Virus record (IMG/VR): IMGVR_UViG_3300035070_002905
Location: 108,111-172,110 of that record
Source: a virus
Reading direction: 5' to 3' (one strand)
DNA length: 64,000 nt
Made by a program: the position numbers and the translations under genes. Shown here piece after piece: positions 1 to 64,000 of the stretch (positions within the stretch are counted from its first letter, which is position 1; each line of letters starts with the position of its first letter). The notes beneath the pieces are model-generated. The model was given only the letters and a program-made list of their open reading frames with translations. It made no database searches and was not told the origin of the DNA.

Positions 1-915
1 AAGACTGCTCCTGCAGCGATCGGTCCCGCGCTATACCTAGTGGATGGTGATGAGGTTGAGGCTAAGAACCTTGCCCGTCAGAACTTCATCGAGCCTGATA
101 TCGGTCGTAACAAGGCGGTTGTACTAGCTGAGCGCTACGGCCAGGCTATGGACTTCCCTGTACATGCACATCCGCAGTTCGTTACGGACGGCGGTAACAT
201 CGTGGGTGACATTAACCGATCGGCTAGCTCTAACGACTTCCGTCAGCTAGGCCAGATGCGTAAGATCTGGATCCTTGCAGTAGATAGCATCAAGGCTCGT
301 ATGATGGTACTTCAACAGGCCGGTCACAACGATGTAATCATCGATGCCGGTAATGAAGATACATTCGGTCAGGTGAGCATCTACGATAACATCCACCTAG
401 AGTGCCTCCAGGGCGACTCTACGCCGGAGTTAGGTCCCTTCCAAGGGGATTACGCACTGCCGTTCATTCCGTCGCCCCTGACGTCGTACATCGCCGCTGT
501 GATCAATCCTCCGGTTGCTACCGGTTCGTGTGCAGATCTAGATCAGTCTCTAGCGATCAACAATATGATGTCTGCGGGCATCGTTGGTATGCTGCAGAAC
601 CTGATCTACAACAACGAGTTCTATACCTGTACTAACTCGTACGACCTGCACCGCGGTAACCAGTCGACTTCAATGAACCACCTCTGGTTCAACGAGACGA
701 TGGGCCGTCAGCGCTTCGAGAAGCAGGAGTTCGGTCGTCTTGGCGATGATCTACCTAACCGTCTGTACGATCACCTGTCTAGCCACTCTCAGAACTTCCT
801 GATGGCGAAGAACATGGAGACTCGTCGTGGTTCAATGGTACATGAACTGCTTTGCGATATCCGCTCTAAGACTACTGCCGTAGATCCAGCCGTCCTGGCT
901 GCTCTAAAGCTATAA
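1..915 (+). CDS. ThiF/E1-like adenylyltransferase-fold protein (5' end outside window)
   Basis: The reading frame is open from base 1, so the gene starts upstream and only its C-terminal 304 codons are seen. The segment LVDGDEVEAKNLARQNF followed by DIGRNKAVVLAERY is the signature of the E1/ThiF/MoeB superfamily, where Asp and Arg act in ATP binding and acyl-adenylate formation. ILAVDSIKAR and IDAGNEDTFGQV follow as expected for the fold. A downstream SCADLD...INNMMSAGIVGML stretch resembles the PRTRC-system ThiF subfamily known from plasmids. The glycine-rich nucleotide loop should lie upstream of the window. About 80 C-terminal residues match nothing I recognise. The gene ends at a strong terminator. 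Substrate is unknown; no ubiquitin-like or E2-like partner is visible here. Confidence 0.75.
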   Translation, partial: KTAPAAIGPALYLVDGDEVEAKNLARQNFIEPDIGRNKAVVLAERYGQAMDFPVHAHPQFVTDGGNIVGDINRSASSNDFRQLGQMRKIWILAVDSIKARMMVLQQAGHNDVIIDAGNEDTFGQVSIYDNIHLECLQGDSTPELGPFQGDYALPFIPSPLTSYIAAVINPPVATGSCADLDQSLAINNMMSAGIVGMLQNLIYNNEFYTCTNSYDLHRGNQSTSMNHLWFNETMGRQRFEKQEFGRLGDDLPNRLYDHLSSHSQNFLMAKNMETRRGSMVHELLCDIRSKTTAVDPAVLAALKL

Positions 916-918
916 CAA

Positions 919-953
919 AAAGGCCAGCTCCGTGAGGGGCTGGCCTTTAGTTC
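919..953 (+). terminator. Rho-independent terminator between convergent genes
   Basis: A 10-bp perfect stem (AAAGGCCAGC at 919-928 with GCTGGCCTTT at 939-948) and a 10-nt loop follow the ThiF stop codon. T-rich sequence continues to the right and an A-run lies on the left, so it can serve both the plus-strand gene and the minus-strand gene ending at 975. Confidence 0.85.
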
Positions 954-974
954 TTCTTATTTTTTCGCTTGTCC

Positions 975-1334
975 CTAGTTCCTAGCCTCCAGACGCGTCA
1001 CCTGCTTTCTTAGTTCCGATAGCTCCCTAGGTACTTCTGATAATGCTTTTAACGTGGCAGATATTTCAGCCATATTAACCTCCGCGGCAGTTGATCGGTT
1101 CTGCGTCTCTCTTAGGCTTATCACTATGCCTTCTATATTTTTAGTATTGGTAGCTGCAATGAACTCCAGCTTATCGATCCTCGATACGCTATCTGCTCGA
1201 TGGTTTATGCTACTCTCTGCTGCATTCAATCTAACTTCAAGCTTCGCAATTGAGTTTTTTACAGTAGTCCATGCACCGAAAAGGGCTGTTATTCCAACGC
1301 CCAGGGGTACTAAATTGGCTATTAACCATTCCAT
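975..1334 (-). CDS. small membrane-anchored coiled-coil protein, lysis-cassette type
   Basis: 119 aa. Residues about 3-24 (WLIANLVPLGVGITALFGAW) form one hydrophobic N-terminal helix. The rest is polar and heptad-rich (IAKLEVRLNAAES, ELSELRKQVTRLEARN) and predicts a coiled coil outside the membrane. This architecture is typical of inner-membrane spanins and some holin-associated proteins. It lies 9 bp downstream of a multi-TM holin-like gene on the same strand, behind the fibre genes, where lysis genes are often found. The ATG has a GGAG ribosome site. No catalytic residues are seen; spanin is an inference from shape and context only. Confidence 0.5.
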   Translation of the reverse strand: MEWLIANLVPLGVGITALFGAWTTVKNSIAKLEVRLNAAESSINHRADSVSRIDKLEFIAATNTKNIEGIVISLRETQNRSTAAEVNMAEISATLKALSEVPRELSELRKQVTRLEARN

Positions 1335-1343
1335 ATAATTCTC

Positions 1344-1766
1344 CTACTTAAACTTTCCTACCCATTGTTTCACCACTGCTTCTACCAGTGGAATAACGAG
1401 TCGACGATATCCCCATACAGACACTAGCATAAGCCCAAGGGCAATCTGATAGTATTGAGGCATGCTTTCCAGCACTGTGAATCCCGCCTGAATATGTGGT
1501 ACCATCCCAGGAAAGAAAGCAAGAGGCACCGGTAAAAGGAACAGGTAGAAAGAGATATCATCCATCCAACCGGCAGCTGCGCGAGCCCCAGTATCCTGAG
1601 TAATATCTGCAGTCTGTCCTGCTTGTATTGCCTGGATCTTAGACTCCAGGTTGATCTTTTTTAGCTCATCCTTGCGCTCTTTCTGCGCGGCTTTAATCTT
1701 CTGTCCTTCAGTAAAGTAACCTCCGACAGCACTAGCCACCTCACCTACCCATCCGAATCCTAACAT
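1344..1766 (-). CDS. putative holin
   Basis: 140 aa from the ATG at 1766, which has AAGGAG five bases upstream; a GTG at 1772 lies inside that ribosome site and was rejected. The N-terminus is amphipathic, followed by a charged helix (KIKAAQKERKDELKK). The C-terminal half carries hydrophobic segments: ISFYLFLLPVPLAFFPGMVP and YYQIALGLMLVSVWGYR, with a weaker third (VIPLVEAVVKQWV). Such proteins with a Trp-Met-Asp start to the membrane region are common in marine phage lysis cassettes and are usually annotated as holins. An endolysin is not seen next to it. Function is inferred from topology and neighbours. Confidence 0.5.
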   Translation of the reverse strand: MLGFGWVGEVASAVGGYFTEGQKIKAAQKERKDELKKINLESKIQAIQAGQTADITQDTGARAAAGWMDDISFYLFLLPVPLAFFPGMVPHIQAGFTVLESMPQYYQIALGLMLVSVWGYRRLVIPLVEAVVKQWVGKFK

Positions 1767-1780
1767 AAACACTCCTTAAG

Positions 1781-1796
1781 AGGCCCCGAAGGGCCT
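1781..1796 (-). terminator. TTCG hairpin between fibre and holin genes
   Basis: On the minus strand AGGCCC-TTCG-GGGCCT forms a 6-bp stem with a UUCG tetraloop immediately after the fibre gene stop. No U-tract follows (CTTAAGG, the holin ribosome site), so it is more likely a processing or attenuation hairpin than a full terminator. Confidence 0.5.
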
Positions 1797-1800
1797 ATCA

Positions 1801-4800
1801 TTACCAGTACATGCTCACTGACACTGCATCATCCGTTAGAGTACCTGCTGCGTCTTTAACGTCAACGAATACTTCACCTAGAGTGATCGTGTAGTTACAT
1901 GAACGTACTGCACCTGTTGCAGACCTAGCAGTTGCTATAACTGTAGTGGAATCGTCTAGAACCGGTCCAGCAGGAGCTATAGAGTACTGACCTGCCTGAA
2001 CCCGGGTAACAGCGACGGCGTCTGTAAAGTTACCGTGACGACCGTCGATAGCACCTGTATTACTCAGAGTCATGTGCAGTGCATTACCAGTCGAGGTGTT
2101 CTCGTTATGGTTGATGACCGTCTTACCGCCCTCTACGGCCCAGACATTGCCACGAGGTGAGGCAGTCTGCGTGAACGTCATCTCTTTCTGAGGGAATACC
2201 TGCAGAGAAGGCGTACCGCCGAACAGCTGGTTATCACCTACTTCACCCGATACCGTAGCCACTTCAGATGAACCATTCACGATCGTAAACGTATTACCGA
2301 AGTCGTATAGACCTTTAGGTATGCGTACAGTCACCGGAGCGTTAACGTTCGGGATGTTGTAGCGAAGTCCCGTACGGATAGACTGCCTGTCCATCGTCAC
2401 GTCGGTAGATGCCGCAGCAATCGTGTACGTAGTGATAGACTGAATAGACATGTCATTCACGGCGTTACCCGGTGGAGTGTAGAAGAACGTACCGCGGTCA
2501 GTTGTACCACCGCCGGCGTAAGTTACTTCACCTACCTTCACACCATCAACGTGGATGTCACACGTGTCTTCGCCAGGAGAGTTGATCATACTGATCAGAT
2601 ACATTGTATCACGTTCTAGATCGAACGTAGTGTTACCACCAGAGTTGATCATAGTAATCTGTAGCTGACCACTCGATACTGTAACGTTATACTCGAAACG
2701 TCCGTTAGAACCCCAAGAGGTGTTGTTCGGTTCGATATCCACCCAGATCTGACCATCGTGAGCTGCTCCGAACATAGCTCGTAAATCTGTACGGAAGCCG
2801 TTAGCACGACAGGTATCCCAGAATGCCTGAGTATTATTAGGCGCTTGCAGTGTAATTGTACCACCGGTCTGAGTACAGCGGATCACTTCAGGGAATCCTG
2901 CGTGATTCTCTGTATTTACCCAGCGGACGTTGTTACTACCTGTCCAACCCGAGTCGGCTAGGGTATTGCCCTCTGCGAAGAAGAACTGACCTACCGGCTC
3001 ACCTGAAGCGATACGCGTAGTAGTCACGTAAGACCAGTCCGATCCATCGTACCAGATAGGTCGATTATCGGCCAGGCCATTCAACGCCAGAGAACCTGTA
3101 GGATGTCCAGTATTCTGCGGGATGATACGAGGTAGAAGTGTACCACGTAACGGTGAATCCTGCTGTACTACCACATTCTTCTCTAGGTCAGGCTCGTTAA
3201 TGATAACGTGCATGTCGTAGTCGTATAGGTATACTGCTTGGTTAGTACCAGTCGAACGCTTACGTAGTGTAAGAACTGTATCGCCTGCACCGGTAGCGAA
3301 CTCATATTCGAACTCATACGTATCACCTACGTTGTTATTAGCTGCAGGGATCGTTAGCTCAGCTACCTGCGTACCCGTACTATCCACCAGTTCGAAGTCC
3401 TGCGTAGTACCACCTGAAGAAGTACTGATACCGAATCTCAAGTAGATTTTGATACGTTGGAATAGACAGTCGCGGAAAGTGATCTGCGTACCGCCGGAGC
3501 CTGCTGTATTGTATCGAATACCAAAGTGAGTACCGCCACTGACGATAGGCATTAGTTCTCGTACCGAACCACCGGTATCAGCGCCGTTCATAGTGATCGT
3601 CGATGCCGGGTTAAGACTAGTATCGTCGACCTCTGGACGCTTATCTGCTACTAGATCCGTCCAGTAGTTCGTATCGATAGGCCAATCGGTCTTGTTATTA
3701 GCTATCCAAGTACCATATTCACCTGCACTCATACGAGTACCGTGGCTTGCATACTTACCTATGATAACGTCGTCGGCATGGATATCTACCTGTGAATTGG
3801 TAGAGAAGTCGATGTACGCAGTGTTAGGGCCGTGCTCACCGATAGATGAACATGCTATACCTCCAGACGTTCCATCTACTATATCACGATCAGACCACTC
3901 ATCCGTACTAATAGTAGAGACTACTACTTCTGTACCTGTAGGAGTATATAGGGTAGGAGTACCGAATACTACACCTGAGGCGTAAGGCAGTGGAATGATA
4001 CTAGACATCAACCCTTCGTACGTCTTGGATGGGTCTATTCTAATCTGTAATCGTATAGAGTCTACTGTATCGGCAGAATCTCGAATCATTCGGTACTGAG
4101 TACCTCCACCGATATCCCCTGTCTGTACCAGACCTAGGATACGGAAGGTAGTCGTAGACGTTCCATCGGGAACTCCACGTACCATGTTCATGTTAATACG
4201 GTTAGTGATTACTGTATCGCCGCCCGATTGAATGAACAGGATAAAGTCAGCACCTGAAGTGTCTACCGTACCTGCAGTAAGTGCTGGCCAAGTAATCAAG
4301 TCGTACCAACCTATGCCACCTGCACCTAGATCAGTAAACTGTGCATATGCGTGTTGGCTGCCGCCTGCCGGGATGTTCTTAATGAATGACGCGTCTAGAC
4401 GATCATCTGCAGTAAGAGTCTCCAGGGCATCACGTACACCTGCACCGGATGTGTAGATCGTATCGGCTACAAACCCGTATGGATTGTACGTAGTTGTAGG
4501 GTTCAGAGTAACACCTACTGAATCATGGATGATCTCTATATGTGCATCACCGACACCACCTGTATCTAGGAATGTACCAGTTAGATAATCTTCGATGCGC
4601 AGGTAAGATGCTGCGAAGGCACTGTTACCGATTACAATATCACCAGCTACTTGTCCGAAGTTGTAGTGACTACCATTAGATAGTGTTATGTTACCTACCA
4701 GTGCTCCGATGTGCATCTCACAACGTGCAGCTGTGGAGTTACTTACGTTACCTGTAAGTGTAGCGTAAGGCAGTTCGAAGTCTAAGGGCGTAAATGGAGC

Positions 4801-5541
4801 GATGTTCTCTGTAAACGTAGACGCATCTTGACATTTAATAACGCGCTTACTTGTCGTAGGGAACGCAGAAGCTAGAGTAACCGCTTGCGCGATAGTCAGT
4901 ACCGGCTGTTCCGGAGAACGACCATCGGCATTATCATCACCGCTAGCTGATACGTATACCATCTGTGCACTATCGATAAAGTCGATAGCTTCTGCACCTA
5001 GACGATCTGCGTCCGTAAGAGTCTCTAGCTTATCACGGATAGTACTAGCATCATCTTTAACTAGTAGAGAAGAAGGTTCTACCGGTCCGAATACTACCTC
5101 TTCATCTGTCATTGGAGTCCAGACAGTTAAGTTCTCGGGGATGGTAGTTGTATCGCCTGCAGGATTCCTTGCAACTGATAGGTCTACATTCATAGACGAC
5201 AGTGCAGCAGTAGCCTGAACTTGTAGATGTACAGGTGATCGTAGATCATTAGAATCTTCACGTAGAAGACGTACCATATCTACTGCAGGCACATTAGAGT
5301 CTGTTGCGTGCGTTAGGATGCCCCATTTTACAGGTGCGTTACCTAGGTTACCTTGTATTGTGAAATCAAAGTAAGTGAACTCGCCTGCTTTAGACATGTC
5401 CAGCGTTACCCTCTCTGAGAAGCTGCCACTACCGGTGACGGTAGCGATAGTCAGCCAGTCGTTATTCGTTCGGGTCTGTCCTACTAGATTAACGGAGGTG
5501 AACGACTTATCCCCTACTGGGATTATATTTGCTATTGACAT
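1801..5541 (-). CDS. giant tail fibre / receptor-binding-type protein with beta-helix-like segment
   Basis: 1246 aa, rich in Thr, Ser, Gly and Asp with few Lys or Cys, as in trimeric phage fibres. Around residues 160-190 and 360-390 it carries the linker RDxLExLTxxDRL, which also occurs three times in the next upstream fibre gene. After the first linker, YVSASGDDNADGRSPEQP and TIAQAV match the opening of right-handed beta-helix (pectate-lyase-like, DUF1565-like) domains. The middle contains several jelly-roll-like, Trp/Tyr-rich segments that may bind carbohydrate. The C-terminus (about 100 residues) is a separate beta domain ending in SVSMYW. No depolymerase active site could be assigned. It is the last of three giant genes read in the same direction. 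Confidence 0.75.
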   Translation of the reverse strand: MSIANIIPVGDKSFTSVNLVGQTRTNNDWLTIATVTGSGSFSERVTLDMSKAGEFTYFDFTIQGNLGNAPVKWGILTHATDSNVPAVDMVRLLREDSNDLRSPVHLQVQATAALSSMNVDLSVARNPAGDTTTIPENLTVWTPMTDEEVVFGPVEPSSLLVKDDASTIRDKLETLTDADRLGAEAIDFIDSAQMVYVSASGDDNADGRSPEQPVLTIAQAVTLASAFPTTSKRVIKCQDASTFTENIAPFTPLDFELPYATLTGNVSNSTAARCEMHIGALVGNITLSNGSHYNFGQVAGDIVIGNSAFAASYLRIEDYLTGTFLDTGGVGDAHIEIIHDSVGVTLNPTTTYNPYGFVADTIYTSGAGVRDALETLTADDRLDASFIKNIPAGGSQHAYAQFTDLGAGGIGWYDLITWPALTAGTVDTSGADFILFIQSGGDTVITNRINMNMVRGVPDGTSTTTFRILGLVQTGDIGGGTQYRMIRDSADTVDSIRLQIRIDPSKTYEGLMSSIIPLPYASGVVFGTPTLYTPTGTEVVVSTISTDEWSDRDIVDGTSGGIACSSIGEHGPNTAYIDFSTNSQVDIHADDVIIGKYASHGTRMSAGEYGTWIANNKTDWPIDTNYWTDLVADKRPEVDDTSLNPASTITMNGADTGGSVRELMPIVSGGTHFGIRYNTAGSGGTQITFRDCLFQRIKIYLRFGISTSSGGTTQDFELVDSTGTQVAELTIPAANNNVGDTYEFEYEFATGAGDTVLTLRKRSTGTNQAVYLYDYDMHVIINEPDLEKNVVVQQDSPLRGTLLPRIIPQNTGHPTGSLALNGLADNRPIWYDGSDWSYVTTTRIASGEPVGQFFFAEGNTLADSGWTGSNNVRWVNTENHAGFPEVIRCTQTGGTITLQAPNNTQAFWDTCRANGFRTDLRAMFGAAHDGQIWVDIEPNNTSWGSNGRFEYNVTVSSGQLQITMINSGGNTTFDLERDTMYLISMINSPGEDTCDIHVDGVKVGEVTYAGGGTTDRGTFFYTPPGNAVNDMSIQSITTYTIAAASTDVTMDRQSIRTGLRYNIPNVNAPVTVRIPKGLYDFGNTFTIVNGSSEVATVSGEVGDNQLFGGTPSLQVFPQKEMTFTQTASPRGNVWAVEGGKTVINHNENTSTGNALHMTLSNTGAIDGRHGNFTDAVAVTRVQAGQYSIAPAGPVLDDSTTVIATARSATGAVRSCNYTITLGEVFVDVKDAAGTLTDDAVSVSMYW

Positions 5542-5556
5542 TTTGTCTCCTAAATA

Positions 5557-5570
5557 GGGGCCGGAGCCCC
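5557..5570 (-). terminator. short GC hairpin between two fibre genes
   Basis: GGGGC-TCCG-GCCCC on the minus strand, five base pairs, lies between the 1555-aa and 1246-aa fibre genes. Only a weak T-run (TATTT) follows. It may reduce read-through; termination is uncertain. Confidence 0.4.
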
Positions 5571-5579
5571 CTTTATTTA

Positions 5580-8500
5580 CTAGATAAGATACGGTTGGCC
5601 TATGCCGATAAGAATCGTATCATCATCGATTACCTGGAATACCTCTTGGATCAAACCTGATACAGGCTGAGCCGAAGTAAATGTCCCTGCACTGTTTAGC
5701 CAGTAGTACTGTCCGGTAGTATAGCCGTGTCCGGTAATCGTACAGATTCCGCTAGACTGTACTCGATAGGTACCGATGTCCACTACCTCACATACAAAGC
5801 CGGTAGCCGGAGCCATAGACGATGCATCTGCCGGAGCCCAGTTAGCACCTGCACCTCTAGCTAGCAACTGCTGCTGAGTAAACGGATGGTTAGGGTGGAC
5901 TACTGTAATGATATCAGTTGAAGCACCTTCGATAGCGCTAACGTTTAGACGCTCAGTACCAGTTAATGCCTCTAGCTTATCGCGAATCTGGATTCCAGTA
6001 TCGCTGCCTACCGGCACGTCTGCATGAAACTTAATGTTAGTTACTGCAACTCGAGCGAATACGATGTGTAGATCGTTTGTTACCAGTCCACCAGCTCCTG
6101 GAGTAGTCGAAACAGTCCAGTAAGTGGTGTCCGTATTAGTATGAGCTTCTGTACCAACTACTGGATCTATTTTAGTAGCACCACCACCCACAGGGTTGCC
6201 TTCGTACACGCGGATATCACGATCAGTACCCGATGAGGTCACTTGACCGTATCGAATCTCTAGGACCATGTTATGTGTAAGGGCACCTGCCGGGACTACC
6301 AGCTCACATACATCCGCGGAGGCAGAAGTCTCATCGGCGAATACGTTAGTGAAAAAACCTGCACCGCTACCGAAACCAAGAGGGAAGCTACGTCCTGCAT
6401 CTCTACGGAATGATGCACTTACACCAAGGCCTTCGACCATGTCATCTGCTAGAGTGTTCAGTGGAATGCCGTTAGTAACTCCGAAATCCTCGAAGATCTT
6501 AAGGGCCGCACTACCGAATCCACTACCGCGGATATCAGATGCCATAAACGGAGCGTTAGATACTACCTGTAGATCGTAAACGCCTTGACGCTGTACTACT
6601 ACGTGGTAATCATCGGTTGCAACCAGCGCACTATCTAGGTTCCAAACTACAGTCTGTAGAGCACCGTATACGTTAGACTCTTGACCGTATACCGGATCAA
6701 CTACTACACCGCCTGATGTAGGATCACCTCGGTATACCCTGAAGTGCCTATCACCGGTAGCAGATCCACGTGCGAATCGCGCCTGTAAGACCTTGCCTCG
6801 AGCTTCCTGTGCTGGAATTATGAATTCCGCTACTGCACCGTCTCCCGTTTCATCTACCGAGCTGTTAAGCCAGAACCACCACGAGCCTGCCGTTAATGAG
6901 GCAAACGGCATGATACGAGAGTTAGTATCTCTCCATGCAGTCCCTGGGACTAGAGTACGTTCAAGTAGCTCATCGCCCTGTGCCTTAGTAAGCGTAGTAC
7001 CGGTAGGAATAGCATCACGTACCGCAATCTCACGAAATACGTTCTGGAACGTACCTGTACCATCTATATTCAAGTTCTGAATAGCAGATGAATCCAGGCG
7101 ATCTGTACCTGTTAATGCCTCTAGTTCATCCCGAATCTGTGTACCAGTAGACTGGCCAAGAGATGTATGGAACTCTACGTCAAGTAGAATCTGACGTCCT
7201 AGGTATACGTAGATGTCAGCTGAGTTAGCTGGGACCTGGTAAGTTACCGCATGAGCAGTAGCACCGCTGTTCGTACCGACTACCGGTAGAATCTCTGTAC
7301 CTGAAGCTGTAGCATCACCGTTGAATACACGTAGTTCACGAGTCAGACCTGACACGATATCACTTATGAAGAACGTGATGTATGAACCGCCAGTTAGATC
7401 TTTACCAGTGAAGATTACCTCGCTGTACGCGTGACCTGCATCTGTAGGATCTTGTCCACCCGATGGTGCATATACACCCCACGAGTCAGCATCGTCGTAG
7501 TATGCTAGTGCAGTACGAGCTGTAGTAACACCTACACCAAATGTGCGTAGGATCTCTGTAGACTGTGCTACCGATAGAGCCTCATCATCTGCAATAGAGT
7601 CACGGTCTGCGATCGTCTTAGCATGCTTAGCGTACTTACTGAATACATTCTGTACCGCCCAAGATTCTAGGCGATTAGCCTCTGCCACCGATTCGATATC
7701 ATCGATAAGCTCTAGTGGAGTAAACCCTAGACGATTGTTGATCGCCTGAAGAGATAGCTCTTCCCAGTCTGCCGCGTTGAATGCACCTGCAGTAACCGTA
7801 GCGATAGCCACGTAGTCACGTCCAAGGTGAGATACATAGGCGCCGATCGCATAGTTGTTCGCGATGTTAAACACGTTGTAAGCTGCCGCACCACGTAGGG
7901 ATACGATGTCACCTTCAACTGCTTCGATTCGGTTTTCGTTAGTGATTGCACTGACGATCTGCCACTCCGCAACATCCCATGCACCTGCTGCCACGCCTGT
8001 ACGTGCTTTGTACAATCTGCTTAGGTAGATTACGTAGGTACCTGCAGTATACGTTGCAGTAGAATCAAAGTCTGCCGGACGAGCTGCCCCGCGTAACGCC
8101 TCGATGTCTACTTCAGCTGTATCGATACGACCTTCGTTATCTACAATCGAGATGACCTGCCATTCCGATGCGTCGAAGTTACCTGGAAGTACTGCTGCAA
8201 TAGCATGGTATAGACGGTTGCCGAATACACAGCTATCGTCGATTGCGTAAGTAGCCGTAGAGTCAAAGTCTGCCGCTACTGCCTGGCCGCGTAGCTGTTC
8301 GTGCGCATCGCTGATACCTACTGAAGTCTCTAGGACTAGCGCTGCGTTACTTAGAGTAGACGCTTCGTACCAGTTAGCTGCATCCCACGGTCCTGCCGTA
8401 AGATCTTCACGAGCGATGAACGTACGGTTATCTGCTGTACGATATACCGAGTCACCTGCAGAGTATGCCTGAGTAGCGCTGAATTCTGTCGGGCGGGCTC

Positions 8501-10247
8501 CGCCACGTAGTTCCAGACGTTCCGGCGCACCGGTATCGCTAGATAGCGGTAGGTTAGTGTGCACTGCGATGTTGTTAACTGTTACTCGAGAGAAAACGAT
8601 ATGCAAATCAGTAGTTACTGCGCCATCATTCTCTGGAGTAGTCGAAACATTCCAGTAGGTCGTAGCCGCACCTGTATGCGCTTCAGTACCCTCTATAGGT
8701 GTCAACTTGGTTACGCCAGTCGTAGGATCTCCTGGGTATACACGAACATCACGTTCTGTACCGCCAGTAGTAACTTGACCATAGGTAACTTCTAAGACTT
8801 GGTTATGTGAAAGTCGGCTCGCAGGAATCACTAGTTCACATACGTCTGCCGTAGCTGCAGTCTCATCGCCGAACGAAGCCGAGAATAGACCGGCACCATT
8901 GCCGAACATCCTAGGGTATTGACGTCCTGCGGTAGTACGGAATTCCGCACCGATACCCATACCTTGAACTATATCGTTAGCGTGAGTACCTAGTAGCTCT
9001 CCGTTGACTAGACCTGTTTGTTGGTTAACTAGCGCAGCAGCTTCTGAAAAGGATGCACCCTTAAGAGCGGCCATGTGATATGCTGAGTTATCCACTAGTT
9101 GTAGATCGAAGATACCTTGACGCTGTACGATGATATGGATATCGCCAGCAACGCCGTCCGGGCGCTCTAGATCCCATACTGTAGTAGCCTGGCTACCGCG
9201 AAGAACGAACTCGTTACCTAGAATAGGGTCGATTTCCACACCTAGGTTAACCGGGTTGCCGTCGTATACGCGGAACATTCGAGTTCCAATAGTTGACGAA
9301 CGAGTGAACCTAGCAGTTAACGCCTTGCCACGTACTGATTCTGCAGGAAGTACTAATTCTATACACGCTCCGGCACCAGTCTCATCTATCTCACTGTTTC
9401 TCCACAGCATGAAGCTGTTATTAGACTGAGATACGATCGGCATGATACGTGAGTTATCAGTAGCCCAGAACGCATCGATACCTAGAGTACGTCGAACAAT
9501 CTCATCGGCTTGTGCTTTAGTTAACGTAGCACCTGAGGTAAGACCATCACGTACGAAGATCTCTTCTACTACCGGCTGGAATGCAGCATCGCCGTCGAGA
9601 TTAAGATTCTGGATAGCTGATGCATCTAAGCGAGCAGTACCAGTAAGTTCTTCCAGACGATCACGGATTGTAGTACCGCGTGCGTTGTTACGTACAGACA
9701 GTTCCTGCCATCGTGCCGTATTGAAGGCTTCCGGCGTAGTTACTGGATCGATACACAGGTATTCACGGGCAGACGTAGTCTCCCATACCGTAGCACCGAG
9801 TACGTACGTAGATGAAGCACTGTAGTCTGCCGAACGAGCTGCGCCGCGTAGCGCTACGATCTCTTCCGGTAGAACGCTAAGTGCTTCTACTCGAGTGTTA
9901 ATAGACTCTAGCGATAGATCCTGCCATTTAGCCGAGTCGAATGCTTCTGCCACGGTAACCGCAGTAGTACAGACATAGTGTACTGAGTTAAAGGTTACTA
10001 GATCATCTAGTGCGTATGTTGCGGTGGCATCATACAGTGAAGCAGAGTTGCTCCCGATGACGCTGTGTACGGTTGATTGTAGGAATCGTCCGTTAGAGAG
10101 AGTGATCTCGCCACCCGTACCATTACATAGGTACGATAGACCGGTCTCAGTGATAAACGTGAATTCGCCTAGCCTAATCGGTAGGGCAATCGCTGCCGCT
10201 ACAGTATCTGCCTGTAGACGTCTCACTTGTTGTTGGTTATAGCTCAC
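5580..10247 (-). CDS. giant multi-repeat tail fibre protein
   Basis: 1555 aa starting with GTG at 10247 behind AGGAG. The N-terminus (NQQQVRRLQ ... GEFTFITETGLSYLC ... LSNGRFL) is homologous to that of the 1348-aa protein upstream, so it is probably the virion-attachment domain. Six 40-residue modules of the form (Y/F)(D/S)xxxxYxxGxxVxxxxxxYxxxxxxxxGxFxxxxWxxxS lie near residues 72-113, 140-183, 585-627, 658-698, 722-762 and 786-828; they resemble type-3 chitin/carbohydrate-binding modules. A domain of about 390 residues occurs twice (encoded by 8520-9680 and 5960-7140). The linker IRDxLExLTGxxRLxxSAI occurs three times. The last 80 residues are a distinct beta-rich tip. The likely role is host-surface recognition. 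Confidence 0.8.
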   Translation of the reverse strand: MSYNQQQVRRLQADTVAAAIALPIRLGEFTFITETGLSYLCNGTGGEITLSNGRFLQSTVHSVIGSNSASLYDATATYALDDLVTFNSVHYVCTTAVTVAEAFDSAKWQDLSLESINTRVEALSVLPEEIVALRGAARSADYSASSTYVLGATVWETTSAREYLCIDPVTTPEAFNTARWQELSVRNNARGTTIRDRLEELTGTARLDASAIQNLNLDGDAAFQPVVEEIFVRDGLTSGATLTKAQADEIVRRTLGIDAFWATDNSRIMPIVSQSNNSFMLWRNSEIDETGAGACIELVLPAESVRGKALTARFTRSSTIGTRMFRVYDGNPVNLGVEIDPILGNEFVLRGSQATTVWDLERPDGVAGDIHIIVQRQGIFDLQLVDNSAYHMAALKGASFSEAAALVNQQTGLVNGELLGTHANDIVQGMGIGAEFRTTAGRQYPRMFGNGAGLFSASFGDETAATADVCELVIPASRLSHNQVLEVTYGQVTTGGTERDVRVYPGDPTTGVTKLTPIEGTEAHTGAATTYWNVSTTPENDGAVTTDLHIVFSRVTVNNIAVHTNLPLSSDTGAPERLELRGGARPTEFSATQAYSAGDSVYRTADNRTFIAREDLTAGPWDAANWYEASTLSNAALVLETSVGISDAHEQLRGQAVAADFDSTATYAIDDSCVFGNRLYHAIAAVLPGNFDASEWQVISIVDNEGRIDTAEVDIEALRGAARPADFDSTATYTAGTYVIYLSRLYKARTGVAAGAWDVAEWQIVSAITNENRIEAVEGDIVSLRGAAAYNVFNIANNYAIGAYVSHLGRDYVAIATVTAGAFNAADWEELSLQAINNRLGFTPLELIDDIESVAEANRLESWAVQNVFSKYAKHAKTIADRDSIADDEALSVAQSTEILRTFGVGVTTARTALAYYDDADSWGVYAPSGGQDPTDAGHAYSEVIFTGKDLTGGSYITFFISDIVSGLTRELRVFNGDATASGTEILPVVGTNSGATAHAVTYQVPANSADIYVYLGRQILLDVEFHTSLGQSTGTQIRDELEALTGTDRLDSSAIQNLNIDGTGTFQNVFREIAVRDAIPTGTTLTKAQGDELLERTLVPGTAWRDTNSRIMPFASLTAGSWWFWLNSSVDETGDGAVAEFIIPAQEARGKVLQARFARGSATGDRHFRVYRGDPTSGGVVVDPVYGQESNVYGALQTVVWNLDSALVATDDYHVVVQRQGVYDLQVVSNAPFMASDIRGSGFGSAALKIFEDFGVTNGIPLNTLADDMVEGLGVSASFRRDAGRSFPLGFGSGAGFFTNVFADETSASADVCELVVPAGALTHNMVLEIRYGQVTSSGTDRDIRVYEGNPVGGGATKIDPVVGTEAHTNTDTTYWTVSTTPGAGGLVTNDLHIVFARVAVTNIKFHADVPVGSDTGIQIRDKLEALTGTERLNVSAIEGASTDIITVVHPNHPFTQQQLLARGAGANWAPADASSMAPATGFVCEVVDIGTYRVQSSGICTITGHGYTTGQYYWLNSAGTFTSAQPVSGLIQEVFQVIDDDTILIGIGQPYLI

Positions 10248-10296
10248 AGTAATCTCCTATCTATGGTACGCATGCGCGCTAATTAATGTGCTTACG

Positions 10297-10305
10297 TATA
10301 TTTTA
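10297..10305 (-). promoter_or_regulatory. late-type promoter motif TAAAATATA
   Basis: Minus-strand TAAAATATA lies about 50 bp upstream of the 1555-aa fibre start and just after the terminator of the preceding gene. It is one of eight copies of this motif found at gene starts in the window. No -35 element is obvious. Confidence 0.6.
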
Positions 10306-10307
10306 GA

Positions 10308-10334
10308 CAAAAAGAAAGGGCCCGAAGGCCCTTC
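10308..10334 (-). terminator. Rho-independent terminator with UUCG loop
   Basis: Minus strand GAAGGGCC-TTCG-GGCCCTTTC followed by TTTTTG directly after the 1348-aa gene. The stem is 7-8 bp and the loop is a UUCG tetraloop. It separates the first and second giant fibre genes into different transcription units. Confidence 0.85.
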
Positions 10335-10335
10335 A

Positions 10336-13300
10336 TTAGGTTGGTCTGATGACGTCGAGGAAATCCTCGTTAGCCACTGAATCGTATACAATACGAATCG
10401 CCGTGTCTGACACTCGGAATACTTCAGTGCCGTGTCGCAGGTGCGCTCCGTTGAACTGGAACCCTGCACGAGTATACTCGTCTGCAGTCATGTTAGGGAT
10501 CGCCCAGCTAGCTCCTGCCGCTACCGTAGCTGTGTACTCGGTAGAAATATCGAAGTTAACTGTAGGGACATCGCCGTTACGCTGTACTACCGTATAGATT
10601 CCACTGCCTGTATGGACAACCTTACCTACGATGTACGAGTCACGTGGTACCGGAAGATCCTCTACGATGTACGCCTGCATCTGCTCTGAAGTCATCGGCT
10701 CACCGATATACTTCATCAACGCGATGTTAGGACTATCGGAGCGAGCGATCAGAGTATCCACTACGTACGAGTTAGCCGGTACAGTCGCCAGGGCATCATC
10801 CGATGCATCCCAGTACTGGTTACCTGTAGCGGAGCCGCCTGGACCCCACTGGTAATCCGTAACGAAGGTACGAGCCAGCTCTGCGAAGCTAGTTCCGGCT
10901 ACTGGAATCAGAACCTCCAGATCTACCGTAGCGTCTGCCGCCGTGTTGTACTGACGTAGAGACTCTGCAATCACTCGACCGGTACGAACTGATAGGTTCT
11001 GTACGTTACGTGCAATGCTTCGGCCTACGACGACCGGAAGTCGTGTTAGATACTCGTTAAGAGTACCATCACCGAAGAACGGTCCGATTACGTTAGTAGT
11101 CAGAGTAGATCCCGCTATGCGAATCTCACCTACTAGTACGATCTGCGCTAGCTCTGCATCTGTGAATAGTCGTTCCTCGCCCAGTAGGAAGTTAGAACGT
11201 TTAATCACGATGTCGATGCTAGGAGAAGTAGTAGAATTAACTACTGTGTATCGTCCGGTGGGTGCTGTAAATGTACCTACTGGACATATACCGACTACTG
11301 CGTGCTGATCTGTAGCGACCATTCCATGAGCAATACCCGTCTCACCTGCGTACGATAGGTCTGTAGCGAATAGCTTAGCCTCGATCGCCGACATAGCGAA
11401 TGTCGTAATAGGACTCTCCAGCGTAATCGTCACTGCTCGATCATAACGTAGGCCGTAGTCTCCTACCGGAGTAACCTCCGTCTGAATCTTAGCGTTCAGC
11501 TCTGTCACCGCCGCCTGTAGCTCAGTCGCTACGATAGGGTTAGGTGAAGTATCCTGTGCAGGATCGTAACTAACATCTGCCGCCGTAATAGGAGGAAGAC
11601 TAATAGCACCTGAACCCGCAGCCGTAATATCGATCACCGCGTAGCTCACTACATCGGTATCGTCTACGTTGTGCGGAATGACCTGTAGTACAGTACTCCC
11701 GTCGAACGTACCCGTTACACTAGCACCACCGTTGATTAGCGATAGGACATCGGTAGGGTTACGTCGGATTATGTAGCTACCCTCGCCGAGTAACTTAACT
11801 GTAACCGTTGCAGAGTCAGGGACGTCTGCTTCTGTTACCGCGTTAAGGATAGGCGTTTCGAATACCCAGTCACGTACACCATCTGCGATGAAGATCGTAT
11901 TCTGAACGATATCCTCAATGGTAACATACACTGTCGGTAACGATGTGAACACCGTGAACAACCAGTCTGACAGGTAGACATTCGATAGGTTGGCTACTTC
12001 GCCTGTATCGAAACGGTTCTCTGAGACTGAACCGGTATACGGTTGGACCCAATTAGATACTATAGCCGACTGAGCATCTGCTGCAGTAGGAGGAGTTACT
12101 GTAAGGGTCATTACACCCCAGTTATTACCAGCCTTAGGAGCGATCTCTACTCGGACATCAAAGTAATCTACTACACCGGTGAAGGTGAATACCGTAGAAC
12201 CCATGGTGAATACAGTATCGCTGCCGACAACCTCTACGTCGATCAGTAGCTGACCTGCCGTATTAGGTACCGGAGAGTCTACTGCCGTCCAGCAAGACTG
12301 AAGACGAGCTTTACCTGATGCTAACTTGAAGTTATAGTCGATCACGTTACCGTTATCGAATACTACCGCCAGATTCTCCAGTGACATCGGACGGGTTAGA
12401 CCTGTCTGAGCAGTCGCTGAGGTATCTTCACATTGTAGTACGTTGCGTCCTGACTCGACTACCAGAGAAGGAGTACCTACCTCGGTCCAGCCTTGCAGTG
12501 TTGCATCACCGTTATACAGGTTAGTATTGTACGTTACGCGTGCCGTAAGGTTACGAGAAGTATGGAACTGAGTCTGAGACGTCAGGTCTTCAAGTAGATC
12601 CGGTACGATTACCACTAGCTCGCTGCTACTAGTAAGTTCGTGCTCGTTAGAGACTGCTGCGTATGTCGTATCCCCACCTTTCTGTACTAGCGCCGCTGCA
12701 AGTCGGTATCCGTTTCTACCTGAAGTAGGTAGAGATAGGATAGGAATACCTGCGGATAGCTCTGAGGCCGTGTACAGGGTGTCGCCCTTAGTAAGCAGTA
12801 GATCTCGAGATGAACCAGGCTTCTGGTAAATCCACAGGTAATCTACTGAGAACATACCTTCCGGGATCAGAGCATGCTGTGCGTTCGTTTCGTCTGAGTC
12901 TGGTACAGTACCTAGGATGTTATAGTAACGCCCATCGGCCTGCAGAACCTCATCACGGTTATCATCATCCGGCCATAGTGCACGCACGGTAGGTGACGTA
13001 GCGCCTAGATAAGGTACGACCTGTCCATACGTAGTACGGATGAATCCCGAGGTGATGTTGTAAGTAACACCTGCACCTGGGATTACGTTAATACCGCTAA
13101 GGATCTCCGAGATTGTACCTTCTTTAATCTCCTCTGAACCGTTATCTGCAAGCCATATACTCTCGGTAATAGTATTAATATTACCTGAGTCCGCTAGTAC
13201 GTGTGCGAAGTCCATCGCCCAGGGTTCGTTACTAGTGAATGAAGGGTTCTCACCTTCATCGCCTGTAAGTACAACGATATCATAGCCAGAGTTATTGATG

Positions 13301-14382
13301 TTAACTATGTTATAAGCGTTAGTGAACGTAGAGATATCATATTGTTCACGGTTGCTTACGATAAATAAGTTCTGTACTTCAAAATCTCTCAGTTGAATCG
13401 TAGGGATCGCAGGGATTACGTGATGTTGTCCACGGTATGTATAGCTAAGCGTGTTAACTAGACTTACTGTCAACGGGCCGGTCTGAGCCATATATCCAGT
13501 AGGTCGTTGGTTATCGCCATTCGTATCGAAACCATAACCGCCTTCTACTGGAACAATCTGGTATGGATTCCATGAGTTAGCGGCAGTGCCTGCAGTAGAG
13601 AAGATCGTACCGGCAGCTACATAGGTCTTAGGGAATGGATACCCGACTAAACCTGCACTGTTGAACTGTACGCGCGTACCTGCAGCTACAAGCGGCTGAT
13701 CGAAAGTAAAACGATAAACCCTATAGCCTACACCGTCTGGGTAGCCTGTCTGCTGATTGAAGATCGAACGGTTAAGAATGATCGTACCAGCTGAAGGCAT
13801 AGTATCCACGATGAACGTGTTATTAGTACTTACCGGAAAGCTACCGTCTGCCGGCACTGTAGCCGAGACGTACAGCGCATCGCCTTCATTAAGCGTAATG
13901 CCTGGAATAGCAGAGTATTCTAGTTTGTAAGTACCGTTAACGTTACCATCAGTAGCAATCTGTAGGAAGCCCAAGTCTTCGTACGCAAAGTTCTCACCTA
14001 GGAACGACGGGTTGTACGGAGCGTAGTTCTCTGCATCTACCGTCGCCAGTAGACGGGTACCATCGTTAGCCTGCATTAGACTCTGCAGGATAGTCTCTAC
14101 GCTATCGTCAAATGGTACGTAGGGATCTGGCACTTCGCCACTATACGTGATGTTAGCCGCATCGCCGGGAGCACCGCCACCGGTGCCCGTAGAGATGTCA
14201 AATAGGAAGTTCCCATTGTCCAACTCAATATCCGCCACGTTAGTACGCGTAGTACGACAGATATACGGAGTGCTAGTATCCTGAAGGATAGCTAGTTCAC
14301 CTGCCTGTACATCTGTTAGTATGGCTGTGGCTGCATCAGCCAGCTGTAACCTACGCAGCTGGTCTTGATTAATTGTCTTCAT
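10336..14382 (-). CDS. giant tail fibre-type protein
   Basis: 1348 aa, ATG preceded by GAGGTG. Residues 1-60 (NQDQLRRLQ ... GELAILQDTSTPYIC ... LDNGNFLF) match the N-terminus of the 1555-aa fibre, supporting a common virion-anchoring domain. The rest is Thr/Val/Tyr-rich beta structure with low Cys and Lys. A segment near residue 880 (FIADGVRDWVFETP ... VTVKLLGEGSYIIRR) resembles repeats of phage proteins that bind other fibre chains. The C-terminus ends in a beta domain (VFRVSDTAIRIVYDS). No enzymatic motif is visible. It is the first of the three giant genes in transcription order and follows a small gene with a gap of only three bases. Confidence 0.75.
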   Translation of the reverse strand: MKTINQDQLRRLQLADAATAILTDVQAGELAILQDTSTPYICRTTRTNVADIELDNGNFLFDISTGTGGGAPGDAANITYSGEVPDPYVPFDDSVETILQSLMQANDGTRLLATVDAENYAPYNPSFLGENFAYEDLGFLQIATDGNVNGTYKLEYSAIPGITLNEGDALYVSATVPADGSFPVSTNNTFIVDTMPSAGTIILNRSIFNQQTGYPDGVGYRVYRFTFDQPLVAAGTRVQFNSAGLVGYPFPKTYVAAGTIFSTAGTAANSWNPYQIVPVEGGYGFDTNGDNQRPTGYMAQTGPLTVSLVNTLSYTYRGQHHVIPAIPTIQLRDFEVQNLFIVSNREQYDISTFTNAYNIVNINNSGYDIVVLTGDEGENPSFTSNEPWAMDFAHVLADSGNINTITESIWLADNGSEEIKEGTISEILSGINVIPGAGVTYNITSGFIRTTYGQVVPYLGATSPTVRALWPDDDNRDEVLQADGRYYNILGTVPDSDETNAQHALIPEGMFSVDYLWIYQKPGSSRDLLLTKGDTLYTASELSAGIPILSLPTSGRNGYRLAAALVQKGGDTTYAAVSNEHELTSSSELVVIVPDLLEDLTSQTQFHTSRNLTARVTYNTNLYNGDATLQGWTEVGTPSLVVESGRNVLQCEDTSATAQTGLTRPMSLENLAVVFDNGNVIDYNFKLASGKARLQSCWTAVDSPVPNTAGQLLIDVEVVGSDTVFTMGSTVFTFTGVVDYFDVRVEIAPKAGNNWGVMTLTVTPPTAADAQSAIVSNWVQPYTGSVSENRFDTGEVANLSNVYLSDWLFTVFTSLPTVYVTIEDIVQNTIFIADGVRDWVFETPILNAVTEADVPDSATVTVKLLGEGSYIIRRNPTDVLSLINGGASVTGTFDGSTVLQVIPHNVDDTDVVSYAVIDITAAGSGAISLPPITAADVSYDPAQDTSPNPIVATELQAAVTELNAKIQTEVTPVGDYGLRYDRAVTITLESPITTFAMSAIEAKLFATDLSYAGETGIAHGMVATDQHAVVGICPVGTFTAPTGRYTVVNSTTSPSIDIVIKRSNFLLGEERLFTDAELAQIVLVGEIRIAGSTLTTNVIGPFFGDGTLNEYLTRLPVVVGRSIARNVQNLSVRTGRVIAESLRQYNTAADATVDLEVLIPVAGTSFAELARTFVTDYQWGPGGSATGNQYWDASDDALATVPANSYVVDTLIARSDSPNIALMKYIGEPMTSEQMQAYIVEDLPVPRDSYIVGKVVHTGSGIYTVVQRNGDVPTVNFDISTEYTATVAAGASWAIPNMTADEYTRAGFQFNGAHLRHGTEVFRVSDTAIRIVYDSVANEDFLDVIRPT

Positions 14383-14385
14383 GTA

Positions 14386-14850
14386 TTACACCTCTAAATC
14401 TTGACGTCTCTCACGAGAAGCATTAGCATCGGTATCTTCCACGTTGAACTTGAACTTAGATACGCCGTTCTGATCGTACATAGTAAGCAGGTTCGTACGC
14501 TTATCCCAATACCAACTACCCATTGTAGCAGTCTTGATATCGTTAAGTTCATCAATAATCTGCGCATAGATTGGATCTATGATAGCAGTCGGAGAATAAT
14601 CAGTCATAATCTCCAGGACGTCATCACCGTCAGGTACGCCGTTAGGGTACTGTGTAAGATCTAGGGTTACTCGATGATAATTATTTGGATCGTTCGGGTC
14701 TGTATTACTAACTGTATAGTCGGTAATGCGAACCAGTTTGATCCCGTTAAGATAGATCGTTTCTGCGTCTTTAGAAAACGGGTTGACATCGAAGGCGTTC
14801 TTACCTACTGCATCATCTCCCGTAAAGACTTCTGAATATCCGTAAGCCAT
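14386..14850 (-). CDS. small tail/fibre-associated structural protein
   Basis: 154 aa. The segment ETIYLNGIKLVRITDYTVS and the following YHRVTLDLTQYPNGVPDGDDVLEIMTD are of a type seen in small phage proteins next to fibre genes. The C-terminal third (TATMGSWYWDKRTNLLTMYD ... KFKFNVEDTD) looks like the end of a fibre-connector. It abuts the 1348-aa fibre gene (3-bp gap) and overlaps the upstream gene by one base at TAATG, indicating translational coupling. The specific role is unknown. Confidence 0.5.
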   Translation of the reverse strand: MAYGYSEVFTGDDAVGKNAFDVNPFSKDAETIYLNGIKLVRITDYTVSNTDPNDPNNYHRVTLDLTQYPNGVPDGDDVLEIMTDYSPTAIIDPIYAQIIDELNDIKTATMGSWYWDKRTNLLTMYDQNGVSKFKFNVEDTDANASRERRQDLEV

Positions 14851-15335
14851 TACGCGGTACCTCCCGTCTTGTACATAGCCCTGATGTATAGGTCTGCAGC
14901 CTTAGTCCTTTGGTTCGTAACGAATGGACGACCTGCGTACTCGCTAAGACATGTATGGAATGCCTCGCCGTGCCCCTCATTATCTAGGACGTAGCCAGTT
15001 ACTTCACGTAGCATATCATTCTGAGGTACATTCGCTTTACCGAGGATCTTCCATGCTTCCTGAAAGGCGAACGCCAGCTCTAGTGAAGTAGGGATATCAG
15101 TATAGTGAGCGTCGGGGGTGTTGTTATTAGCCACCTCTACGAAGCGCAGGAAGTACTCTGCATCACCTAGGACTAAGTCAGGGTGTTCCTGTAGTGCCTT
15201 GAGCATTACAATCTGAACTACCGATAGCTCGTCGAAGCGAGCACCTAACTCTAGGCTAATTGTTTCTAACTCTAAAAAGTGCCAGTCAGGACCGAGTGTC
15301 TTGTCTAGCGATTCATCTAATTTACTTAATAGCAT
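14850..15335 (-). CDS. hypothetical virion-region protein
   Basis: 161 aa, acidic, mostly helical, not recognised. The sequence contains FLELETISLELGARFDELS and LELAFAFQEAWKILGKA but no catalytic motif, signal peptide or membrane segment. It sits between two head-type proteins and the fibre genes in a tightly packed minus-strand operon, so a structural, assembly or chaperone role for the fibres is possible. Confidence 0.45.
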   Translation of the reverse strand: MLLSKLDESLDKTLGPDWHFLELETISLELGARFDELSVVQIVMLKALQEHPDLVLGDAEYFLRFVEVANNNTPDAHYTDIPTSLELAFAFQEAWKILGKANVPQNDMLREVTGYVLDNEGHGEAFHTCLSEYAGRPFVTNQRTKAADLYIRAMYKTGGTA

Positions 15336-15344
15336 CGTATTCTC

Positions 15345-16196
15345 CTATACCAGACTCTCTAGTACCTGTAGCTCTCCTAGAGGTAGTGCCTCGATGGCGT
15401 CCTTCATTTGGTGGGCTTCTTTAAGTAGCTGGCCGATATCATCACCTAGTGCAGCGCCTGCAGCCTCTGCGACTTTGATTAAGCTCTCAGCCGGTACGCT
15501 CTTCTTGTGTAGCTTAATAGAGCATGCTGCCTGCTTAACCATGAAGCAATCTTTATAGAATGACGGGCCGAAATAGTTAGCCGACTTCTCTAGTCCGCGG
15601 ATGGTATTGTAAATGGCACGGTTATCTTCTACGCTAAGCTTCTCGGGATCGGTAGATGCAACTACCTGAGCGATCTTAGTGAACTCATCCTCGCCGGTAA
15701 TATCTGCACGATGCTTGAGTGCTTCTACTGCAGCGATCTTACTCATAGTACCTGCGCCCGCGAAGATCTTGATGATATCTGAATCGACCATGCTAGAGTA
15801 GTTATCCACTAGACTCTCACACGCCGATGCGATCTTATCCATATCAGGTCGTACCTGGGCTAGCTGAGTATGAATGAACCCCTCTGCCTGTGCAACCTTA
15901 TCGCCTAGCTCTTGGACGCCTGCCTGACGTACCTGAGCGGCTTTAATCATCTTGCTAGTCATATCGGCTACAACACCGCGTACTTCGTATAGGTCTACTG
16001 CTTTATCAACTCGAGGGATTGCATCATAATCACCTGGACGGTGTGCGATCTTCTCAAGGTATGCCAGCTCTAGTGCGCTGACGATCGTGTGGTCTTTGCT
16101 GTCTGTCTCATAGTTACCTTCCAGTGCGGCCTGTTTGACCATCTCATTAACTTCTGGAAGAAGCTCTGCTACTTGACGAATAGTATGTAAAGGCAT
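15345..16196 (-). CDS. helical virion-type protein with ten hydrophobic-x-K-x-A motifs
   Basis: 283 aa, almost entirely helical. Its most striking property is about ten copies of a short motif: MVKQA, LEKIA, MIKAA, MDKIA, MSKIA, FTKIA, LEKSA, MVKQA, LIKVA and LLKEA. The same motif is frequent in the head proteins at 30922-35676. A stretch MIKAAQ...KVAQAEGFI (residues about 85-110) closely resembles MVKAAQ...KVVQAEGFI in the 334-aa head-region protein at 34672, so the two may share ancestry. If the motif is a prohead protease site, this protein would be processed many times, as internal head proteins are. No enzymatic motif was seen. Confidence 0.5.
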   Translation of the reverse strand: MPLHTIRQVAELLPEVNEMVKQAALEGNYETDSKDHTIVSALELAYLEKIAHRPGDYDAIPRVDKAVDLYEVRGVVADMTSKMIKAAQVRQAGVQELGDKVAQAEGFIHTQLAQVRPDMDKIASACESLVDNYSSMVDSDIIKIFAGAGTMSKIAAVEALKHRADITGEDEFTKIAQVVASTDPEKLSVEDNRAIYNTIRGLEKSANYFGPSFYKDCFMVKQAACSIKLHKKSVPAESLIKVAEAAGAALGDDIGQLLKEAHQMKDAIEALPLGELQVLESLV

Positions 16197-16207
16197 ATAA
16201 TGCTCCT

Positions 16208-16720
16208 TTAAACGGGTAGGCCGGCCATTTGGCGGGCTCTTTGTAAAATTGTTGGGTCTTCAACTGGATCACTTGGAATACCCTGTAGCATCAGCATATC
16301 AGCTGCAATCTCAGGTTCCGTATGCGAGGCTACTCGATTTATTCGAGAGGTTACATCCAGTGCGTGTTTTTGTTTAGATCTGTCAGCAATGATTTTAGCG
16401 ATTGTCGCACCAGCACCTACGATACCGCCTGCTATGGCCATAGTCTTGTTGCTTGCTGATGTCCCCTTGGCTGCTGCCATAACGTTGGTCATTAGCGCTG
16501 CGCCTACAGCACCTTTAGCTCCAGCGCCTAGTGCGCCTCGGGCTTTATCTGCCAGACTGGTCTCGGGTACCGAGAGCTTTCCGCTGGCGTCCATAATAGT
16601 TTCTCGTTGACCTTGCTGATCCATGCTACGAAAGTACGGGCTGTTTAACTGAACTGCCGGCGATACTCCACGCGATGTATTTGCGATAAGTGCACGAGAT
16701 ACATTTGCAAGTTTTTCCAT
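16208..16720 (-). CDS. virion-type protein with Gly/Ala-rich hydrophobic helices
   Basis: 170 aa. It begins MEKLANVS, an N-terminal example of the K-x-A motif found in head proteins. Residues about 63-113 form two glycine/alanine-rich hydrophobic helices (GAGAKGAVGAALM and AIAGGIVGAGATIAKII) that could insert in a membrane or line a channel. The C-terminus is polar (PSDPVEDPTILQRARQM). It is the first gene of the leftmost minus-strand block, directly behind a late-type promoter. An internal virion protein released during DNA entry is one possibility; this is inference. Confidence 0.45.
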   Translation of the reverse strand: MEKLANVSRALIANTSRGVSPAVQLNSPYFRSMDQQGQRETIMDASGKLSVPETSLADKARGALGAGAKGAVGAALMTNVMAAAKGTSASNKTMAIAGGIVGAGATIAKIIADRSKQKHALDVTSRINRVASHTEPEIAADMLMLQGIPSDPVEDPTILQRARQMAGLPV

Positions 16721-16737
16721 AATGATCTCCTCTGTCT

Positions 16738-16766
16738 TTCAATATTTTAGGGTATTGGGTTATAAG
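16738..16766 (+). promoter_or_regulatory. sigma-70-like early promoter
   Basis: TTCAAT (16738-16743), 17-bp spacer, TATAAG (16761-16766), matching six other promoters in this window. It precedes the plus-strand accessory operon. Unlike the others I see no clear stem-loop just downstream. Confidence 0.65.
16741..16749 (-). promoter_or_regulatory. late-type promoter motif TAAAATATT
   Basis: Minus-strand TAAAATATT lies 21 bp upstream of the 16720 start codon, leaving just enough room for the GAGGAG ribosome site. It overlaps the -35 region of the divergent plus-strand promoter at 16738-16766. Confidence 0.6.
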
Positions 16767-16801
16767 AGAAGTATAGGACAATCATTTTACCGGAGAACGA
16801 A

Positions 16802-16921
16802 ATGAACTCATTCATCGCACGACTAAAGAATCTTAACCTGCCGCAATTCCTGTTAGTAGTCTACCTGGCTGCTACGACAGTTATTGGGTCAGTATTTGCA
16901 ATCGGCACCTTCAAGGAGTAA
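16802..16921 (+). CDS. 39-aa single-pass membrane peptide
   Basis: ATG at 16802 has CCGGAGAACGAA upstream. The product is MNSFIARLKNLNLPQFLLVV... with one hydrophobic helix (about residues 15-34) preceded by a positively charged N-terminus, then a short KE tail. It is the first gene behind the early-type promoter and lies three bases before the next start codon. Function unknown; small phage membrane peptides of this kind often modify host membrane functions, but nothing here shows that. Confidence 0.55.
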   Translation: MNSFIARLKNLNLPQFLLVVYLAATTVIGSVFAIGTFKE

Positions 16922-16924
16922 CAC

Positions 16925-17305
16925 ATGAAACTACCAGCACTAACGGAACTAGTGTTCAAAGATGTATATGCAGCGGGATTATCTGCACACAAAGCAATTA
17001 GTAAGTTCAACTCGGTTAACTGCCGTGCTAACTTCTCAACGACCGTGCCTAAGTCTATTCGTGAAATGGAATCTGAGTATACCGTGGGCGCGCACATTAT
17101 CAAGAACCACCGCGACCGCTATAAGTGGATGCCGCTAGAAGTGGAGTATGAAGGCGCAGAGTATCGCATCGTCGGTAAGCCTGAGATCTTCTTCCCGGGC
17201 TACGTAGCGATCGGTGACGACTACTACGCGGTGACTGCACAGGATCTTCTACGTGGTTACATTGAAGAGAGCATGCAGATCAGCAAGGACGAACTAGAAT
17301 GTTAG
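16925..17305 (+). CDS. hypothetical early protein
   Basis: 126 aa, not recognised. The N-terminal half is helical (VFKDVYAAGLSAHKAISKFNS), and the C-terminal half is a beta-type segment (WMPLEVEYEGAEYRIVGKPEIFF) with aromatic residues. No catalytic motif or membrane segment. It is the second gene of the accessory operon and its end overlaps the start of the next gene by seven bases, indicating coupled translation. Confidence 0.5.
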   Translation: MKLPALTELVFKDVYAAGLSAHKAISKFNSVNCRANFSTTVPKSIREMESEYTVGAHIIKNHRDRYKWMPLEVEYEGAEYRIVGKPEIFFPGYVAIGDDYYAVTAQDLLRGYIEESMQISKDELEC

Positions 17306-17487
17306 ACATCGATGACTATGATCGCGAAGAAATTCGTGACATAGTATGCGAGAGTGACGAGCTCGTGCAGGCTATCAAGTATGAGATCTTAAATAATCTA
17401 GAGATCACAATGACAAATCCGTCAGAGCCAGGCGCTACTCCGCGTATCGCCCTGACCTACGACGGTGAGGTAATCAGTTCAATCTAG
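17299..17487 (+). CDS. small acidic hypothetical protein
   Basis: 62 aa, strongly acidic N-terminus (LDIDDYDREEIRDIVCESDE) followed by a short basic and beta-type tail. It overlaps the upstream gene and is followed eight bases later by an AGGAGG-led gene. Not recognised. A small acidic helical phage protein could be a DNA mimic or inhibitor, but this is speculation from composition only. Confidence 0.5.
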   Translation: MLDIDDYDREEIRDIVCESDELVQAIKYEILNNLEITMTNPSEPGATPRIALTYDGEVISSI

Positions 17488-17495
17488 GAGGCAAT

Positions 17496-17693
17496 ATGGC
17501 CAGAGGAATGGCAATTCTTGGTGTATCAGTTCGAGACGAGTACATCACACCTTACCTATTTGAAACCATGGAAGAAGCGAACGACTGGGAGGCTCAGGCC
17601 GACGGTTGCTACCGCGAAGTCCATACTGGAGAAGTGAAGATTGTTAACGGCCGCCTGCAATGGATGCGCGGCTTTGATAGACCGGAGGAATAA
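17496..17693 (+). CDS. small hypothetical protein
   Basis: 65 aa with an AGGAGG ribosome site five bases before the ATG. The pattern (GMAILGVSVRDEYITPYLFETMEEANDWEA) is a compact alpha/beta fold typical of small uncharacterised phage proteins. Its stop codon overlaps the start of the macro-domain gene by one base (TAATG), so the two are probably translated together. Confidence 0.5.
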   Translation: MARGMAILGVSVRDEYITPYLFETMEEANDWEAQADGCYREVHTGEVKIVNGRLQWMRGFDRPEE

Positions 17694-18169
17694 TGCCGAT
17701 TAATGAAGTAGTACAGGGCGACTTGATCGCCCTAGCTAAGAACTATGAGTACGAAGCGATTGCGCATGGCTGTAACTGCCTGTGTACAATGGGGTCTGGA
17801 ATCGCACCGATGATTCGTCAGGCATTTCCTGCAGCATGGGAGGCAGATCAATTTACCGTGAAGGGAGATCGAGATAAGCTCGGTAGCTACTCAGTAGGAT
17901 ATGATGAAGGGCATGATATGTTCGTCTTCAATCTGTACACTCAGTACGATTACTTTGGTCGTAAGCAAGGCCGTCGAGACGTGGACTACAACGCCGTAAC
18001 CTCAGCATTCGCCGCCATGAATGAATGGTGTCGTGACAATGGTATTAGTGTTATAGGCATCCCTAAGATTGGCGCCGGCTTAGCTGGCGGTGACTGGGAG
18101 ACGATCAAGGAGCGTATCAATGCGGTTACTCCCGACTTAGATATTGAGTTAGTGGAGTATAATCGATGA
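17693..18169 (+). CDS. macro domain (ADP-ribose-1''-phosphate / ADP-ribosyl hydrolase-type) protein
   Basis: 158 aa, a stand-alone macro domain of the Poa1-like (Appr-1''-p processing) type. Diagnostic motifs are GDL (residues 9-11), HGCNCLCTMGSGIA (25-38) for ADP-ribose binding, VFNLYTQ (77-83) and IGIPKIGAGLAGGDW (120-134), the phosphate-binding loop. Family members hydrolyse ADP-ribose-1''-phosphate or remove ADP-ribose from proteins or nucleic acids. The length is normal and the motifs are intact. It is embedded in an early-type accessory operon and overlaps the next gene by four bases. Such enzymes in phages could clear ADP-ribose products or reverse ADP-ribosylation by host defences; that role is inference. 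Confidence 0.9.
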   Translation: MPINEVVQGDLIALAKNYEYEAIAHGCNCLCTMGSGIAPMIRQAFPAAWEADQFTVKGDRDKLGSYSVGYDEGHDMFVFNLYTQYDYFGRKQGRRDVDYNAVTSAFAAMNEWCRDNGISVIGIPKIGAGLAGGDWETIKERINAVTPDLDIELVEYNR

Positions 18170-18729
18170 AACTGTTTATAGTCGCTCTTATCTTCGCATC
18201 GATAGCGATAACCTTCCTGACTAAGTCCGTGGCGATATTCGTTATCGCCGGTCTGGGTATTACCGTGGGAGTTATCCTATGGACTCAGTTCGTAGACAAG
18301 AAGGCTAAGGAGAAGTACTCTCCGCCTCCCCGCAAGAAGCGTGTAGTAGATCCATACGCTCCGCAGTACGTATACGTGATCATGAACCCTGCCTTTCGCC
18401 CAGGTATCTTCAAGGTCGGTATGACTACCGTGAGTATCATGGATCGAATCAAGCAGCTGTTCACTACCGGAGTTCCAGTACCATTCGCTACGGTACTTAA
18501 GTTCCAGGTAGATAACGGTAAAGAATACGAGAAGGCGTTGCACGTTAAGTTCGCCGATAAGCGTATCAACCGTCGCAGAGAGTTCTTCCAGCTAACGGAA
18601 GAGGACGTCCTAGAGATGGCTCTCCTTCCGGAATGCCAGGAACAAGATCCAGAGGCCCTTAGACGAGCTCTGAGCAAGGAAATGGACCTCACGTGGACAT
18701 TGCCTCAAGTGAAACGCAAAGAGGCTTAG
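18166..18729 (+). CDS. membrane-anchored T5orf172/MUG113-type GIY-YIG domain protein
   Basis: 187 aa. Two hydrophobic helices at residues about 3-20 and 23-43 are followed by a basic, proline-rich linker (YSPPPRKKR). Residues about 67-142 match the T5orf172 (MUG113) branch of the GIY-YIG nuclease superfamily: YVYVIMNP, GIFKVGMT, IKQLFTTGVPVPF, YEKALHVKF and RREFFQL. In this family the YVY and KVGMT strands correspond to the GIY and YIG motifs; the Glu of REFF fits the metal ligand. The C-terminal 45 residues are charged. An N-terminal membrane anchor on this domain is unusual. ATGA overlap with the macro-domain gene shows co-translation. Role unknown; action on DNA at the membrane is possible. 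Confidence 0.75.
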   Translation: MKLFIVALIFASIAITFLTKSVAIFVIAGLGITVGVILWTQFVDKKAKEKYSPPPRKKRVVDPYAPQYVYVIMNPAFRPGIFKVGMTTVSIMDRIKQLFTTGVPVPFATVLKFQVDNGKEYEKALHVKFADKRINRRREFFQLTEEDVLEMALLPECQEQDPEALRRALSKEMDLTWTLPQVKRKEA

Positions 18730-18749
18730 AATAGCCTACAGGAGCATCT

Positions 18750-19148
18750 ATGCGATACCTAGTCTTCGCCGGACCGGAGTACTATCCCTCCGGCGGGGTT
18801 TATGATTTAAAGTTCCAAACGGACGACATCCAAGAAGTCTTAGACTTTATCGAGAACCCGATAGATGATAGCAGCCGGTGGCGTGAGAGATTCGATTGGG
18901 TCCACGCGCTGGATACTAAATGGGCACTTAAGATCGACCGCTATTTCCTAGGGCGTGCCAAACGTCTGGTATCCCTTATGGAGGACGGTCAGATAAAGTG
19001 TGAGAATGACTGGAAGCTTAAATCGATATGTGATGACCTAGTTATCGCAGGACTAGCTACAGAGGAACCTGACGGCCATTACGATATACTAGACGAAACT
19101 CTAGAAGGGATTATGAGGGAATATGGATGGAATGGTCTGACTTCCTAG
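18750..19148 (+). CDS. hypothetical phage protein with YYPSGG motif
   Basis: 132 aa. The N-terminus YLVFAGPEYYPSGGVYD...F is of a type often seen in small uncharacterised phage proteins (F-x-G-x-x-YYP-x-GG), usually followed by WxHxxD, here WVHALD. The C-terminal half (RAKRLVSLMEDGQIK ... LKSICDDLVIAGLATEE) has the look of a winged helix. The ribosome site is AGGAG. It overlaps the next gene by 22 bases. Function unknown. Confidence 0.55.
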   Translation: MRYLVFAGPEYYPSGGVYDLKFQTDDIQEVLDFIENPIDDSSRWRERFDWVHALDTKWALKIDRYFLGRAKRLVSLMEDGQIKCENDWKLKSICDDLVIAGLATEEPDGHYDILDETLEGIMREYGWNGLTS

Positions 19149-19351
19149 AACAAATGGGTATCACGGATGATACTACTATCGATGAACTAAAACAGATGCT
19201 GTACGAATCTCACTTCGAGAATATACAGTTAGCCGACCGATACGAAGCAGAAATCCGTGAACTGAAGACTAATAGTAAGGGTACTCTTAAAGAGGCCCTT
19301 AAAGTTAAATCAGAAATGGAATGCTTATGTCGAAAACTCCAATCTACTTAA
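19127..19351 (+). CDS. small coiled-coil hypothetical protein
   Basis: 74 aa, acidic, with a helical region that predicts a coiled coil (FENIQLADRYEAEIRELKTN ... LKEALKVKSEMECLCRKL). Start chosen at ATG 19127, preceded by AGGGA, within the end of the upstream gene. It overlaps the following gene. Not recognised; possibly a partner protein of its neighbours. Confidence 0.45.
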   Translation: MEWSDFLEQMGITDDTTIDELKQMLYESHFENIQLADRYEAEIRELKTNSKGTLKEALKVKSEMECLCRKLQST

Positions 19352-19530
19352 AAGATGTACAACAGGCTGCGGAAGGCTTATGCCTAGAAGTAGTATCCGC
19401 TAACGATATCATGCTTGAATGTCGGACTCATATACTCTACGAAGATATCATCGAGTGTATGCAGTATTTGGAATCACAGGGGCAGGCTCAACGACACCGC
19501 TTAGGCTGGGATAGTTGGACTCTCCTATAA
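19327..19530 (+). CDS. small hypothetical protein ending the accessory operon
   Basis: 67 aa from ATG 19327 (GGA six bases upstream); an in-frame ATG at 19321 is an alternative two codons earlier. The sequence (SKTPIYLKDVQQAAEGLCLEVVSAND ... EDIIECMQYLESQGQAQRH) is alpha/beta and unrecognised. It is the last gene before a strong bidirectional terminator. Confidence 0.5.
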   Translation: MSKTPIYLKDVQQAAEGLCLEVVSANDIMLECRTHILYEDIIECMQYLESQGQAQRHRLGWDSWTLL

Positions 19531-19535
19531 CAAAG

Positions 19536-19559
19536 AAGGAGCCTCTAGGGCTCCTTTTT
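19536..19559 (+). terminator. bidirectional Rho-independent terminator
   Basis: AAGGAGCC (19536-19543), loop TCTAG, GGCTCCTT (19549-19556), then a T-run. The complement also has an A/T arrangement suited to the minus-strand PAAR gene, which ends at 19563. It separates the accessory operon from the tail block. Confidence 0.9.
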
Positions 19560-19562
19560 AGC

Positions 19563-19859
19563 TTATCCAGCAATGACTGTACCTGCGCCTGCAGATACTA
19601 CAGAGCCACATGCCGTGGCATCTCCTACTCGTGCCGCCGGTTGACCGTTGATCAGTACGGTACCAGAGCCTGCAGAGATTACCACGCCGTGTGGGCCTGG
19701 AGGGTTAGGGCAGATCCAGCTATGTGGAGTACCCGAGTCTCCCACTCGTGCAGCAGGAGAACCTTCGATGATTACATCAGGAGATCCACTGGTTATTACA
19801 CCGCCAGACCAACATCCGTGCGGGGCGATTGCATCCCCGACTCTAGCTACACTGGGCAT
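19563..19859 (-). CDS. PAAR-repeat tail spike tip protein
   Basis: 98 aa, a canonical PAAR protein: two copies of the PAARVGD motif (SPAARVGD near residue 34 and QPAARVGD near 75), a start of PSVARVGD, and His/Cys residues (APHGCW, TPHSWIC, ACGSV) positioned to bind the metal ion at the cone tip. PAAR proteins cap the baseplate spike of contractile tails and help pierce the outer membrane. The start codon overlaps the stop of the preceding gene, and the 423-aa spike gene is two genes upstream, as expected. Confidence 0.93.
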   Translation of the reverse strand: MPSVARVGDAIAPHGCWSGGVITSGSPDVIIEGSPAARVGDSGTPHSWICPNPPGPHGVVISAGSGTVLINGQPAARVGDATACGSVVSAGAGTVIAG

Positions 19860-20380
19860 TATGGGTAGTACCTCTTGAATTCGGCTACGTTAGTATCCGT
19901 ATCGTAGTTAACCACCTGAGTGGCCGTGAATGTACCCGTCTTCGGGGTTACTACTGGAAGTAGCGGATCGGTAGAGTCGGTCTCCGTCCAGGAAGCCTGG
20001 ATGGTATACGTAACCGTCACCGTCATGATGCCCGGAGGACTGTACTCGTAGAGGAACCAGATGCCTGGATCTCCTGGATCTGGAACGTCTGCCCAGGTAG
20101 TAGTCGTTACTGACTCCGGTGCCGTGTAGGCATCTACCTGAGGCTTATTGAAGCTAATGGTATGAGCGAACTGTTCTTCGTATCGACCTGACAGACCGAG
20201 TGCGGTAGGATTAGACACGAAGTCTAGGACCATTCCGCTATCTGCAGGAGACATACTAGCTCCTGTCACTACATACATCGACTCGACGACCGTAGCCGTA
20301 TCATCGGGAACCAATGCGATAGTCCCCGTATTATCCCCCAGCTCTAAGACTGGAGGTAGACTCGTTACACTTAAATGCAT
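19859..20380 (-). CDS. baseplate-region structural protein
   Basis: 173 aa, beta-rich and acidic (SVTSLPPVLELGDNTGTIALVPDD ... TMTVTVTYTIQASWTETD-like strands). No known domain identified. Position between the spike and the PAAR tip suggests a baseplate or spike accessory component. The stop codon overlaps the PAAR start (TAATG), so stoichiometric co-translation is likely. Confidence 0.55.
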   Translation of the reverse strand: MHLSVTSLPPVLELGDNTGTIALVPDDTATVVESMYVVTGASMSPADSGMVLDFVSNPTALGLSGRYEEQFAHTISFNKPQVDAYTAPESVTTTTWADVPDPGDPGIWFLYEYSPPGIMTVTVTYTIQASWTETDSTDPLLPVVTPKTGTFTATQVVNYDTDTNVAEFKRYYP

Positions 20381-20388
20381 TACGCCTC

Positions 20389-21660
20389 CTAGTTAAGCTG
20401 GATGGTCGGTGCGCTCACTACGAAGTTACCACCGCAGTTAAACGTACAAGTACCCGTGTTGAACGTAGTATCCGCTATATCGAATGTGGTATTCGCAGCT
20501 GATACGTTGAGAGTTCCAGTAGTATCAATCTGAGTATTGCCGGTATTGGTCACGGTAAGATTACCATCAGCCGAGCAGTTGATTACAACCTGTCCGTCCA
20601 CGTTAATGACTACGCCGTCTGCGTTACCGTTAATGAATACCTTACCTTCGTTGACATCCCAGTGGAAGTCAGTCTCGTTCATCCAGTAGTTAGTTTGTGC
20701 ACCGCCGTGGATCTCCTTGCGGATCTCCTGTGCAGTATCCTGTTGATACGATTCAGATTCTCCGGTTGTAATCAACTCGTCGTACTGAAGTGAAGTCTCT
20801 TTTTTAGTACTGGTAGAGCTATCATCGCCTTCTACTACCTGACGGTAGGTATAACCGGTGATCTCCTGAGTGTACGTAGAGGTAATCTTATCCTCATCGT
20901 TATACGTATACTCCTTGACTACCATATTGACATCTTCTGGTATCAAAGGGTCAGCCGGGAAGTCTTCTGAAGTGTACGCCGCGTATCCCTTACCGATCGT
21001 CTCGGCCATAGCCACGTCGCCTTCATAGCGTATAAGACTAGGCTGTTCTCCTCGAGAACGTTCAGGCGTGCGGAATACTTCTCGGAGAGAATATAGTTTA
21101 TTACGAATAGATACTTTGTACGTACTATCCATATCAGTGAAGTGTTCGAAGTTTCGCGTGATCAGACGACCTAGATCGCCGAAGCGACTCAGTACCATCT
21201 GTGCAAGAGGGGAGGATTTAGCTATGAAAGTACCACCACGTAATAGGCCGAATAGCCCTGACTCACCAGTAGTTATCTGGTCGCCTACGCGTTGATCTTT
21301 AGGAGTGCCAGGTCCACACACGAAATTCTGTGAGCCTGTTCCCGTAGTATAGTCTGCCTCACCGCCTGCGACCTCTCCCTGTTTGGAGATAGCCATACGA
21401 GGAACTGGGTTCGTGTTAGGACTTAGCAGAGTACCTACGATAATAGGAGAACCCGTGGACGTATCCACGAGTACTCTATTATTTTCTTGAGGGTGTCCGT
21501 CGGCTCCAATGCCGTCAGAGCCTCCGGTAGGTACAGTCCACGTAACATCCGTGTAATACTCGCCTTGATCGCCGAGACACTTACATGTCCCGCCCTGAAG
21601 GTCAACCGCGACGACCGTAGCCACGCGGGAACTATTATTTGAACTGTACTGATTAATCAT
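20389..21660 (-). CDS. baseplate central spike protein (gpV/gp5-like)
   Basis: 423 aa. The N-terminal part (SSRVATVVAVDLQGGTCKCLG ... GHPQENNRVLVDTSTGSPIIVGTL) is the OB-fold typical of phage spike proteins such as P2 gpV, T4 gp5 and VgrG. The C-terminal 90 residues are a run of short beta repeats with N, T, V and G (VFINGNADGVVINVDGQVV ... LTVTNTGNTQIDTTG), the intertwined trimeric beta-helix needle. No lysozyme domain is present. It lies between tube and PAAR genes, as in other contractile-tail loci, and overlaps the tube gene by one base. Confidence 0.8.
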   Translation of the reverse strand: MINQYSSNNSSRVATVVAVDLQGGTCKCLGDQGEYYTDVTWTVPTGGSDGIGADGHPQENNRVLVDTSTGSPIIVGTLLSPNTNPVPRMAISKQGEVAGGEADYTTGTGSQNFVCGPGTPKDQRVGDQITTGESGLFGLLRGGTFIAKSSPLAQMVLSRFGDLGRLITRNFEHFTDMDSTYKVSIRNKLYSLREVFRTPERSRGEQPSLIRYEGDVAMAETIGKGYAAYTSEDFPADPLIPEDVNMVVKEYTYNDEDKITSTYTQEITGYTYRQVVEGDDSSTSTKKETSLQYDELITTGESESYQQDTAQEIRKEIHGGAQTNYWMNETDFHWDVNEGKVFINGNADGVVINVDGQVVINCSADGNLTVTNTGNTQIDTTGTLNVSAANTTFDIADTTFNTGTCTFNCGGNFVVSAPTIQLN

Positions 21661-22349
21661 TAACCCACCGCCACTGGTACTGCACGGTCGAACATAATGC
21701 CGACGTTTTCAGAGATTACCGGTGCTTGTGCTGATACCTGGAACTGGAAGTTAGACAGGTGGCAGTTTTCAAGATATACCGCACCCATAATGTTACCGTT
21801 CAAGCTATCTGAACCAGTCTGACCTTTAGTCTTAAACGTCATGAGGATACCGAAAGGTACGCTCAGCGCTTCAGAGTCTAGGTTAAACCATAGGTTGCCT
21901 ACGCCCGGAGACTTAGTACCTGCAGTGTTAACGTAAAGGTCTGCCGAGCCAGTATCGTTTACTTGACCAGTCTCTGCGTTATAAGATTCCTGAGTAAGGG
22001 CATTCATTAGAGACGCATGGTCTGCTAACATAGCACCTACTTGAATCGAGTTCTGACTCTTACCGCGCGTGAAGAATGTACGGTTAGAACCGATCTCCCA
22101 TAGAGGCTGAAGGCTGTTCTGTGTTTGGTAGCTGAAAGAATCAACTAGACCTAGTGGGTGGAGACGGTTAGTTACGTCACTATCGCTGAAGCGAGCAGGG
22201 CCCGCAAACAGGATAGTAGTATCAGGAGTCAGAGACCCCTGAGAGAAACGTTCAAGACCGTCACCAGATGCCAGGCGATCTACGTATTCACCTTTCCAGT
22301 CCCAACCAGCTGCAAAGCCTTGCGTGTCGGAAGTTACACCTAATGCCAT
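21660..22349 (-). CDS. tail tube protein
   Basis: 229 aa, directly downstream of the sheath gene (12-bp gap), the standard sheath-tube order of contractile tails. The sequence has alternating beta strands (IQVGAMLADHASLMNALTQESYN ... GILMTFKTKG ... SNFQFQVSAQAPVISENVGIMFDRAV) and a C-terminal strand similar to inner tube proteins. Identification rests on position, size and beta character; no single diagnostic motif. The start has AGGAGATAAC before the ATG. Confidence 0.75.
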   Translation of the reverse strand: MALGVTSDTQGFAAGWDWKGEYVDRLASGDGLERFSQGSLTPDTTILFAGPARFSDSDVTNRLHPLGLVDSFSYQTQNSLQPLWEIGSNRTFFTRGKSQNSIQVGAMLADHASLMNALTQESYNAETGQVNDTGSADLYVNTAGTKSPGVGNLWFNLDSEALSVPFGILMTFKTKGQTGSDSLNGNIMGAVYLENCHLSNFQFQVSAQAPVISENVGIMFDRAVPVAVG

Positions 22350-22360
22350 GTGTTATCTCC

Positions 22361-24421
22361 TTAGATTACTAGATAAACGTTAGTATAGTTATTCGGGCTA
22401 ACGATTGCGATATTCATTCGAACATCCAGAGCATCAGCGCTTGTTGCGTTCTGTGTCACCGTTAAGCCACTGTACGATAGCATCGGAGGACCTACCTTCG
22501 GTAGTTTCTGAACTAGCAATCGTTCTGCAGCAGAGATGATAGTCTGCTCGATCGTACGAATAGTATCAGGAGTAATGTTCCACGTACCGATAAACGGTTC
22601 TAGGATACTCTTGAAGTAGTACGATAGGTAATCCCAGTTCTTAACCTTAAGGATCTCACGGTATTCTAGCACCGATACATCGGTAGTAATAGCGTGACGG
22701 TTATAAGGTGTAGTACCTTGAGATTCTTGAACGTATAGTACCGTACCGAACTCTGCCATCAAGTCAAGCTGAGCCTGGCTGAAGTAGAAGTTCGAGTGGA
22801 CTAGGTTGCTGATACCTGCAATGGTTACATTCGTAAAGCCTGTCTGAGCCGGGAAGCCTGAGCCCTGTCCTGCTAGACCACACATTAGGAAGTAGCCTGG
22901 AACCTGAGTATCTAGACCGTCTACTGGAACGAATACATCACCCGGGAAGTTCATCACACGGTTATGCGCCCAAGTTGTACCTTGGTCTGCAACGTTCTGA
23001 GCCTGATCCTGCTTAGTAGCAGTACGACCTACGTAGAAATCTACTACAGTACCCTGAGTAAGAGCGCCGCCAGCATCTTCAACGATGATCAGGAAGCCGC
23101 CTGCATCTGATACTACATAGTCTACATACGGGCTATCTGCCACGTATACATGTAGATTATCACCAGAGGTAACAGTACCTACTTGGCTGCCATCTGTAAT
23201 CGTAATAGTCGCCAGAGCGCCTGCTGCAGTTACAGTACCTTGGATTAGACCGTCAGGGATCTGATCTGCATCTGAACCGTCAGCCGTACCAGGAACACCC
23301 AAGATGTTAATCTCAGAGAGGATCGCTTGGTTTAGTAGAGTTACACGCCATTGACCAGAAGCCGGTAGGCTCATAGCTCGTACGTGAGAATCCCAGATAG
23401 CTTGAACTGCCGGAGCGGTAGTTAGAGGTACCATCCAGTATAGGTTCTGACCTTCTGCAAGCTGAGCTGCAACTGAGTGAGCTGCTACTTCGTCTAGGCC
23501 TTGGTCGGTAGCGATCGCGTAGATCGGTGCACCGCCAGAGTTAGCTAGAGCAATGCTTACGCCGAATGCTAGAGGGTTATCCGGATGGATGGTACCTAGT
23601 AGATTCTGTAAGTCAGTCGTGTCGTTGATCGTCAGGATAGTGTTGATCGTATCTTGACGTGCAGCCGTGTAGCCGATGTAGATATCTAGATCGTCACCTG
23701 AACCGCGGATCTCTTGCTCTACTGCGTACTGGTACTGTTCACCAGTAACTGTAGTGTAAGGGAACGTACCGTTACTATGAGTAGTAGCTGAACCGATAAC
23801 TAGAGCGTTAAGGGTAGAATCCCAGCCGACAGCTGCAGGAGTATGTTGAGAGTACTTATGGTACACCTCTACTTCCCAGTCTGTTTGGTCTGAAACTGTT
23901 TGATCTGCTACTGCGAATGTATTAACTGTACCGCCTACTTCTACATCTGTTACGAATGTACGAATAGTAAGGCTAGCCGCTGCTGAAGTAAGAACTACTG
24001 CATCACCTAGGTTAATATGGTTAGCTGTAGTGTCGTACGGCAGTGAGTCGTTGTACGCGTTAATTCCACTAGTACCGATTAGGTTCGTAGTGATAGTAAT
24101 TACGCCGCCTGCAGATGTAACGCCTGCTTCAGAGTAGTTGTGGATCAGACAATTACCCATAATGGCAGTTACAGAAGTATCCGTAATGACCTGGCCCGGG
24201 AAGTCTGTGTCAGAGTTAACTGATACATTCGACGTGGTTGGCCAAGTTGTAATTGTGCTAGCTAGGCTGCCGGCAAGGGCTACTGAGTCATTAAAGTCAA
24301 TGCTAATGATGTTATTCAGTTCTCCGATGATGCAAGCTGGTAGATCGGGACTGATCGCTGCTGCTCCACCAGGATTAGCCAGCTCTTGATAAACCTGTAC
24401 CATAGGTTTAGTATAAGCCAT
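22361..24421 (-). CDS. contractile tail sheath protein
   Basis: 686 aa, the usual size of large sheath proteins. The C-terminal third has the family pattern: RVMNFPGDVFVP, VPGYFLMCGLAG, GTVLYVQESQG, ITTDVSVLEYREILKVKNWDYL, then an alpha helix and the final VRMNIAIVSPNNYTNVYLVI-type strand that joins the handshake mesh between subunits. The variable middle part (residues about 100-330) is beta-rich and would face outwards. Followed immediately by the tube gene. Confidence 0.88.
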   Translation of the reverse strand: MAYTKPMVQVYQELANPGGAAAISPDLPACIIGELNNIISIDFNDSVALAGSLASTITTWPTTSNVSVNSDTDFPGQVITDTSVTAIMGNCLIHNYSEAGVTSAGGVITITTNLIGTSGINAYNDSLPYDTTANHINLGDAVVLTSAAASLTIRTFVTDVEVGGTVNTFAVADQTVSDQTDWEVEVYHKYSQHTPAAVGWDSTLNALVIGSATTHSNGTFPYTTVTGEQYQYAVEQEIRGSGDDLDIYIGYTAARQDTINTILTINDTTDLQNLLGTIHPDNPLAFGVSIALANSGGAPIYAIATDQGLDEVAAHSVAAQLAEGQNLYWMVPLTTAPAVQAIWDSHVRAMSLPASGQWRVTLLNQAILSEINILGVPGTADGSDADQIPDGLIQGTVTAAGALATITITDGSQVGTVTSGDNLHVYVADSPYVDYVVSDAGGFLIIVEDAGGALTQGTVVDFYVGRTATKQDQAQNVADQGTTWAHNRVMNFPGDVFVPVDGLDTQVPGYFLMCGLAGQGSGFPAQTGFTNVTIAGISNLVHSNFYFSQAQLDLMAEFGTVLYVQESQGTTPYNRHAITTDVSVLEYREILKVKNWDYLSYYFKSILEPFIGTWNITPDTIRTIEQTIISAAERLLVQKLPKVGPPMLSYSGLTVTQNATSADALDVRMNIAIVSPNNYTNVYLVI

Positions 24422-24443
24422 ATATGCTCCTATTTAATTATCC

Positions 24444-24458
24444 CGTAGCGATGCTACG
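24444..24458 (-). other. small hairpin upstream of sheath gene
   Basis: CGTAGC-loop-GCTACG forms a perfect 6-bp stem with a 3-nt loop over the end of the 194-aa gene, 23 bases before the sheath start codon. It may mark an RNA processing or stability point before the highly expressed sheath gene; no U-tract. Confidence 0.35.
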
Positions 24459-25038
24459 AAGTCTGATTTAATTCCTGGAAGATATGATTAAGACGAGTAA
24501 GATTACCCGTTATTCTCCATCTATCTTCTACAATGTAAGGAATGCTAATATTGATTTTAAACTTTTCAGTATCCTCAGTATCCATGTTGCATTCCGATAC
24601 GTTGATCTGCTTGCCAAAAGCCTGGAAACCAAATTGTGATTCGATGTACGGCTTACACCAACAGAGGAACTTACGGACGATCTCCGCGACTTCCTCGCAG
24701 GAACCCTCTTGACGGGTCTCGATGATGATGTTAATCATACCTTGGATATCTTGACGATATTCCTCTTGACCGCCGGGGCGCTGTAGACCGCCACCAATAG
24801 TGTTCTGATGGTTATTGTTAATGAACTGACTACCCATCTGGCAGCCGCCTCTCTGAATGAGGATGCGCGGAGACATCTGAGTTCGAGCGTCATCGTGCAC
24901 GTCGTTAACCGTACCTACACGTATTTTAGACGCCTTCGGGTCGGGGTCCCACGCGTACTTGCTCCCGCCATACTCAAAGAACATAGCCTGGAACATGTCT
25001 CGGATATAAGATACTAGGTATAGCGGATTATATTCCAT
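24454..25038 (-). CDS. neck/tail-terminator-type structural protein
   Basis: 194 aa. The content (YLVSYIRDMFQAMFFEYGG ... MINIIIETRQEGSCEEVAEIVRKFLCW ... FKINISIPYIVEDRWRI) has the helix-plus-beta-sheet plan of tail completion or terminator proteins. It is located between head-tail joining genes and the sheath gene, where such proteins are normally encoded. It has no recognised motif. The stop of the upstream gene coincides with its start. Confidence 0.5.
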   Translation of the reverse strand: MEYNPLYLVSYIRDMFQAMFFEYGGSKYAWDPDPKASKIRVGTVNDVHDDARTQMSPRILIQRGGCQMGSQFINNNHQNTIGGGLQRPGGQEEYRQDIQGMINIIIETRQEGSCEEVAEIVRKFLCWCKPYIESQFGFQAFGKQINVSECNMDTEDTEKFKINISIPYIVEDRWRITGNLTRLNHIFQELNQTS

Positions 25039-25538
25039 TACTTAGCCTTAGGCTTAGCCGCGTCGGCCATCTTAGCCTTCTCTTGATTATCTTTATACTT
25101 ACTACGAGCCTTCATCGCCAGGCCGGCTGCTGCCAGACCACCACCGACTAGTCCTACTTTCTTACGTAGGGACATGCCTGCAGTATTCCCCAGGGCGCCT
25201 GTATGTGCACGCTGTAAGGGTTTAGGTGTAGGAGTAGGAGTGAAATTCCCGCCGGACACAACCTTTTTCTTCTTAAGAGCAGGCTGCTTCTTAGCTGGAG
25301 TGCTCGGCTTGAAGTTCTTATCCTTATATACTTTCTGTGGCTTAGGGCCACCTGAAGTTGCCTTACCGGTTTTCTTATCGGTAGTCATCTTCTTTTTAGT
25401 TTCGACTTGCATTACCGCTACATCTTTAGGCTTACGCTTAGGACGTGTACCGCCCTTCACCTTGCCAGTCTCGACCTTACTCTTGTCGGTCTTCATAGCG
25501 ATTGCAACTTTTTCCATAATCTCTAGGCGATCCATCAT
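25038..25538 (-). CDS. lysine-rich basic virion-region protein
   Basis: 166 aa, extremely basic and proline/lysine-rich (KVKGGTRPKRKPKD, KKKMTTDKKTGKATSGG, TPAKKQPALKKKKV). It begins MDRLEIMEKVAIAM, with the K-x-A motif close to the N-terminus, and ends with a Gly/Ala hydrophobic helix (VGLVGGGLAAAGLAMKARSKY). Similar in composition to the 158-aa protein at 31459. Probably a DNA-binding or internal virion protein; alternatives cannot be excluded. Confidence 0.45.
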   Translation of the reverse strand: MMDRLEIMEKVAIAMKTDKSKVETGKVKGGTRPKRKPKDVAVMQVETKKKMTTDKKTGKATSGGPKPQKVYKDKNFKPSTPAKKQPALKKKKVVSGGNFTPTPTPKPLQRAHTGALGNTAGMSLRKKVGLVGGGLAAAGLAMKARSKYKDNQEKAKMADAAKPKAK

Positions 25539-25544
25539 ATCTCC

Positions 25545-26453
25545 TTACTGATGAACGTGCGGCTGACGTAGAGGAATATCCTGTACATCCGTACGATTGA
25601 ATAGCTGATACTCAATGGCATCTCGGTTTAGTTCTTTGATAATAACGTTCTGTCTCTGCATGTTGATACCGAACTCGGTAGAACCCTGGTGTCCTTCTAT
25701 CCGGAAAGCCCTGCGGTCAGCCTCTCGTAAGAGGATTGCGTGTGGGTTCAGTAGAGGGAACGCGATGGTCCATGCGGATATAGTGGTAGGTTCAAACTCA
25801 CCGAAGTACGTGTAGGTCATTTGCGGATCGATAGATCCATAAGCGATCTTAGTGCGCATTCCTGTATTGTAGCCACCTTCATATCCAGTGCCGTAACAGG
25901 TCTCGCATTGATCGTCCATAACCTTCTTGTATACAGGGTCCCAGCATACCTTACAGCGCTCACCCCAGATCTTAGGAGTGCATACTACGGTACTCATACC
26001 TACCGCGAACTTATCCAGTAGAATAGCCTCGCGACGCATTATGTCTAAGTGCTGCTTATTCTGTATGCGTCCCATCTTAGTATCAGGGAACATATATCCT
26101 GCAGTCTGCGGGTAACTCTTTACGGATACCTTATCGGGCCAGATGACCTCTATGGTAAAGTACTCTTCGTAAGTCTTACGGTCTTGGTTCGTGTAGCTAG
26201 TAGTGTAGAATGGATCGAGGATCGGCTCTGCAGTTACCGTGCGGAATGGACCTAACTCTGAATCCGAGGAGTATACCATGAACATCGGATCTCCAGGATC
26301 TACACCGCTAGGGTGAGTAGGAGGAATCCACTCAAGGTATACACTACGCTTCCAATCGGGAACTACCCGTACACTCATTCGGACAAACTCTGCGGCATCG
26401 GGAGTACGCTCCTGATGCCTCATCTTGCCCCATGTGACATTCATTAAGTCCAT
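25545..26453 (-). CDS. virion protein with zinc-ribbon-type cysteines
   Basis: 302 aa. A CKVC ... CETCYGTG pair near residues 170-195 (two C-x-x-C separated by about 14 residues) predicts a small zinc knuckle. The surrounding sequence (IWGERCKVCWDP, MDDQCETCYGTGYEGGYNTGM, then EFEPTTISAWTIAFPLLNPHAILL) belongs to a type found in neck-region genes of several phages with unknown precise role. The N-terminal half contains a fibronectin-like beta region (VYLEWIPPTHPSG, YSSDSELGPFRTV). Position between the 142-aa protein and the tail genes suggests a neck or head-tail connector. Confidence 0.55.
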   Translation of the reverse strand: MDLMNVTWGKMRHQERTPDAAEFVRMSVRVVPDWKRSVYLEWIPPTHPSGVDPGDPMFMVYSSDSELGPFRTVTAEPILDPFYTTSYTNQDRKTYEEYFTIEVIWPDKVSVKSYPQTAGYMFPDTKMGRIQNKQHLDIMRREAILLDKFAVGMSTVVCTPKIWGERCKVCWDPVYKKVMDDQCETCYGTGYEGGYNTGMRTKIAYGSIDPQMTYTYFGEFEPTTISAWTIAFPLLNPHAILLREADRRAFRIEGHQGSTEFGINMQRQNVIIKELNRDAIEYQLFNRTDVQDIPLRQPHVHQ

Positions 26454-26461
26454 GGTACTCC

Positions 26462-26890
26462 TTACCAGATCGGGAACGTAACGTAATCCGACTGGACATT
26501 ACCCCAACCAGAGTTAAGGTTGACGTTAATCTTGTAGTCCTTAGCAGCCTGACGGAAGGTAGTCTCGTACTGTCCGGCTAACTGGATATAGAACTGGTAA
26601 CGCTCTTCGATTGGAACGGTAAGTCCGCCATCTGAATAACTCATCTGGTTACGTGCAGCTAAAGCTGATTGGCCGATGTATAGTTGCCAGAGGATCCCGT
26701 ACAATAGGATTGCGTTAGGGATATTAGCATCTGTTACATCGCTGATCGGGGGCATTACGTTATACATACTGACTGCCATATCGGTAGCCAGTTCGATGCG
26801 CATATCGGTGAACTCCAACCCGTCTAACAGGTGGTTGTTATCCTCACTGTCCGCCACGAAACGACGGACATAGTCTGCTGATACTGCCAT
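26462..26890 (-). CDS. putative head-tail connector/adaptor protein
   Basis: 142 aa, mainly helical (YVRRFVADSEDNNHLLDGLEFTDMRIELATDMAVSMYN ... GILWQLYIGQSALAARNQM). Size, helical content and place directly before the neck genes fit gp6/gp15-like adaptor proteins that bind beneath the portal. No diagnostic motif; assignment is by context. Confidence 0.5.
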   Translation of the reverse strand: MAVSADYVRRFVADSEDNNHLLDGLEFTDMRIELATDMAVSMYNVMPPISDVTDANIPNAILLYGILWQLYIGQSALAARNQMSYSDGGLTVPIEERYQFYIQLAGQYETTFRQAAKDYKINVNLNSGWGNVQSDYVTFPIW

Positions 26891-26899
26891 TAGATCTCC

Positions 26900-27772
26900 T
26901 TAGATTTGGCTTAGAGTCCAGAAAGGACGGCCGCCGAAACCTACCAGTGAAGCATTATTGCTACCTACGGTATCAGGAATTACGCTAGTAGTTGGAATCG
27001 TATCTGCCTCTACCACTGTATCATACGCATGACTTCCGGTACCGCCGGTAAAGCTTAGATCTGCAATGTTACCGTTTAGGAACGTATCACTAGCAGACGA
27101 AGGGCCTTCTCCTATCCAGCGTACGCCGGTGTTACCATTCGCAGTCATCTCAAGATCATATACTACACCGAACTCCAGTGGAGTGGTATTAGTAGGAGCG
27201 TCTACTCCGTTAATCTTACCGCTAGCCCAGCGGACTGTGTCCCACTCGAGCATGCCAGAAGATCCATTACGACGTACGTGACTGTATAGTGCACCCGAGT
27301 CATCACAGAATATCATCTGGTCATTACCGCTAGCATCATCGAAGAATACTACCTTGCAAGTAACTACACCACCTGCACCACCCCAAGTATTAATGCCCAT
27401 ACGAGCATTCTCTGCGCCGAAGTTAATAGCCCAACGATAGGGAATCTCGGTATACTTACCGCCGCCCTGGCCGAAGCCTGACTTGCGGACTGCCTCATGG
27501 ATAAACGTACGGCTGGCTCGAGGGATATTATCCCACTCAGTATCCTGGACGAGAGCAGGTACGCTGACGCCGTGATACTTAAACTTATCTCCGCGATGCT
27601 CTAGGTCACCGATCAGAGGTACTGATAGTAGCGGAACGTTAGCTGTATAAAGTCCTTCAGGATCACCCGGCTCTTTACTTACTAGAGGTAGCGACTTAAC
27701 GCCGTCTCCGTAATCGTAACGCCATAGGTTAGACTGACGGATGAACTTTTCTAGTACTTCCTTCTTTCTCAT
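26900..27772 (-). CDS. virion protein with lectin-like (concanavalin-type) C-terminal domain
   Basis: 290 aa. The N-terminal third has no known match (LSVPLIGDLEHRGDKFKYHGVS). The remainder shows alternating strands with Trp/Gly turns (YRWAINFGAENARMGINTWGG, VVTCKVVFFDDASGND, FGVVYDLEMTANGNTGVRWIGEG) resembling LamG/concanavalin A-like jelly rolls that decorate phage capsids or necks. Probably a neck whisker or decoration protein that binds surface polysaccharide; not certain. Confidence 0.5.
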   Translation of the reverse strand: MRKKEVLEKFIRQSNLWRYDYGDGVKSLPLVSKEPGDPEGLYTANVPLLSVPLIGDLEHRGDKFKYHGVSVPALVQDTEWDNIPRASRTFIHEAVRKSGFGQGGGKYTEIPYRWAINFGAENARMGINTWGGAGGVVTCKVVFFDDASGNDQMIFCDDSGALYSHVRRNGSSGMLEWDTVRWASGKINGVDAPTNTTPLEFGVVYDLEMTANGNTGVRWIGEGPSSASDTFLNGNIADLSFTGGTGSHAYDTVVEADTIPTTSVIPDTVGSNNASLVGFGGRPFWTLSQI

Positions 27773-27781
27773 AGGAATCCC

Positions 27782-28330
27782 TTACTTAGCTAGTTCAGCT
27801 TCTACGAACTCGATCATATCAGTTTTAGATAGTCGACCGTCTACTTCGATGCCCTGCTCGGCAGCCCAAGTGTCAATCTGCTTCTTAGTCATAGCTGAGA
27901 AGTCGGGTGTTTCTACTGGAGCCTCTGCTTCTACTGGCGCCGGCTCAGGCTCAGGCTCTTTAACGGCAACTTTAGCGGCAACTTTAGCGGCAACTTTAGC
28001 GGCAACTTTAGGTTCGACCATGCTGATCTCTGCTTGGCCGTGTAGATCGCCTGCCAGTACTTTAAGTAGAGCGGCATCGTTAACATCCCAAGTAGGTTTA
28101 GTAGCTGAGATAGCTGTAGTAATGCCAATGAACTTGAACCGTTCGCCTTTACCTGCAGCTCGTGCTGCCGGAGTACGACCCTTCTGACCTTTGTAGATCT
28201 CCCCGGTAATAGGGTTGTGTACTTCAGGTGCGTACGCTTCGTATAGGCCCGTACCAACCTGGTAGATTAGTGGAGTTGCGTGAGTTGACGCAGCCGTTAG
28301 CCACGCTTCGATATCTGTTTTACGACTCAT
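27782..28330 (-). CDS. structural protein with repeat linker and HeH/LEM-like C-terminal domain
   Basis: 182 aa in three parts. Residues 1-105 hold a small fold with VGTGLYEAYAPEVHNPITGEIYKG. Next comes a flexible linker with four KVAA/KVAV repeats and then EPEPEPAPVEAEAP. The last 40 residues (FSAMTKKQIDTWAAEQGIEVDGRLSKTDMIEFVEAEL) match the HeH/LEM (Rho-N/SAP-like) helix-extended loop-helix domain common at the ends of phage head proteins, where it may contact nucleic acid. A late-type promoter lies 27 bp upstream. Confidence 0.6.
   Translation of the reverse strand: MSRKTDIEAWLTAASTHATPLIYQVGTGLYEAYAPEVHNPITGEIYKGQKGRTPAARAAGKGERFKFIGITTAISATKPTWDVNDAALLKVLAGDLHGQAEISMVEPKVAAKVAAKVAAKVAVKEPEPEPAPVEAEAPVETPDFSAMTKKQIDTWAAEQGIEVDGRLSKTDMIEFVEAELAK
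27964..28011 (+). repeat. four tandem 12-bp repeats
   Basis: Four consecutive copies of CGGCAACTTTAG (plus-strand reading), coding for the KVAA linker of the 182-aa protein. The copies are identical, which suggests recent slippage or expansion. Confidence 0.9.
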
Positions 28331-28356
28331 GTTAGTTTCCTTCTGTAGTTGTCTAC

Positions 28357-28365
28357 TATATTTTA
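28357..28365 (-). promoter_or_regulatory. late-type promoter motif TAAAATATA
   Basis: Minus-strand TAAAATATA, 27 bp before the start of the 182-aa gene; its first three bases are the stop codon of the 329-aa gene. It would start the transcript for neck and tail genes. Confidence 0.6.
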
Positions 28366-29352
28366 CTCGTGGAACTGGGTCAGGCCGAGCTCTTTGTCGA
28401 CACCGCGCTTGTATTTCTTGTAGCGATACTCTGGAAGAATCCAGGCGTTCTTGAGTTTAGTCTTCTTATTGATGATCTCTTGCTTGCGATCATCGCTTAA
28501 TTCGTCACGTAGTTTACGTACATGAGCCGCCAGGTCAGATGACTTGCCGCCGTGTACCAGAGCCACATCTACATCACGCGTATCGTCTTTATAAGAGTAA
28601 ACCTTATAGCCGTCACGCTTACGTGCATTGTATGGACTCTCTTTAAGCCCGAAGCCTTGGTCGTTCAACTTGCTGACCAGACGATTATATCCTTCGCGTG
28701 TCTTATACGGTACCAGGATATCTCGATCAGATGCACCGGCGATGTTAATACCGATACCTTCAGATCCTACGATCGTAGCATTAGGAGATAGAAGACGGTG
28801 AATCTCCTTCTCGCTGCCCGAGTATAGTGTGTCGATACTAGCAGACTTCATCAGCTTCTGGCCGAGAGTACGTGCAGTATCTACTAGATTAGCTTTGCGT
28901 GCATTCATCTCGCTATGCCCCCTGAAGAGAATGTCTTTATGTTTCTCGCGTAGGCCTTCCAGTTCTTCGTCCGGTGCATACACGGTTGCGTTACTCTTCA
29001 AGCTTAACGCACGAGGAGTTATATATTCGTTGGCGATTAGATTCATCTTAGGGTTAAGCGTAGGAGATCTCATCTTCTTCTCTACGATGTACTTACCGTA
29101 GCTATCAGAAGACAGCGTGTCCTTCGTCAAGAACACATTATCTACATCCTTAACGCCCTGCATCTTGGTGTAGGCGTCCTGGGCGCGCAACTTCTCGCGT
29201 GCTGATACTAGTCCACCGAGGTTCCTACCGCCCGCCCCTGACTCAACCTCTAGTTCTAGGTCTGGATTATCCCGAGCGAGATGCTTCAGAGCCTTGATCC
29301 TTCCAGAAGCAAGTGCTGCCAGGTTATTCGTTCGATGATAAAAGGTATCCAT
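28363..29352 (-). CDS. nucleotidyltransferase-fold protein with possible ADP-ribosyltransferase-like N-terminus
   Basis: 329 aa. Residues 197-265 match the minimal nucleotidyltransferase pattern: GINIAGASDRDILVP (acidic residues D209 and D211) and DTRDVDVALV (D260/D262) as the third carboxylate, with a basic C-terminal segment. The N-terminal 145 residues start FYHRTNNLAALASGRIKALKH and contain NVFLTKD...YGKYIV. This H-R-T plus hydrophobic-F-L-T arrangement resembles ADP-ribosyltransferases of the DarT/Tpt1 type, but the catalytic Glu cannot be placed, so this half is a weak call. It lies between the capsid gene terminator and the neck genes, so it may be a virion or late protein. One K-x-A motif (LMKSA) occurs near residue 170. 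Confidence 0.55.
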   Translation of the reverse strand: MDTFYHRTNNLAALASGRIKALKHLARDNPDLELEVESGAGGRNLGGLVSAREKLRAQDAYTKMQGVKDVDNVFLTKDTLSSDSYGKYIVEKKMRSPTLNPKMNLIANEYITPRALSLKSNATVYAPDEELEGLREKHKDILFRGHSEMNARKANLVDTARTLGQKLMKSASIDTLYSGSEKEIHRLLSPNATIVGSEGIGINIAGASDRDILVPYKTREGYNRLVSKLNDQGFGLKESPYNARKRDGYKVYSYKDDTRDVDVALVHGGKSSDLAAHVRKLRDELSDDRKQEIINKKTKLKNAWILPEYRYKKYKRGVDKELGLTQFHE

Positions 29353-29366
29353 CTTTGCTCCTTAAA

Positions 29367-29398
29367 CGAAAAAAAGGAGCCCCCATAGGGACTCCTTT
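29367..29398 (-). terminator. Rho-independent terminator after the capsid gene
   Basis: On the minus strand AAAGGAGTCCC, loop TATG, GGGGCTCCTTT, then seven T. It lies 19 bases past the major capsid stop codon and separates highly expressed head genes from the following gene. Confidence 0.9.
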
Positions 29399-29416
29399 AG
29401 AGGTAGCCTTAAGCCA

Positions 29417-30391
29417 TTATAGGCGAGGACTGATTTGACCAAGCACGAATGCCTTCGTATTACCGATGCCAACACCTACTGCTTCGTAAGTCTTGAACGA
29501 GATCATATCTGCTTCAGACTTCAGGTATACAGTTGGCTCTTGTAGAGAGTAGAACTGACCGAAGTAAGCTTCAGGAGCGAATACTACTACTAAATCACCT
29601 TTAGCTGCAGTTTGTTCTGCATCTGTTCCGGCGTCAAGCCAAGCTGTATTCAAGATATCAGACTTGTTAGAAGTTACGATTTCGAAACCGTAGAAACCTT
29701 CCATTGAACCTGTGTCGAAGTGACGAGAAGCCACTGCGTCACCTAGCTGAGTAGCTGGTTCACGTAGAATCGCAAGGTAAAGCTGATGAGACATCAGGAT
29801 CTTGCCAGGTTTTTGGAAGTCATCAACCATGAACTGTACTAGCTGCATAAGCTTGTCAGTAACAGTTACGCCAGTCAACTCAGTATCGTTGTAGTAACGA
29901 CGACCAGACAAGCCACGAGTATCACTAAAGATCTGAGCTAGAGAAGTAATGAAGTTACTATCTTCTTGCTTCTGGATGTCTTTCACTGAGTTCTCTTGCA
30001 AGATGTGACGGATGTCAGTCTTGTAAGTAGCTAGCTCAAATTTAGACTTTTCGAATTCCGCAGATTCAATCTTGTGGAATGCTACTTGGTAACGTGAACC
30101 TTTGAAGTAACGAGTCTCAGACTTACCGTTCAATGCGATTGTAGCCGCTACTGAATCAGGTTCTTTCTCGATGATCACACGTGGTGTGTCGTCTAGGTCA
30201 CGGTCAAGGTCACTTGCTGTAACCATTTGTGGAGTAAGGATCTTACGAGTAAATCCGTCTTCACGTAGTTTTTGTCGAACGAACGTAGACATTGCTGCGC
30301 CCGCTTCTTTCGTCATGCCCTGCTCAATCTTATCTAGGAAAGCGTTGTTCAGGAACTGAACGTTCAGTGTTTCAGTTGCATATTCAGACAT
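29417..30391 (-). CDS. major capsid protein (HK97-fold type)
   Basis: 324 aa. The identification rests on length, location (after protease, scaffold-like and decoration genes, before a strong terminator) and HK97-type features: a helical N-arm, an E-loop-like segment (ETRYFKGSRYQVAFHKIESAEFEKSKFELATYKTD), a long spine-helix region (LMQLVQFMVDDFQKPGKILMSHQLYLAIL) and a C-terminal P-domain beta series (GDLVVVFAPEAYFGQFYSLQEP ... FKTYEAVGVGI). A MTKEA motif at residues 26-30 marks a plausible maturation cleavage that would remove about 28 N-terminal residues. AGGAG lies upstream of the ATG. Confidence 0.82.
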   Translation of the reverse strand: MSEYATETLNVQFLNNAFLDKIEQGMTKEAGAAMSTFVRQKLREDGFTRKILTPQMVTASDLDRDLDDTPRVIIEKEPDSVAATIALNGKSETRYFKGSRYQVAFHKIESAEFEKSKFELATYKTDIRHILQENSVKDIQKQEDSNFITSLAQIFSDTRGLSGRRYYNDTELTGVTVTDKLMQLVQFMVDDFQKPGKILMSHQLYLAILREPATQLGDAVASRHFDTGSMEGFYGFEIVTSNKSDILNTAWLDAGTDAEQTAAKGDLVVVFAPEAYFGQFYSLQEPTVYLKSEADMISFKTYEAVGVGIGNTKAFVLGQISPRL

Positions 30392-30403
30392 TAGTCTCTC
30401 CTA

Positions 30404-30907
30404 TTACTTCAAGATGATTACACGAGTCGGTGCAGTAACACCAGTATCGTCAACAGCGTTGTTGTTAAGTTCTAGACAGTAAGCGCCTGGAACCGCATCA
30501 GTAACCGAACCTGAAATTGCACACCAGCAAGGGCGGTTTGTATTAGCATTGATGCCGATACCTACAGCAGCACCTGGAACTGGAGCAACGTCGTTAGTAC
30601 CGCCAGAACCAATCTCAGTAGTCTCTAACACAGCATTACCGAATAGTACGATGTTAGGCCATACTTGACCGCCTGTACCAGTAGTCTGTGAAAGGAAGTC
30701 GGCAGCACCACGAACGACTACGCCGATAGTACTCGTATCATTAGCAGTAGCAGCTTCAATTACTCCGCCTGCAGCAGTTACTTTAACAATATTTCCGTTA
30801 CCAAAAGTAGCAGAACCTGAACCGTAGTTCATCTCTGCAGTTGGTTCGGCCATAGGCCAGCCACGTAGGAAGTTCGCGGCATACTCAACAGTATTTAATC
30901 GAGCCAT
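30404..30907 (-). CDS. capsid decoration / head stabilisation protein
   Basis: 167 aa, Gly/Ala/Thr/Val-rich beta protein (NIVKVTAAGGVIEAATANDTSTIGVVVRGA ... PGAAVGIGINANTNRPCWCAISGSVTDAVPGAYC). Its pattern is that of decoration proteins, and it lies directly in front of the major capsid gene (12-bp gap), the standard place. No basic or catalytic features are seen. Confidence 0.65.
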   Translation of the reverse strand: MARLNTVEYAANFLRGWPMAEPTAEMNYGSGSATFGNGNIVKVTAAGGVIEAATANDTSTIGVVVRGAADFLSQTTGTGGQVWPNIVLFGNAVLETTEIGSGGTNDVAPVPGAAVGIGINANTNRPCWCAISGSVTDAVPGAYCLELNNNAVDDTGVTAPTRVIILK

Positions 30908-30921
30908 CTATTTGTCTCCAA

Positions 30922-31449
30922 TTATGATAGTAAGAATTCGGTAAAGCTATCAACACCCGTCGCTAGACGATCTGATGGCCCACCCATATTCATTGGCGTG
31001 TTATTGACTTGATAAGCTACTTTCTGCAGGGTAGAATCATCTAGCATGCTTAGAGCATTTAGATCCTCACCTGAAAACACGCCAGTGTCAGATAGTGCTT
31101 CAACCGAAGGCGCCTTAACTGCATCTTCTGCAGCCTTTTCCATATTGGAAAGATCGGCCTCTCTGTTATCTAGTTTAACCTCTAAATCAGCAATATAACC
31201 AGCAGTCTTCTCAAAGATTGTCGCGAAGTGCTTAAGTTCCTTTGCTTTCTCGAGGTCTTGATCACGATTTGGATAAGCGCGCTCTGCTAATTTCTCAAGA
31301 AGACCTTCGGCGTCTGCCTGGTCGACGCCCTGTGTAGACAGGGCCTCAACTGTACTCTTCTTAATGTCGCCCCAGGTATTCTCAAGGGCGGAAGCTTGCT
31401 TCTCCAGATTTCTAGCCTGCGTGAATAGCAGGTCTGTAATCTCGGACAT
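30922..31449 (-). CDS. helical head protein, scaffold-like
   Basis: 175 aa, acidic and helical with probable coiled coil (FEKTAGYIADLEVKLDNREADLSNMEKAAEDAV). It contains five copies of the hydrophobic-x-K-x-A motif: LEKQA, LEKLA, FEKTA, MEKAA, LQKVA. The protein just before decoration and capsid genes is often a scaffold or internal core protein that is removed by the prohead protease. This role is an inference from helicity, position and the repeated putative sites. Confidence 0.5.
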   Translation of the reverse strand: MSEITDLLFTQARNLEKQASALENTWGDIKKSTVEALSTQGVDQADAEGLLEKLAERAYPNRDQDLEKAKELKHFATIFEKTAGYIADLEVKLDNREADLSNMEKAAEDAVKAPSVEALSDTGVFSGEDLNALSMLDDSTLQKVAYQVNNTPMNMGGPSDRLATGVDSFTEFLLS

Positions 31450-31458
31450 GCTTACTCC

Positions 31459-31935
31459 TTATTTATTAGCAGCGCGTTCTTGCTTGCGGAGATCCTTGCG
31501 GATATCCTTATGCTGTTGCTTGGCGGATGCCTTACCGTGAGATGCACCTACTGCCGCGCCTGCCGCAAGACCATAAGTCTCTCGGTTACGCTTAACATGT
31601 GCGCCAGTCTTACCGGCTACGTCCTTTGCCTTACCGGCAAGTTTCTTAGCTTTCTTCTTGGCTTGCTGAGTACCTGCAGCTGCTAGCAAAGCTGTGTTCA
31701 GACCGGCAGTCTTATTCATCTTCGCGTCGCGAGTCTTCTTGGCTTGCTTCTGGGTCTTCTTCATCTCTTTAGAATCGCCAACTGCTACACCAGCACCTAG
31801 GCCTAGAGCCATACCAGTACCGACTGCGCCTGCTGTACCACTTTGTGCACCTTCTTTAAAGGCCTTTACACCTTTACGAGTAGCTTTACCCGCCGAACCA
31901 TCTTTGACTTTGCCGATGGCTTTCTTAGCCTTCAT
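31459..31935 (-). CDS. lysine-rich basic head protein
   Basis: 158 aa, very basic (KAKKAIGKVKDGSAGKATRKGVKAF, KKARGKAKD-like runs, KQQHKDIRKDLRKQERAANK) with a Gly/Ala hydrophobic segment (GAVGTGMALGLGAGVAVG) and a second (GLAAGAAVGASHG). A MNKTAG site lies near the middle. Composition suggests an internal protein that binds packaged DNA. Related in style to the 166-aa protein at 25038. Confidence 0.5.
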   Translation of the reverse strand: MKAKKAIGKVKDGSAGKATRKGVKAFKEGAQSGTAGAVGTGMALGLGAGVAVGDSKEMKKTQKQAKKTRDAKMNKTAGLNTALLAAAGTQQAKKKAKKLAGKAKDVAGKTGAHVKRNRETYGLAAGAAVGASHGKASAKQQHKDIRKDLRKQERAANK

Positions 31936-31958
31936 TCGCCCAAGACGTCCGACGGCTT

Positions 31959-32702
31959 TTACTTTCCCGCTAAAGCGGCTTCCTTCACTAGCTCAACTGC
32001 AGAGGCGAAATCCATGCCGTCTTCAGTCATAAGCTCTTGAACAGCAGCTGCTTTTTCTAAATCTGAATAATCTTCTGATTGATCGCATGCTTGCTTAACA
32101 AGCTCAACTGCGTCTTCAAAAGAGTGACCTTCTTCTAGCAAGATGCCTACAGCAGCAGCTTTCTCAAGCTCGTCGCCTTCAGACTCAAGCTCTTCAGAAG
32201 CTTGCTTAACTAGTGCGATAGCATCTTCGAAGTCAACACCGTCAGCCATTAGCTCGTCTAGAGCAGCTTTCTTATCGATGTCGGAAGGTTTAGCTGGTAC
32301 GTTAGAAGGCTCATTACCTTCAGATGCCATTACGTCATCTTTGTGTTCGCCACCTGCAACGCCACGCTCTTGAAGTGCTTTAGCTACCTGAGTAACTGTT
32401 TTGCCTTCGCGAGGAGTCAGCTCATCACGAGCATCATCTGAAGCAACCATTGTATCGATTTCTGCGATAACTTTGTTTTCAGCAGCTTTCTCGTGACCAT
32501 CAAGCATTGCTAGGATGCTGTTTGCGATTTCTTGACCTGTAGCCATAGTGTTTGTATCTCCCATATCTGATGCAGATTTTTCTAAAGTTTCTTTAAGTTC
32601 GTCAGCAGCAGAAGTTTCTGATGCTACCTTCTCGATCTCAGCCGAGCCGTCTTCAGCCTCAAGACTTTGAAGCAGGCTGTCTAGAGTAAATTCGTTAGAC
32701 AT
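31959..32702 (-). CDS. acidic head protein with tandem LEKAA repeats, scaffold candidate
   Basis: 247 aa from the ATG at 32702 (GGAG upstream, overlapping the protease gene end by eight bases). Very acidic and helical. The C-terminal half has three imperfect repeats of about 34 residues: a K-K/K-A-A-A helix start (IDKKAAL, LEKAAAV, LEKAAAV), an LxxDG or EEGHSF turn, FEDAxxLVKQA, then a Ser/Glu-rich spacer. About nine hydrophobic-x-K-x-A motifs occur. Acidic, helical, repeatedly cleavable proteins next to the protease gene are typical of prohead core or scaffold; this is the best scaffold candidate in the window. Confidence 0.55.
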   Translation of the reverse strand: MSNEFTLDSLLQSLEAEDGSAEIEKVASETSAADELKETLEKSASDMGDTNTMATGQEIANSILAMLDGHEKAAENKVIAEIDTMVASDDARDELTPREGKTVTQVAKALQERGVAGGEHKDDVMASEGNEPSNVPAKPSDIDKKAALDELMADGVDFEDAIALVKQASEELESEGDELEKAAAVGILLEEGHSFEDAVELVKQACDQSEDYSDLEKAAAVQELMTEDGMDFASAVELVKEAALAGK

Positions 32703-34137
32703 TGTATTCTCCAAGTTCATTACGAATCGCTAGATCCATAAGTTTCATTGTCAGGGCCGATTGCTCGACTCCACTATTTGATTTTACCTCACTGGCAGTC
32801 TTGTTCATCCCGCCTGCGATGGTACTAATCATTATTTTAGCGATTATCGCACCGCCAACCAGTTTTAGCAGCGTATTTGTGTTACCGGTAGTAGGCCTAC
32901 TATTAGTTTGTGTGAGGTTTCGCGCGTATTCAGGACGAATATCTGCACCCCCACGGCCTTCCTGCCAGTTAAGCGCTGCTCGTTTCTCTACGTAATCTCG
33001 CTGATAGCTAGATGTCTCCATATACTTATACAAGATGTTGATAAGCTTAGGATTCGGTAGAGTATCTTCCATATCAGGGATCAGTTCGTCGGCGTCAAGA
33101 GGGATACTCTCTACTCCGTTTTCCTGAAGTGCCTTCATGGCTAACATAGCGATCTCGCCTTCACGAGAGCCTACATACTTACTTGCTAATATTTTAACCA
33201 AAAACTCAACAGACGGATTAATTCCAAGGTGAGCAAGGGTAGAAATGATATCCGTAAGAGGGTACGGCTTGAGTACATCTACTACATCCATATCGGGATC
33301 GCGAACCTTCTCTAGGATCTGTAATAGACTTCCACTAGCCTCTACCTCGCCAGGAATTTCCTTAACGATATCAGCAGCTTTAGCTAAAGCGGCCTTCTTA
33401 ATGCTAGCTCGTTTCTCTGTACCGTAGGATACGCCTTCTGCGTCCGCAGCCTCTGCCGAACCGATAGTAACCTCGTCACCTGCAACTTTCTGGAGTACAG
33501 AACTAGTTACATCTGCGGGACGAATTACGATCGAAATGTCAAAGAATTTTAGCGGACCGACGTTGATCGCCATTACGCGACGGCCGTCAGGCATAATCTT
33601 ATTGAGTTGGGTAGTAAGATGCGAACAGTATTCTGCACGGCTATGCGCCTTATTATTACAGATACTACATACATCGTACGGGGTGTTACACGCCATAGAC
33701 GTCATAGGGAATTGGCCATCTTCGATAGCTGCAAGTTCCATAGCTCCCAGCTGCTTATCGACTTCGGCTACTAATTCTACTCGGTGCATACGTGGATTGT
33801 AGTACGAGTAGATTACCTTACCGATCGCTCGAGCGGGATCTTTATTGACGTGATGACGGAATACATGAGCGGGACTAGTCTCGAAAGTCTTGTACCACTG
33901 TAGCAGGTTATCCTCAGGGAAGTAGTCCCCGTTACGGTTAGAGCCGTAGTATTCGCCTGCACCCATAGCGTTGATGTGTAAGTAGAACTTGCCTTCTTCG
34001 GGAGTAATCTCCCCGACAAACTCCGTGACCTCATCTGCGGCCGCGGCTTTCTCAAGTCCACTAGAAGGAGACTCTAGGTCTAGTAGAGTCACCTCCCAAT
34101 CTTCAGAGAAGGACACAGCATCAATTAGCTTGTCCAT
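32695..34137 (-). CDS. prohead (capsid maturation) protease
   Basis: 480 aa. The first 210 residues have the plan of Ser-His prohead proteases: a beta barrel with GSNRNGDYFPE, FRHHVNKDPARAIGKV (catalytic His at 95 or 96), then VELVAEVDK, and FPMTSMAC with Ser147 as nucleophile candidate. The Ser is followed by a cysteine/histidine cluster (C157, C160, H165, C171, H173) as in phage proteases with a metal-binding insert. INVGPLKFFDISIVIRPAD closes the domain. Residues 210-480 are helical and carry seven K-x-A motifs, including LEKAA at 28-32, so the enzyme may process itself. It lies just before the scaffold-like and capsid genes. Confidence 0.75.
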   Translation of the reverse strand: MDKLIDAVSFSEDWEVTLLDLESPSSGLEKAAAADEVTEFVGEITPEEGKFYLHINAMGAGEYYGSNRNGDYFPEDNLLQWYKTFETSPAHVFRHHVNKDPARAIGKVIYSYYNPRMHRVELVAEVDKQLGAMELAAIEDGQFPMTSMACNTPYDVCSICNNKAHSRAEYCSHLTTQLNKIMPDGRRVMAINVGPLKFFDISIVIRPADVTSSVLQKVAGDEVTIGSAEAADAEGVSYGTEKRASIKKAALAKAADIVKEIPGEVEASGSLLQILEKVRDPDMDVVDVLKPYPLTDIISTLAHLGINPSVEFLVKILASKYVGSREGEIAMLAMKALQENGVESIPLDADELIPDMEDTLPNPKLINILYKYMETSSYQRDYVEKRAALNWQEGRGGADIRPEYARNLTQTNSRPTTGNTNTLLKLVGGAIIAKIMISTIAGGMNKTASEVKSNSGVEQSALTMKLMDLAIRNELGEYNV

Positions 34138-34145
34138 ATAGACTC

Positions 34146-34670
34146 CTATCGAGCCTGCTTGGCTAGCTTCTCTTCAAGTTCAGTTACTGCGCGAACAGTC
34201 TGAAGGTCTAGGCTCTCGCCGTGCACTGCGTTAGTCAGTACGTTAGCAAGTACGTTAGCATCGCCTGCTACTGTAGGAGCGAACGCGAAGATAGAATCTC
34301 CAAGACGCTTAGCTTTCATCGGGTTATCTGCAAGGATCTCAGACATCTTAATAGCCTGTTGAAGTGCCGCTTGATAGCGTTGCTTCTGACCAGATGCGCC
34401 CATAGAACCTACAGCTTTACTGAATGCCATTGCGCCTAGAGTACCCAGTGCAGTAGCGCCCATACCTAGAGCTGCCTTACCTACATTCTCGCCACCGAAA
34501 GCGCCTGCAAAGTCAGAACCCCAAGCAGCTTCCTTATCCATACCAGTAGTAAGCATCAGGCGTTCAAGTTCCTCTGCAGTCTTCTCGACTAGCTCTGCCT
34601 TATCGTACTCGCATGCCACTTTCTCAAGGCCTTCTGTTAGAGCCTCTTTAAATTCTTGAATTACGTCCAT
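34146..34670 (-). CDS. helical head-region protein
   Basis: 174 aa; start set at ATG 34670 (GAGGAT upstream) instead of an upstream ATG at 34700 inside the previous gene. It has K-x-A motifs LEKVA, VEKTA, MDKEA and LAKQA, the last three residues from the C-terminus. A Gly/Ala hydrophobic helix (KAALGMGATALGTLGAMAFSKAVG) lies in the middle. Unrecognised; an internal head or membrane-interacting protein is plausible. Confidence 0.45.
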   Translation of the reverse strand: MDVIQEFKEALTEGLEKVACEYDKAELVEKTAEELERLMLTTGMDKEAAWGSDFAGAFGGENVGKAALGMGATALGTLGAMAFSKAVGSMGASGQKQRYQAALQQAIKMSEILADNPMKAKRLGDSIFAFAPTVAGDANVLANVLTNAVHGESLDLQTVRAVTELEEKLAKQAR

Positions 34671-34671
34671 A

Positions 34672-35676
34672 TTATCCTCGTAGAGATTTCCAAGCATCAT
34701 GCTTGCGGTTAGTTTTACGCGATACTTCAGCAGCTGAATCCGCTACCGACCACGTATTGTATGCCTTCTTAGCCTTACTGGCTGCCGGGCTTTGCTTAGC
34801 TGCGGCTGCTCGTGACTTACCAGACTTAATGGTATTCTGAGCAGTTACTTTAGCTGCATTAAGGAATGGCGCCAGCGCCTCCTTGATGAATCCCTCGGCT
34901 TGTACAACCTTAGGTTCCAGCTCTGACAGCTCAGCTTGTGCTGCCTTTACCATAGTAAGTGTTTCTGATAGATATTTTACGTCGCTCAGTGCACTATCGG
35001 TAAATACTGTACGGCTTTCCTGAGGTTTAGCAGGAGTGAACTCGTTACGAATACTTGCAGCTTTCTCTAGTCCCATAGGAACATCGAGGATATCACCGTC
35101 GAAATGCTGAGACTTAATACCGTCAGGGTAGATCAGTTTGCATAGTTCATCGGCGTTATCAAAATGAGCAACCTTCTCTAGTACTTTAGGATCTCCGAAT
35201 ACTACATCACGTGCAGCGGCTAGCTTGCATAGGTTGTCATGGCTAGCTTCCTTCAGATGATCTACTCGACGACGGCCGTGTTCTGACTGACGCTTAAGCA
35301 TCTTGATCTTATCTGTACGGCCCCACTTCTCGAGGTCTGCCTCTTTCTCAGTGGCTACCTTCTCCATAGGCTCGGCGAAGATGTCTGTGATGCTAGAGAG
35401 AACGTCGGGAGTATCCTGTACGCTCGCCTGCTTGGTAAACATACCAGACATTACATCATCGTATTTAGCTACGTCAAACTCAAAGGTACGATCAGCCGAC
35501 TTCTCTAGTTGAGAAAGGTAGGCGACTTGGTTAGTCGCCTCCACTAGTCGTTGAATCTGATCGGGGTTGAGTTCGTTATCCATAGCCTGCTTAGTAATGG
35601 CTCCCGTTAAGTTACCATCCTGAGCATCGACGACACAGCGTGCCGCCATCGTTTTTAAGGCTTCTGGTGTGAACAT
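34672..35676 (-). CDS. helical internal head-type protein with ten K-x-A motifs
   Basis: 334 aa, charged and helical. Motif copies: ITKQA, LEKSA, FTKQA, MEKVA, LKEAS, LCKLA, LEKVA, LEKAA, MVKAA and IKEAL. Residues about 240-270 resemble the 283-aa protein at 15345 (MVKAAQ ... KVVQAEGFI), suggesting duplicated modules between distant blocks. The C-terminal 70 residues are basic and alanine-rich (KSGKSRAAAAKQSPAASKAKKAY), like DNA-binding internal proteins. No catalytic motif. Confidence 0.5.
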   Translation of the reverse strand: MFTPEALKTMAARCVVDAQDGNLTGAITKQAMDNELNPDQIQRLVEATNQVAYLSQLEKSADRTFEFDVAKYDDVMSGMFTKQASVQDTPDVLSSITDIFAEPMEKVATEKEADLEKWGRTDKIKMLKRQSEHGRRRVDHLKEASHDNLCKLAAARDVVFGDPKVLEKVAHFDNADELCKLIYPDGIKSQHFDGDILDVPMGLEKAASIRNEFTPAKPQESRTVFTDSALSDVKYLSETLTMVKAAQAELSELEPKVVQAEGFIKEALAPFLNAAKVTAQNTIKSGKSRAAAAKQSPAASKAKKAYNTWSVADSAAEVSRKTNRKHDAWKSLRG

Positions 35677-35677
35677 A

Positions 35678-37804
35678 TTATCCCTCGTGTGCGATTAAGT
35701 TTTGCAGCTCTACGTAGTTCTCTCCGAGATTACGGAAGGTGTTACGAGTAGCTGTCATCAGTGAGTTAAGTGCATCGGCATCGATCTGCTCTGCCAGCTT
35801 AGCACTGTTAAGGCGCATAAGGAACAGTGAACGTCCCAGCTTGTCGATTGCATCCTTGATATCAGGTAGATACTCTTGGATTGCTCCGTGCATATCCGGG
35901 TTATGGAGCATCTCGGTAATCAGAGTAGCCTCCATAGCCTGACGGTCAGCCGAAGCTGCAGCATTCTCTACCTTACCTGGCATGCCCTCGTTACGTTGGC
36001 GTGCGGTACCGGTAATCTGCTTATCATTAGGAAGTTTCTCACCGTACTCAACCATAGGAGAGCGCATTGTAGCACCGCCACCAGTGGAAGGACGACCGCC
36101 GCCTCGAGCTGCCTCTTTATTCATACCGAAGAACGCGTCCATCTCCTTAGCGGCTGCATCTTTCAGCATACCTACTGCGCGATCTTCTGCGGTACCCGTC
36201 AGCTGCTCGGTCTGACCCTTCCCGCGGACTGCGGTATGAGTAGCTCCTAGAGCTGAAGCGGATGTAGGTGCAGGGATGTTTCCGTAACGTGGGAATGGCG
36301 CCGGTTTAGCGTTACGAGAATCCTGACCACCTGAACCGGTACGTGCGTTGGCTTGCTTGCTCATACGGATATTAACCGTACCCTGCTCTTCAGCCTTCTT
36401 AACGAAAGTCTCAACGGTCGGTACGTCCATCGACCAGGTTACCAGGCCGTGTGTGATCATCTGAGGTTTACCGCCTACTACCTGACCGTCTACTGCATAT
36501 TGACCATCACGGTGCTGTAGAGTAGATGCGTAAGGGAGTGCGCGTGCCTCGTTGATCTCATGGATCATCTGTGCCTTATTGATATCAGTCATGATTTCAA
36601 CAGGTGCTTCAGATAGTGGAACGAATGTAGCATCCTCTGGAATAAGGTGCATACCTTTAGACTTGCAGTAGCGCTTGATAGATGGATGAGTCTTGAAGTA
36701 AGTACAACCACCATCGCCTAGTACCTTGAAGCAAGTCCAATCGCCTTCTTTGTATACTTCAGCCACTGTACCGGCCTCTGCATATCCTTCAGGAGTAGCG
36801 AACATACCATAGTCTTTCTGCTTGACGGCTACTAGAGCCTTGGCGCCAAGCTCTTCGAGTGCCGATTCATAGCTGACCGGACGCTCGTATACTACAGGCT
36901 TCTGCTTACACGTCATGCTAACCATCTGGCCTTTAGTAGTAACTACCAGAGGACCTTCGCCGATAGGAGCATTCGTACCGCGACCCAGTCGCTTATTAAG
37001 TAGAAGGGCATCGCCGTCCTGATTAGACTCAAGACGCTTAAGACATACCACGCTGATATCTTGTCCGGCCATAGTAAGACCGTTGTAGGCCTCGCCAGGT
37101 TGCAGGGAGTTAGCCTGAACGAATGCGTCTACACCACCGGCTTCTACAGCTACGATGGTTGACTTAGGTGCGTTCTTAACGGTGTAGCCTTTACTTAGTA
37201 CTTCCTGAACCTGCTCTTCGCTAAGTCCACCGGCCTGAGTGACAACCTCTGGCATTGGACCTACCGGTGCACGGTATTCAGGCTTCGGACGATTAATCGC
37301 CTCGATTAGAACCTCTACATCCATTACTGGATTGATGTGGTTAGCGCACTTCTGAATCATCGCCGCCATACCTTCACGCAACTCGTTAGGAAGCTGAGCT
37401 GCAAGTTCATGTACACGGGACTCGCCTGCGTATACGTACTTACCAGTCTTAGGTGGAACGATGGCATCATATAGATCAGGATCTCGAGCCACGTGGCCTG
37501 GAACCTTCTCGCCCTGACCGAGGAACGGGTCCTTCTCCATCAGCCATTCGACTGACTTCTTGGTTAGCGGGATGAATACCTTAGCTTCGGCGTCGAAGAT
37601 CGACTCCATAGGCTGTACGGTATCACCCTTAGCAATAACAGGTACGTAGTAGTACTTGTTATTCATATCGATAATGAACATACCGATCTGAATGCCATTG
37701 TTTTCAGGCAACTCCTCGGTCATGTCCTTGAAAGCTGCGACGTAGCGTCCCAGTTCCGGGGCTTGACGTTGAAGCTGGTTCATCGCCTGCTTAGAATAGT
37801 CCAT
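35678..37804 (-). CDS. large virion-region protein of unknown function
   Basis: 708 aa. The N-terminal 500 residues are mixed alpha/beta (GIQIGMFIIDMNNKYYYVPVIAKGD, YVYAGESRVHELAAQLP, VVCLKRLESNQDGDALLLNKR) and the C-terminal 200 are helical and low-complexity. K-x-A motifs occur at YSKQA (residues 3-7, an apparent N-terminal processing site), MSKQA and MNKEA. No known domain identified. It lies directly downstream of the polymerase C-terminal subunit (11-bp gap) and upstream of head proteins, and is probably part of the virion or polymerase packaging. Confidence 0.5.
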   Translation of the reverse strand: MDYSKQAMNQLQRQAPELGRYVAAFKDMTEELPENNGIQIGMFIIDMNNKYYYVPVIAKGDTVQPMESIFDAEAKVFIPLTKKSVEWLMEKDPFLGQGEKVPGHVARDPDLYDAIVPPKTGKYVYAGESRVHELAAQLPNELREGMAAMIQKCANHINPVMDVEVLIEAINRPKPEYRAPVGPMPEVVTQAGGLSEEQVQEVLSKGYTVKNAPKSTIVAVEAGGVDAFVQANSLQPGEAYNGLTMAGQDISVVCLKRLESNQDGDALLLNKRLGRGTNAPIGEGPLVVTTKGQMVSMTCKQKPVVYERPVSYESALEELGAKALVAVKQKDYGMFATPEGYAEAGTVAEVYKEGDWTCFKVLGDGGCTYFKTHPSIKRYCKSKGMHLIPEDATFVPLSEAPVEIMTDINKAQMIHEINEARALPYASTLQHRDGQYAVDGQVVGGKPQMITHGLVTWSMDVPTVETFVKKAEEQGTVNIRMSKQANARTGSGGQDSRNAKPAPFPRYGNIPAPTSASALGATHTAVRGKGQTEQLTGTAEDRAVGMLKDAAAKEMDAFFGMNKEAARGGGRPSTGGGATMRSPMVEYGEKLPNDKQITGTARQRNEGMPGKVENAAASADRQAMEATLITEMLHNPDMHGAIQEYLPDIKDAIDKLGRSLFLMRLNSAKLAEQIDADALNSLMTATRNTFRNLGENYVELQNLIAHEG

Positions 37805-37815
37805 TTATATACTCC

Positions 37816-39645
37816 TTAATATCTGCCGCCTTTGCCATCGCCGAAGTTTCCGCCCATGACGTATGCTGCAATTGGATCAGTAGATGAGATTTCAGATTCG
37901 CGGCCCATGACTACAGATTCTTTCAGGTTACGTACCTGATTACCAGTAGCAAGACGAGAGATCCAGTTTTCATCTAGATGTTTAACTGAGTTTAGACCAG
38001 GTACGAGAGGCTTAACGGATAGATTAGTCTTACTGACTTTAACCTTATCAACGCCTTTAAGCTCTAGCTCGTCTATGTGGTTTTGATCTAGCACAGTACC
38101 AGGAGTCATATATAAGACACCGTGTGATAGCATGCGACCTAGCGCAGCACTCAACGGTAGCTCTTCGACGTCCTCTTGAAGTTCTTTTTGTAGAACGTTA
38201 ACGTTAACCTTCTGGCCTGGCAGGTATCCAGTATCTCCTGGATTCTCTACTAGGACATGCTTAACCATGTTCTTAGCGATCAGATCATAGTGACGCGTGT
38301 CGAGTTTATTACCTGCACCCTCGTAGATTTCACGTAGGGTATTAGTAATGTGCTTACGACCGGCGCCGGTTCCGCGTAGTTCTACTAGTTCACGAGGGTT
38401 AATCGTACCGGTAGATAGAGCGTCGCCTTGCTTGACCTGTTGACCCATCTTAACTAGAACTTCCTGCTCACGAGGAACGAAGTGTTCTTGGCCGTTGATA
38501 TAGATCTTGTGTGCATTCAGAGAGGTACGCAGAATCTCATCTACCTTACCGTTAAGGCTAGCGATGGTCGCCTTCTCTTTGAATGTACTAGGGTTAGCTA
38601 GTAGGTTACTTACTTGATCGAATGGGCTGGCACGTTTACCGGCTTTCGAGTCATGCTTCGTAGATAGGATCATCTGGGTCAATACCTCAGATGCCGATTG
38701 AGCTGCCAGTACGCCTACGTTCTCGCCTACATCTGGAACCTTAGCACGTGAATCCATGCCGTAACACTTCTGGCATACTCCGTCAGGAGCCTCACAGGTC
38801 AGCGTAGAGCGGACGGTGATGTTAGTCTTACCAGAGCTCTTAAGTTCCTTCCAGTACTCCTCGTCGATTAGATGATTAGTACCCGCCTCATAGCGGTGCA
38901 TGATCTTACCCTTGTCGCTAACCTTAGCAGAGTCACCGTTCTTAGTCCCGCAGTCGGGCTCGGTGATTACTTCATGGTATACGTTAGGAGTGATCTGCTT
39001 AAACATCGCACCAGGTTTACTAGTAGATAGCTGTGCAGATACCGTGTTACCACGACCCCAATATGACATCGCTAGTTGCTCTGCAGGACTAAGGCCCTCA
39101 GCGTACGAGCTAGTAATGGCTACAGGGATTGGCGTGCCGTCGATTCTCTTAGAGATCAGCGGTGAGCTTGTCGCCTGTTGTAATTGGTTCGGGTTACCAC
39201 GAGCCTTGGTCTTAGCCATGATCGCCGCGGTAGAGTTACGGTCTACTAGGTAGTTAAGGTTTTGATCAACCATCTTAGGCTGATACTTGTTTGTCATGTC
39301 GTTGATCATATCGTTCTTCTGCTGCTGACTTAAGTCGCCGCGAAGGTTGATCTGATCGATCTTACCTTTGAACTCTTGAAGCATCGTCTTGCGATCTTCC
39401 GAGTCATTGTAGTAATCTGCTAGTGGAGTAGAATAGCCATTAGCTGTAGCCTGACCGAAGAACTCGTTACTAAGATTAGTAATAGTATCTCCAGCTTCGC
39501 TGCCGCCGTAGGTAATAACCTTATGCATAAGGTCGTTTACTCCGCCTTTATCCAAGTGTCGAGTCACATCGTAATGCTCTTTGACGCCACTAGGAAGCAT
39601 CTTTTTTATTTTCAGCGCTCCCGCTGCGAAGACTGGTTCCGTCAC
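37816..39645 (-). CDS. RNA polymerase beta-prime C-terminal subunit
   Basis: 609 aa from a GTG at 39645 with AAGGAG six bases upstream. It carries the second half of bacterial beta-prime. Residues 129-176 contain the bridge-helix region (IMAKTKARGNPNQLQQ) and ITSSYAEGLSPAEQ (184-190). The four cysteines of zinc site 2 are complete: C232 (EPDCGT), C284, C291 and C294 (CEAPDGVCQKCYG). Residues 307-336 hold GENVGVLAAQS...LTQMILSTKHD, the trigger-loop region, with Gln324 and His331 kept. VENPGDTGYLPGQ and a C-terminal NLKESVVMGR complete the match. Compared with E. coli the large trigger-loop insertion is missing. Pairs with the 1520-aa subunit. Confidence 0.93.
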   Translation of the reverse strand: MTEPVFAAGALKIKKMLPSGVKEHYDVTRHLDKGGVNDLMHKVITYGGSEAGDTITNLSNEFFGQATANGYSTPLADYYNDSEDRKTMLQEFKGKIDQINLRGDLSQQQKNDMINDMTNKYQPKMVDQNLNYLVDRNSTAAIMAKTKARGNPNQLQQATSSPLISKRIDGTPIPVAITSSYAEGLSPAEQLAMSYWGRGNTVSAQLSTSKPGAMFKQITPNVYHEVITEPDCGTKNGDSAKVSDKGKIMHRYEAGTNHLIDEEYWKELKSSGKTNITVRSTLTCEAPDGVCQKCYGMDSRAKVPDVGENVGVLAAQSASEVLTQMILSTKHDSKAGKRASPFDQVSNLLANPSTFKEKATIASLNGKVDEILRTSLNAHKIYINGQEHFVPREQEVLVKMGQQVKQGDALSTGTINPRELVELRGTGAGRKHITNTLREIYEGAGNKLDTRHYDLIAKNMVKHVLVENPGDTGYLPGQKVNVNVLQKELQEDVEELPLSAALGRMLSHGVLYMTPGTVLDQNHIDELELKGVDKVKVSKTNLSVKPLVPGLNSVKHLDENWISRLATGNQVRNLKESVVMGRESEISSTDPIAAYVMGGNFGDGKGGRY

Positions 39646-39871
39646 GCTTGCTCCTTATATCTCTGCCGATCTCTGCTAGTGTAGCCGAGCGCGGTGCTTT
39701 GATAGGTTCATAAGAAATTGGTTTGCCATCCCTGGCTACATAGGCCCTAGAGTCACCTTTCTTCGTATCCACAGAGTTCTGGCTCTGCTTCATAGGCATC
39801 TGGGCTGGGGTTTTAACTTTAGGTGTTTGGACTTTTGGGTTGCCCGCCCGCACCTTCTGTACTAGATCCAC
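39590..39871 (-). CDS. small basic protein between polymerase genes
   Basis: 93 aa from a GTG at 39871 with AAGGAG upstream. Lys/Pro/Ser-rich and disordered (GNPKVQTPKVKTPAQMPMKQSQNS), with RDIRSKRDGTSLRSGSAENKKD at the end. Overlaps the start of the beta-prime C-terminal gene by 56 bases and the upstream gene by 53 bases. Could be a polymerase accessory or linker protein; not recognised. Confidence 0.45.
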   Translation of the reverse strand: MDLVQKVRAGNPKVQTPKVKTPAQMPMKQSQNSVDTKKGDSRAYVARDGKPISYEPIKAPRSATLAEIGRDIRSKRDGTSLRSGSAENKKDAS

Positions 39872-40058
39872 TCTTCAGCTCCTTAGCCTTACGGTATAGT
39901 TTCGTCTTCAGGTATCTCTTCAAGCCTCGTTTGGTAGCTCCTTCAGAACCGATGGCTCTAATGGCTGCCTTAGGGACATCAACTGTCATCTTAGGAGGAT
40001 CGATGGTGACTTCCTCTGCCTGCTTAAACAGTCTAGCCTGCTCGGTAAGTGTACACAT
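39819..40058 (-). CDS. small basic protein downstream of late promoter
   Basis: 79 aa (MCTLTEQARLFKQAEEVTID...). Has one K-x-A motif (LFKQA) near the N-terminus and a basic C-terminal half (TKRGLKRYLKTKLYRKAKEL). First gene behind a late-type promoter. Translationally overlapping with the next small gene. Unknown function, probably virion- or polymerase-associated. Confidence 0.45.
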   Translation of the reverse strand: MCTLTEQARLFKQAEEVTIDPPKMTVDVPKAAIRAIGSEGATKRGLKRYLKTKLYRKAKELKSGSSTEGAGGQPKSPNT

Positions 40059-40083
40059 TTAATTTCTCCCATAGTTTACTAAG

Positions 40084-40092
40084 TATATTTTA
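40084..40092 (-). promoter_or_regulatory. late-type promoter motif TAAAATATA
   Basis: Minus-strand TAAAATATA, 26 bp before the 79-aa gene and directly after a terminator. It starts a new transcript for the beta-prime C-terminal gene and downstream head genes, independent of the beta gene. Confidence 0.65.
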
Positions 40093-40097
40093 AAGAA

Positions 40098-40121
40098 AAG
40101 GCGCCCCGAAGGACGCCTCTT
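40098..40121 (-). terminator. terminator with UUCG loop inside the polymerase region
   Basis: Minus strand GGCGTCC-TTCG-GGGCGCC, 7-bp stem with one G-U pair, flanked by AAAAAGA before and TTTTCTTT after. It ends the transcript that includes the portal and beta/beta-prime-N genes. Confidence 0.85.
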
Positions 40122-40122
40122 T

Positions 40123-40263
40123 TTATCTACGTGCTGTCTGTGCCTTATCTACCGGAGTCTCACGCTCTGGTATAATAGGACTCTTTGACTTGGCCTTACC
40201 GATATTATTAGCGGCATTAGTAGAGGCGATAGCCCTCGCCTCCTCTACTAGTGGTCTCTTCAC
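40123..40263 (-). CDS. 46-aa basic peptide overlapping the polymerase gene end
   Basis: The stop of the beta/beta-prime-N gene (TGA) overlaps a GTG start in the string GTGA, giving MKRPLVEEARAIASTNAAN... and ending in AQTARR before the terminator. Overlapping start/stop and proper termination context support translation; the peptide is too short to classify. Its composition (basic, Ala-rich) is like its neighbours. Confidence 0.4.
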   Translation of the reverse strand: MKRPLVEEARAIASTNAANNIGKAKSKSPIIPERETPVDKAQTARR

Positions 40264-43200
40264 TTCTTACGGATTCGGATAGGAGTGTTCTCTGAGATCT
40301 GTCCAGATTCCAGTGCAGCCATAGCCGCCTGTTCACTGTCGAAACTCATAGTCTCCTGCTCCATGTCCGGACTAGTCAAGTAAGATGATCCTAAGATCGC
40401 CTCGTGACCCGGTGCGTACATCGGAGAGCCATGCCCCATACGAGCATCGTGTAGATGGTTCTCAGGGAGTAGCTTATCCTTAGCCTCTTGAATTGCTTCA
40501 GGAGTCACCGGAGCGAACATCGACATTGCATCACCATCGTAATCGGCCGCGAAGCCAGGTAGATGGAGGATGTTCATACCGATTGTCTTACCGCTTGTCG
40601 GTACCGCTTTAAGCGCTAGGATATTCGTCTTCATCAATGTAGGTGCACGGTTGAGAATCACCGGTACTTCCTGACACATCTTGTTGAACGAAGCGCCTGC
40701 CGCCTGGTTGCGAGTCTCGTAAGCCTCTTTAGCCGATGCTGCATCGTAACCCTTCTGAGCCAGGTCACGCTTGATGTGCATCTCGTACATAGTCCATAGC
40801 TGCTCTTTAGGGATCTTAGCCTCGTTGAAGCCTACATCCGGAGCTGCGTAGATCGTACCACGACCAGAGATGTCCTGCTTCTTACTCAGAAGCTTGCTCT
40901 GGAAGAGACCGGTCTTAGGACCGCCTTCACCACCAATCTGCTTAAGCAAACCTTTAAGGCCCTGCTGCTTATGCTTATAGTTAGCCGGATCGCCTGCCGC
41001 CATGATAGCCTTAAGACCCTGATAGGTCTCAGAACGAACATCCTGCAGTGGCTGATACTCAGGTGTAACGATGTCTTTCAACTCGCCAACCTTCTCGTTA
41101 CTGATGAACGCATCTTTATACAGAGAGTTAACGTCTGCTACCGAAGCACGTCCACCCGTTACCGATACTGGACGCATCACTGGTGGAATGATCGGAATGT
41201 TACGTAGCATTACCGCTTTAGAGGGATCGTCGTAACCCTGCTTGTTAAGACCGTGTAGGTACTTCAACTTCTTAATCGCCTGGTCTTTCTTACTACGTGA
41301 AGTAATAGAGTGTACCTGACCTTTAAGATAGTCTACCTCGGCAGTCGTATCGATGTCCGCTAGCATTTGACTGAATGCCTCGCCGCCTACGATCATCTCA
41401 CCGTTCTCAGCCTGCTTAGTGAAGTCAGGGATAGAGCTAACGTTTACCTGACGAACAACCTCTTCGCTATCAGAATCGATCAAGTCGAATATACCAGTAG
41501 CCTTGCGCTTAACGCCAAACTTACCAGAGATCAGACCGTCGTATTCCTTCTGCTTAAGATCGAGCATTGAACGTACAGGATCCTCGAAGACTGGGTTAAC
41601 TGTAGGCTCTGCCAGCTTCATATGAGACCACTTCTGACCGTCAGGTCCACCGGTGATACTCGTATCGAATAGGCCGCCCTTCTCAGGACGTGCATCCTTA
41701 CCGTAAACCATCTTAGCATTCTGGATCTCTCCGTTAGAACGTTTAAGGATTGACTCATCGGTCAGAGGAGAAAGACTAAGCTTACCGTTACGGTGACTCA
41801 CGTCGATGCCTGAACCTACTAGGTAATCGAAGAACTTGTTCGTAGCGAATGTAGTCTTAGGCTTCGGAAGCGGTAGACCTCGTACGTACTTGTCCCAGTA
41901 TTCATTCTGATCTGTTAGCGCGCCACCTTCAGATTTAATGGTACCGATTTCCTTCAGGTTCTTACGAGCGTTCGAGCCTAGTAAGCCTAGGAACTCCATG
42001 TAACCTACTGATTTAGCACCTTCTTCACCACCTTTAGTTGGCTGACCGACGTTATCGTAGCCGCCTACCGAACGAGCCGAGTAGTTAGCGTCAACCGTCT
42101 TGTCTAGCTTAAGGATGTACTGTGGTCCAGCTAGTACGTTAGCACCGATAGTCTTACCGGTCTGCGGATCGTAGATCTCCTCGGTATCGCTCAGGCCATG
42201 CTTGGCAAGGTCATCACGAATCTTCGCAAGGTTATCCTTCTCACCGTAGTTCTGTACCATGTACGGCTGTCCGGTCTTCTTAGCGATCTTACTAGCTGCA
42301 GTCTCAAGGACCTGGCCTAGGTTGATACGCGAAGTTACCGACGCAGGGTTAAGTAGAAGGTCTACTGCTTTACCAGTCTCCTTACTATGTGGCATCTCGT
42401 GATCGTCTAGGATCAGCGATACAACACCCTTGTTGCCGTGCAGTCCAGTAATCTTATCACCCATCTCAAGGTTCTTCTCAGAACGAATGATTACGCGGAT
42501 ATTCTTACCAGAGTGGTCTACATCTACAATCTCTCCAGCCTCGTGGTGATCCCATACAATCGAAGCATCACGATACGGACTTACCAGAGTCTTATGCAGA
42601 CGTCCCAGTACTTTATCCGTATCAGACTGTTGGCGCTCCTCCATGATAGGCCAGATTAGATCGCCATGACTTAGCTTACGGCCTTTAGTAGGCTTGCCGT
42701 CCATTGCGAATCCATTAAGCTGTTCAGGCTTGTACTTACGACCGAAGTTCGCACGGAACTTAGCGGCATCTAGTACTGTTTCTTTACCGGTCTGGTAGTC
42801 AAACTTATAGCAGTGGTTACTGGTCATAGACTCGGCAGCCGACTTACTGATGATGATACCATCCTCGTGGTTAAAGCCTTTGTACGGGATGTATGCTGCG
42901 TGCAGGTTCTTACCTAGAGCAAGACTTCCGTCTTTAGTATAGTTATTATCTGCTACTACATCGCCAGGTTTAACTCGATCGCCGATCTGTAGATGACTCT
43001 CAGAGTCATCGTGGAAGCCCTTCATGTTAAACGGCATGTTATCTACCAGCTTAATCGTATGGTCTTCCTTAGTACCATCCTCGCGGATTGTAATCGACTT
43101 AGGAGTCTTACCGACTACCGTGCCTTCTACTGGGCTCTGACTTGAGAATACTCCAGCCATACGAGTGCCGTAAGAAGTACCAGTATGATCGACCGTCTGT

Positions 43201-44822
43201 ACTAGCGGCTGCTCACGTTCCTTCAGGCTTAGAGACTGAGGGATTGCCTTACCTGCCATCGTTAGACGACCGGGGTGGTTACTGTTAAAGAACGGCACAA
43301 GGTTAGTCGTTACCGTGTACATATCAGAACCTGCTGGAATCCAGTAGTCTACCTGTGCACGAGGCACCTCGGCGAACTTACCGTTACGCTGGGCCTGTAC
43401 TGTAGGAGCATCAGACTTAAGGCCGTCCGAGAAGCCTACCGTAGAGTTCATCATCTCGTTAGACGATAGGTAGTGTTCGACACCCTTACTATCTAGTACA
43501 CGAGCGTACATGTTACCCTCTTCATCACGACGTGAAGTCATGGTGAAACGCTGGTCGATACCAGCCATGCCAGATTCCGGTGTACGTGATGGATCAAGGA
43601 TACCTAGATGCGAAGGATCGACGTTACGAGCCTCGTCTGGAACACCTTGAGCCGATGCGATACCGCCGTAGCCCTGACCTAGGATTGTAGCCTTACCAAC
43701 GTTCTCAATGCTCTCTACCGGGTTTGTTTCCGTCGGTGTTGATGCCAGTGAGCTGTTGATGATGAAATTAGTGTATACCTTGTTAAAAGGCTTGGCTCCA
43801 AGTACTCCTCGAATCTTAGGGTTATTCTTGTCCACGCGGCCAAGAGCACGCTGTACATTCTTGAGGGTACCTGTAACATTCGCATTACCTTTACTGAAGT
43901 GGCTGCCGATGAAGTCCGGAAGGTTCTGCACCTTCTTGAACTGCAGGCTATCACGGTTATCTTCCTGACGTTCACCACGGCTGATATCAACCAGGTTCTT
44001 ACAGGCACGCATGATGGTCTCTGCCTCTACATGGCCGAACGACTTACCTAGGGTAGTCTCGGTAGTAGATGCATCAAGGCTAGAGCTCTCTAAGGCCTCG
44101 CGAAGGATACGAGCCTTCTCGTCGACCGGTAGACTCTTATCCTGCAGACGCTTGTTAACCATCTTACCGTATAGGTTAGTGATTACCTTGTTCTCCATAC
44201 CCTTAGATGCTTTGATGTTAACTGTAAGCAGGTCCTGAGGAATGAAGCGCGACATGTCTGCAAGGTTCATCTTGAAGACTTCAGTCAGTACTGGGATTAG
44301 CGGTACGCCGGCAGACTTAGCGCCACCTGCACGTACGTTGAAGACCTCTGTTTCAGGGTCTAGAACGATACTAAAATTCGCACCCGAGCCGGTGTTAAAG
44401 GAGGATTCCAGTTCGTCGTTATCGCGAGAGCGAGTATATACTCCAGGCTTAAGCACAATGAGGTTAGCGACATTGTAGTTGTTCCCTCTATAGATTGCAG
44501 TATGCTTACCCGTCATAGAGTAAGTGTCTGCTAGTTGAAAGTTCTTCACGGTATCGACGAGATCGCCGGTCTTCTTATCGTACATCTTAACGGTACCCTT
44601 AACCGGGTACGTTAGAGATTTACCTTTAAGAATTGCCTGCTTCTCATCCTCGTGGTCGAAGTGCTTCTTGTCTGCGTAGACATCTTCCACTTCGATTCGG
44701 TAATTGTTATCCTCAATAGGAAACGTTGAAGAAATCCCTTTGATCATCGCGTTGTCAGTCTTCTCATTGATATCATGAGGGGATGTAAACAGCGGGATTA
44801 GTTCATCAGCCTTCTTTGGCAT
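40260..44822 (-). CDS. RNA polymerase beta / beta-prime N-terminal fusion subunit
   Basis: 1520 aa. Residues 1-1017 are beta: GKHTAIYRGNNYNVANLIVL and GANFSIVLDPETEVFNVR (protrusion/lobe), AAYIPYKGFNHEDGIIISKS, EMGDKITGLHGNKGVVS, NPASVTSRINLGQVLET, and YILKLDKTVDANYSARS near the end of beta. Residues 1018-1520 are beta-prime N-terminus: SPLTDESILKRSNGEI, KGGLFDTSITGG, VTGGRASVADVNSLY, LSKKQDISGRGTI, VILNRAPTLM and FAADYDGDAMSMF. The catalytic metal-binding Asp triad is D1427, D1429, D1431. The N-terminal zinc ribbon of beta-prime is absent. The protein ends 89 residues after the active site, so beta-prime is split there and continues in the 609-aa gene. It lies one gene downstream of the portal gene. 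Confidence 0.95.
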   Translation of the reverse strand: MPKKADELIPLFTSPHDINEKTDNAMIKGISSTFPIEDNNYRIEVEDVYADKKHFDHEDEKQAILKGKSLTYPVKGTVKMYDKKTGDLVDTVKNFQLADTYSMTGKHTAIYRGNNYNVANLIVLKPGVYTRSRDNDELESSFNTGSGANFSIVLDPETEVFNVRAGGAKSAGVPLIPVLTEVFKMNLADMSRFIPQDLLTVNIKASKGMENKVITNLYGKMVNKRLQDKSLPVDEKARILREALESSSLDASTTETTLGKSFGHVEAETIMRACKNLVDISRGERQEDNRDSLQFKKVQNLPDFIGSHFSKGNANVTGTLKNVQRALGRVDKNNPKIRGVLGAKPFNKVYTNFIINSSLASTPTETNPVESIENVGKATILGQGYGGIASAQGVPDEARNVDPSHLGILDPSRTPESGMAGIDQRFTMTSRRDEEGNMYARVLDSKGVEHYLSSNEMMNSTVGFSDGLKSDAPTVQAQRNGKFAEVPRAQVDYWIPAGSDMYTVTTNLVPFFNSNHPGRLTMAGKAIPQSLSLKEREQPLVQTVDHTGTSYGTRMAGVFSSQSPVEGTVVGKTPKSITIREDGTKEDHTIKLVDNMPFNMKGFHDDSESHLQIGDRVKPGDVVADNNYTKDGSLALGKNLHAAYIPYKGFNHEDGIIISKSAAESMTSNHCYKFDYQTGKETVLDAAKFRANFGRKYKPEQLNGFAMDGKPTKGRKLSHGDLIWPIMEERQQSDTDKVLGRLHKTLVSPYRDASIVWDHHEAGEIVDVDHSGKNIRVIIRSEKNLEMGDKITGLHGNKGVVSLILDDHEMPHSKETGKAVDLLLNPASVTSRINLGQVLETAASKIAKKTGQPYMVQNYGEKDNLAKIRDDLAKHGLSDTEEIYDPQTGKTIGANVLAGPQYILKLDKTVDANYSARSVGGYDNVGQPTKGGEEGAKSVGYMEFLGLLGSNARKNLKEIGTIKSEGGALTDQNEYWDKYVRGLPLPKPKTTFATNKFFDYLVGSGIDVSHRNGKLSLSPLTDESILKRSNGEIQNAKMVYGKDARPEKGGLFDTSITGGPDGQKWSHMKLAEPTVNPVFEDPVRSMLDLKQKEYDGLISGKFGVKRKATGIFDLIDSDSEEVVRQVNVSSIPDFTKQAENGEMIVGGEAFSQMLADIDTTAEVDYLKGQVHSITSRSKKDQAIKKLKYLHGLNKQGYDDPSKAVMLRNIPIIPPVMRPVSVTGGRASVADVNSLYKDAFISNEKVGELKDIVTPEYQPLQDVRSETYQGLKAIMAAGDPANYKHKQQGLKGLLKQIGGEGGPKTGLFQSKLLSKKQDISGRGTIYAAPDVGFNEAKIPKEQLWTMYEMHIKRDLAQKGYDAASAKEAYETRNQAAGASFNKMCQEVPVILNRAPTLMKTNILALKAVPTSGKTIGMNILHLPGFAADYDGDAMSMFAPVTPEAIQEAKDKLLPENHLHDARMGHGSPMYAPGHEAILGSSYLTSPDMEQETMSFDSEQAAMAALESGQISENTPIRIRKK

Positions 44823-44823
44823 C

Positions 44824-45108
44824 TTACTCTCCTTGACGTTCTAAATATGTAACTACTACTGTATAAACTCCAGTCGCCGTACTAATAGAATCCTTACGCT
44901 CCAAGATCATTACCTCCTGGTCTGCACTGACCGAGCGGTTAAGCAGGGTCTCGTACGCAGTGATATCGTCGCTTCCCTCGGCACTGTTAGACAGCGTGAA
45001 GAAACCGATACGATATCGGTAGTTAGTCAGGTCTGGACCGCCTTGATTATTAGCCGGCAGCATCTCTGGAGATGCAGGCCCTTGGTTTTTCTCATTAAAC
45101 AGATCCAT
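44824..45108 (-). CDS. small head-region protein between portal and polymerase genes
   Basis: 94 aa from ATG 45108 (GAGGAG upstream, inside the portal gene end). Start of the sequence is MDLFNEKNQGPASP, then a beta-type region (YRYRIGFFTLSNSAEGSDD ... VYTVVVTYLERQGE). Overlaps the portal gene by 14 bases and ends one base before the polymerase start codon, so all three are likely coupled. Unknown. Confidence 0.5.
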   Translation of the reverse strand: MDLFNEKNQGPASPEMLPANNQGGPDLTNYRYRIGFFTLSNSAEGSDDITAYETLLNRSVSADQEVMILERKDSISTATGVYTVVVTYLERQGE

Positions 45109-46918
45109 TACGTGACTCCTCAAAGATTCTCTGTTGTGCCGTACGTGAGCGACGGCGTGTTGGTTTTGGTTTCGGTGCTACCGATGCGGCCTTCTGCATA
45201 CCGGCCTGAGGATCTTCCTCTACCTCGTCTGCTCCGCCCATGTATTGCTGGATGATAGTCATAACGTGGTCGTACTTCGCCTCGTCTTCGGCCTGTAGGG
45301 CCATAACCATTTCCATACGTTTCTGTTCGTCAGGCTCTTGAAGAATCGCCTGCGCTTTAGTCATGACATCTTGACGGTAATCGTTATAGCCGGACTCGTC
45401 CTCGCCATCAGATACCTCGTCTTTGTGAGCCATGTAGACTGCCTGTTCCATCTTGTACTTCATGCGTACTGATTCTTCAGCCTTATCGATCTGCTCTTGG
45501 ACAATCTTCTCGCTCTCCTTCTCGGGATCGATGTCGCATGTCTCGAGCAGGGTCTTGCCGCTGATTAGGCTAGCCTGATGTAGCTGTAGGTACATGTTCT
45601 TCAGTGCATCGTTATCGGTCAACTGGTATGGCACCAGGCTAACATCGGCTTCTTCTAGGCCTAGGTAGTTAGCGATCTGATCGACGATCCAAGTAAGATA
45701 GCGTTTAATCTTACGGTTGTACTGGTTCATGTTGTTCTCTAGTAGACGTAGGCCTACCGTAGAGCTCGTCCAGTTAGTCGTACCGCTCAATAGCTCACGG
45801 CTCACGCCCATTGCCATTAGCAGCTGCTCTTCAGCGAATTGCAGTTCCTGTGTAACCAGTAGAGATTTACCCTGACCGCCTACGTAAGCTGTACCGATCG
45901 GCACTGGACTTAGTAGTACATGGTTAGGATCCTGCTTGAATCGCTGCAGGCTTGACTTCACGTTAGTCGTGAAGTTATTCATACTCATCATCGATACCGG
46001 GTCGCCGGCAGAAGAACTCTGTTGCGGGTACAATACGCGCATCGGGTTCATATGCTCCAGGGCAATCGCCTCGTTAGCCTTCTTCAGACACTGCATGTAG
46101 AATACAGTCGAGTAGTGAGATAGTAGCGGCGGAACACCGAATCCCTCGATGAAGTCACCCATTGTAAGGCTCTTCATGTGGTGGATGGCGCCAGGCGCAA
46201 ACTTAAATTCTTTCTGTGTGCGTACAGCCTCTACGAATTCCCATGGTACAGTCGTCAGGAAGTGCGGGTCACCGATTAGGATCTTACGCTTGACGTCGCC
46301 AGGGATGTTGTAGAAGTACTCTGTATCGCCGGTAATAGGGTTATCATTGATGGAGATGTTATCCGGCTTCCACTTAATGATATTGATACGGTTTACATCT
46401 TTACTCTTCGTATCGATGCGCTTGTATATTACCTTCTGTGAACATCCAGGACATTCTCCACTGAACTGAAACTTCTTCCAGATCGCGTACTTGCCGTCCA
46501 GCGCCTTGCGGCTGTTGTAGCTAGTCTTACACGAAGGGCACTCTAGCATACGATCGATAGGAAAGTAGATAGAGGTGAAGCTGTTTCCGTAAGCATGGTA
46601 ATCGAAGCCACCGTCTGACATCTTCTCGATTAGCTTAACCGATTCGAATATCTCTTCGTACTTCTCACGGAGTTGTTTCTTCGGAGAACTCACGGTTACT
46701 TCAGTGATCGGATAGGTCGCTAGCTTACGTAGTACCTCAGCACTAGTAGGAGACTTAACGATGATGAATCGCGTCCACTTAAGAAGGTCGTGAAAACTAC
46801 GCGGGAGGAACTGACTGGATACGTCGTACGCAGGGTTCGCGTAAGTACCTAAGTCATATCGTCCGTAGTAGCCACCAGGTGTAATTGTTGGGCTAGTCCC
46901 AATCTGACCAATAGCCAT
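45095..46918 (-). CDS. portal protein with zinc-ribbon insertion
   Basis: 607 aa. Its plan is that of phage portals: N-terminal wing (HDLLKWTRFIIVKSPTSAEVLRKL), FDYHAYGNSFTSIY, a long central part with PWEFVEAVRTQKEF and GDFIEGFGVPPLL, the stem-crown region (ELQFAEEQLLMAMGVSRELLSG ... TVGLRLLENNMNQYNRKIKRYLTWIVDQI), and a charged helical C-terminus. An inserted C-x-x-C ... C-x-x-C unit (CPSC and CPGC, about 30 residues apart, near residues 130-165) predicts a zinc ribbon. One K-x-A motif (MQKAA) lies about 35 residues from the C-terminus. It is the first gene of the structural block; no terminase gene is adjacent. Confidence 0.85.
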   Translation of the reverse strand: MAIGQIGTSPTITPGGYYGRYDLGTYANPAYDVSSQFLPRSFHDLLKWTRFIIVKSPTSAEVLRKLATYPITEVTVSSPKKQLREKYEEIFESVKLIEKMSDGGFDYHAYGNSFTSIYFPIDRMLECPSCKTSYNSRKALDGKYAIWKKFQFSGECPGCSQKVIYKRIDTKSKDVNRINIIKWKPDNISINDNPITGDTEYFYNIPGDVKRKILIGDPHFLTTVPWEFVEAVRTQKEFKFAPGAIHHMKSLTMGDFIEGFGVPPLLSHYSTVFYMQCLKKANEAIALEHMNPMRVLYPQQSSSAGDPVSMMSMNNFTTNVKSSLQRFKQDPNHVLLSPVPIGTAYVGGQGKSLLVTQELQFAEEQLLMAMGVSRELLSGTTNWTSSTVGLRLLENNMNQYNRKIKRYLTWIVDQIANYLGLEEADVSLVPYQLTDNDALKNMYLQLHQASLISGKTLLETCDIDPEKESEKIVQEQIDKAEESVRMKYKMEQAVYMAHKDEVSDGEDESGYNDYRQDVMTKAQAILQEPDEQKRMEMVMALQAEDEAKYDHVMTIIQQYMGGADEVEEDPQAGMQKAASVAPKPKPTRRRSRTAQQRIFEESRNGSV

Positions 46919-46961
46919 GTAAGTTCCTCTTTGATTTGTTATGATGATTTTAGCTCGTAAT

Positions 46962-46970
46962 AGTATTTTA
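46962..46970 (-). promoter_or_regulatory. late-type promoter motif TAAAATACT
   Basis: Minus-strand TAAAATACT about 44 bp upstream of the portal start, the start of the main structural block. One base differs from the commonest form. It lies eight bases from the -35 of the divergent early promoter. Confidence 0.5.
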
Positions 46971-46977
46971 CGATTTG

Positions 46978-47033
46978 TTCAACAATAGCCTGCCGATTTG
47001 TTATAAGTAATACGTAGGGATATACACTCTACG
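46978..47033 (+). promoter_or_regulatory. early promoter with 5' stem-loop (copy 1 of tandem pair)
   Basis: TTCAAC (46978-46983), 18-bp spacer, TATAAG (47002-47007), then TAATAC and a stem CGTAGGG / CACTCTACG-type pairing (47013-47019 with 47027-47033, one G-U). It drives the 47120 operon together with the second copy 58 bp downstream. Confidence 0.7.
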
Positions 47034-47035
47034 CT

Positions 47036-47090
47036 TTAAATATATAGTGTTCATCTTGTTATAAGTAAGATGTACAGGAGAATACTCTCC
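47036..47090 (+). promoter_or_regulatory. early promoter with 5' stem-loop (copy 2 of tandem pair)
   Basis: TTAAAT (47036-47041), 18-bp spacer, TATAAG (47060-47065) followed by TAAGATGTA and the stem GGAGA-ATAC-TCTCC (47077-47090). The -35 is weaker than in the other copies. Nearest start codon is at 47120. Confidence 0.7.
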
Positions 47091-47119
47091 GTCCTAACAA
47101 AAATTATTGAGGTTACACC

Positions 47120-47377
47120 ATGCGCATTATCGATAACAACAACGCTCGTCTTGACATCACTGCTCCAACTGGTACTATCGCTGAGAACGGCGTAGTAGAA
47201 ATCGCTGCTCCAAAACGTACAATCACTGGCCTGCTTAGCGCCGCTGCTCTTTCAGTAGTAAGCAAGCTAGATCTTAAAGTTACACTTAACGGTATGGTCG
47301 GCAAGGCTCATAAAGTTGAGTTCAGCAGCGACGTATCTGAAGCAGATATCCGCACAGCACTAAACCTCGTCAACTAG
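47120..47377 (+). CDS. small hypothetical early protein
   Basis: 85 aa behind the tandem early promoters. Balanced composition with short beta and helical segments (ARLDITAPTGTIAENGVVEIAAP ... LLSAAALSVVSKLDLKVTLNG). The first gene of the operon, likely highly expressed; unusually for this phage it uses codons with few rare triplets. No known domain. The next gene begins one base after its stop codon. Confidence 0.5.
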   Translation: MRIIDNNNARLDITAPTGTIAENGVVEIAAPKRTITGLLSAAALSVVSKLDLKVTLNGMVGKAHKVEFSSDVSEADIRTALNLVN

Positions 47378-47378
47378 C

Positions 47379-47612
47379 ATGATGACGGCTAAGGTGGCTG
47401 AAGCTGTACGTGCACTGGCCGGCACGACACACAAGTACAATACTTTCCGTAAGACTTGCCGCCAGGTAGGTCTTAACGGGGAGCACATTAGTAACTCCGA
47501 ACTGCGTGAGACTTTTGAGATGTGCAAGCGAAAGCAACCGCGCAAACGTATCGCTAACGTTAACCGATACGATATTAACAATTATGGTTCAAGAGGAATG
47601 ATCAAATGCTAA
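47379..47612 (+). CDS. small basic hypothetical protein
   Basis: 77 aa, basic, with cysteines (KTCRQVGLNGEHISNSELRETFEMCKRKQPRKRIANVNRYD). Two adjacent ATG codons offer starts at 47379 and 47382. A helix-rich, Arg/Lys-rich protein of this size could bind nucleic acid; not recognised. It overlaps the next gene by seven bases. Confidence 0.45.
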   Translation: MMTAKVAEAVRALAGTTHKYNTFRKTCRQVGLNGEHISNSELRETFEMCKRKQPRKRIANVNRYDINNYGSRGMIKC

Positions 47613-47734
47613 GAGCTACTTACCTCGTCTGCATTACAGTAATATGTCTCCTACCAGACGATGTCCAAGGGCTCTTAGCCGTATCTACATCGCTAGGTAT
47701 GCTGTACCAGTATAAACGTTCAACATTCGCATAA
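47606..47734 (+). CDS. 42-aa membrane peptide
   Basis: Starts at ATG 47606 inside the end of the previous gene with GAGG upstream. The sequence MLRATYLVCITVICLLPDD...LLAVSTSLGMLYQYKRSTFA contains a hydrophobic N-terminal helix and a second weak one. The next early promoter lies within its last codons. Membrane location is predicted; function unknown. Confidence 0.45.
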   Translation: MLRATYLVCITVICLLPDDVQGLLAVSTSLGMLYQYKRSTFA

Positions 47735-47773
47735 CTTTATGCTATAAGTAATGTGTACCGAGGATTACTCCTC
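47719..47773 (+). promoter_or_regulatory. early promoter with 5' stem-loop
   Basis: TTCAAC (47719-47724), 18-bp spacer, TATAAG (47743-47748) then TAATGTGTA and the stem GAGGA-TTAC-TCCTC (47760-47773). A second hairpin (CCGGT with ACCGG) follows in the 5' leader at about 47790-47810. Confidence 0.75.
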
Positions 47774-47830
47774 ACATTAAACCTATGGGTTGCCGGTCCC
47801 TCCACCGGTATCTTAAAGAAGGAAAGACTC

Positions 47831-48088
47831 ATGTCTCAGAAAACAGCAATGACTAACGAACAACTTACTGTAGCAATCCAACAGCTTCAGGAAGGTCAGC
47901 AACAAATCGCTGATGCCCTTACTCAGGGCGCGCCGGCTACTCGTAAAGTAGCAAGCTTCTTCGGAAAGCACAAGACGAAAATCCTTGCAGCCATTGGTGT
48001 GGTTGCAGCGGGCGGTCTAGGCTATGCCGGTTACAATCAGGTTTCTAACAAATCTGAAACTCCTCTTCTTGAGGATGTAGCCGAGTAG
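47831..48088 (+). CDS. small membrane protein with coiled-coil N-terminus
   Basis: 85 aa from ATG 47831 (AAGGAAAG upstream); the long in-frame extension to 47753 lies inside the promoter leader and was not used. Residues 9-38 are Gln-rich helix (NEQLTVAIQQLQEGQQQIADAL), then a basic stretch and one TM helix (ILAAIGVVAAGGLGYAGY). It ends in an acidic tail. Expected inner-membrane protein; function unknown. Ends before a terminator. Confidence 0.5.
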   Translation: MSQKTAMTNEQLTVAIQQLQEGQQQIADALTQGAPATRKVASFFGKHKTKILAAIGVVAAGGLGYAGYNQVSNKSETPLLEDVAE

Positions 48089-48103
48089 AGTCTGGGCTGC
48101 CCT

Positions 48104-48122
48104 GGGCCTCCGGGCCCTTTTT
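48104..48122 (+). terminator. Rho-independent terminator
   Basis: GGGCC-TCCG-GGCCC (48104-48117) followed by five T. Fifteen bases after the stop of the membrane protein gene. Read-through to the next gene at 48153 would need to pass it. Confidence 0.8.
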
Positions 48123-48152
48123 CTTTCGCTATACCTTTATTGGAGTACTACC

Positions 48153-48677
48153 ATGGAATTAGCATTAAAACAAGCACGTCGCTTAGACATCGCTCTACGT
48201 AACTTGACTATCGAAGGTCAGACTGCGGAAGTTCGTAAGTACGACCGCCAGACTATCGTCGGTGATCTTGATGCAGGTGGTGAAAGCCTGTCCCGTAACA
48301 TCCTAGATGTAATGATCTTAAACGATATCCGTTATCAGATCCGTCATCTAATCAACTACGCTAACATGGAGACCGGCGTAAGCGAACTTCTTAACGAACG
48401 TGACCGTCTGACTCGTGACCTAGAGATCTACAGCAAGCTAGGCCGCGTCGATAGCACGGAAGATCAGCTTCGCTTCGTAGGCTCTAACTTCGATACTAAT
48501 ACCGTGCGCCTAAGCGTTGTACGCCAGGAGCATCGTACTAATGTCGACAAGGAAGTGGCTACCGCTAAGCACCGTCTAGAAGAAATCTCTGCAGAGCTTA
48601 ACCAGCTTAACGAGACGGCAGTAATCGAGCTAGACGATGATGATGTAGCTATGTTAAAACACTACAACTATCTATAG
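48153..48677 (+). CDS. coiled-coil hypothetical protein
   Basis: 174 aa, helical, acidic overall, with heptad repeats (LNERDRLTRDLEIYSKLG, VDKEVATAKHRLEEISAELNQLNETA). Lacks signal peptide and membrane segments. Not recognised. It precedes the membrane-protein array at 48822 in the same direction and could be its soluble partner, though nothing besides proximity supports that. Confidence 0.5.
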   Translation: MELALKQARRLDIALRNLTIEGQTAEVRKYDRQTIVGDLDAGGESLSRNILDVMILNDIRYQIRHLINYANMETGVSELLNERDRLTRDLEIYSKLGRVDSTEDQLRFVGSNFDTNTVRLSVVRQEHRTNVDKEVATAKHRLEEISAELNQLNETAVIELDDDDVAMLKHYNYL

Positions 48678-48684
48678 GTCCCCT

Positions 48685-48819
48685 ATGAAGAAGATACGAA
48701 ACTGGCTGGCGATCCTACTCGCCGCCTGGGTCGTACTGATGTACATTAGCTGGCACGTCTGGCCTTATGTACTAGGTACAGTAATTGCGTACGTAATCTA
48801 TAAACTTTGGAGTAAATAA
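48685..48819 (+). CDS. 44-aa two-helix membrane peptide
   Basis: ATG at 48685, 7 bp after the previous stop. MKKIRNWLAILLAAWVVLMYIS and WPYVLGTVIAYVIYKLWSK give two hydrophobic helices with a basic N-terminus, so N-in/C-in topology. It ends two bases before the first paralogous membrane protein and its YKLWSK tail resembles the YYK-x-x-x-K end of those proteins, so it may be a shortened relative. Function unknown. Confidence 0.5.
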   Translation: MKKIRNWLAILLAAWVVLMYISWHVWPYVLGTVIAYVIYKLWSK

Positions 48820-48821
48820 AT

Positions 48822-49268
48822 ATGTTCGATCTATTCGGATTCTGGTTTGGTGTAACCGTATTATCAGCACCTATGCTAATTCTTGGCTTGATCCTATCGC
48901 TGGCTCTAGCCGATCTATTGGTTAAAGACATGAGCCGTGGTCGTATGGACGGCTGCAGTCATCTGTTCCCGGGCAGCAGTACTCTGCAGGCTATCCTGAA
49001 GGACTTCGGTAAAGGTGCCAAAGGCTTCTTCGAGATCCTGGTACTATTCGTAAGTGCGTTCTTCTGGGTGATGTGGTTATTCGCATGGATTAAGCATGAT
49101 ATTACCATGGTTAAATTCGTAAGCCGAGCTGCAGAAGGCCTAGCGCCATACCTAGGTTGGGTTGGTGCAGTAGTAGTTCCTGTGTTCTTGATTCGCGTAG
49201 TTGGTCGTAAGATGTTCGATGCGTACTACAAAGTTGAAACAATCCTGGCTGATAAGGAAGGTAAATAA
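48822..49268 (+). CDS. array membrane protein, paralogue 1
   Basis: 148 aa, first member of a tandem array. Shared family marks: N-terminal MFDLFGFW, TM1 (about 8-33), a basic loop with RGR, TM2 (about 68-90), then the conserved AAEGLAPYLGW before TM3 (about 112-132), and a C-terminal amphipathic YYKVETIL helix. The loops between TM1 and TM2 differ strongly from the other paralogues while the termini are conserved. The stop overlaps the next start codon (TAATG). Probably an inner-membrane protein; function unknown. Confidence 0.6.
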   Translation: MFDLFGFWFGVTVLSAPMLILGLILSLALADLLVKDMSRGRMDGCSHLFPGSSTLQAILKDFGKGAKGFFEILVLFVSAFFWVMWLFAWIKHDITMVKFVSRAAEGLAPYLGWVGAVVVPVFLIRVVGRKMFDAYYKVETILADKEGK

Positions 49269-49690
49269 TGTTAGATCTATTAGGTTTCTGGACTGCGGTA
49301 ACTGTCTTCACCCTACCGGTGCTGTTCCTATTCAGTATCGTTATGATTATCGTAACTAACTGTACGGTACATTGGGCTACTCGTGGTCGCTGTCAAGACT
49401 TCTGCTGCAAGGTTCCAGTTCTAAACAAAGTGATCGCCTGGATCGAAGCGAGTAACGACGGCCTATTCACGCTGGTCTTCTGCCTAGGTGTAGCAGAAGT
49501 AATCATGGGGCTGGTCATTTCAGTAGATAATGGTATCTCTGTAGTGCAGCTAGTGGCTGTCCTATCAGAAGCTACTGCTCCGTTCTTCTCGTGGATCGGT
49601 ATCCTAGCTCTATTCGTCATTGCTATTCGTGTAGTCTCAGATGCATACTACAAGATTGCAGATAAGCTTGAAAAGTTGGAGAGTAAGTAA
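49268..49690 (+). CDS. array membrane protein, paralogue 2
   Basis: 140 aa with MLDLLGFWTAVT start, three predicted TM helices and conserved LSEATAPFFSWIG motif before TM3, ending YYKIADKLEKLESK. A cysteine-rich loop (NCTVHWATRGRCQDFCCKV) follows TM1. The ribosome site for the next gene, GGAG, lies in its own last codons (LEKLESK). It overlaps paralogue 3 at TAATG. Confidence 0.6.
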   Translation: MLDLLGFWTAVTVFTLPVLFLFSIVMIIVTNCTVHWATRGRCQDFCCKVPVLNKVIAWIEASNDGLFTLVFCLGVAEVIMGLVISVDNGISVVQLVAVLSEATAPFFSWIGILALFVIAIRVVSDAYYKIADKLEKLESK

Positions 49691-50112
49691 TGTTTGATCT
49701 ATTAGGTTTCTGGACTGCGGTAACTCTACTTACTGGTCCTACTCTAATCATATCTATGGCACTCCTAGCGCTTGCTCTTAACGGAGCAGGTGGCTGGATT
49801 ACCCGTGGTCGCTGCGAGAATCTAGGTGAGAGCCTGCCTATCCTAAAGCAGTTCTGTAAGGGGTTAGATGATGCGCCAGAGCCGCTAGGCATGGCTATAA
49901 TCATAGTAGGCGTGGTCTTCGGGCTTGTCCTCGGGCTTGTCGCTGTAAATGCTGGCCTCAGTCTAGTGCACATCGTGTCTACTCTAGCGGAAGCTCTGGC
50001 TCCGTACTTCGGATGGATCGGTGTGGTTATCCTAGTATCGTTCGGTGCACGTGCCGTGTCTGATGCTTACTACAAAATCGCTACTAAACTTGAAAACTTG
50101 GAGAATAAATAA
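49690..50112 (+). CDS. array membrane protein, paralogue 3
   Basis: 140 aa; MFDLLGFWTAVT start with its first 30 coding bases nearly identical to paralogue 2. TM1 is alanine/leucine-rich, TM2 glycine/valine-rich (IIIVGVVFGLVLGLVAV), and LAEALAPYFGWIGVV precedes TM3. Ends YYKIATKLENLENK. The RGRC loop after TM1 matches paralogue 2. TAATG junction on both sides. Membrane protein of unknown role. Confidence 0.6.
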   Translation: MFDLLGFWTAVTLLTGPTLIISMALLALALNGAGGWITRGRCENLGESLPILKQFCKGLDDAPEPLGMAIIIVGVVFGLVLGLVAVNAGLSLVHIVSTLAEALAPYFGWIGVVILVSFGARAVSDAYYKIATKLENLENK

Positions 50113-50534
50113 TGTTAGATCTATTTGCATTCTGGACAAACACTACAATCATGATTATCCCGGTACTAATCTGCTGGAGCGTAATCGTAGTATCCTTCTT
50201 CGACTGGCGCATCGACTGCATTACCGACGGTAAGCACAAGAAGTTCCTGTACAACCGTATCCCTGGTATGAAGTCGGCTGACCAATGGATGTGTCAGAAC
50301 GACGGCCTAGGCTTCATCGTATTCCTGATCTGTGTTGCAGCAGGCTTCGGTCTACCGGTCTCGGCGTTCATGCTAGATACTTCAATGGTGCATATCATTG
50401 CTACTCTAGCCGAGTGGTCTGCACCGTACACTGCATGGGTTGACATCGTGTTAGTGGCATGGTTTAGTGTTGAAGTTGTACTTAAGCGACTAATCTCGCT
50501 TATCGATCGTATCGAAAACTTGGAGAATAAGTAA
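50112..50534 (+). CDS. array membrane protein, paralogue 4
   Basis: 140 aa and the most divergent of the tandem five: MLDLFAFWTNTT start, DWRIDCITDGKHKKF loop, TM2 (IVFLICVAAGFGLPVSAFML), LAEWSAPYTAWVDIV before TM3, and the tail ISLIDRIENLENK. The AYY-K motif is replaced by LKRLIS. Conserved ends with a changed core suggest functional diversification. TAATG junctions on both sides. Confidence 0.6.
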   Translation: MLDLFAFWTNTTIMIIPVLICWSVIVVSFFDWRIDCITDGKHKKFLYNRIPGMKSADQWMCQNDGLGFIVFLICVAAGFGLPVSAFMLDTSMVHIIATLAEWSAPYTAWVDIVLVAWFSVEVVLKRLISLIDRIENLENK

Positions 50535-50959
50535 TGTTTGATCTATTAGGTTTCTGGACTACTCTAACTCTACTAGTTGCACCTGTATTCTGGGTGGCAG
50601 GCGCGATCGTCGTAAGTCTGGTCGACTGGGAAGTGGGTCGTATCTCTAACGGTAAGACTACTAACTTCACCGATCGATTCGACTTCCTAGATATCTTCAA
50701 GCATAACCTGTTCCTGCTTCCGATACAGCGTGGTTTTCCGCTAGTACTCTGGACAGCTGCGTCGCTGGTCATGCTTCTGGTCTCTGTTATTGCATACCTG
50801 GAAGACGGTTACTACATCGTCCATATGTATGCAGGTCTATCAGAGCTACTGGCTCCGGTATTCGGCTGGGTCGGTCTACTGCTAGGTGGCTACTTCCTAG
50901 TGCACTTCGTGCTTAAGAAGATGTACACGTTGAGCGAAAAGATTGATCGCTTAAGCTAG
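50534..50959 (+). CDS. array membrane protein, paralogue 5
   Basis: 141 aa; MFDLLGFWTTLT start, loop DWEVGRISNGKTTNF, TM2 (LVLWTAASLVMLLVSVIAYL), LSELLAPVFGWVGLL before TM3 and KKMYTLSEKIDRLS at the end. It ends four bases before the first of two tandem terminators, closing the operon. Confidence 0.6.
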   Translation: MFDLLGFWTTLTLLVAPVFWVAGAIVVSLVDWEVGRISNGKTTNFTDRFDFLDIFKHNLFLLPIQRGFPLVLWTAASLVMLLVSVIAYLEDGYYIVHMYAGLSELLAPVFGWVGLLLGGYFLVHFVLKKMYTLSEKIDRLS

Positions 50960-50998
50960 TCCTTCGGGACTAGCAAAGAGTCCTTCGGGGCTCTTTTT
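50955..50998 (+). terminator. tandem double terminator with UUCG loops
   Basis: Two adjacent hairpins: GCTAGTCC-TTCG-GGACTAGC (8-bp perfect stem) and AAAGAGTCC-TTCG-GGGCTCTTT followed by a T-run. Both have UUCG tetraloops. They close the array operon. Confidence 0.9.
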
Positions 50999-51001
50999 AG
51001 C

Positions 51002-51010
51002 TAAAATAGA
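51002..51010 (+). promoter_or_regulatory. late-type promoter motif variant TAAAATAGA
   Basis: Plus-strand TAAAATAGA, 30 bp before the 61-aa gene, right after the double terminator. One base differs from the TAAAATAT core, so it is the weakest member of the set. Confidence 0.4.
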
Positions 51011-51039
51011 AGGGTATACTTAGAGAAATCGGAGGAAGG

Positions 51040-51225
51040 ATGAAGTATAGTGAACTGGCGCAGACGGCGCTTAAGCATGCAGAACACAGAAAGATATTCG
51101 TTGCAGAGGTATCATCACTGCAGGAAATTAACCGTGCGATTAAGAAGGGAGTTACAAAAGAAAAACGCCAGGCTCTCGAGGAGGCTGGCGTTAGATATGC
51201 TAAGGCTATCTTAGCGAAAGGGTAG
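51040..51225 (+). CDS. small basic helical protein
   Basis: 61 aa with a very strong GGAGGAAGG ribosome site one base from the ATG. Helical and basic (ELAQTALKHAEHRKIFVAEV ... KKGVTKEKRQALEEAG). It stands alone between the double terminator and the convergent fibre gene, overlapping its end by 20 bases. Unknown; possibly a small regulator. Confidence 0.45.
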   Translation: MKYSELAQTALKHAEHRKIFVAEVSSLQEINRAIKKGVTKEKRQALEEAGVRYAKAILAKG

Positions 51226-52123
51226 CTTGTCGGATGCGTACAGCGGCTTGGCTATCGCCGGTACTGACTACTTCAGATAGAGTAATCGATCCGGCTGCTG
51301 CATCTGCCGTCCAGTCAAACTGGTTGACACCTTGCAGGAATACTTCGATACTACCTGGATCGGTAAGATCGATAGGGTCTGCTCCGCCACCTACTTGGAT
51401 TGGCACGTTGCTAGAGCCTGCAGGTACGGTAACGATCTGCGTATTGTACTTCACGGTAGACTGTCCGATATCAGCAGCCTGAACGGTAGTCTTCATGTTA
51501 TACAGAGCGATGGTCGCATCGTCTAGGCTAGCCGCACCGAAAGGTACAGTTACCGCCATAAGGATGATCGTATTGCCATCTAGCGCAGGTGGAATCGGTG
51601 GAGTGCCTACTGCATGATATGTAGCCTGACTAGCAATCTCTGCAACCCATACCGGCGAGTTAGCCGTAGGTACGAAGTCAGATGCTGTAGGTGCACGGCG
51701 TGTAGCTAGTACGAAGTACGTAGCATCCTGTGCGTTACTCGGAGGCGGAATCATTTGGAATGTATCTGCCTGATCGTGTACTGCCAGATTAGGTACATCG
51801 ATACCGCGGGCGCCGTCTAGGATCAACCAAGTACCGAAGCCGTAAGCATGAGTCAGCGAGAAGCCTACGTAAGAGTAGTCGCCGATGTACGAACCAGGAC
51901 CGTATAGAGAGTTGCCTGCACCGGTAAGTGCGTAACCTGCAGAAGCAGCTGCCAGAGCAGAACGGTTTGCACCGCCGGTAAAATCATCTACTGCCTGTGC
52001 GACTAACTGTACGTTATTGTCTAGGTTTTGTAGAGGACGGTTATCAACCGTATAGTAGTAAGGGTCCAGAGCGGTGTAGTATTCTACAGCCTCTAGATCC
52101 TCAAAAACTTTTGTATTTGCCAT
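51206..52123 (-). CDS. isolated tail-fibre-type protein
   Basis: 305 aa from ATG 52123 (AAGGAAAATTCCTA upstream). The N-terminus EYYTALDPYYYTVDNRPLQNLDNN matches a motif (DPY-x-Y-x-V-D-N-R-P-L-x-x-L-x-x-N) seen at the start of baseplate or fibre proteins in other large phages. The remainder is Ala/Gly/Thr-rich beta sequence. It is the only structural gene on this side of the genome and has its own late-type promoter, suggesting it was inserted or relocated among early genes. Confidence 0.6.
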   Translation of the reverse strand: MANTKVFEDLEAVEYYTALDPYYYTVDNRPLQNLDNNVQLVAQAVDDFTGGANRSALAAASAGYALTGAGNSLYGPGSYIGDYSYVGFSLTHAYGFGTWLILDGARGIDVPNLAVHDQADTFQMIPPPSNAQDATYFVLATRRAPTASDFVPTANSPVWVAEIASQATYHAVGTPPIPPALDGNTIILMAVTVPFGAASLDDATIALYNMKTTVQAADIGQSTVKYNTQIVTVPAGSSNVPIQVGGGADPIDLTDPGSIEVFLQGVNQFDWTADAAAGSITLSEVVSTGDSQAAVRIRQATLSLR

Positions 52124-52154
52124 TAGGAATTTTCCTTTTGTGTGAACGTTCAAG

Positions 52155-52163
52155 GATATTTTA
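52155..52163 (-). promoter_or_regulatory. late-type promoter motif TAAAATATC
   Basis: Minus-strand TAAAATATC, 32 bp before the fibre gene start and one base away from the start codon of the divergent SNF2 helicase gene. Confidence 0.6.
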
Positions 52164-52164
52164 C

Positions 52165-54018
52165 ATGGAAATAAAAGGATTTAACGAGGACTACTTCAGT
52201 ATAGTCCCAGAGGGAGCTACCGAAAGTAACGCTTTAAAGCGATTCCCAGGCTTCCTACGTTCCAGAGGAAACTTCTTATTCCCCAAGAAGCCTACTCAGG
52301 TACGTAATATTATAGAGCGTCTGAAGAGATCTTATAAGAAGCCGATCGATTGTACCAAAGAGTTAGTCGATTGCATGCGCACCGAAGAAAAGCTAAAAGA
52401 AATCCCCGAGGGTTTTCCATGGATAAACAAACCGTATCCACACCAGGAGCTGGCACTCAGGTTCCTCTATACCCACGGCTCTGCCGGATTGCTTCTAGAG
52501 CCTGGGCTCGGTAAGACGTTCGTAGTACTGAACTACATCTACCTGATGAAGTTCAAGAAGAGCATCATCGTGTGTCCTAAGGCTCTCTGCTTTGTATGGG
52601 AGGATGAGGTAGCCGAGCACCGTCCGGAACTCTCGGTACACGTAATGGAGTCGACGACATGGGAGAGTAAGATAGCGAATGCCGAGGCACGTGCCGTTAA
52701 GTGGCGTGAGAAGCTCGCTGAGGCCGAGGAAGGCACTAAGGCATACAATCAGGCGCGTACAAATGTACGTTCGGCAGAGCGCGATCTAGAGCGTCTCCCG
52801 GGCATGCGTGATGCTGATTACGAGAAGGCCGATGCTGCAGATGTAGTCGTAATGAATTACGAGAAGGCAGTACCGGGATTGGATTGGGCGCTTAAGCAGA
52901 AGTTTGATTTCATTGCAGTTGACGAGGGACTGATAAAAGATCCTTCTACTAAGCGTACTAAAGCCATCGAGAAACTCGGTCAGTCTATTCCACACCGTAC
53001 GATCATGTCGGGTACCCTCATTAACAATAGTCCGTTAGACATCTTTGCACCGGTACGATTCCTCGCCCCGGCTCTGGTTAGTACGGCCTACGGTAGGTTC
53101 GAACACTACTACGCTAAGATGGCTAAGCTACGTGATGGACGTCAGTTCGTCGCCGGAGTCAGCCGGGTTAACACCGATGAGATCCGTGATATACTAGCGG
53201 CGTGCTCTATCGTGATGACTAAGGATGAGTGGCTGGACCTACCCGAGAAGAATTTCCATACGATTCAAGTACCTATGACCGAACCTCAACGTAATATCTA
53301 CGAGGACCTGGCGGCTAACTTAATCGCTAAGGTCGGAGATGACTTCATCGAGGTAGACAGTCCGCTGACCCTGGCCGGTAAACTGAACCAGATCAGTAAT
53401 GGCTTTGCCTATATGTACGAGCAAGAGGAAGACGATTGGTTCGCCATGGCGGTTCCCGAGAGTAAGGGTACTCGTGAGACGGTCTGGATTGATAGCAATA
53501 AGAAGGATGCATTGAAGAGCCTGCTAGAGGACGATTGTAAGGGCAAGAAGTTAATCCTCTGGTACAATCTTACAGCCGAGTACAATCAGATTGTAGATGC
53601 ACTCGAGGAGATGGGTATAGAATACCTAGCTATTAAAGGAGGTAGTAAGGATACCGGCGGTACAGTCCGTAAGTTCAACGGCTCGGGTACTCATCAGGTC
53701 TTAGTCTGTCAGAGTCAGGCGGTTAACTATGGTATCACGGTACTAGGTAAGGATCCGGACTCACTGGATAAAGACGTTCCGCTCCTGCCTGACTTCGATA
53801 CTCGATGTCATACGCAGATCTTCTGGTCTATCTCGTGGTCGCTGGAGAGATTCCTACAGCAGCAGGACAGGATACATCGTATCGGTCAGCAGGAAGACTG
53901 TGACTACTATGTGCTACTTACTGAGGGTAGTATAGAGGAGGGGATTTACGAGCGGCTAGGCGAAAAGAAAGAGATCAATGAAGCTATCCTGGTTGATATC
54001 ATAAAGTCAATTTCGTAG
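52165..54018 (+). CDS. SNF2/SWI2-type superfamily 2 helicase
   Basis: 617 aa from ATG 52165 (AAGGA upstream); a longer in-frame reading to 51997 is shadowed by the minus-strand gene. Motif I LEPGLGKT lies near residues 111-118, motif II FIAVDEGLIKDPSTKRTKAI near 247-266, motif III IMSGTLINN, and motif VI RFLQQQDRIHRIGQ near 563-576, with the trailing region of SNF2 proteins. A charged coiled-coil insertion (RAVKWREKLAEAEEGTKAY) separates motifs I and II. Phage members remodel or reanneal DNA during replication and recombination. The gene starts at the divergent late promoter region and ends before an early promoter. Confidence 0.92.
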   Translation: MEIKGFNEDYFSIVPEGATESNALKRFPGFLRSRGNFLFPKKPTQVRNIIERLKRSYKKPIDCTKELVDCMRTEEKLKEIPEGFPWINKPYPHQELALRFLYTHGSAGLLLEPGLGKTFVVLNYIYLMKFKKSIIVCPKALCFVWEDEVAEHRPELSVHVMESTTWESKIANAEARAVKWREKLAEAEEGTKAYNQARTNVRSAERDLERLPGMRDADYEKADAADVVVMNYEKAVPGLDWALKQKFDFIAVDEGLIKDPSTKRTKAIEKLGQSIPHRTIMSGTLINNSPLDIFAPVRFLAPALVSTAYGRFEHYYAKMAKLRDGRQFVAGVSRVNTDEIRDILAACSIVMTKDEWLDLPEKNFHTIQVPMTEPQRNIYEDLAANLIAKVGDDFIEVDSPLTLAGKLNQISNGFAYMYEQEEDDWFAMAVPESKGTRETVWIDSNKKDALKSLLEDDCKGKKLILWYNLTAEYNQIVDALEEMGIEYLAIKGGSKDTGGTVRKFNGSGTHQVLVCQSQAVNYGITVLGKDPDSLDKDVPLLPDFDTRCHTQIFWSISWSLERFLQQQDRIHRIGQQEDCDYYVLLTEGSIEEGIYERLGEKKEINEAILVDIIKSIS

Positions 54019-54063
54019 CGGAGAATTGTTATAAGTAAGTTGTAGGGAGATATACTGTCTCCC
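54006..54063 (+). promoter_or_regulatory. early promoter with 5' stem-loop
   Basis: GTCAAT (54006-54011), 18-bp spacer, TATAAG (54030-54035), TAAGTTGTA, then the perfect stem GGGAGA / TCTCCC (54045-54050 and 54058-54063) with a 7-base loop TATACTG. Its -35 lies inside the last helicase codons. Confidence 0.75.
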
Positions 54064-54083
54064 ATAACTTAAAGGTAATAATT

Positions 54084-54527
54084 ATGTTTGATCTATTCGG
54101 TTTCTGGTCTGCTGTTTCTATGATGACTGTAGCTCCTATGCTACTGTGCTATTATGGGATAGTTCAGTTCGTTCGACTGGAATGTATGCTGATTACTAAA
54201 GGTGAGCGTGACGATTGGCATAGTAAGATGTGGATGGGTAAACAGATAGAGCAGGGTATCGACGACTTTCTGTTCAACCTACCGTACGCATCGTATGCAA
54301 TAGTAGTTCCGTCGGCTATGCTAAACATACTAGTAGTAATGGGCTGGTTATTTAGTGATATCGATATGACATGGGTACAATGTGTTGCTAAACTATCTGA
54401 AGATCTAGCTCCACTATTCGGTTGGGTATTCGCAGTAGCTGGTCCAGTGATCCTGTTCCACATTGTAGCTCAGAAGATGTACGCCCTATCTAAAAAAGTG
54501 GACAAAGCTCTTGAAGCTAAAAATTAA
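54084..54527 (+). CDS. array membrane protein, dispersed paralogue 6
   Basis: 147 aa, separate from the tandem array by 3.1 kb. It starts MFDLFGFWSAVS, has TM1, a KGERDDW loop, TM2 (YAIVVPSAMLNILVVMGWLF), LSEDLAPLFGWVF before TM3 and a C-terminal KKMYALSKKVDKAL. Closest in the C-terminal part to paralogue 5. It has its own early promoter and is followed by a hairpin rather than a canonical terminator. Confidence 0.6.
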   Translation: MFDLFGFWSAVSMMTVAPMLLCYYGIVQFVRLECMLITKGERDDWHSKMWMGKQIEQGIDDFLFNLPYASYAIVVPSAMLNILVVMGWLFSDIDMTWVQCVAKLSEDLAPLFGWVFAVAGPVILFHIVAQKMYALSKKVDKALEAKN

Positions 54528-54538
54528 TTGGAACTGGG

Positions 54539-54565
54539 GTGGCTTCCCCAATGGAGGGAAGCCAC
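54539..54565. other. 10-bp hairpin between convergent genes
   Basis: GTGGCTTCCC and GGGAAGCCAC form a perfect 10-bp stem with loop CAATGGA, between the paralogue 6 and sigma genes that converge here. No T-run on either side, so it may block antisense read-through by structure alone. Confidence 0.6.
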
Positions 54566-54571
54566 GTTCTA

Positions 54572-55342
54572 CTAAACCAGTTCGTCCTGTAAGACCTCGA
54601 ACGCACGATCTTTAAGATCCTTCAAGTATTGGCGAGTAAGCTCCGGCTTCTCGTCAATAATTTGAGCGTAAGATTTCTTTTTTCCATCATCCGTAAGACC
54701 GTAGAGATCCTTAATGATTTCTGCCTCATCTCCAAAGGTATCTACTACATCGTACATACGATCAAGTAGAATCTCATAGTCAGCCTGACCCATCCCATCG
54801 ATGACCGGAATGTCATCCTCGTTTACACAGTCAAGGTAGAACGTTAGGAATGCCGTTTGACTCAGTTCGTTAAGATCCTTCTTGCTAGCATCCGGAAACT
54901 CTGCCTGTAGTTGAGCCATCGTAGGCTCGCGACCTAACTCCTCTTTGAACTTACGGATCTTAACAGATAGCTGCTGCTTCTGTGTCGGTAGGGCTACCAG
55001 ACGGAATTCACTCATAGCTTTCATCTGGCGCTGGTACACCCACCAGCCTGCGTACGTTAGGAAGCGCATGCCGGTAGAGTTATCAAACTTGTCCAGGCCT
55101 ACTAGAAGTCCCTCGTTACCTGCAGAGATCAGTTCGATGAACTGTTCGATATCACCGTTGCTCAATTTTTTAGCCTGCTTAAAGACGAAGCGTAGGTTGC
55201 TCGCGATTAACTGGCTCTTGGCACGTGCTCGATCGATCGACGGTGCGTCCTCATCGAAAAAGATATCTAAGAGTGCAGCCTCTTCTTCTTTCGATAGGAT
55301 TGGATGCTCGCAGATCTCAGAGTAGTACTTGCTTAGGTCCAT
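54572..55342 (-). CDS. RNA polymerase sigma factor, sigma-70 family
   Basis: 256 aa. Region 1.2-like start (DLSKYYSEICEHPILSKEEEAALL), then region 2 with NLRFVFKQAKKL, EFI-type ELISAGNEGLLVGLDKFD and RFLTYAGWWVYQRQMKAM, which includes the -10 recognition helix. Region 3 is represented by LPTQKQQLSVKIRKFKEELG and region 4 by a shortened helix set (YAQIIDEKPELTRQYLKDLKDR). So a complete but compact primary-type sigma. The gene has its own sigma-70-like early promoter with a 5' hairpin. With the phage-encoded beta/beta-prime subunits this suggests a full phage transcription machine. Confidence 0.9.
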   Translation of the reverse strand: MDLSKYYSEICEHPILSKEEEAALLDIFFDEDAPSIDRARAKSQLIASNLRFVFKQAKKLSNGDIEQFIELISAGNEGLLVGLDKFDNSTGMRFLTYAGWWVYQRQMKAMSEFRLVALPTQKQQLSVKIRKFKEELGREPTMAQLQAEFPDASKKDLNELSQTAFLTFYLDCVNEDDIPVIDGMGQADYEILLDRMYDVVDTFGDEAEIIKDLYGLTDDGKKKSYAQIIDEKPELTRQYLKDLKDRAFEVLQDELV

Positions 55343-55360
55343 GTGTTCTCCTTTGTGTTA

Positions 55361-55408
55361 AAATGTCCCCTTCATTTAGATTATAACATAGCGAGAAATC
55401 TTATTGAA
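55361..55408 (-). promoter_or_regulatory. early promoter of the sigma gene with 5' stem-loop
   Basis: Minus strand TTCAAT (55408-55403), 17-bp spacer, TATAAT (55385-55380), then AAATG-AAGGGGA-CATTT, a 5-bp stem at 55377-55361. Same architecture as the plus-strand copies, so the sigma gene belongs to the early class. Confidence 0.75.
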
Positions 55409-55457
55409 GAGGGGGTACCCCTATTGATTATTTTAAGCGGGCACTGGGAAAATCGAG

Positions 55458-55466
55458 TAAAATATA
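55458..55466 (+). promoter_or_regulatory. late-type promoter motif TAAAATATA (plus strand)
   Basis: TAAAATATA, 28 bp before the 60-aa gene, immediately followed by ATTATAC. One of the few copies on the plus strand; it could also act as an extended -10. Confidence 0.5.
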
Positions 55467-55493
55467 ATTATACAGACAGGATAAGGAGATAAC

Positions 55494-55676
55494 ATGATCA
55501 AGGTTGAACTACTAGAGTTAGACAAGACTTTTCGCATTCAGTTCACTTCGAACGACATTAAATCGGACCAAGATACTATGGATCAGATCGGTGCACTACT
55601 ACTAGGCAGTCAACCGAAACGTGGTAGCTGGGCTCCTGGTGATTTACAACATATTGATATTCTTAAGGAAGAGTGA
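55494..55676 (+). CDS. small hypothetical protein
   Basis: 60 aa with AAGGAG seven bases before the ATG. Compact alpha/beta sequence (KVELLELDKTFRIQFTSNDIKSDQDTMDQIGALLLG). The stop overlaps the next start (TGATG). Unknown function. Confidence 0.5.
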   Translation: MIKVELLELDKTFRIQFTSNDIKSDQDTMDQIGALLLGSQPKRGSWAPGDLQHIDILKEE

Positions 55677-55798
55677 TGGAAAAGAGTTCAGAGATTCACT
55701 TGACAGAGGGTGAGAAAGCACAAGTACGCGCCGGTAGTTTACCGGAGAGGTTCGACGGGTGGTATACACTCGAAGAGTTGCAAGAGATGATTCAATAA
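55676..55798 (+). CDS. 40-aa hypothetical peptide
   Basis: MEKSSEIHLTEGEKAQVRAGSLPERFDGWYTLEELQEMIQ, coupled to the preceding gene by TGATG. Acidic; resembles the small hydrophilic peptides common before phage SSB genes. The -35 of the next early promoter is inside its last codons. Confidence 0.45.
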   Translation: MEKSSEIHLTEGEKAQVRAGSLPERFDGWYTLEELQEMIQ

Positions 55799-55846
55799 AA
55801 CAGACAAACCTGTTATAATTAAAGTGTAGGGAATGGATTACTCTAC
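55791..55846 (+). promoter_or_regulatory. early promoter with 5' stem-loop before SSB
   Basis: TTCAAT (55791-55796), 17-bp spacer, TATAAT (55814-55819), TAAAGTGTA, then GTAGGG pairing with CTCTAC (55826-55831 and 55841-55846, one G-U pair) around a 9-base loop. It drives the SSB gene. Confidence 0.75.
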
Positions 55847-55874
55847 ATCGGACATAATACTAAAGGAGCAACAC

Positions 55875-56522
55875 ATGCTAGACTACACTATCGACGCGCA
55901 AGGTAATGTTAAATTTGACAAAGGTCTATTCGTAACATCGGAATTCGGTGCATTCGAATGGGCTCACCTGATTGAACCTGATACTAAGTTCAACGATATG
56001 GGTGACTTCAAAGTTAACGTAGCCGTGAAAGCCGATGCTGCAGAAGCTCTCGTTAAACAAGTTACTGACCTGAAGGAATGGGCAGTAGGCGTTTATAAAG
56101 AAGCTGCTGAGCAAAGCAAGAAGCCTGGCAAGAAAGCTAAAGTCGTTAAGGTGAGCGACATCGACCCGTTCGAGGAACTAGAGAGCGGTGACATTCAGTT
56201 CAAGCCTAAGCGTAAAGCTGGCTATGTGAAGGATAATGGTGAGATCGAGAAGTTTGAAGTTAATCTCTTCGACGCTCGTGGTAAAGCAATTGAAGGTGAT
56301 CCGAATATCGGTAACGGTACGATCGGTCGCTTCCGTGCAACTCTGCTGCCATACAATATGGCGACTTCGGGTGTAGGCATTCAGATGCGTCTATTCGATG
56401 TGCAGATTAAAGAACTTGTCAAGTACGATGGTGGTGGCACAGGCTACGACGATGTATCTGGTGATGAAGGTCAACCTGGTGTAGGCGGTTACGACGACGC
56501 TGGTGCAGGTTACCAAGTATAA
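55875..56522 (+). CDS. single-stranded DNA-binding protein, T7 gp2.5-like
   Basis: 215 aa from ATG 55875 (AAAGGAG upstream); an upstream ATG at 55833 is in the promoter leader. The fold order is that of gp2.5: an N-terminal OB region (FEWAHLIEPDTKFNDMGDFKVNVAV), a helical insert with DLKEWAVGVYKEAAEQSKK, then FKPKRKAGYVKDNGEIEKFEV, VNLFDARGKAIEGDPNIGNGT and ATLLPYNMATSGVGIQMRLFDVQI, and a disordered C-terminus with acidic residues (GGYDDAGAGYQV). The tail binds replication partners in known members. Driven by its own strong promoter and ended by a strong terminator, as expected for an abundant protein. Confidence 0.82.
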   Translation: MLDYTIDAQGNVKFDKGLFVTSEFGAFEWAHLIEPDTKFNDMGDFKVNVAVKADAAEALVKQVTDLKEWAVGVYKEAAEQSKKPGKKAKVVKVSDIDPFEELESGDIQFKPKRKAGYVKDNGEIEKFEVNLFDARGKAIEGDPNIGNGTIGRFRATLLPYNMATSGVGIQMRLFDVQIKELVKYDGGGTGYDDVSGDEGQPGVGGYDDAGAGYQV

Positions 56523-56542
56523 TCCCTTAGGGGAATCTAACA

Positions 56543-56569
56543 GGCAGCCTTCGGGCTGCCTATTTTTTT
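56543..56569 (+). terminator. Rho-independent terminator with UUCG loop
   Basis: GGCAGCC-TTCG-GGCTGCC (56543-56560) plus TATTTTTTT. It ends the SSB transcript. Confidence 0.92.
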
Positions 56570-56584
56570 AGCTGGGAGAAAGAC

Positions 56585-57001
56585 ATGAAAGTAAAAAGCA
56601 CAAGTTGGCACTACCGTTTTAACGTTTGGATGAAAGGCTCTTGGGATACTAAGCACAAGAAAGACCTATGTTCGTACTTCTGGTTTACTGTACGTAACGT
56701 ACTAGCGGCCTTGATCATGGCAACACTAGGCGTAGCCATGGCGGTAATGGGTCCATACGCGCTAGGTGCAATCCCTATGGAGATCATGGGCTTCACTCCT
56801 GAAGGCTGGGCAGCTCTAGGTGCATGGGGTATCGGTGCGGTATTCGTCTTCATCATCGGTGGTGCTACTGTCGGCTGTGCCATCCTACATGATATGTGGG
56901 TATCTCGTGATCGTCCGCAGAAAGCGCCGGGTCTAGTTAAGTCTTACTACCAGGCTAACGTGAAAGAAAAAGTATGTCCGTTCATTGAGTTCGAGGATTA
57001 A
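56585..57001 (+). CDS. two-TM membrane protein of a common phage type
   Basis: 138 aa. SWHYRFNVWMKGSWDTKHKKDLCSYFWFTVRNV is a start seen in uncharacterised membrane proteins of other large phages (WHYR ... LCxYFW). Two helices follow (LIMATLGVAMAVMGPYALGAI and ALGAWGIGAVFVFIIGGATVGCAI), then a soluble tail (CPFIEFED). Distinct from the array family. Ribosome site GGGAG. Function unknown. Confidence 0.55.
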   Translation: MKVKSTSWHYRFNVWMKGSWDTKHKKDLCSYFWFTVRNVLAALIMATLGVAMAVMGPYALGAIPMEIMGFTPEGWAALGAWGIGAVFVFIIGGATVGCAILHDMWVSRDRPQKAPGLVKSYYQANVKEKVCPFIEFED

Positions 57002-57003
57002 TT

Positions 57004-57177
57004 ATGGGTACAGACGAGATTCTACGCCAAGCGATGCTGGATGATGTGAACCCGCTGGCTATTCTACTGATACTGGAAGTACTAAGAACACTGGATAGCT
57101 CAACGGATCTCGCTCTTCTCACCCGTGGTATTCCTTCAGAGTATCTGGAGCAGGCACTTGAACATAACTATTACTGA
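57004..57177 (+). CDS. small hydrophobic-helix protein
   Basis: 57 aa (MGTDEILRQAMLDDVNPLAILLILEVLRTLD...). Two bases after the previous stop and overlapping the next gene by 20 bases. Helical, with an ILLILEVL stretch; not a clear membrane protein. Unknown. Confidence 0.45.
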   Translation: MGTDEILRQAMLDDVNPLAILLILEVLRTLDSSTDLALLTRGIPSEYLEQALEHNYY

Positions 57178-57415
57178 TTCCCATTGGGATCCGGAAGACC
57201 TACTTACTCTCTACGAAGATGAGCCGGTAGAATTCTTTCCAAATCAAGACCTTAGTCAACTGATGGTTGCTATAGGTGCGTATCCTTCTACTAGTAAGGC
57301 AAGGAATGCCGGACGAGTAGGAGATATTCCTCCAGGGTGGACGGAGTATAAAGCTAACAAAATCATAGGGATAGTATACATATGGAATCCAACGGAGCCA
57401 AGGACTGGCATGTAA
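57158..57415 (+). CDS. small hypothetical protein with TTG start
   Basis: 85 aa. TTG at 57158 has GGAG seven bases upstream, better than the GTG at 57125, which has no ribosome site. Sequence MNITITDSHWDPEDLLTLYEDEPVEFF ... ARNAGRVGDIPPGWTEYKANKIIG, a pattern with PPGWTEYK near the C-terminus. It overlaps the nuclease gene by 34 bases. Confidence 0.5.
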   Translation: MNITITDSHWDPEDLLTLYEDEPVEFFPNQDLSQLMVAIGAYPSTSKARNAGRVGDIPPGWTEYKANKIIGIVYIWNPTEPRTGM

Positions 57416-58224
57416 CACCATGGTCGACTAGTAAGTTAAAGATGCTGGACAAATGTCCACTGCAATGGTACTTACAGTATCACCTTAAGTTAGATCACGA
57501 GGATAAGAACGATACGGTTGCACGAGATCAGGGTACTACTCTTCACGCTATATTCGAATGGATGATGGAAGGTTATACCATCCAGGAAGCCTATGATAAA
57601 GCGGAAGATTTCTACCTTGATATCGTGAAGCCGGAGAACTGGGATCTTGTCCGAGATAACTTAAAGAACGTCCATAAGTTCAACCGTATGATGCACGACC
57701 GTGAAGAGGCAACGCCTATGCGTTACGTCGTCCCGGAGATGAAGCTGGCTATTAACCGTGACTACGAGCCGGTAGACTTCTTCGCCGATGATGCTTACTT
57801 CCGAGGGGTAGTGGATTATACTCAACGAACCGTGGACAATAAGTCTGTAGTGATTGACTATAAGAAGGGCGGTGCAGGTTTCCTAACGAGATACCACACT
57901 CCACAGCTTAATGGTTACTTGGTACTAGACTACTTTGCGAATGAACCATTTGACTTCGGTAGTAGTTACATCTACTATGTCGAAGCAGGTGAGTTAAGCC
58001 GAGGCCCGCAGATCGGCGGCGATATGATTGAGTCTCATACTCGTCCATGGTTAGACAACTCGATTCAGACTACGATTGACACCGTATTCGATGACGGTCT
58101 GTTTAAACATAAGCGTGGCAACCACTGTAAATACTGCAAATACGCAGATCTCTGTAAAGGTGGCAAGCGCGGCACTGCCGGTGAACTTGTCAAATATGCT
58201 GAAGAATCAAAGGAACTACTATAA
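57382..58224 (+). CDS. PD-(D/E)XK nuclease, Cas4/RecB-like with Fe-S type cysteines
   Basis: 280 aa. Start KCPLQWYLQYHLK (C25), the GTTLHAIFE region near 52-60, VVDYTQR with D145, VIDYKKGG (D159, K161) and a later QLNGYLVL helix form the nuclease core. The C-terminal HCKYCKYADLC gives three cysteines (about 249, 252 and 258) that with C25 make a probable four-cysteine iron-sulphur site. In phages such enzymes process DNA ends during recombination and replication. One base overlap with the next gene. Confidence 0.85.
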   Translation: MESNGAKDWHVTPWSTSKLKMLDKCPLQWYLQYHLKLDHEDKNDTVARDQGTTLHAIFEWMMEGYTIQEAYDKAEDFYLDIVKPENWDLVRDNLKNVHKFNRMMHDREEATPMRYVVPEMKLAINRDYEPVDFFADDAYFRGVVDYTQRTVDNKSVVIDYKKGGAGFLTRYHTPQLNGYLVLDYFANEPFDFGSSYIYYVEAGELSRGPQIGGDMIESHTRPWLDNSIQTTIDTVFDDGLFKHKRGNHCKYCKYADLCKGGKRGTAGELVKYAEESKELL

Positions 58225-58952
58225 TGCGCAATGAATACAGCTTCTACCTAAACGCTAACGGCCTACTAGAACTTAAGAACCCAGTGTTCGACGATGTATC
58301 TGGTTTCCTTGCGGTAAGCACCTCTGGTCTGAAATCGCTATTCACAAAACGTCAACGTGAATACAATGGCCTTGATCGTGAACTAGACGATGGCAGCACC
58401 TACGTGTTCACACGTGGTAACGAAGTGTACCTATCTAACCCTAGCCTAGGCGACTACATCCCAGAAGGCTGTGAGTTCGTCAGTAAGTCTGTAGACCAGC
58501 TACTACAGCGTTACTCTGGTCGTAAGGTAGTACAGAAGGCTACTCTGGTATCACTGAATCCAGATAACATCTTCGTGAACGAGAAGTTCCAACACGCTAC
58601 ATCACGTAGTTCTCTATACCGCGGCAGCATCCTCAAGTCTTGCCCGGGCTGGGATATAGCTCACCGCAATGAAGATGAGCACTACGTATCGATCGACTTC
58701 GAAGACGGCATCAAGACCGTTCAAGAGAATACCGTAATCATGGCCAGCCAGACTATCCCAGCGGTAGTTATTAAAGGTGCTACTAAGTTCACCGTAGAAG
58801 CGGAAGGTGCCGTAGCGGTAGCCGTAGGCGAAACTCTACTACAGCTAGAAGACGGTAAGTACATCTGGGAAGGCGAAGAGCTTCCAGGTGAAGTAACTCT
58901 AACTATTGCTGTAGGTAACACTCCAGTACGCGAGGTAAAAATGTATGTATGA
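58224..58952 (+). CDS. hypothetical replication-region protein
   Basis: 242 aa, beta-rich (YSFYLNANGLLELKNPVFDDVSGFLAVST ... YYVFTRG-like strands) with no known domain. The last 60 residues (FTVEAEGAVAVAVGETLLQLEDGKYIWEGEELPGEV) look like an immunoglobulin-like repeat. It is located between nuclease and RNase HI genes and overlaps the latter by eight bases. A fibre-like role is unlikely here; possibly a processivity-related or structural factor. Confidence 0.4.
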   Translation: MRNEYSFYLNANGLLELKNPVFDDVSGFLAVSTSGLKSLFTKRQREYNGLDRELDDGSTYVFTRGNEVYLSNPSLGDYIPEGCEFVSKSVDQLLQRYSGRKVVQKATLVSLNPDNIFVNEKFQHATSRSSLYRGSILKSCPGWDIAHRNEDEHYVSIDFEDGIKTVQENTVIMASQTIPAVVIKGATKFTVEAEGAVAVAVGETLLQLEDGKYIWEGEELPGEVTLTIAVGNTPVREVKMYV

Positions 58953-59397
58953 GATTGGAACTGATGGATCATGCGTTCCGAACCCTGGTGCCGGTGGCTG
59001 GGGTGTATCAATCTTCAAGGACGGAGTAGAAGTAGGAGGCCTTAAAGGAGGTCTCCCTGAGACAACCAATAACCGTATGGAGCTTACTGCTTTTATACGT
59101 GCTCTACAGATCATCGAAGAGAACGATATCGAACCCGAGGTAGTCTGGCTTGACAGTCAGTACGTCCTTAACGGTTGCCAGAGTCATCTCCGCTCGTGGA
59201 TCATCAACAACTGGAAGACCTCTGCAAAGAAACCCGTTAAGAATCAAGACCTTTGGGAGGTAGTCGCCCAGCATCGTCATGTATGGCGTGACTTAAATAT
59301 GCAATGGACTAAGGGTCATGAGACTCATGAAGTCAACATTGCAGCCGATCGTCTGGCTACCGAAGGACGTGAGGATGCAATACTAGGAGATTGGTAA
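58945..59397 (+). CDS. rnhA: ribonuclease HI
   Basis: 150 aa, full-length RNase HI. Catalytic residues: D7 in TDGSCVPNPGAGGWG, E46 in NNRMELTAFIRAL, D70 in WLDSQYVLNG and D135 in NIAADRLA, with TKGHETHEVN before it. It degrades RNA in RNA-DNA hybrids, here removing primers during DNA replication. Lies immediately upstream of the primase-helicase with TAATG overlap. Confidence 0.95.
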   Translation: MYEIGTDGSCVPNPGAGGWGVSIFKDGVEVGGLKGGLPETTNNRMELTAFIRALQIIEENDIEPEVVWLDSQYVLNGCQSHLRSWIINNWKTSAKKPVKNQDLWEVVAQHRHVWRDLNMQWTKGHETHEVNIAADRLATEGREDAILGDW

Positions 59398-62204
59398 TGT
59401 CGATATATCAACTGGTCAAGGAAAAGACCGTCTTTCTCGATGTGCTTGAGCACTACATCGGGCCACTTGAGAAGTGTGGTGATTACACCTATACCACCGA
59501 GGAAGACGAGTGTCCACTTCACGGTGGGCATGGATGCTTCCGTATTAAGGATGACGGTGAGGAGCAGTTCGTTAACTGCTTCGGTAACTGTGAGTTCGAT
59601 GAGTGGCCTTGTGATATCATCGAGTTTGTTCGTCGCTACAAAGAACTGGAGACTCCCCGTGAAGCCGTAGAGTTAATCGCTAAGGACTTCAATGTAGATC
59701 TACCAAAACCTAATCCCGTACAGCTTATAATGAACTTCGCAGCAGGGTACTATCATCGTATCTATGAGATGGACATTAGTAAGCACGTTCGATTGGGTAA
59801 ACGTTCACCTGCAGAATTCCAGGTTGAAGTACGTGATCATCATCCCGATTCACTTAAAGCGATGCGAGTGGGTTGGTCTGATGGTCGACTATGGGAAGCC
59901 CTTGATTCTGAAGGGTTTACTAAGGAAGAGGTCCTGGCGTCGGGTCTGGTCTCAGAGGATAAGCGTAACGGCAATCTACGTGACTTCCTACCGGACGGCT
60001 CGTTCATCTACCCGCACTACTGGGAGGGACGAGTAAGTCGATTCACCTTTAAGCATATGCCTGAAGGTAATCGCAAGCGTCTGGAATTCCAGATGAAGAA
60101 GATGAACTGGATCAACGGAGTCGAATGGCTTATCGTAGGTTCAGGTGCACCGTATGCGATTGTTGAGGGTGAGAATGATCTAGCCAGTATCCTAGATACA
60201 GACTGGCCGGGCACTGTACTATGCTGTAACGGTAGTATCAGTCGCGGTCAGATCGAATGGCTGGTAGATAACATCCCTAACGAAGAGATCCATACGTTCT
60301 TCGATGCCGATCCTGCCGGTGAGAAGTATACAGACAAGCTCTGGAAGCCTTTCATTACCGGTAAGCTGACGAACCTTCACCAGTGGGCTCTGCCGGAAGG
60401 CGATGTAGATGCCTGGCTGTGTGGCGGTAAGACGCTGGAAGATCTACGTGAGCTACAGCCGCCTGAGCGTGAGGCGGTGATCGATGTAGTAGAGCGTGCC
60501 CAGGCAGATATCGTCGAAGAGACTGGTGTGTACAAGATCATTAAGATCAGTAAGGACGGGGAGACTGAGACCCGCGTACCGATCTCTGACTTTACCATCA
60601 AGCTTCTATACGTTAAGGTCCTGGACGATGAACGCTGTCGTGTCATCAAGATCCGTCGTCGTGACGGCCGCTGGTCTAAGCCGGTAGTCGTTAACTCAGA
60701 GGCAAAGGTTAGCCTGCGCCACTGGAAGATCCTGGTAGCTAATGCTGTAGATGCATCCTTTATCGGTAACGAGGGAGATCTAGCTGCCATGTGGGACTAC
60801 GTCTATGCCAATCAACGTGAGGCAGAGGTAGAGGTTCCAGGATACGTAGGCGATATCGGTAACGGCTGGCTGTTCGGTGATACCTACGTCTCGCACGATG
60901 GTGACATTGAAGGTGATGAAGATAACATCATGTGGCTTAACGAGAAGAAGACCAAGGGCATCTCGCCTAAGAGTCTGACTAGCTCGCTGGGTTCTACTAA
61001 CGCGGCTGCGGATATCCCTAAGGTATTCAAAGGTCGTGAGATGGCTAGCTTCCAATCTTCTGTATGTCACTCGCTGGCGGATATCTTTAAGAGTCCAGGT
61101 CACGCCCTTATGATCATGGGTTGGCTACGCAGCTGTGCGTATTCAATGCCGATGTTCTACGAGGCTGGCGTCAAGCACTTTCCGTTTCTACTCCTCTGGG
61201 GTCGTCATGGTAAAGGTAAGTCGACCGTCGTGAACTGGGGTCTGTCGATGTACGACATGGCTGATAAAGGTACAACTACTGTAGGGCAGCTACGCTCCGG
61301 CGTAGGTATCGAGCGTAAGCTTGCATACTACCGCGGCCTTCCGTATTGTATCGATGAGCTGCGTGCCGATCGACAGGCGATGGAGTATTCTCGTACATGG
61401 CGTGGTTGGTATAACCGCATCAGTCGTGTTAAAGGTACCCGTAAATCTGAAGAGATCATCCAGGTTCCACTTAATGCATGCCTATTCTTCTCCGGTCAGG
61501 ATACCTTTACGGATCCGGCCATGCGTTCACGTTGTATCGGTATTAAGTTCCCGAAGAATGCAGGTGATGATGCGGCTTATACATGGATGGAAGATAACAC
61601 CGAGTATCTACCTACCCTAGGCTATGAGTGGATCCGAGAGGCGATGGAGTCCGACATCGAAGAGATCAAGGATAACATCGACGAGCTTAAGGGTACGCTG
61701 CGCTCACAGACTCCTCCCGGTATCTCATCCCGTCACATTGCTAATACAGCCATGAGCGGATACTTCGCTATGGAAATGGCCGAGGCTTACTTCCCTGAAT
61801 ACGACTTTGTCGAGTTCATGTTGGATATGCTAGCCGAGGAACATGTAGAAGCTAATGAGGCTGACATGACGAATACCTTCTGGGAGAGTATCGCAGGTCT
61901 ACAGGTCGGTGATCGTCCGCCGCTTAACGGTAACCACCTCCAGGTTAAAGATGGTAATCTACACATCTGGTATCCCGAGGTATTCCGTGTCGTACTGGGC
62001 TCTGCCCGTGGCGATATGCGAGAGGGCTTCTCTAAAGGCGCCGTCCAGGATGCTCTAAAGGAAGAACCGTACTACGTCGGTATGCGCCAGCTCCGCCTGG
62101 GTGCTACCAACACACCACGTCGTTGCCTGACTTTCCGAGTCGATGGTGATGATGTACCTGATGCAATTAAAGAAGTCGCCGAGACTTCAAGGAATGTATA
62201 CTAA
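59397..62204 (+). CDS. primase-helicase (zinc, Toprim and D5-like ATPase domains)
   Basis: 935 aa from ATG 59397. The N-terminus has a zinc-binding set: ECPLHGGHGCF and FVNCFGNCEFDEWPC (residues about 40-75). Toprim motifs follow: YAIVEGENDLAS (about 254-265) and FFDADPAGEKY (about 301-311). Then an uncharacterised middle and an ATPase domain with Walker A WGRHGKGKST (about 600-609) and Walker B LPYCIDEL (about 647-654), and FSGQDTF...RSRCIGIKFP like D5/DUF927 phage helicases. It would both prime and unwind at the fork. The middle part, VSDFTIKLLY-type, may be a hinge. Confidence 0.88.
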   Translation: MSIYQLVKEKTVFLDVLEHYIGPLEKCGDYTYTTEEDECPLHGGHGCFRIKDDGEEQFVNCFGNCEFDEWPCDIIEFVRRYKELETPREAVELIAKDFNVDLPKPNPVQLIMNFAAGYYHRIYEMDISKHVRLGKRSPAEFQVEVRDHHPDSLKAMRVGWSDGRLWEALDSEGFTKEEVLASGLVSEDKRNGNLRDFLPDGSFIYPHYWEGRVSRFTFKHMPEGNRKRLEFQMKKMNWINGVEWLIVGSGAPYAIVEGENDLASILDTDWPGTVLCCNGSISRGQIEWLVDNIPNEEIHTFFDADPAGEKYTDKLWKPFITGKLTNLHQWALPEGDVDAWLCGGKTLEDLRELQPPEREAVIDVVERAQADIVEETGVYKIIKISKDGETETRVPISDFTIKLLYVKVLDDERCRVIKIRRRDGRWSKPVVVNSEAKVSLRHWKILVANAVDASFIGNEGDLAAMWDYVYANQREAEVEVPGYVGDIGNGWLFGDTYVSHDGDIEGDEDNIMWLNEKKTKGISPKSLTSSLGSTNAAADIPKVFKGREMASFQSSVCHSLADIFKSPGHALMIMGWLRSCAYSMPMFYEAGVKHFPFLLLWGRHGKGKSTVVNWGLSMYDMADKGTTTVGQLRSGVGIERKLAYYRGLPYCIDELRADRQAMEYSRTWRGWYNRISRVKGTRKSEEIIQVPLNACLFFSGQDTFTDPAMRSRCIGIKFPKNAGDDAAYTWMEDNTEYLPTLGYEWIREAMESDIEEIKDNIDELKGTLRSQTPPGISSRHIANTAMSGYFAMEMAEAYFPEYDFVEFMLDMLAEEHVEANEADMTNTFWESIAGLQVGDRPPLNGNHLQVKDGNLHIWYPEVFRVVLGSARGDMREGFSKGAVQDALKEEPYYVGMRQLRLGATNTPRRCLTFRVDGDDVPDAIKEVAETSRNVY

Positions 62205-62797
62205 TGGCAATCTCTGATAAAGAGGTTATGGTGGACATTGAGGCCCTCGGGGCCTCTGATGCTTTCAACATAACGCAAACCGATTGTGTGATCATCTCGA
62301 TCGGCGCAAAGATCTTCAAGCAGAATGGTGATGTAGAGAAGGACGATCTCCCTGAGATGCAAGTCTTCCTCGAGCTCGACCAGCCTGATCGTAAGTCCTA
62401 TCCAGACACCGTCGAATGGTGGAAGGAGCAGGACCAGGAGGCGATCGACTCGGCCTTCCGTAAAGAGGGTCGTGTGGATATCGCTAAGGGTCTATGGGCC
62501 CTGCACGATTTCCTAGTCGATCATAAGCCTCGCAAGTTCTGGGCTAACCCGCCGTCGTACGATGAGGAAATCCTCAAGCACGCCTTCCGTCAATACGAGA
62601 TCCCCTGGCCGGTCAACCATTGGAATGTCCATAACAGTCGATCGGTCGAGGCGTTTTTCTACGGGAGAAACACTCGAAAGGTAGGTGAAGTTAACTGGAT
62701 TGACGATGGTTCACCCAAGCATGAAGCTCTGTTTGACTGCAAACTACAGATCAAAATGCTTCAAAACTGTCGTCGAGACCTCCGAGCTACTCGCTAA
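62204..62797 (+). CDS. DnaQ-like 3'-5' exonuclease
   Basis: 197 aa, overlapping the primase gene end at TAATG. MVDIEALG gives the first D-x-E pair (D11/E13), FWANPPSYDEEILKHAF the second acidic motif and PKHEALFDCKLQI the third (HxxxxD). This order fits the Rv2179c-like branch of DEDDh exonucleases. Probably a repair or proofreading enzyme for the phage replisome. Confidence 0.8.
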   Translation: MAISDKEVMVDIEALGASDAFNITQTDCVIISIGAKIFKQNGDVEKDDLPEMQVFLELDQPDRKSYPDTVEWWKEQDQEAIDSAFRKEGRVDIAKGLWALHDFLVDHKPRKFWANPPSYDEEILKHAFRQYEIPWPVNHWNVHNSRSVEAFFYGRNTRKVGEVNWIDDGSPKHEALFDCKLQIKMLQNCRRDLRATR

Positions 62798-63133
62798 ATG
62801 CTACAAAAATACAAAATGATACAAGGTTTGCTACACGATAAACCCAGGCCCCATAAGGGTTTGTGCCATTTTGTAGCATTGTAGCAAAATATTCCGGTTA
62901 TATACACATACTACTGGAGAGAGTAACATTATTATACACAACTATACACTAAACGAGATTTTATTTATTTATATATAAGACCATCTATAAATATCTATTT
63001 CTCCTATAGTGTATATCTAAATCCCCCGCTACATGCTACAATGCTACAAATCGTCCTGAAGCCAATACTGGCGGGGCTTTACCGTGTAGCAAAGCATGTA
63101 GCAACCTGTATCAATGTAGCAAAAGGAAATACC
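62798..63133. other. candidate replication origin: iterons, AT-rich core and DnaA-type boxes
   Basis: 336 bp without a gene. Nine exact heptamers TGCTACA or its complement TGTAGCA: forward at 62799, 62829, 63034 and 63042; reverse at 62872, 62880, 63085, 63097 and 63115. Three more differ by one base. They flank an AT-rich centre (62900-63020) with TTATACACA (62932-62940), an exact match to the E. coli DnaA box consensus, a one-mismatch ATATACACA (62900-62908) and TATAGTGTATA. Such iteron plus AT-rich plus DnaA-box composition is the hallmark of replication origins. Position after the primase-helicase and exonuclease genes supports it. Confidence 0.7.
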
Positions 63134-63274
63134 ATGGAAGAGATGCACCTAGACAAAAACACCGCTCGTAAAACTCGTCGTGAGAAATCAGAGAAGGCTC
63201 GTGCTAAACGTTCGCTCCGTAAGGATGTGAATAAGCGTGAGCATGACAAGGGATATCATGGCCACTACGAGTAA
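63134..63274 (+). CDS. small basic hypothetical protein
   Basis: 46 aa from ATG 63134 (AAAGGAAATACC upstream). A longer in-frame reading from 63041 runs through the iterons and was rejected. Very basic (ARKTRREKSEKARAKRSLRKDVNKREHDK), probably nucleic-acid binding. Its position beside the origin-like repeats is suggestive only. Overlaps the next gene by 17 bases. Confidence 0.5.
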   Translation: MEEMHLDKNTARKTRREKSEKARAKRSLRKDVNKREHDKGYHGHYE

Positions 63275-63509
63275 GCTAGAAGCGTTTCGTAAAGCTAAGC
63301 GCGCGGACATGACTGAACCCTGGAAGGCGTTACATAGATTACTAGAACCGATCGAATGGAGTTGGTCGTCTAGTGTGAGCGCCCGACAGAACTTAGTCTA
63401 TAAGCGCAGATCAGAGGTAGCCTTAGTGCTACCTTTTTTAGTGGGTACTATGAGGGAGCTAGCCAGCGAGTGGATGCGGGAGGAGCGCCACTCTGGTCTA
63501 TGGGATTAA
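63258..63509 (+). CDS. small hypothetical protein
   Basis: 83 aa from ATG 63258 (AAGGGATATC upstream). Basic N-terminus and Trp-rich centre (SKLEAFRKAKRADMTEPWKALHRLLEPIEWSWSSSVSARQN) with a helix (VALVLPFLVGTMRELASEWMREER). Unknown function; nine bases before the ligase gene. Confidence 0.45.
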   Translation: MATTSKLEAFRKAKRADMTEPWKALHRLLEPIEWSWSSSVSARQNLVYKRRSEVALVLPFLVGTMRELASEWMREERHSGLWD

Positions 63510-63518
63510 GGAGGATCC

Positions 63519-64000
63519 ATGGAAACACCAATACTGTATAAGCTAGACAGTAAGAAGAAGGTTCGCCAGTGGCAGGCATGGGTAGAGGAGCATGAGGATG
63601 GCACCGCTACTGTACATACTGCGTCTGGTCTTGAAGGCGGGAAGCTATCGGGAATACCTATCCATGTAACGGTGGGTAAGAACCTAGGGAAGAAGAGTGA
63701 GACTACTCCGGTGCAACAGGCCGAGAAGGAAGTCCGCTCGAAACTCGAGAAGCAGTACAAGAAGGGCTACGTACGAGATATCCGTGAGTTCCGCCAGACC
63801 GGCGTACAGAAAGCTCAGGACTTCCGTAAGTATCACCATCATCTACCCGAGATCATTTACTGTGAGCCTAAGCTAGACGGCCTACGTAGTAAGTTAGATC
63901 GGGCGGGTGCCTGTAGTAAGAATGGAGATCTCTGGGGCTCTTGGGTCCAGGAGACTACCTGGGTGCAGGGTATTCTAGATCTGCTTGACGATGACGAGGA
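63519..64000 (+). CDS. ATP-dependent DNA ligase, N-terminal part (3' end outside window)
   Basis: 160 codons visible, with AAGGAGG before the ATG. Residues about 5-85 resemble a WGR domain (VRQWQAWVEE, GGKLSGIPIHVTVGKNLGKKSET, KGYV) often fused to phage ATP ligases. YCEPKLDGLRSK contains the adenylation motif K-x-D-G-x-R with Lys118 as the AMP-accepting residue. The catalytic domain continues beyond the window. It would seal nicks during replication. Confidence 0.88.
   Translation, partial: METPILYKLDSKKKVRQWQAWVEEHEDGTATVHTASGLEGGKLSGIPIHVTVGKNLGKKSETTPVQQAEKEVRSKLEKQYKKGYVRDIREFRQTGVQKAQDFRKYHHHLPEIIYCEPKLDGLRSKLDRAGACSKNGDLWGSWVQETTWVQGILDLLDDDE

What the first reader, a model, noticed from the sequence alone, without database searches (positions are those of the whole stretch)
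37816..44822. Phage-encoded multisubunit RNA polymerase with a beta/beta-prime-N fusion and separate beta-prime-C
The 1520-aa protein is a full beta joined to the N-terminal half of beta-prime, with the catalytic DYDGD at residues 1427-1431. The 609-aa protein is the rest of beta-prime, with bridge helix, four-cysteine zinc site and trigger-loop His/Gln kept. Known phiKZ-type phages split beta and beta-prime into separate pieces; a beta/beta-prime-N fusion plus a single C-terminal piece is a different architecture. The genes sit between portal and prohead protease, so the enzyme may be a virion component. No alpha or omega gene is visible.
Basis: partly seen in the sequence, partly recalled or inferred. 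Interest (0 to 1): 0.85.

Follow-up and report, generated by a model that had tools for sequence, protein, structure and literature searches.

The report
Phage-carried RNA polymerase with fused subunits
This bacterial virus carries its own cell-like RNA-making enzyme, built from one giant protein in which the two normally separate catalytic halves are joined plus a second smaller protein, and its relatives appear to pack that enzyme with a promoter-recognising sigma protein into the virus particle; this is an unusual and testable way for a virus to switch on its genes without the host's enzyme.

Summary
Window 40260-44822(-) encodes a 1520-aa complete beta joined without a linker to the first ~550 residues of beta-prime. 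Window 37816-39645(-) encodes the rest of beta-prime from its own start codon. Catalytic residues are kept; no alpha or omega gene was found.

It is not phiKZ-type and not a lone oddity. The same two-gene layout occurs in Salmonella phage Arash, Vibrio phages D69/D148/D181 and IMG/VR phages, and in relatives at ~30% identity. A sister group has broken the fusion once more, giving three genes. The family lies outside cellular RNAPs, the two mReC-like contigs tested, and YerA41/Carin-5.

In Arash the orthologues of both subunits, and of a divergent sigma factor also encoded in this genome, were found in purified virions (published). That sigma and a second, non-virion sigma are encoded in every relative of ~140 kb or more at >=35% identity that was checked. 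Two phage-specific promoter motifs are present; RNAP genes lie under the late-type motif, the second sigma gene under the early-type one.

Best explanation: an alpha-less, sigma-dependent RNAP, made late, packaged with its sigma and injected to transcribe early genes. Activity, injection and sigma-promoter pairing are inferred.

The parts
40260..44822 (-). beta-beta-prime-N fusion, 1520 aa: residues 1-1013 = beta, 1014-1520 = beta-prime ~19-566 (E. coli numbering), both double-psi barrels, catalytic AADYDGD
   Evidence: orthologue Arash gp206
37816..39645 (-). beta-prime-C, 609 aa, GTG start with AAGGAG upstream: bridge helix, 4-Cys zinc site, trigger loop
   Evidence: orthologue Arash gp216
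40081..40120 (-). hairpin terminator (GGCGTCC-TTCG-GGGCGCC, T-run) run directly into TTTAAAATATACTT, a late-type promoter-like site upstream of beta-prime-C
   Evidence: sequence; fold z -3.3; D69 has a terminator and ATTAAAATATAG in the same gap
39590..39871 (-). small basic ORF (93 aa) overlapping the start of beta-prime-C; conserved in D69 and L027 only
44824..45108 (-). small ORF between portal and the fusion, same position as Arash gp205 and D69_0260
45095..46918 (-). portal-like protein, first gene of the operon
   Evidence: phrog_16240 E 7e-9; Arash gp204 in the same position
46953..46971 (-). late-type promoter-like site GTAAAATACTATTACG, 53 nt before the portal gene
54572..55342 (-). 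sigma-70 family factor, 256 aa (regions 2-4), orthologue of Arash gp196; not in the Arash virion list
   Evidence: Pfam Sigma70_r2 E 5e-8; PDB SigA E 4e-21
55370..55388 (-). early-type promoter-like site TGTTATAATCTAAATGA, 46 nt before the sigma gene
46999..47078 (+). two early-type promoter-like sites TTGTTATAAGTAA, divergent from the portal-RNAP operon
35678..37804 (-). 708-aa protein downstream of beta-prime-C, orthologue of Arash virion protein gp218
32695..34137 (-). head-maturation-protease-like protein
   Evidence: phrog_18299 E 1e-7

Best explanation
The two genes encode the whole catalytic core of a phage-specific, cell-like two-barrel RNA polymerase. The fusion protein brings both catalytic barrels (beta lysines K790/K798, beta-prime aspartates D1427/D1429/D1431) together in one chain. 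The joined chain may do the assembly job that alpha does in bacteria, by bringing beta and beta-prime together. Beta-prime-C supplies the bridge helix, trigger loop and zinc site and must associate with it. The enzyme is expressed late from the phage's CTAAAATA-type promoters with other virion genes. It is packaged with the divergent sigma factor (orthologue of Arash gp10), enters the cell with the DNA, and transcribes early genes, probably from the TGKTATAAGTAA promoters. One early-type promoter precedes the second sigma gene (window 54572-55342), which would then direct the core to late promoters. Shown: gene architecture and conservation, catalytic residues, absence of recognisable alpha/omega, both sigma genes, motif positions. 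Published for an orthologous phage: both subunits and the gp10 sigma in virions. Inferred: activity, holoenzyme packaging, injection, which sigma reads which promoter, the assembly role of the fusion.
For: Catalytic and trigger-loop residues conserved across the family. Arash virions: gp206 3516 spectra/128 unique peptides, gp216 1210/40, sigma gp10 467/24, or 2.3, 2.0 and 2.0 spectra per residue, compatible with about 1:1:1; gp196 sigma absent from the list. The gp10-type sigma occurs in 18 of 25 related records, including every record of ~140 kb or more and even the ~30%-identity relatives (E ~1e-9); the gp196-type sigma in 19 of 25. No alpha in any of 25. Clamp-helix segment, the main sigma-2 docking site, kept at about full length. 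Early-type motif: a matrix built from this genome finds 9 strong sites in Arash with 0 in eight shuffles; in relatives its sites all lie on one strand per genome, 5/0, 13/0, 0/10, 0/6. Late-type motif precedes portal-RNAP, terL and beta-prime-C.
Against: Nobody has shown activity. The Arash virion list holds 116 proteins, including several replication enzymes, and its authors allow that abundant enzymes may merely co-purify. The gp10-type sigma is divergent (region 2 barely recognisable, no clear region 4), and the beta flap tip, which docks sigma region 4, is missing. The exact early-type motif is absent from most three-gene relatives and from L011/L026. AlphaFold models of the two chains were too uncertain (pTM 0.39 and 0.29) to show the assembled active centre.
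Confidence: 0.6

Rival explanations
1. The enzyme is a real phage RNAP, but works only after it is made in the infected cell (a middle/late polymerase); its presence in virions is passive carry-over and early genes are read by the host RNAP.
For: The Arash virion list is long and contains non-structural enzymes. RNAP genes are under late-type promoters.
Against: gp206 gives the most spectra of all virion proteins, more than the major capsid protein in total, and gp196 sigma is absent, which argues against bulk lysate contamination. No second RNAP was found in this record. The early-type motif lacks a TTGACA element and is shared by phages of different hosts.
Confidence: 0.22
2. The phage sigma factors act on the host core RNAP, as in many other phages, and the phage core works without sigma, as phiKZ and AR9 enzymes do.
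For: The window sigma (54572-55342) is close to cellular primary sigmas (E 4e-21). The flap tip is missing from the phage beta.
Against: The gp10-type sigma is co-inherited with this RNAP down to ~30% identity and is reported in Arash virions in proportion to the core. The clamp helices are retained.
Confidence: 0.13
3. It is simply another phiKZ-type or mReC polymerase.
For: It is a phage-encoded beta/beta-prime homologue with a beta-prime break after the catalytic barrel, as in phiKZ-type enzymes.
Against: phiKZ-type phages split beta and lack sigma; the mReC screen required an intact beta-prime of at least 800 aa with NADxDGD, while this has AADYDGD and a split beta-prime. In trees it is a separate, deep, fully supported group from two mReC-like contigs, E. 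coli and YerA41/Carin-5.
Confidence: 0.04
4. The split or fusion is an artefact (assembly error, intron, intein or frameshift).
For: Relatives do carry introns and inteins in these genes.
Against: The same junctions occur in isolates D69 and Arash and many contigs. No intron is found in the window. The gap holds a terminator, promoter-like site and separate start codon.
Confidence: 0.01

Closest known systems
Salmonella phage Arash gp206/gp216/gp10 (OQ632216, PMC10585845)
   Same: Same two-gene architecture, gene order portal-small ORF-fusion-gap-beta-prime-C, 56-57% identity, same sigma pair, same promoter family; subunits and gp10 sigma reported in virions
   Different: Gap between the two genes is 4.8 kb with early genes on the opposite strand; a helicase (gp217) follows beta-prime-C; the published paper does not mention the fusion in the passages I read
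Vibrio phages D69, D148, D181 (OZ195729, OZ196545, OZ196140)
   Same: Same architecture, 73% and 65% identity, annotated only as hypothetical proteins
   Different: D148 and D181 carry extra DNA with a homing-endonuclease gene in the beta part; in D181 it is a group I intron
phiKZ/AR9-type virion and non-virion RNAPs
   Same: Phage-encoded two-barrel multisubunit RNAP without alpha/omega; virion form injected; beta-prime broken after the catalytic barrel
   Different: There beta is also split, beta and beta-prime are not joined, and no sigma is encoded; here beta is whole and fused, and two sigmas are encoded
mReC RNAPs (PMC7481178)
   Same: Phage beta and beta-prime still alignable to cellular enzymes
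   Different: Full-length beta and beta-prime with NADxDGD by the screen's criteria; here fused/split with AADYDGD, no N-terminal zinc ribbon, no flap tip
P23-45 gp96 tail-fused vRNAP / crAss-like RNAP
   Same: Virion RNAP with both barrels in one chain; two promoter classes (P23-45)
   Different: Very divergent single-subunit enzymes; here a near-cellular enzyme needing a second subunit and probably sigma
Helicobacter/Wolbachia RpoBC fusions (own knowledge)
   Same: beta joined to beta-prime
   Different: Cellular, full-length beta-prime, alpha present

Membership tests
Cell-like two-barrel (DPBB) RNA polymerase | DxDGD aspartate triad in the beta-prime barrel | tested here: met
   D1427, D1429, D1431 = E. 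coli D460/462/464
Cell-like two-barrel (DPBB) RNA polymerase | two catalytic lysines in the beta barrel | tested here: met
   K790, K798 = K1065, K1073
Cell-like two-barrel (DPBB) RNA polymerase | bridge helix and trigger loop with Q929/H936 | tested here: met
   Q324, H331 in beta-prime-C
Cell-like two-barrel (DPBB) RNA polymerase | N458 of the NADFDGD motif (conserved in cellular enzymes, not part of the catalytic triad) | tested here: not met
   Ala in this clade; Ala or Ser throughout the close family
phiKZ/AR9-type jumbo phage RNAP | beta split into N and C pieces, at least four or five polypeptides in all | tested here: not met
   beta is whole and fused (definition)
phiKZ/AR9-type jumbo phage RNAP | no sigma factor encoded | tested here: not met
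   two sigma genes
phiKZ/AR9-type jumbo phage RNAP | no alpha/omega | tested here: met
   alpha also absent from 25 relatives
phiKZ/AR9-type jumbo phage RNAP | two RNAP sets (virion and non-virion) | tested here: not met
   one beta-prime-C locus in the record; the record may be incomplete
mReC | intact beta-prime of at least 800 aa with NADxDGD | tested here: not met
   beta-prime split, AADYDGD
mReC | groups with mReC RNAPs in phylogeny | tested here: not met
   separate 100%-supported group; only two mReC-like contigs, not the published set, were used
Virion RNA polymerase | present in mature virions | tested here: inconclusive
   not testable for this phage; orthologues in Arash virions per PMC10585845
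Virion RNA polymerase | enters the cell and transcribes early genes | not testable with these tools
   needs infection experiments
sigma-dependent RNAP | sigma-2 docking clamp helices in beta-prime | tested here: met
   segment kept at about E. coli length
sigma-dependent RNAP | flap-tip docking site for sigma region 4 | tested here: not met
   flap tip deleted family-wide

The most novel reading that the evidence does not exclude
The first phage lineage known to pack and inject a sigma-dependent, alpha-less holoenzyme of cell-like RNA polymerase, with a two-step sigma cascade (virion sigma for early, newly made sigma for late promoters), in which fusion of beta to beta-prime replaces the alpha-guided assembly step.
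Probability: 0.4. Interest if true: 0.8.

Novelty: new variant of a known kind. Interest (0 to 1): 0.62.

Why it matters
All cellular multisubunit RNAPs need alpha-type subunits to assemble and cellular initiation factors to find promoters; phiKZ-type phage enzymes dispense with both. This family appears to dispense with alpha but keep sigma, which makes it a natural test of whether joining beta to beta-prime is enough for assembly. Cultured representatives (Arash on Salmonella ATCC 14028; Vibrio phages) exist, so assembly, rifampicin resistance, sigma dependence and injection can be tested now. The family also records how the large subunits are joined and broken: fused forms in deep relatives, one more break in a sister group, introns and inteins at catalytic motifs.

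Tried and rejected
Gap between the two genes as a group I intron: Rfam found none in the window. Single-protein scan of viral contigs found nothing, owing to poor peptide patterns; alignment-based scans worked. AlphaFold2 of fusion residues 321-1520 and of beta-prime-C gave pTM 0.39 and 0.29; Foldseek's best hits are bacterial beta and beta-prime (E 1e-39, 4e-24), but TM-scores of 0.2-0.3 mean the assembled centre is not validated. Fission-then-refusion: the tree rooted on deep relatives needs two changes, but a single clade of three-gene forms is not rejected (AU p 0.22), and the earlier tree without those relatives needs one; not claimed. The 32-row careful tree did not finish, so all trees are quick searches. 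Placement against phiKZ: only a weak profile match to gp80. The small ORF before beta-prime-C as an omega-like subunit: found only in the Vibrio-like subclade; dropped. At a loose score cut-off the promoter matrices are no better than shuffles; only high-scoring sites are used.
Full report
WHAT IS THERE. The window is bases 108111-172110 of a 172,110-base IMG/VR phage record. On the minus strand the order is: portal-like (45095-46918), a small ORF (44824-45108), a 1520-aa ORF (40260-44822), a 614-base gap, a 609-aa ORF (37816-39645), a 708-aa protein (35678-37804) whose Arash orthologue gp218 is in virions, two further ORFs, and a head-maturation-protease-like protein (32695-34137). Pfam sees Rpb2_6, Rpb1_1 and Rpb1_2 in the first RNAP protein and Rpb1_5 in the second.

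ANATOMY. Alignment with E. coli maps residues 1-1013 to beta, 1014-1520 to beta-prime ~19-566, and the second protein to ~567-1365. The join has no linker: the last beta residues run straight into the beta-prime segment around E. coli residue 20. Kept: R519 (R678), E653/D654 (E813/D814), K790/K798 (K1065/K1073), R832 (R1106), R1392 (R425), D1427/D1429/D1431, bridge helix, zinc cysteines C232/C284/C291/C294, Q324 (Q929), H331 (H936). Lost throughout the close family: the N-terminal zinc ribbon of beta-prime, the beta flap tip, and N458 (here Ala; Ala or Ser in all others seen). From established knowledge of E. coli RNAP, N458 helps to distinguish ribo- from deoxynucleotides, so selectivity may be relaxed; this is a prediction. 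The rifampicin-pocket segment is also diverged, so resistance is predicted, not shown.

THE GAP. Beta-prime-C has its own GTG start behind AAGGAG. The gap contains a strong hairpin with a T-run (fold z -3.3) followed at once by TTTAAAATATACTT. Phage D69 has a terminator and ATTAAAATATAG in the same gap. The two subunits therefore appear to be separate transcription units, not an intron product; Rfam found no intron in the window.

RELATIVES. tblastn against 50,697 phage records gives four near relatives: Vibrio D69, D148, D181 (73%/65%) and Salmonella Arash (57%/57%); everything else is below ~40%. Scans of IMG/VR added about 50 more loci. Two layouts occur. Two-gene: fusion of ~1500-1560 aa plus beta-prime-C. 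Three-gene: beta with a ~115-residue beta-prime stub, then a ~380-aa catalytic-barrel piece, then beta-prime-C, the extra break lying between E. coli beta-prime ~163 and ~178. Since even the three-gene forms keep a beta-prime stub on beta, the fusion must predate that break. Relatives at about 30% identity (L113, L114, L117; L116 is truncated and carries insertions) also have fused beta-beta-prime-N plus beta-prime-C, so the fused state is probably old. Whether the window's clade never broke or re-fused is unresolved.

PHYLOGENY. In all trees the family is a fully supported group well separated from E. coli, two mReC-like contigs and YerA41/Carin-5. Those other phages have other layouts: separate full beta and beta-prime (L069, L072); beta-prime-N, beta-prime-C and beta as three genes (YerA41); intact beta-prime plus beta (Carin-5). 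phiKZ enzymes could not be placed.

SIGMA FACTORS. Two are encoded. Window 54572-55342 is a recognisable sigma-70 factor (SigA, E 4e-21), orthologous to Arash gp196. G000:78468-79157 is a divergent 229-aa sigma (Pfam region 3, E 1e-6), orthologous to Arash gp10 at 46%. The gp10-type is found in 18 of 25 related records, including every record of ~140 kb or more and the ~30% relatives; the gp196-type in 19 of 25. No alpha was found in any of the 25, with positive controls. By contrast, the published survey of jumbo phages states that RNAP-encoding group 1 phages have no sigma, and that group 2 phages, which all encode sigma factors, have no RNAP (PMC7824862).

VIRION. In PMC10585845, sucrose-gradient-purified Arash particles gave gp206 (the fusion) 3516 spectra and 128 unique peptides, the most spectra of any protein; gp216 (beta-prime-C) 1210/40; sigma gp10 467/24; gp196 sigma not listed. 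Spectra per residue are 2.3, 2.0 and 2.0, compatible with a 1:1:1 complex. Spectral counts are crude, and 116 proteins are listed, so carry-over cannot be excluded; the authors say so.

PROMOTERS. Intergenic DNA of this genome holds two phage-specific motifs. Early-type: TTGTTATAAGTAAnnnGTA, often with TTCAATAA-like sequence ~20 nt upstream. Late-type: CTAAAATAnnnGTA, often directly after a terminator. A matrix from the early-type sites of this genome finds 9 strong sites in Arash (as GGTATAAGTAA) against 0 in eight shuffles, and 4 in 25 kb of D69. In G002-G005, Arash and D69 all exact matches lie on one strand per genome. The early-type motif precedes the window sigma gene (55388-). The late-type precedes the portal-RNAP operon (46971-), terL (G 89401-) and, in weaker form, beta-prime-C. 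The gp10-type sigma lies on the same strand in the late region. 'Early' and 'late' are inferred from the genes downstream, not from expression data.

MECHANISM. The best-supported reading is an alpha-less, sigma-dependent virion RNAP: made late, packaged with its sigma, injected, reading early promoters; a second sigma made early redirects it to late promoters. Steps shown, published and inferred are separated in Best explanation. The main weaknesses are the lack of any activity data, the missing flap tip, the divergence of the gp10-type sigma, and the absence of the exact early motif from most three-gene relatives.

NOVELTY. Phage multisubunit RNAPs are a known kind. The beta-to-beta-prime-N fusion with separate beta-prime-C, and an RNAP with its own sigma reported in the virion, make this a new variant. 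The sequences and proteomics of Arash are public; I found no paper in the searched library that describes the fusion, but the library omits preprints and most subscription journals.

Noticed in passing
window 62806-63123; L006/L007 boundary (G ~39.96-40.22 kb); L009 11412-11737 (G ~91.4-91.7 kb): Three intergenic clusters of iterated TTTGCTACA/TGTAGCA repeats in both orientations around a shared TATGTGTATA..CTCTCT stretch; iteron-like, possibly origins or regulatory sites.
   Followed up: partly
L003 9533-9813 (Vibrio phage D181) with HNH gene 9827-10444; L027 11548-12499: A group I intron (Rfam RF00028, E 1e-26) with an HNH endonuclease interrupts the beta part of the fusion at a conserved motif near E. 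coli R678; L027 is interrupted at the same place.
   Followed up: partly
L113 3213-8612; L116 1-5628 and 9989-12298; L117 8351-11311: Large in-frame insertions with LAGLIDADG and/or Hint-like matches, probably inteins, in the RNAP genes of distant relatives, two of them in the bridge-helix region of beta-prime-C.
   Followed up: partly
L002 14762(-), L003 13693(-): In D69/D181 a near-perfect early-type promoter motif lies in the gap between fusion and beta-prime-C on the opposite strand; in Arash that gap holds genes on the opposite strand. The gap looks like an insertion spot.
   Followed up: partly
window 10306, 16750, 46971 (-), 51001, 55457 (+): Late-type motif sites, several placed immediately after terminator T-runs so that one unit ends where the next begins.
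   Followed up: partly
L005 10950-12322 (G000): Cluster of ten tRNA genes outside the window.
   Followed up: no
G020:C1:8605-9596: The gp196-type sigma gene is in two pieces (129 and 153 aa) in one relative; intron, frameshift or assembly error not resolved.
   Followed up: no
G021 (L113), G022 (L116), G023 (L117): The ~30% relatives have the gp10-type sigma but no match to the gp196-type, so the virion-type sigma seems the older partner.
   Followed up: no

What the first reader, a model, noticed from the sequence alone, without database searches (positions are those of the whole stretch)
54572..55408. A sigma-70 factor with an early-type promoter suggests a self-contained phage transcription cascade
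The phage encodes its own sigma as well as beta and beta-prime. The sigma gene alone on this side is on the minus strand, and its promoter has the same TTCAAT-17-TATAAT plus hairpin architecture as plus-strand early promoters, whereas structural genes carry TAAAATAT. The simplest model: host polymerase makes sigma early, then sigma plus the phage polymerase read late promoters.
Basis: inference. Interest (0 to 1): 0.7.

Follow-up and report, generated by a model that had tools for sequence, protein, structure and literature searches.

The report
Two-sigma phage with packaged RNA polymerase
This gene is a real sigma factor, one of two made by a group of large phages that also carry their own bacterial-type RNA polymerase inside the virus particle, and the phage genomes hold two matching kinds of promoter, so the phage appears to run its own early-to-late gene switch by changing sigma factors.

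Summary
The gene is a genuine sigma-70-family factor (256 aa). Its promoter is TTCAAT-17-TATAAT, and structural genes carry TAAAATA. The cascade needs rewriting.

(1) The phage encodes a second sigma outside the window (record 78468-79157). In the relative Salmonella phage Arash the published virion proteome contains RNAP beta, beta' and this second sigma at roughly equal spectra per residue, but not the window sigma. So phage RNAP probably enters with the DNA.

(2) Across 11 related genomes there are two phage-specific promoter classes: early TTCAAT-N16-18-TG(G/T)TATAAG, and late TAAAATA with no shared -35. The early class prefers G at -7, so host sigma70 is an unlikely main reader.

(3) The window sigma has an early-class promoter close to host consensus; in most relatives its promoter is host-type TTGAC-17-TA.

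(4) Its core-binding helix is altered in the sampled RNAP-carrying phages and kept in nearly all sampled phages without RNAP.

Best model: virion RNAP with the packaged sigma reads early promoters; the window sigma then redirects the phage core to late promoters. Which sigma reads which class is unproven. Reviews say RNAP-carrying jumbo phages lack recognisable sigma factors; this group has both.

The parts
54572..55342 (-). sigma-1: sigma-70 family factor, 256 aa (non-virion sigma)
   Evidence: Pfam, PHROGs, NCBIfam, fold match to sigmaA; homologues D69_0246 and Arash gp196
55403..55408 (-). -35 element TTCAAT of the sigma-1 gene
   Evidence: TTCAAT is the -35 consensus of the early class
55380..55385 (-). 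-10 element TATAAT (as TGTTATAAT) of the sigma-1 gene, 17 nt from the -35
55412..55421 (.). GGGGTACCCC palindrome just upstream of the sigma-1 -35; not a transcript hairpin
40260..44822 (-). RNAP beta fused to N-terminal beta', 1520 aa, with ADYDGD active-site motif
   Evidence: Arash homologue Gp206 is in the virion
37816..39645 (-). RNAP C-terminal beta', 609 aa
   Evidence: Pfam RNA_pol_Rpb1_5; Arash homologue Gp216 is in the virion
45095..46918 (-). portal protein; first gene of the operon that leads into the RNAP fusion
   Evidence: PHROG 16240; synteny with Arash and D69
46964..46970 (-). late motif TAAAATA before the portal/RNAP operon
40086..40092 (-). late motif TAAAATA before the small ORF and C-terminal beta'
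52157..52163 (-). late motif TAAAATA before gene 51206-52123(-)
55458..55464 (+). late motif TAAAATA on the + strand, before ORF 55494, divergent from sigma-1
54030..54035 (+). early -10 TATAAG before 54084-54527(+)
47002..47007 (+). early -10 TATAAG
47060..47065 (+). early -10 TATAAG before 47120-47377(+)
47743..47748 (+). early -10 TATAAG
55791..55819 (+). TTCAAT-17-TATAAT early promoter with 5' hairpin, the second exact copy in the record
16743..16766 (.). divergent late (TAAAATA, -) and early (TATAAG, +) -10 elements close together, 24 nt end to end

Best explanation
54572-55342 encodes the non-virion sigma (sigma-1) of a two-sigma, one-core phage transcription system. SHOWN here: sigma-1 is a sigma-70 protein with regions 1.2-like, 2, 3 and 4; the phage also encodes one RNAP core (beta' split after the catalytic domain, its first part fused to beta) and a second sigma (sigma-v); all ten near-full-length close genomes carry all three, and two more distant RNAP phages do too; two conserved promoter classes exist, early TTCAAT-N16-18-TG(G/T)TATAAG and late TAAAATA. 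SHOWN by others for Arash: beta, beta' and sigma-v, but not sigma-1, are in the virion. INFERRED: core plus sigma-v is injected and reads the early class at once. Sigma-1 is made early, by host RNAP from a host-type promoter in most relatives and from an early/host hybrid promoter here. Sigma-1 then replaces sigma-v on the phage core and directs it to late promoters, including those of the RNAP and portal genes, so that new core and sigma-v are made and packaged.
For: Sigma identity. Triad conserved. Early class 186/920 regions vs 6.4 expected, late class 76/268 vs 4.5, each on its own strand in 11 genomes. Early class is not host consensus: G at -7 in 192 sites vs T in 20, TTCAAT not TTGACA at -35. 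Arash virion: Gp206, Gp216, Gp10 at 2.3, 2.0, 2.0 spectra per residue, Gp196 not listed (PMC10585845). Sigma-1 gene promoter is host-type in 8-9 of 11 genomes. Sigma-1 core-binding helix lost E407 in 8 of 8 RNAP-bearing records, kept in 19 of 20 without; phage beta' clamp helix lost basic residues. Early -35 is constant across clades while sigma-1 region 4 diverges most. All well-studied virion RNAPs serve early genes (phiKZ, AR9, N4).
Against: No transcript timing or binding data. Sigma-1 is the more canonical sigma (recognisable region 4, W433/W434 equivalents), and the early class is the one with a -35, which would suit sigma-1 better. Sigma-1 has lost the serine of the -7 pocket, although late promoters keep T-7. 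The virion evidence is from Arash, whose sigma-v is 46% identical to the one here; a packaged enzyme could be carry-over, as its authors say. Relatives share ancestry, so helix counts overstate independence.
Confidence: 0.5

Rival explanations
1. Reverse pairing: sigma-1, made by host RNAP, reads the early TTCAAT-TATAAG class (with phage or host core); sigma-v with the phage core reads the late TAAAATA class and is packaged to seed the next cycle, since the RNAP genes lie behind late promoters.
For: Sigma-1 has the more complete sigma-70 architecture and the early class has the more complete promoter. Sigma-1 has lost the -7 pocket serine and early promoters lack T-7. A host-type promoter puts sigma-1 at the top of a cascade. 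In YerA41 the packaged sigma is a late gene.
Against: Injecting a late-specific holoenzyme would turn on late genes first. Virion RNAPs studied so far serve early genes. Early -35 is conserved across clades while sigma-1 region 4 is not.
Confidence: 0.25
2. Sigma-1 works like T4 gp55 or SPO1 gp28: it takes over the host core and directs it to late (or middle) promoters; the phage RNAP with sigma-v serves another phase.
For: Most phage sigma factors of this broad family occur in phages with no RNAP of their own and must use host core. Sigma-1 keeps the general sigma-70 fold.
Against: The helix that contacts host beta' is altered at E407 and I410 in the RNAP-bearing phages and kept in those without.
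Confidence: 0.15
3. One reading: host polymerase transcribes the early genes including sigma; the phage polymerase acts only late, with this sigma.
For: The window sigma promoter is close to host consensus, and relatives have a small set of TTGAC-17-TA promoters (33 early-strand regions, 3.8 expected).
Against: Most early promoters prefer G at -7 and use TTCAAT at -35. Core plus a second sigma is in the virion of Arash.
Confidence: 0.08

Closest known systems
Salmonella phage Arash ('Arashvirus', OQ632216; PMC10585845) and Vibrio phages D69/D181/D148
   Same: Same group: same beta fusion, sigma-1, sigma-v, gene layout and both promoter classes
   Different: The paper lists the RNAP subunits and one sigma in the virion but reports no promoters and no cascade (one search finds no mention of promoter); sigma-1 is on the other strand in D69; sigma-1 has a host-type promoter in Arash
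phiKZ/AR9 virion and non-virion RNAPs
   Same: Multisubunit beta/beta' core in the virion, no alpha, beta' split after the catalytic domain
   Different: Those phages have two cores and no recognisable sigma; here one core and two sigma-70 factors were found
Yersinia phage YerA41 (PMC7354516)
   Same: RNAP subunits and a sigma factor found in particles; that sigma is a late gene
   Different: Separate beta and beta' genes of about 25% identity; one sigma reported, RNAP genes early; not recovered by the sigma-v search
T4 gp55 late sigma
   Same: A phage sigma directing a -10-only late promoter (T4 TATAAATA, recalled)
   Different: T4 uses host core with gp33 and the sliding clamp; sigma-1 has full sigma-70 architecture and its phage has its own core
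Poxvirus virion RNAP with packaged early factor (works-like analogy, recalled)
   Same: Core and early initiation factor made late and packaged; late factor made after infection and not packaged
   Different: Unrelated initiation factors; analogy only

Membership tests
Sigma-70 family (sigma-1) | Region 2 above the curated family threshold | tested here: met
   PF04542 33 bits against cutoff 24
Sigma-70 family (sigma-1) | Regions 3 and 4 and overall fold | tested here: met
   Profile aligns with SigA over query 36-251; Foldseek E 3e-10 to sigmaA, domains placed loosely (TM 0.4)
Sigma-70 family (sigma-v) | Sigma-70 domains above curated threshold | tested here: met
   PF04539 region 3 in all three homologues; region 2 weak; region 1.2 not seen; fold match E 3e-7 from a model of pLDDT 70
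Virion RNAP phages (phiKZ type) | Beta and beta' present in the virion | not testable with these tools
   Shown by mass spectrometry for Arash only; inferred here by homology
Virion RNAP phages (phiKZ type) | Second, non-virion RNAP core | tested here: not met
   One beta fusion per near-full-length genome with the phage beta profile; a very distant second core could be missed
Virion RNAP phages (phiKZ type) | No recognisable sigma factor | tested here: not met
   Two sigma genes per genome
T4 gp55-type late sigma on host core | Binds host core | not testable with these tools
   Indirect: host-core contact motif altered in sigma-1
Host-sigma70 early transcription | Early promoters match TTGACA-17-TATAAT | tested here: not met
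   TTGACA at control level and G preferred at -7 in the main early class; a small separate host-type set exists

The most novel reading that the evidence does not exclude
A phage clade whose virions carry a complete sigma-70-type RNA polymerase holoenzyme, and which switches from early to late genes by exchanging a packaged sigma for a newly made one on the same phage core: a sigma cascade independent of the host enzyme apart from making the second sigma.
Probability: 0.45. Interest if true: 0.82.

Novelty: new variant of a known kind. Interest (0 to 1): 0.66.

Why it matters
Current reviews sort large phages into those with their own multisubunit RNAP and no recognisable sigma, and those with sigma but no RNAP. 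This group has both, twice over for sigma, with two clean promoter classes. It would be a tractable system (Arash grows on Salmonella Typhimurium ATCC 14028) for asking how sigma factors co-evolve with a non-bacterial core, how a holoenzyme is packaged, and whether phage RNAPs descend from sigma-using enzymes.

Tried and rejected
1) TTCAAT-17-TATAAT as the general early promoter: only two exact copies; the -35 half is right, the -10 consensus is TATAAG. 2) A late -35 element (GGTTAC) in the Arash clade: traced to the downstream part of divergent early promoters lying back-to-back with late ones, so dropped. 3) Using the distant triad phages G012 and G022 to decide which sigma reads which promoter: neither motif class is enriched there. 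4) RNA hairpin as a property of the sigma promoter: no predicted fold; for the whole early class the folding excess is only slightly above the upstream control. 5) Host-type promoter ranking: sigma-1 ranks first in the window record (tied) but only about 10th to 13th where ranked in relatives and 40th in D69, so 'best host promoter' is not general, though the TTGAC-17-TA form at sigma-1 is widespread.

Full report
WHAT WAS CHECKED. The window is bases 108111-172110 of a 172,110-base IMG/VR virus record (add 108110 to window coordinates for record coordinates). The ORF at 54572-55342(-) is a sigma-70-family protein by Pfam, PHROGs and NCBIfam. Close homologues are in Vibrio phages D69/D181/D148 (61%) and Salmonella phage Arash gp196 (48%). 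Its AlphaFold model (pLDDT 83) matches sigmaA chains at E 3e-10, and the family profile aligns with SigA through region 4.

THE POLYMERASE. Beta and N-terminal beta' are one 1520-aa polypeptide at 40260-44822(-); C-terminal beta' is 37816-39645(-). The split falls after the ADYDGD catalytic motif, the site the review PMC7598289 describes for jumbo-phage and cyanobacterial enzymes. The RNAP genes lie on the structural strand next to the portal gene and behind TAAAATA motifs (46970-, 40092-).

A SECOND SIGMA. The Arash paper (PMC10585845) lists the virion proteome: Gp206 (beta fusion, most spectra), Gp216 (beta') and Gp10, a different sigma, are present; Gp196 is not listed. Spectra per residue are 2.3, 2.0 and 2.0, which suggests a roughly equimolar holoenzyme (spectral counts are only semi-quantitative). 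The Gp10 homologue in this record is at 78468-79157(-), outside the window; it passes the Pfam Sigma70_r3 cutoff. The authors themselves mention either early transcription or simple carry-over.

CONSERVATION OF THE TRIAD. Eight further IMG/VR relatives were used. Beta fusion, sigma-1 and sigma-v are each present in every one of the ten near-full-length genomes: this record, D69, Arash and G002-G008 (in G008 beta and beta' N-terminal part are separate pieces). Two more distant RNAP phages (G012, G022) also have a sigma-1-like gene, a sigma-v-like gene and the core.

TWO PROMOTER CLASSES. With genes called by one script on all genomes, an EM search found an early-strand motif and a late-strand motif in this record, D69 and Arash. 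Over 11 genomes GNTATAAG occurs in 186 of 920 early-strand upstream regions (6.4 expected from dinucleotide shuffles) and 4 of 268 late-strand ones. TAAAATA occurs in 76 of 268 late-strand regions (4.5 expected) and 22 of 920 early-strand ones (11 expected). 'Early' and 'late' are assigned from gene content and strand, not from transcript timing. The early class has a -35 element TTCAAT at 16-18 nt (28% with at least 5 of 6 matches against 1.1% at shifted positions; TTGACA 1.4% against 1.1%) and prefers G at -7 (192 G, 33 C, 20 T, 12 A). Host sigma70 depends on T at -7 and TTGACA at -35 (established knowledge; PMC7598289 describes the flipped T-7), so the bulk early class is unlikely to be read mainly by host holoenzyme. 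The late class fixes A-11 and T-7 and has no shared -35. Several late/early pairs lie head to head with abutting -10 elements (TATTTTAGGGTATAAG).

HOW SIGMA-1 IS MADE. In Arash and G002-G009 the sequence before sigma-1 holds a host-type promoter, TTGAC(T/A)-17-TA (read directly; eight of these nine also appear in the pattern list, Arash being missed there because its start was mis-called). In the window record it is TTCAAT-17-TGTTATAAT, which fits both the early class and host sigma70 and is the best-scoring host-type intergenic site there, tied with the one at 55814+. D69 has neither clearly. Sigma-1 lies on the late strand in 10 of 11 genomes but, in this record and in Arash, next to early-strand genes.

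WHICH CORE. In E. coli sigma70 the region 2.2 helix QEGNIGL contacts the beta' clamp helices (established). In the eight RNAP-bearing records examined, the glutamate position (E407) is A, V or S. In 19 of 20 records without detectable RNAP it remains E (0 of 8 against 19 of 20, Fisher about 3e-6 by hand; a 0-of-9 version gave 1e-6; shared ancestry and incomplete records make this overstated). The phage beta' clamp helix has lost several of the basic residues of the bacterial one. Changes on both sides suggest that sigma-1 is tuned to the phage core.

WHICH SIGMA READS WHICH CLASS. Not settled. For sigma-v with early and sigma-1 with late: packaging with the core, the order of events, and conservation of the early -35 across clades whose sigma-1 region 4 has diverged most (23-28% identity against 38-41% for the same part of sigma-v). 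Against: sigma-1 is the more canonical sigma and has lost the -7 pocket serine. I give about 0.5 to the first pairing, 0.25 to the reverse, the rest to host-core models.

NOVELTY. Reviews state that RNAP-carrying jumbo phages lack recognisable sigma factors and that sigma-carrying ones lack RNAP (PMC7598289; PMC7824862; PMC13282480). YerA41 is a precedent for RNAP plus one packaged sigma (PMC7354516), and the Arash paper lists the parts. In the papers I could search I found no report of the promoter classes or of a two-sigma cascade. Most subscription papers and bioRxiv were not searchable.

Noticed in passing
48822-50959(+) and 54084-54527(+): Five tandem ORFs of 140-148 aa are paralogues (26-43% identity), hydrophobic, starting M(F/L)DL(F/L)(G/A)FW; the ORF beside sigma (54084-54527) begins the same way and looks like a sixth member by eye. 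No PHROG match for the first.
   Followed up: partly
Several + strand early promoters, e.g. 54030, 47060, 47743, 55814: A short RNA hairpin (e.g. GAGGAATACTCCTC) begins within a few nucleotides of the predicted transcript start, which may protect early mRNA 5' ends.
   Followed up: partly
16743-16766, and Arash 139413(-), 137637(-), 109255(-): Divergent early and late promoters whose -10 elements abut or nearly so (TATTTTAGGGTATAAG in Arash-like genomes), so that the two enzymes could hardly bind together: a possible built-in switch.
   Followed up: partly
Whole record and relatives: TATAAT is depleted: 62 copies against 110 expected here, 11 against 34 in Arash, 102 against 180 in D69, as if host -10 sites were avoided.
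   Followed up: no
Arash gp217 (141261-142679): A helicase gene that overlaps the end of the beta' gene in Arash is packaged at a similar spectral density (2.4 per residue) to the RNAP; no homologue of it was found in the window record by tblastn.
   Followed up: partly
D69 record 23371-23910: Annotated as Srd anti-sigma factor, so host sigma70 may be targeted as well.
   Followed up: no
G008 135558-140032 and G009 37449-42249: In these divergent relatives beta and N-terminal beta' are matched in two separate pieces instead of one fusion; G008 has one TGA inside the beta match.
   Followed up: no
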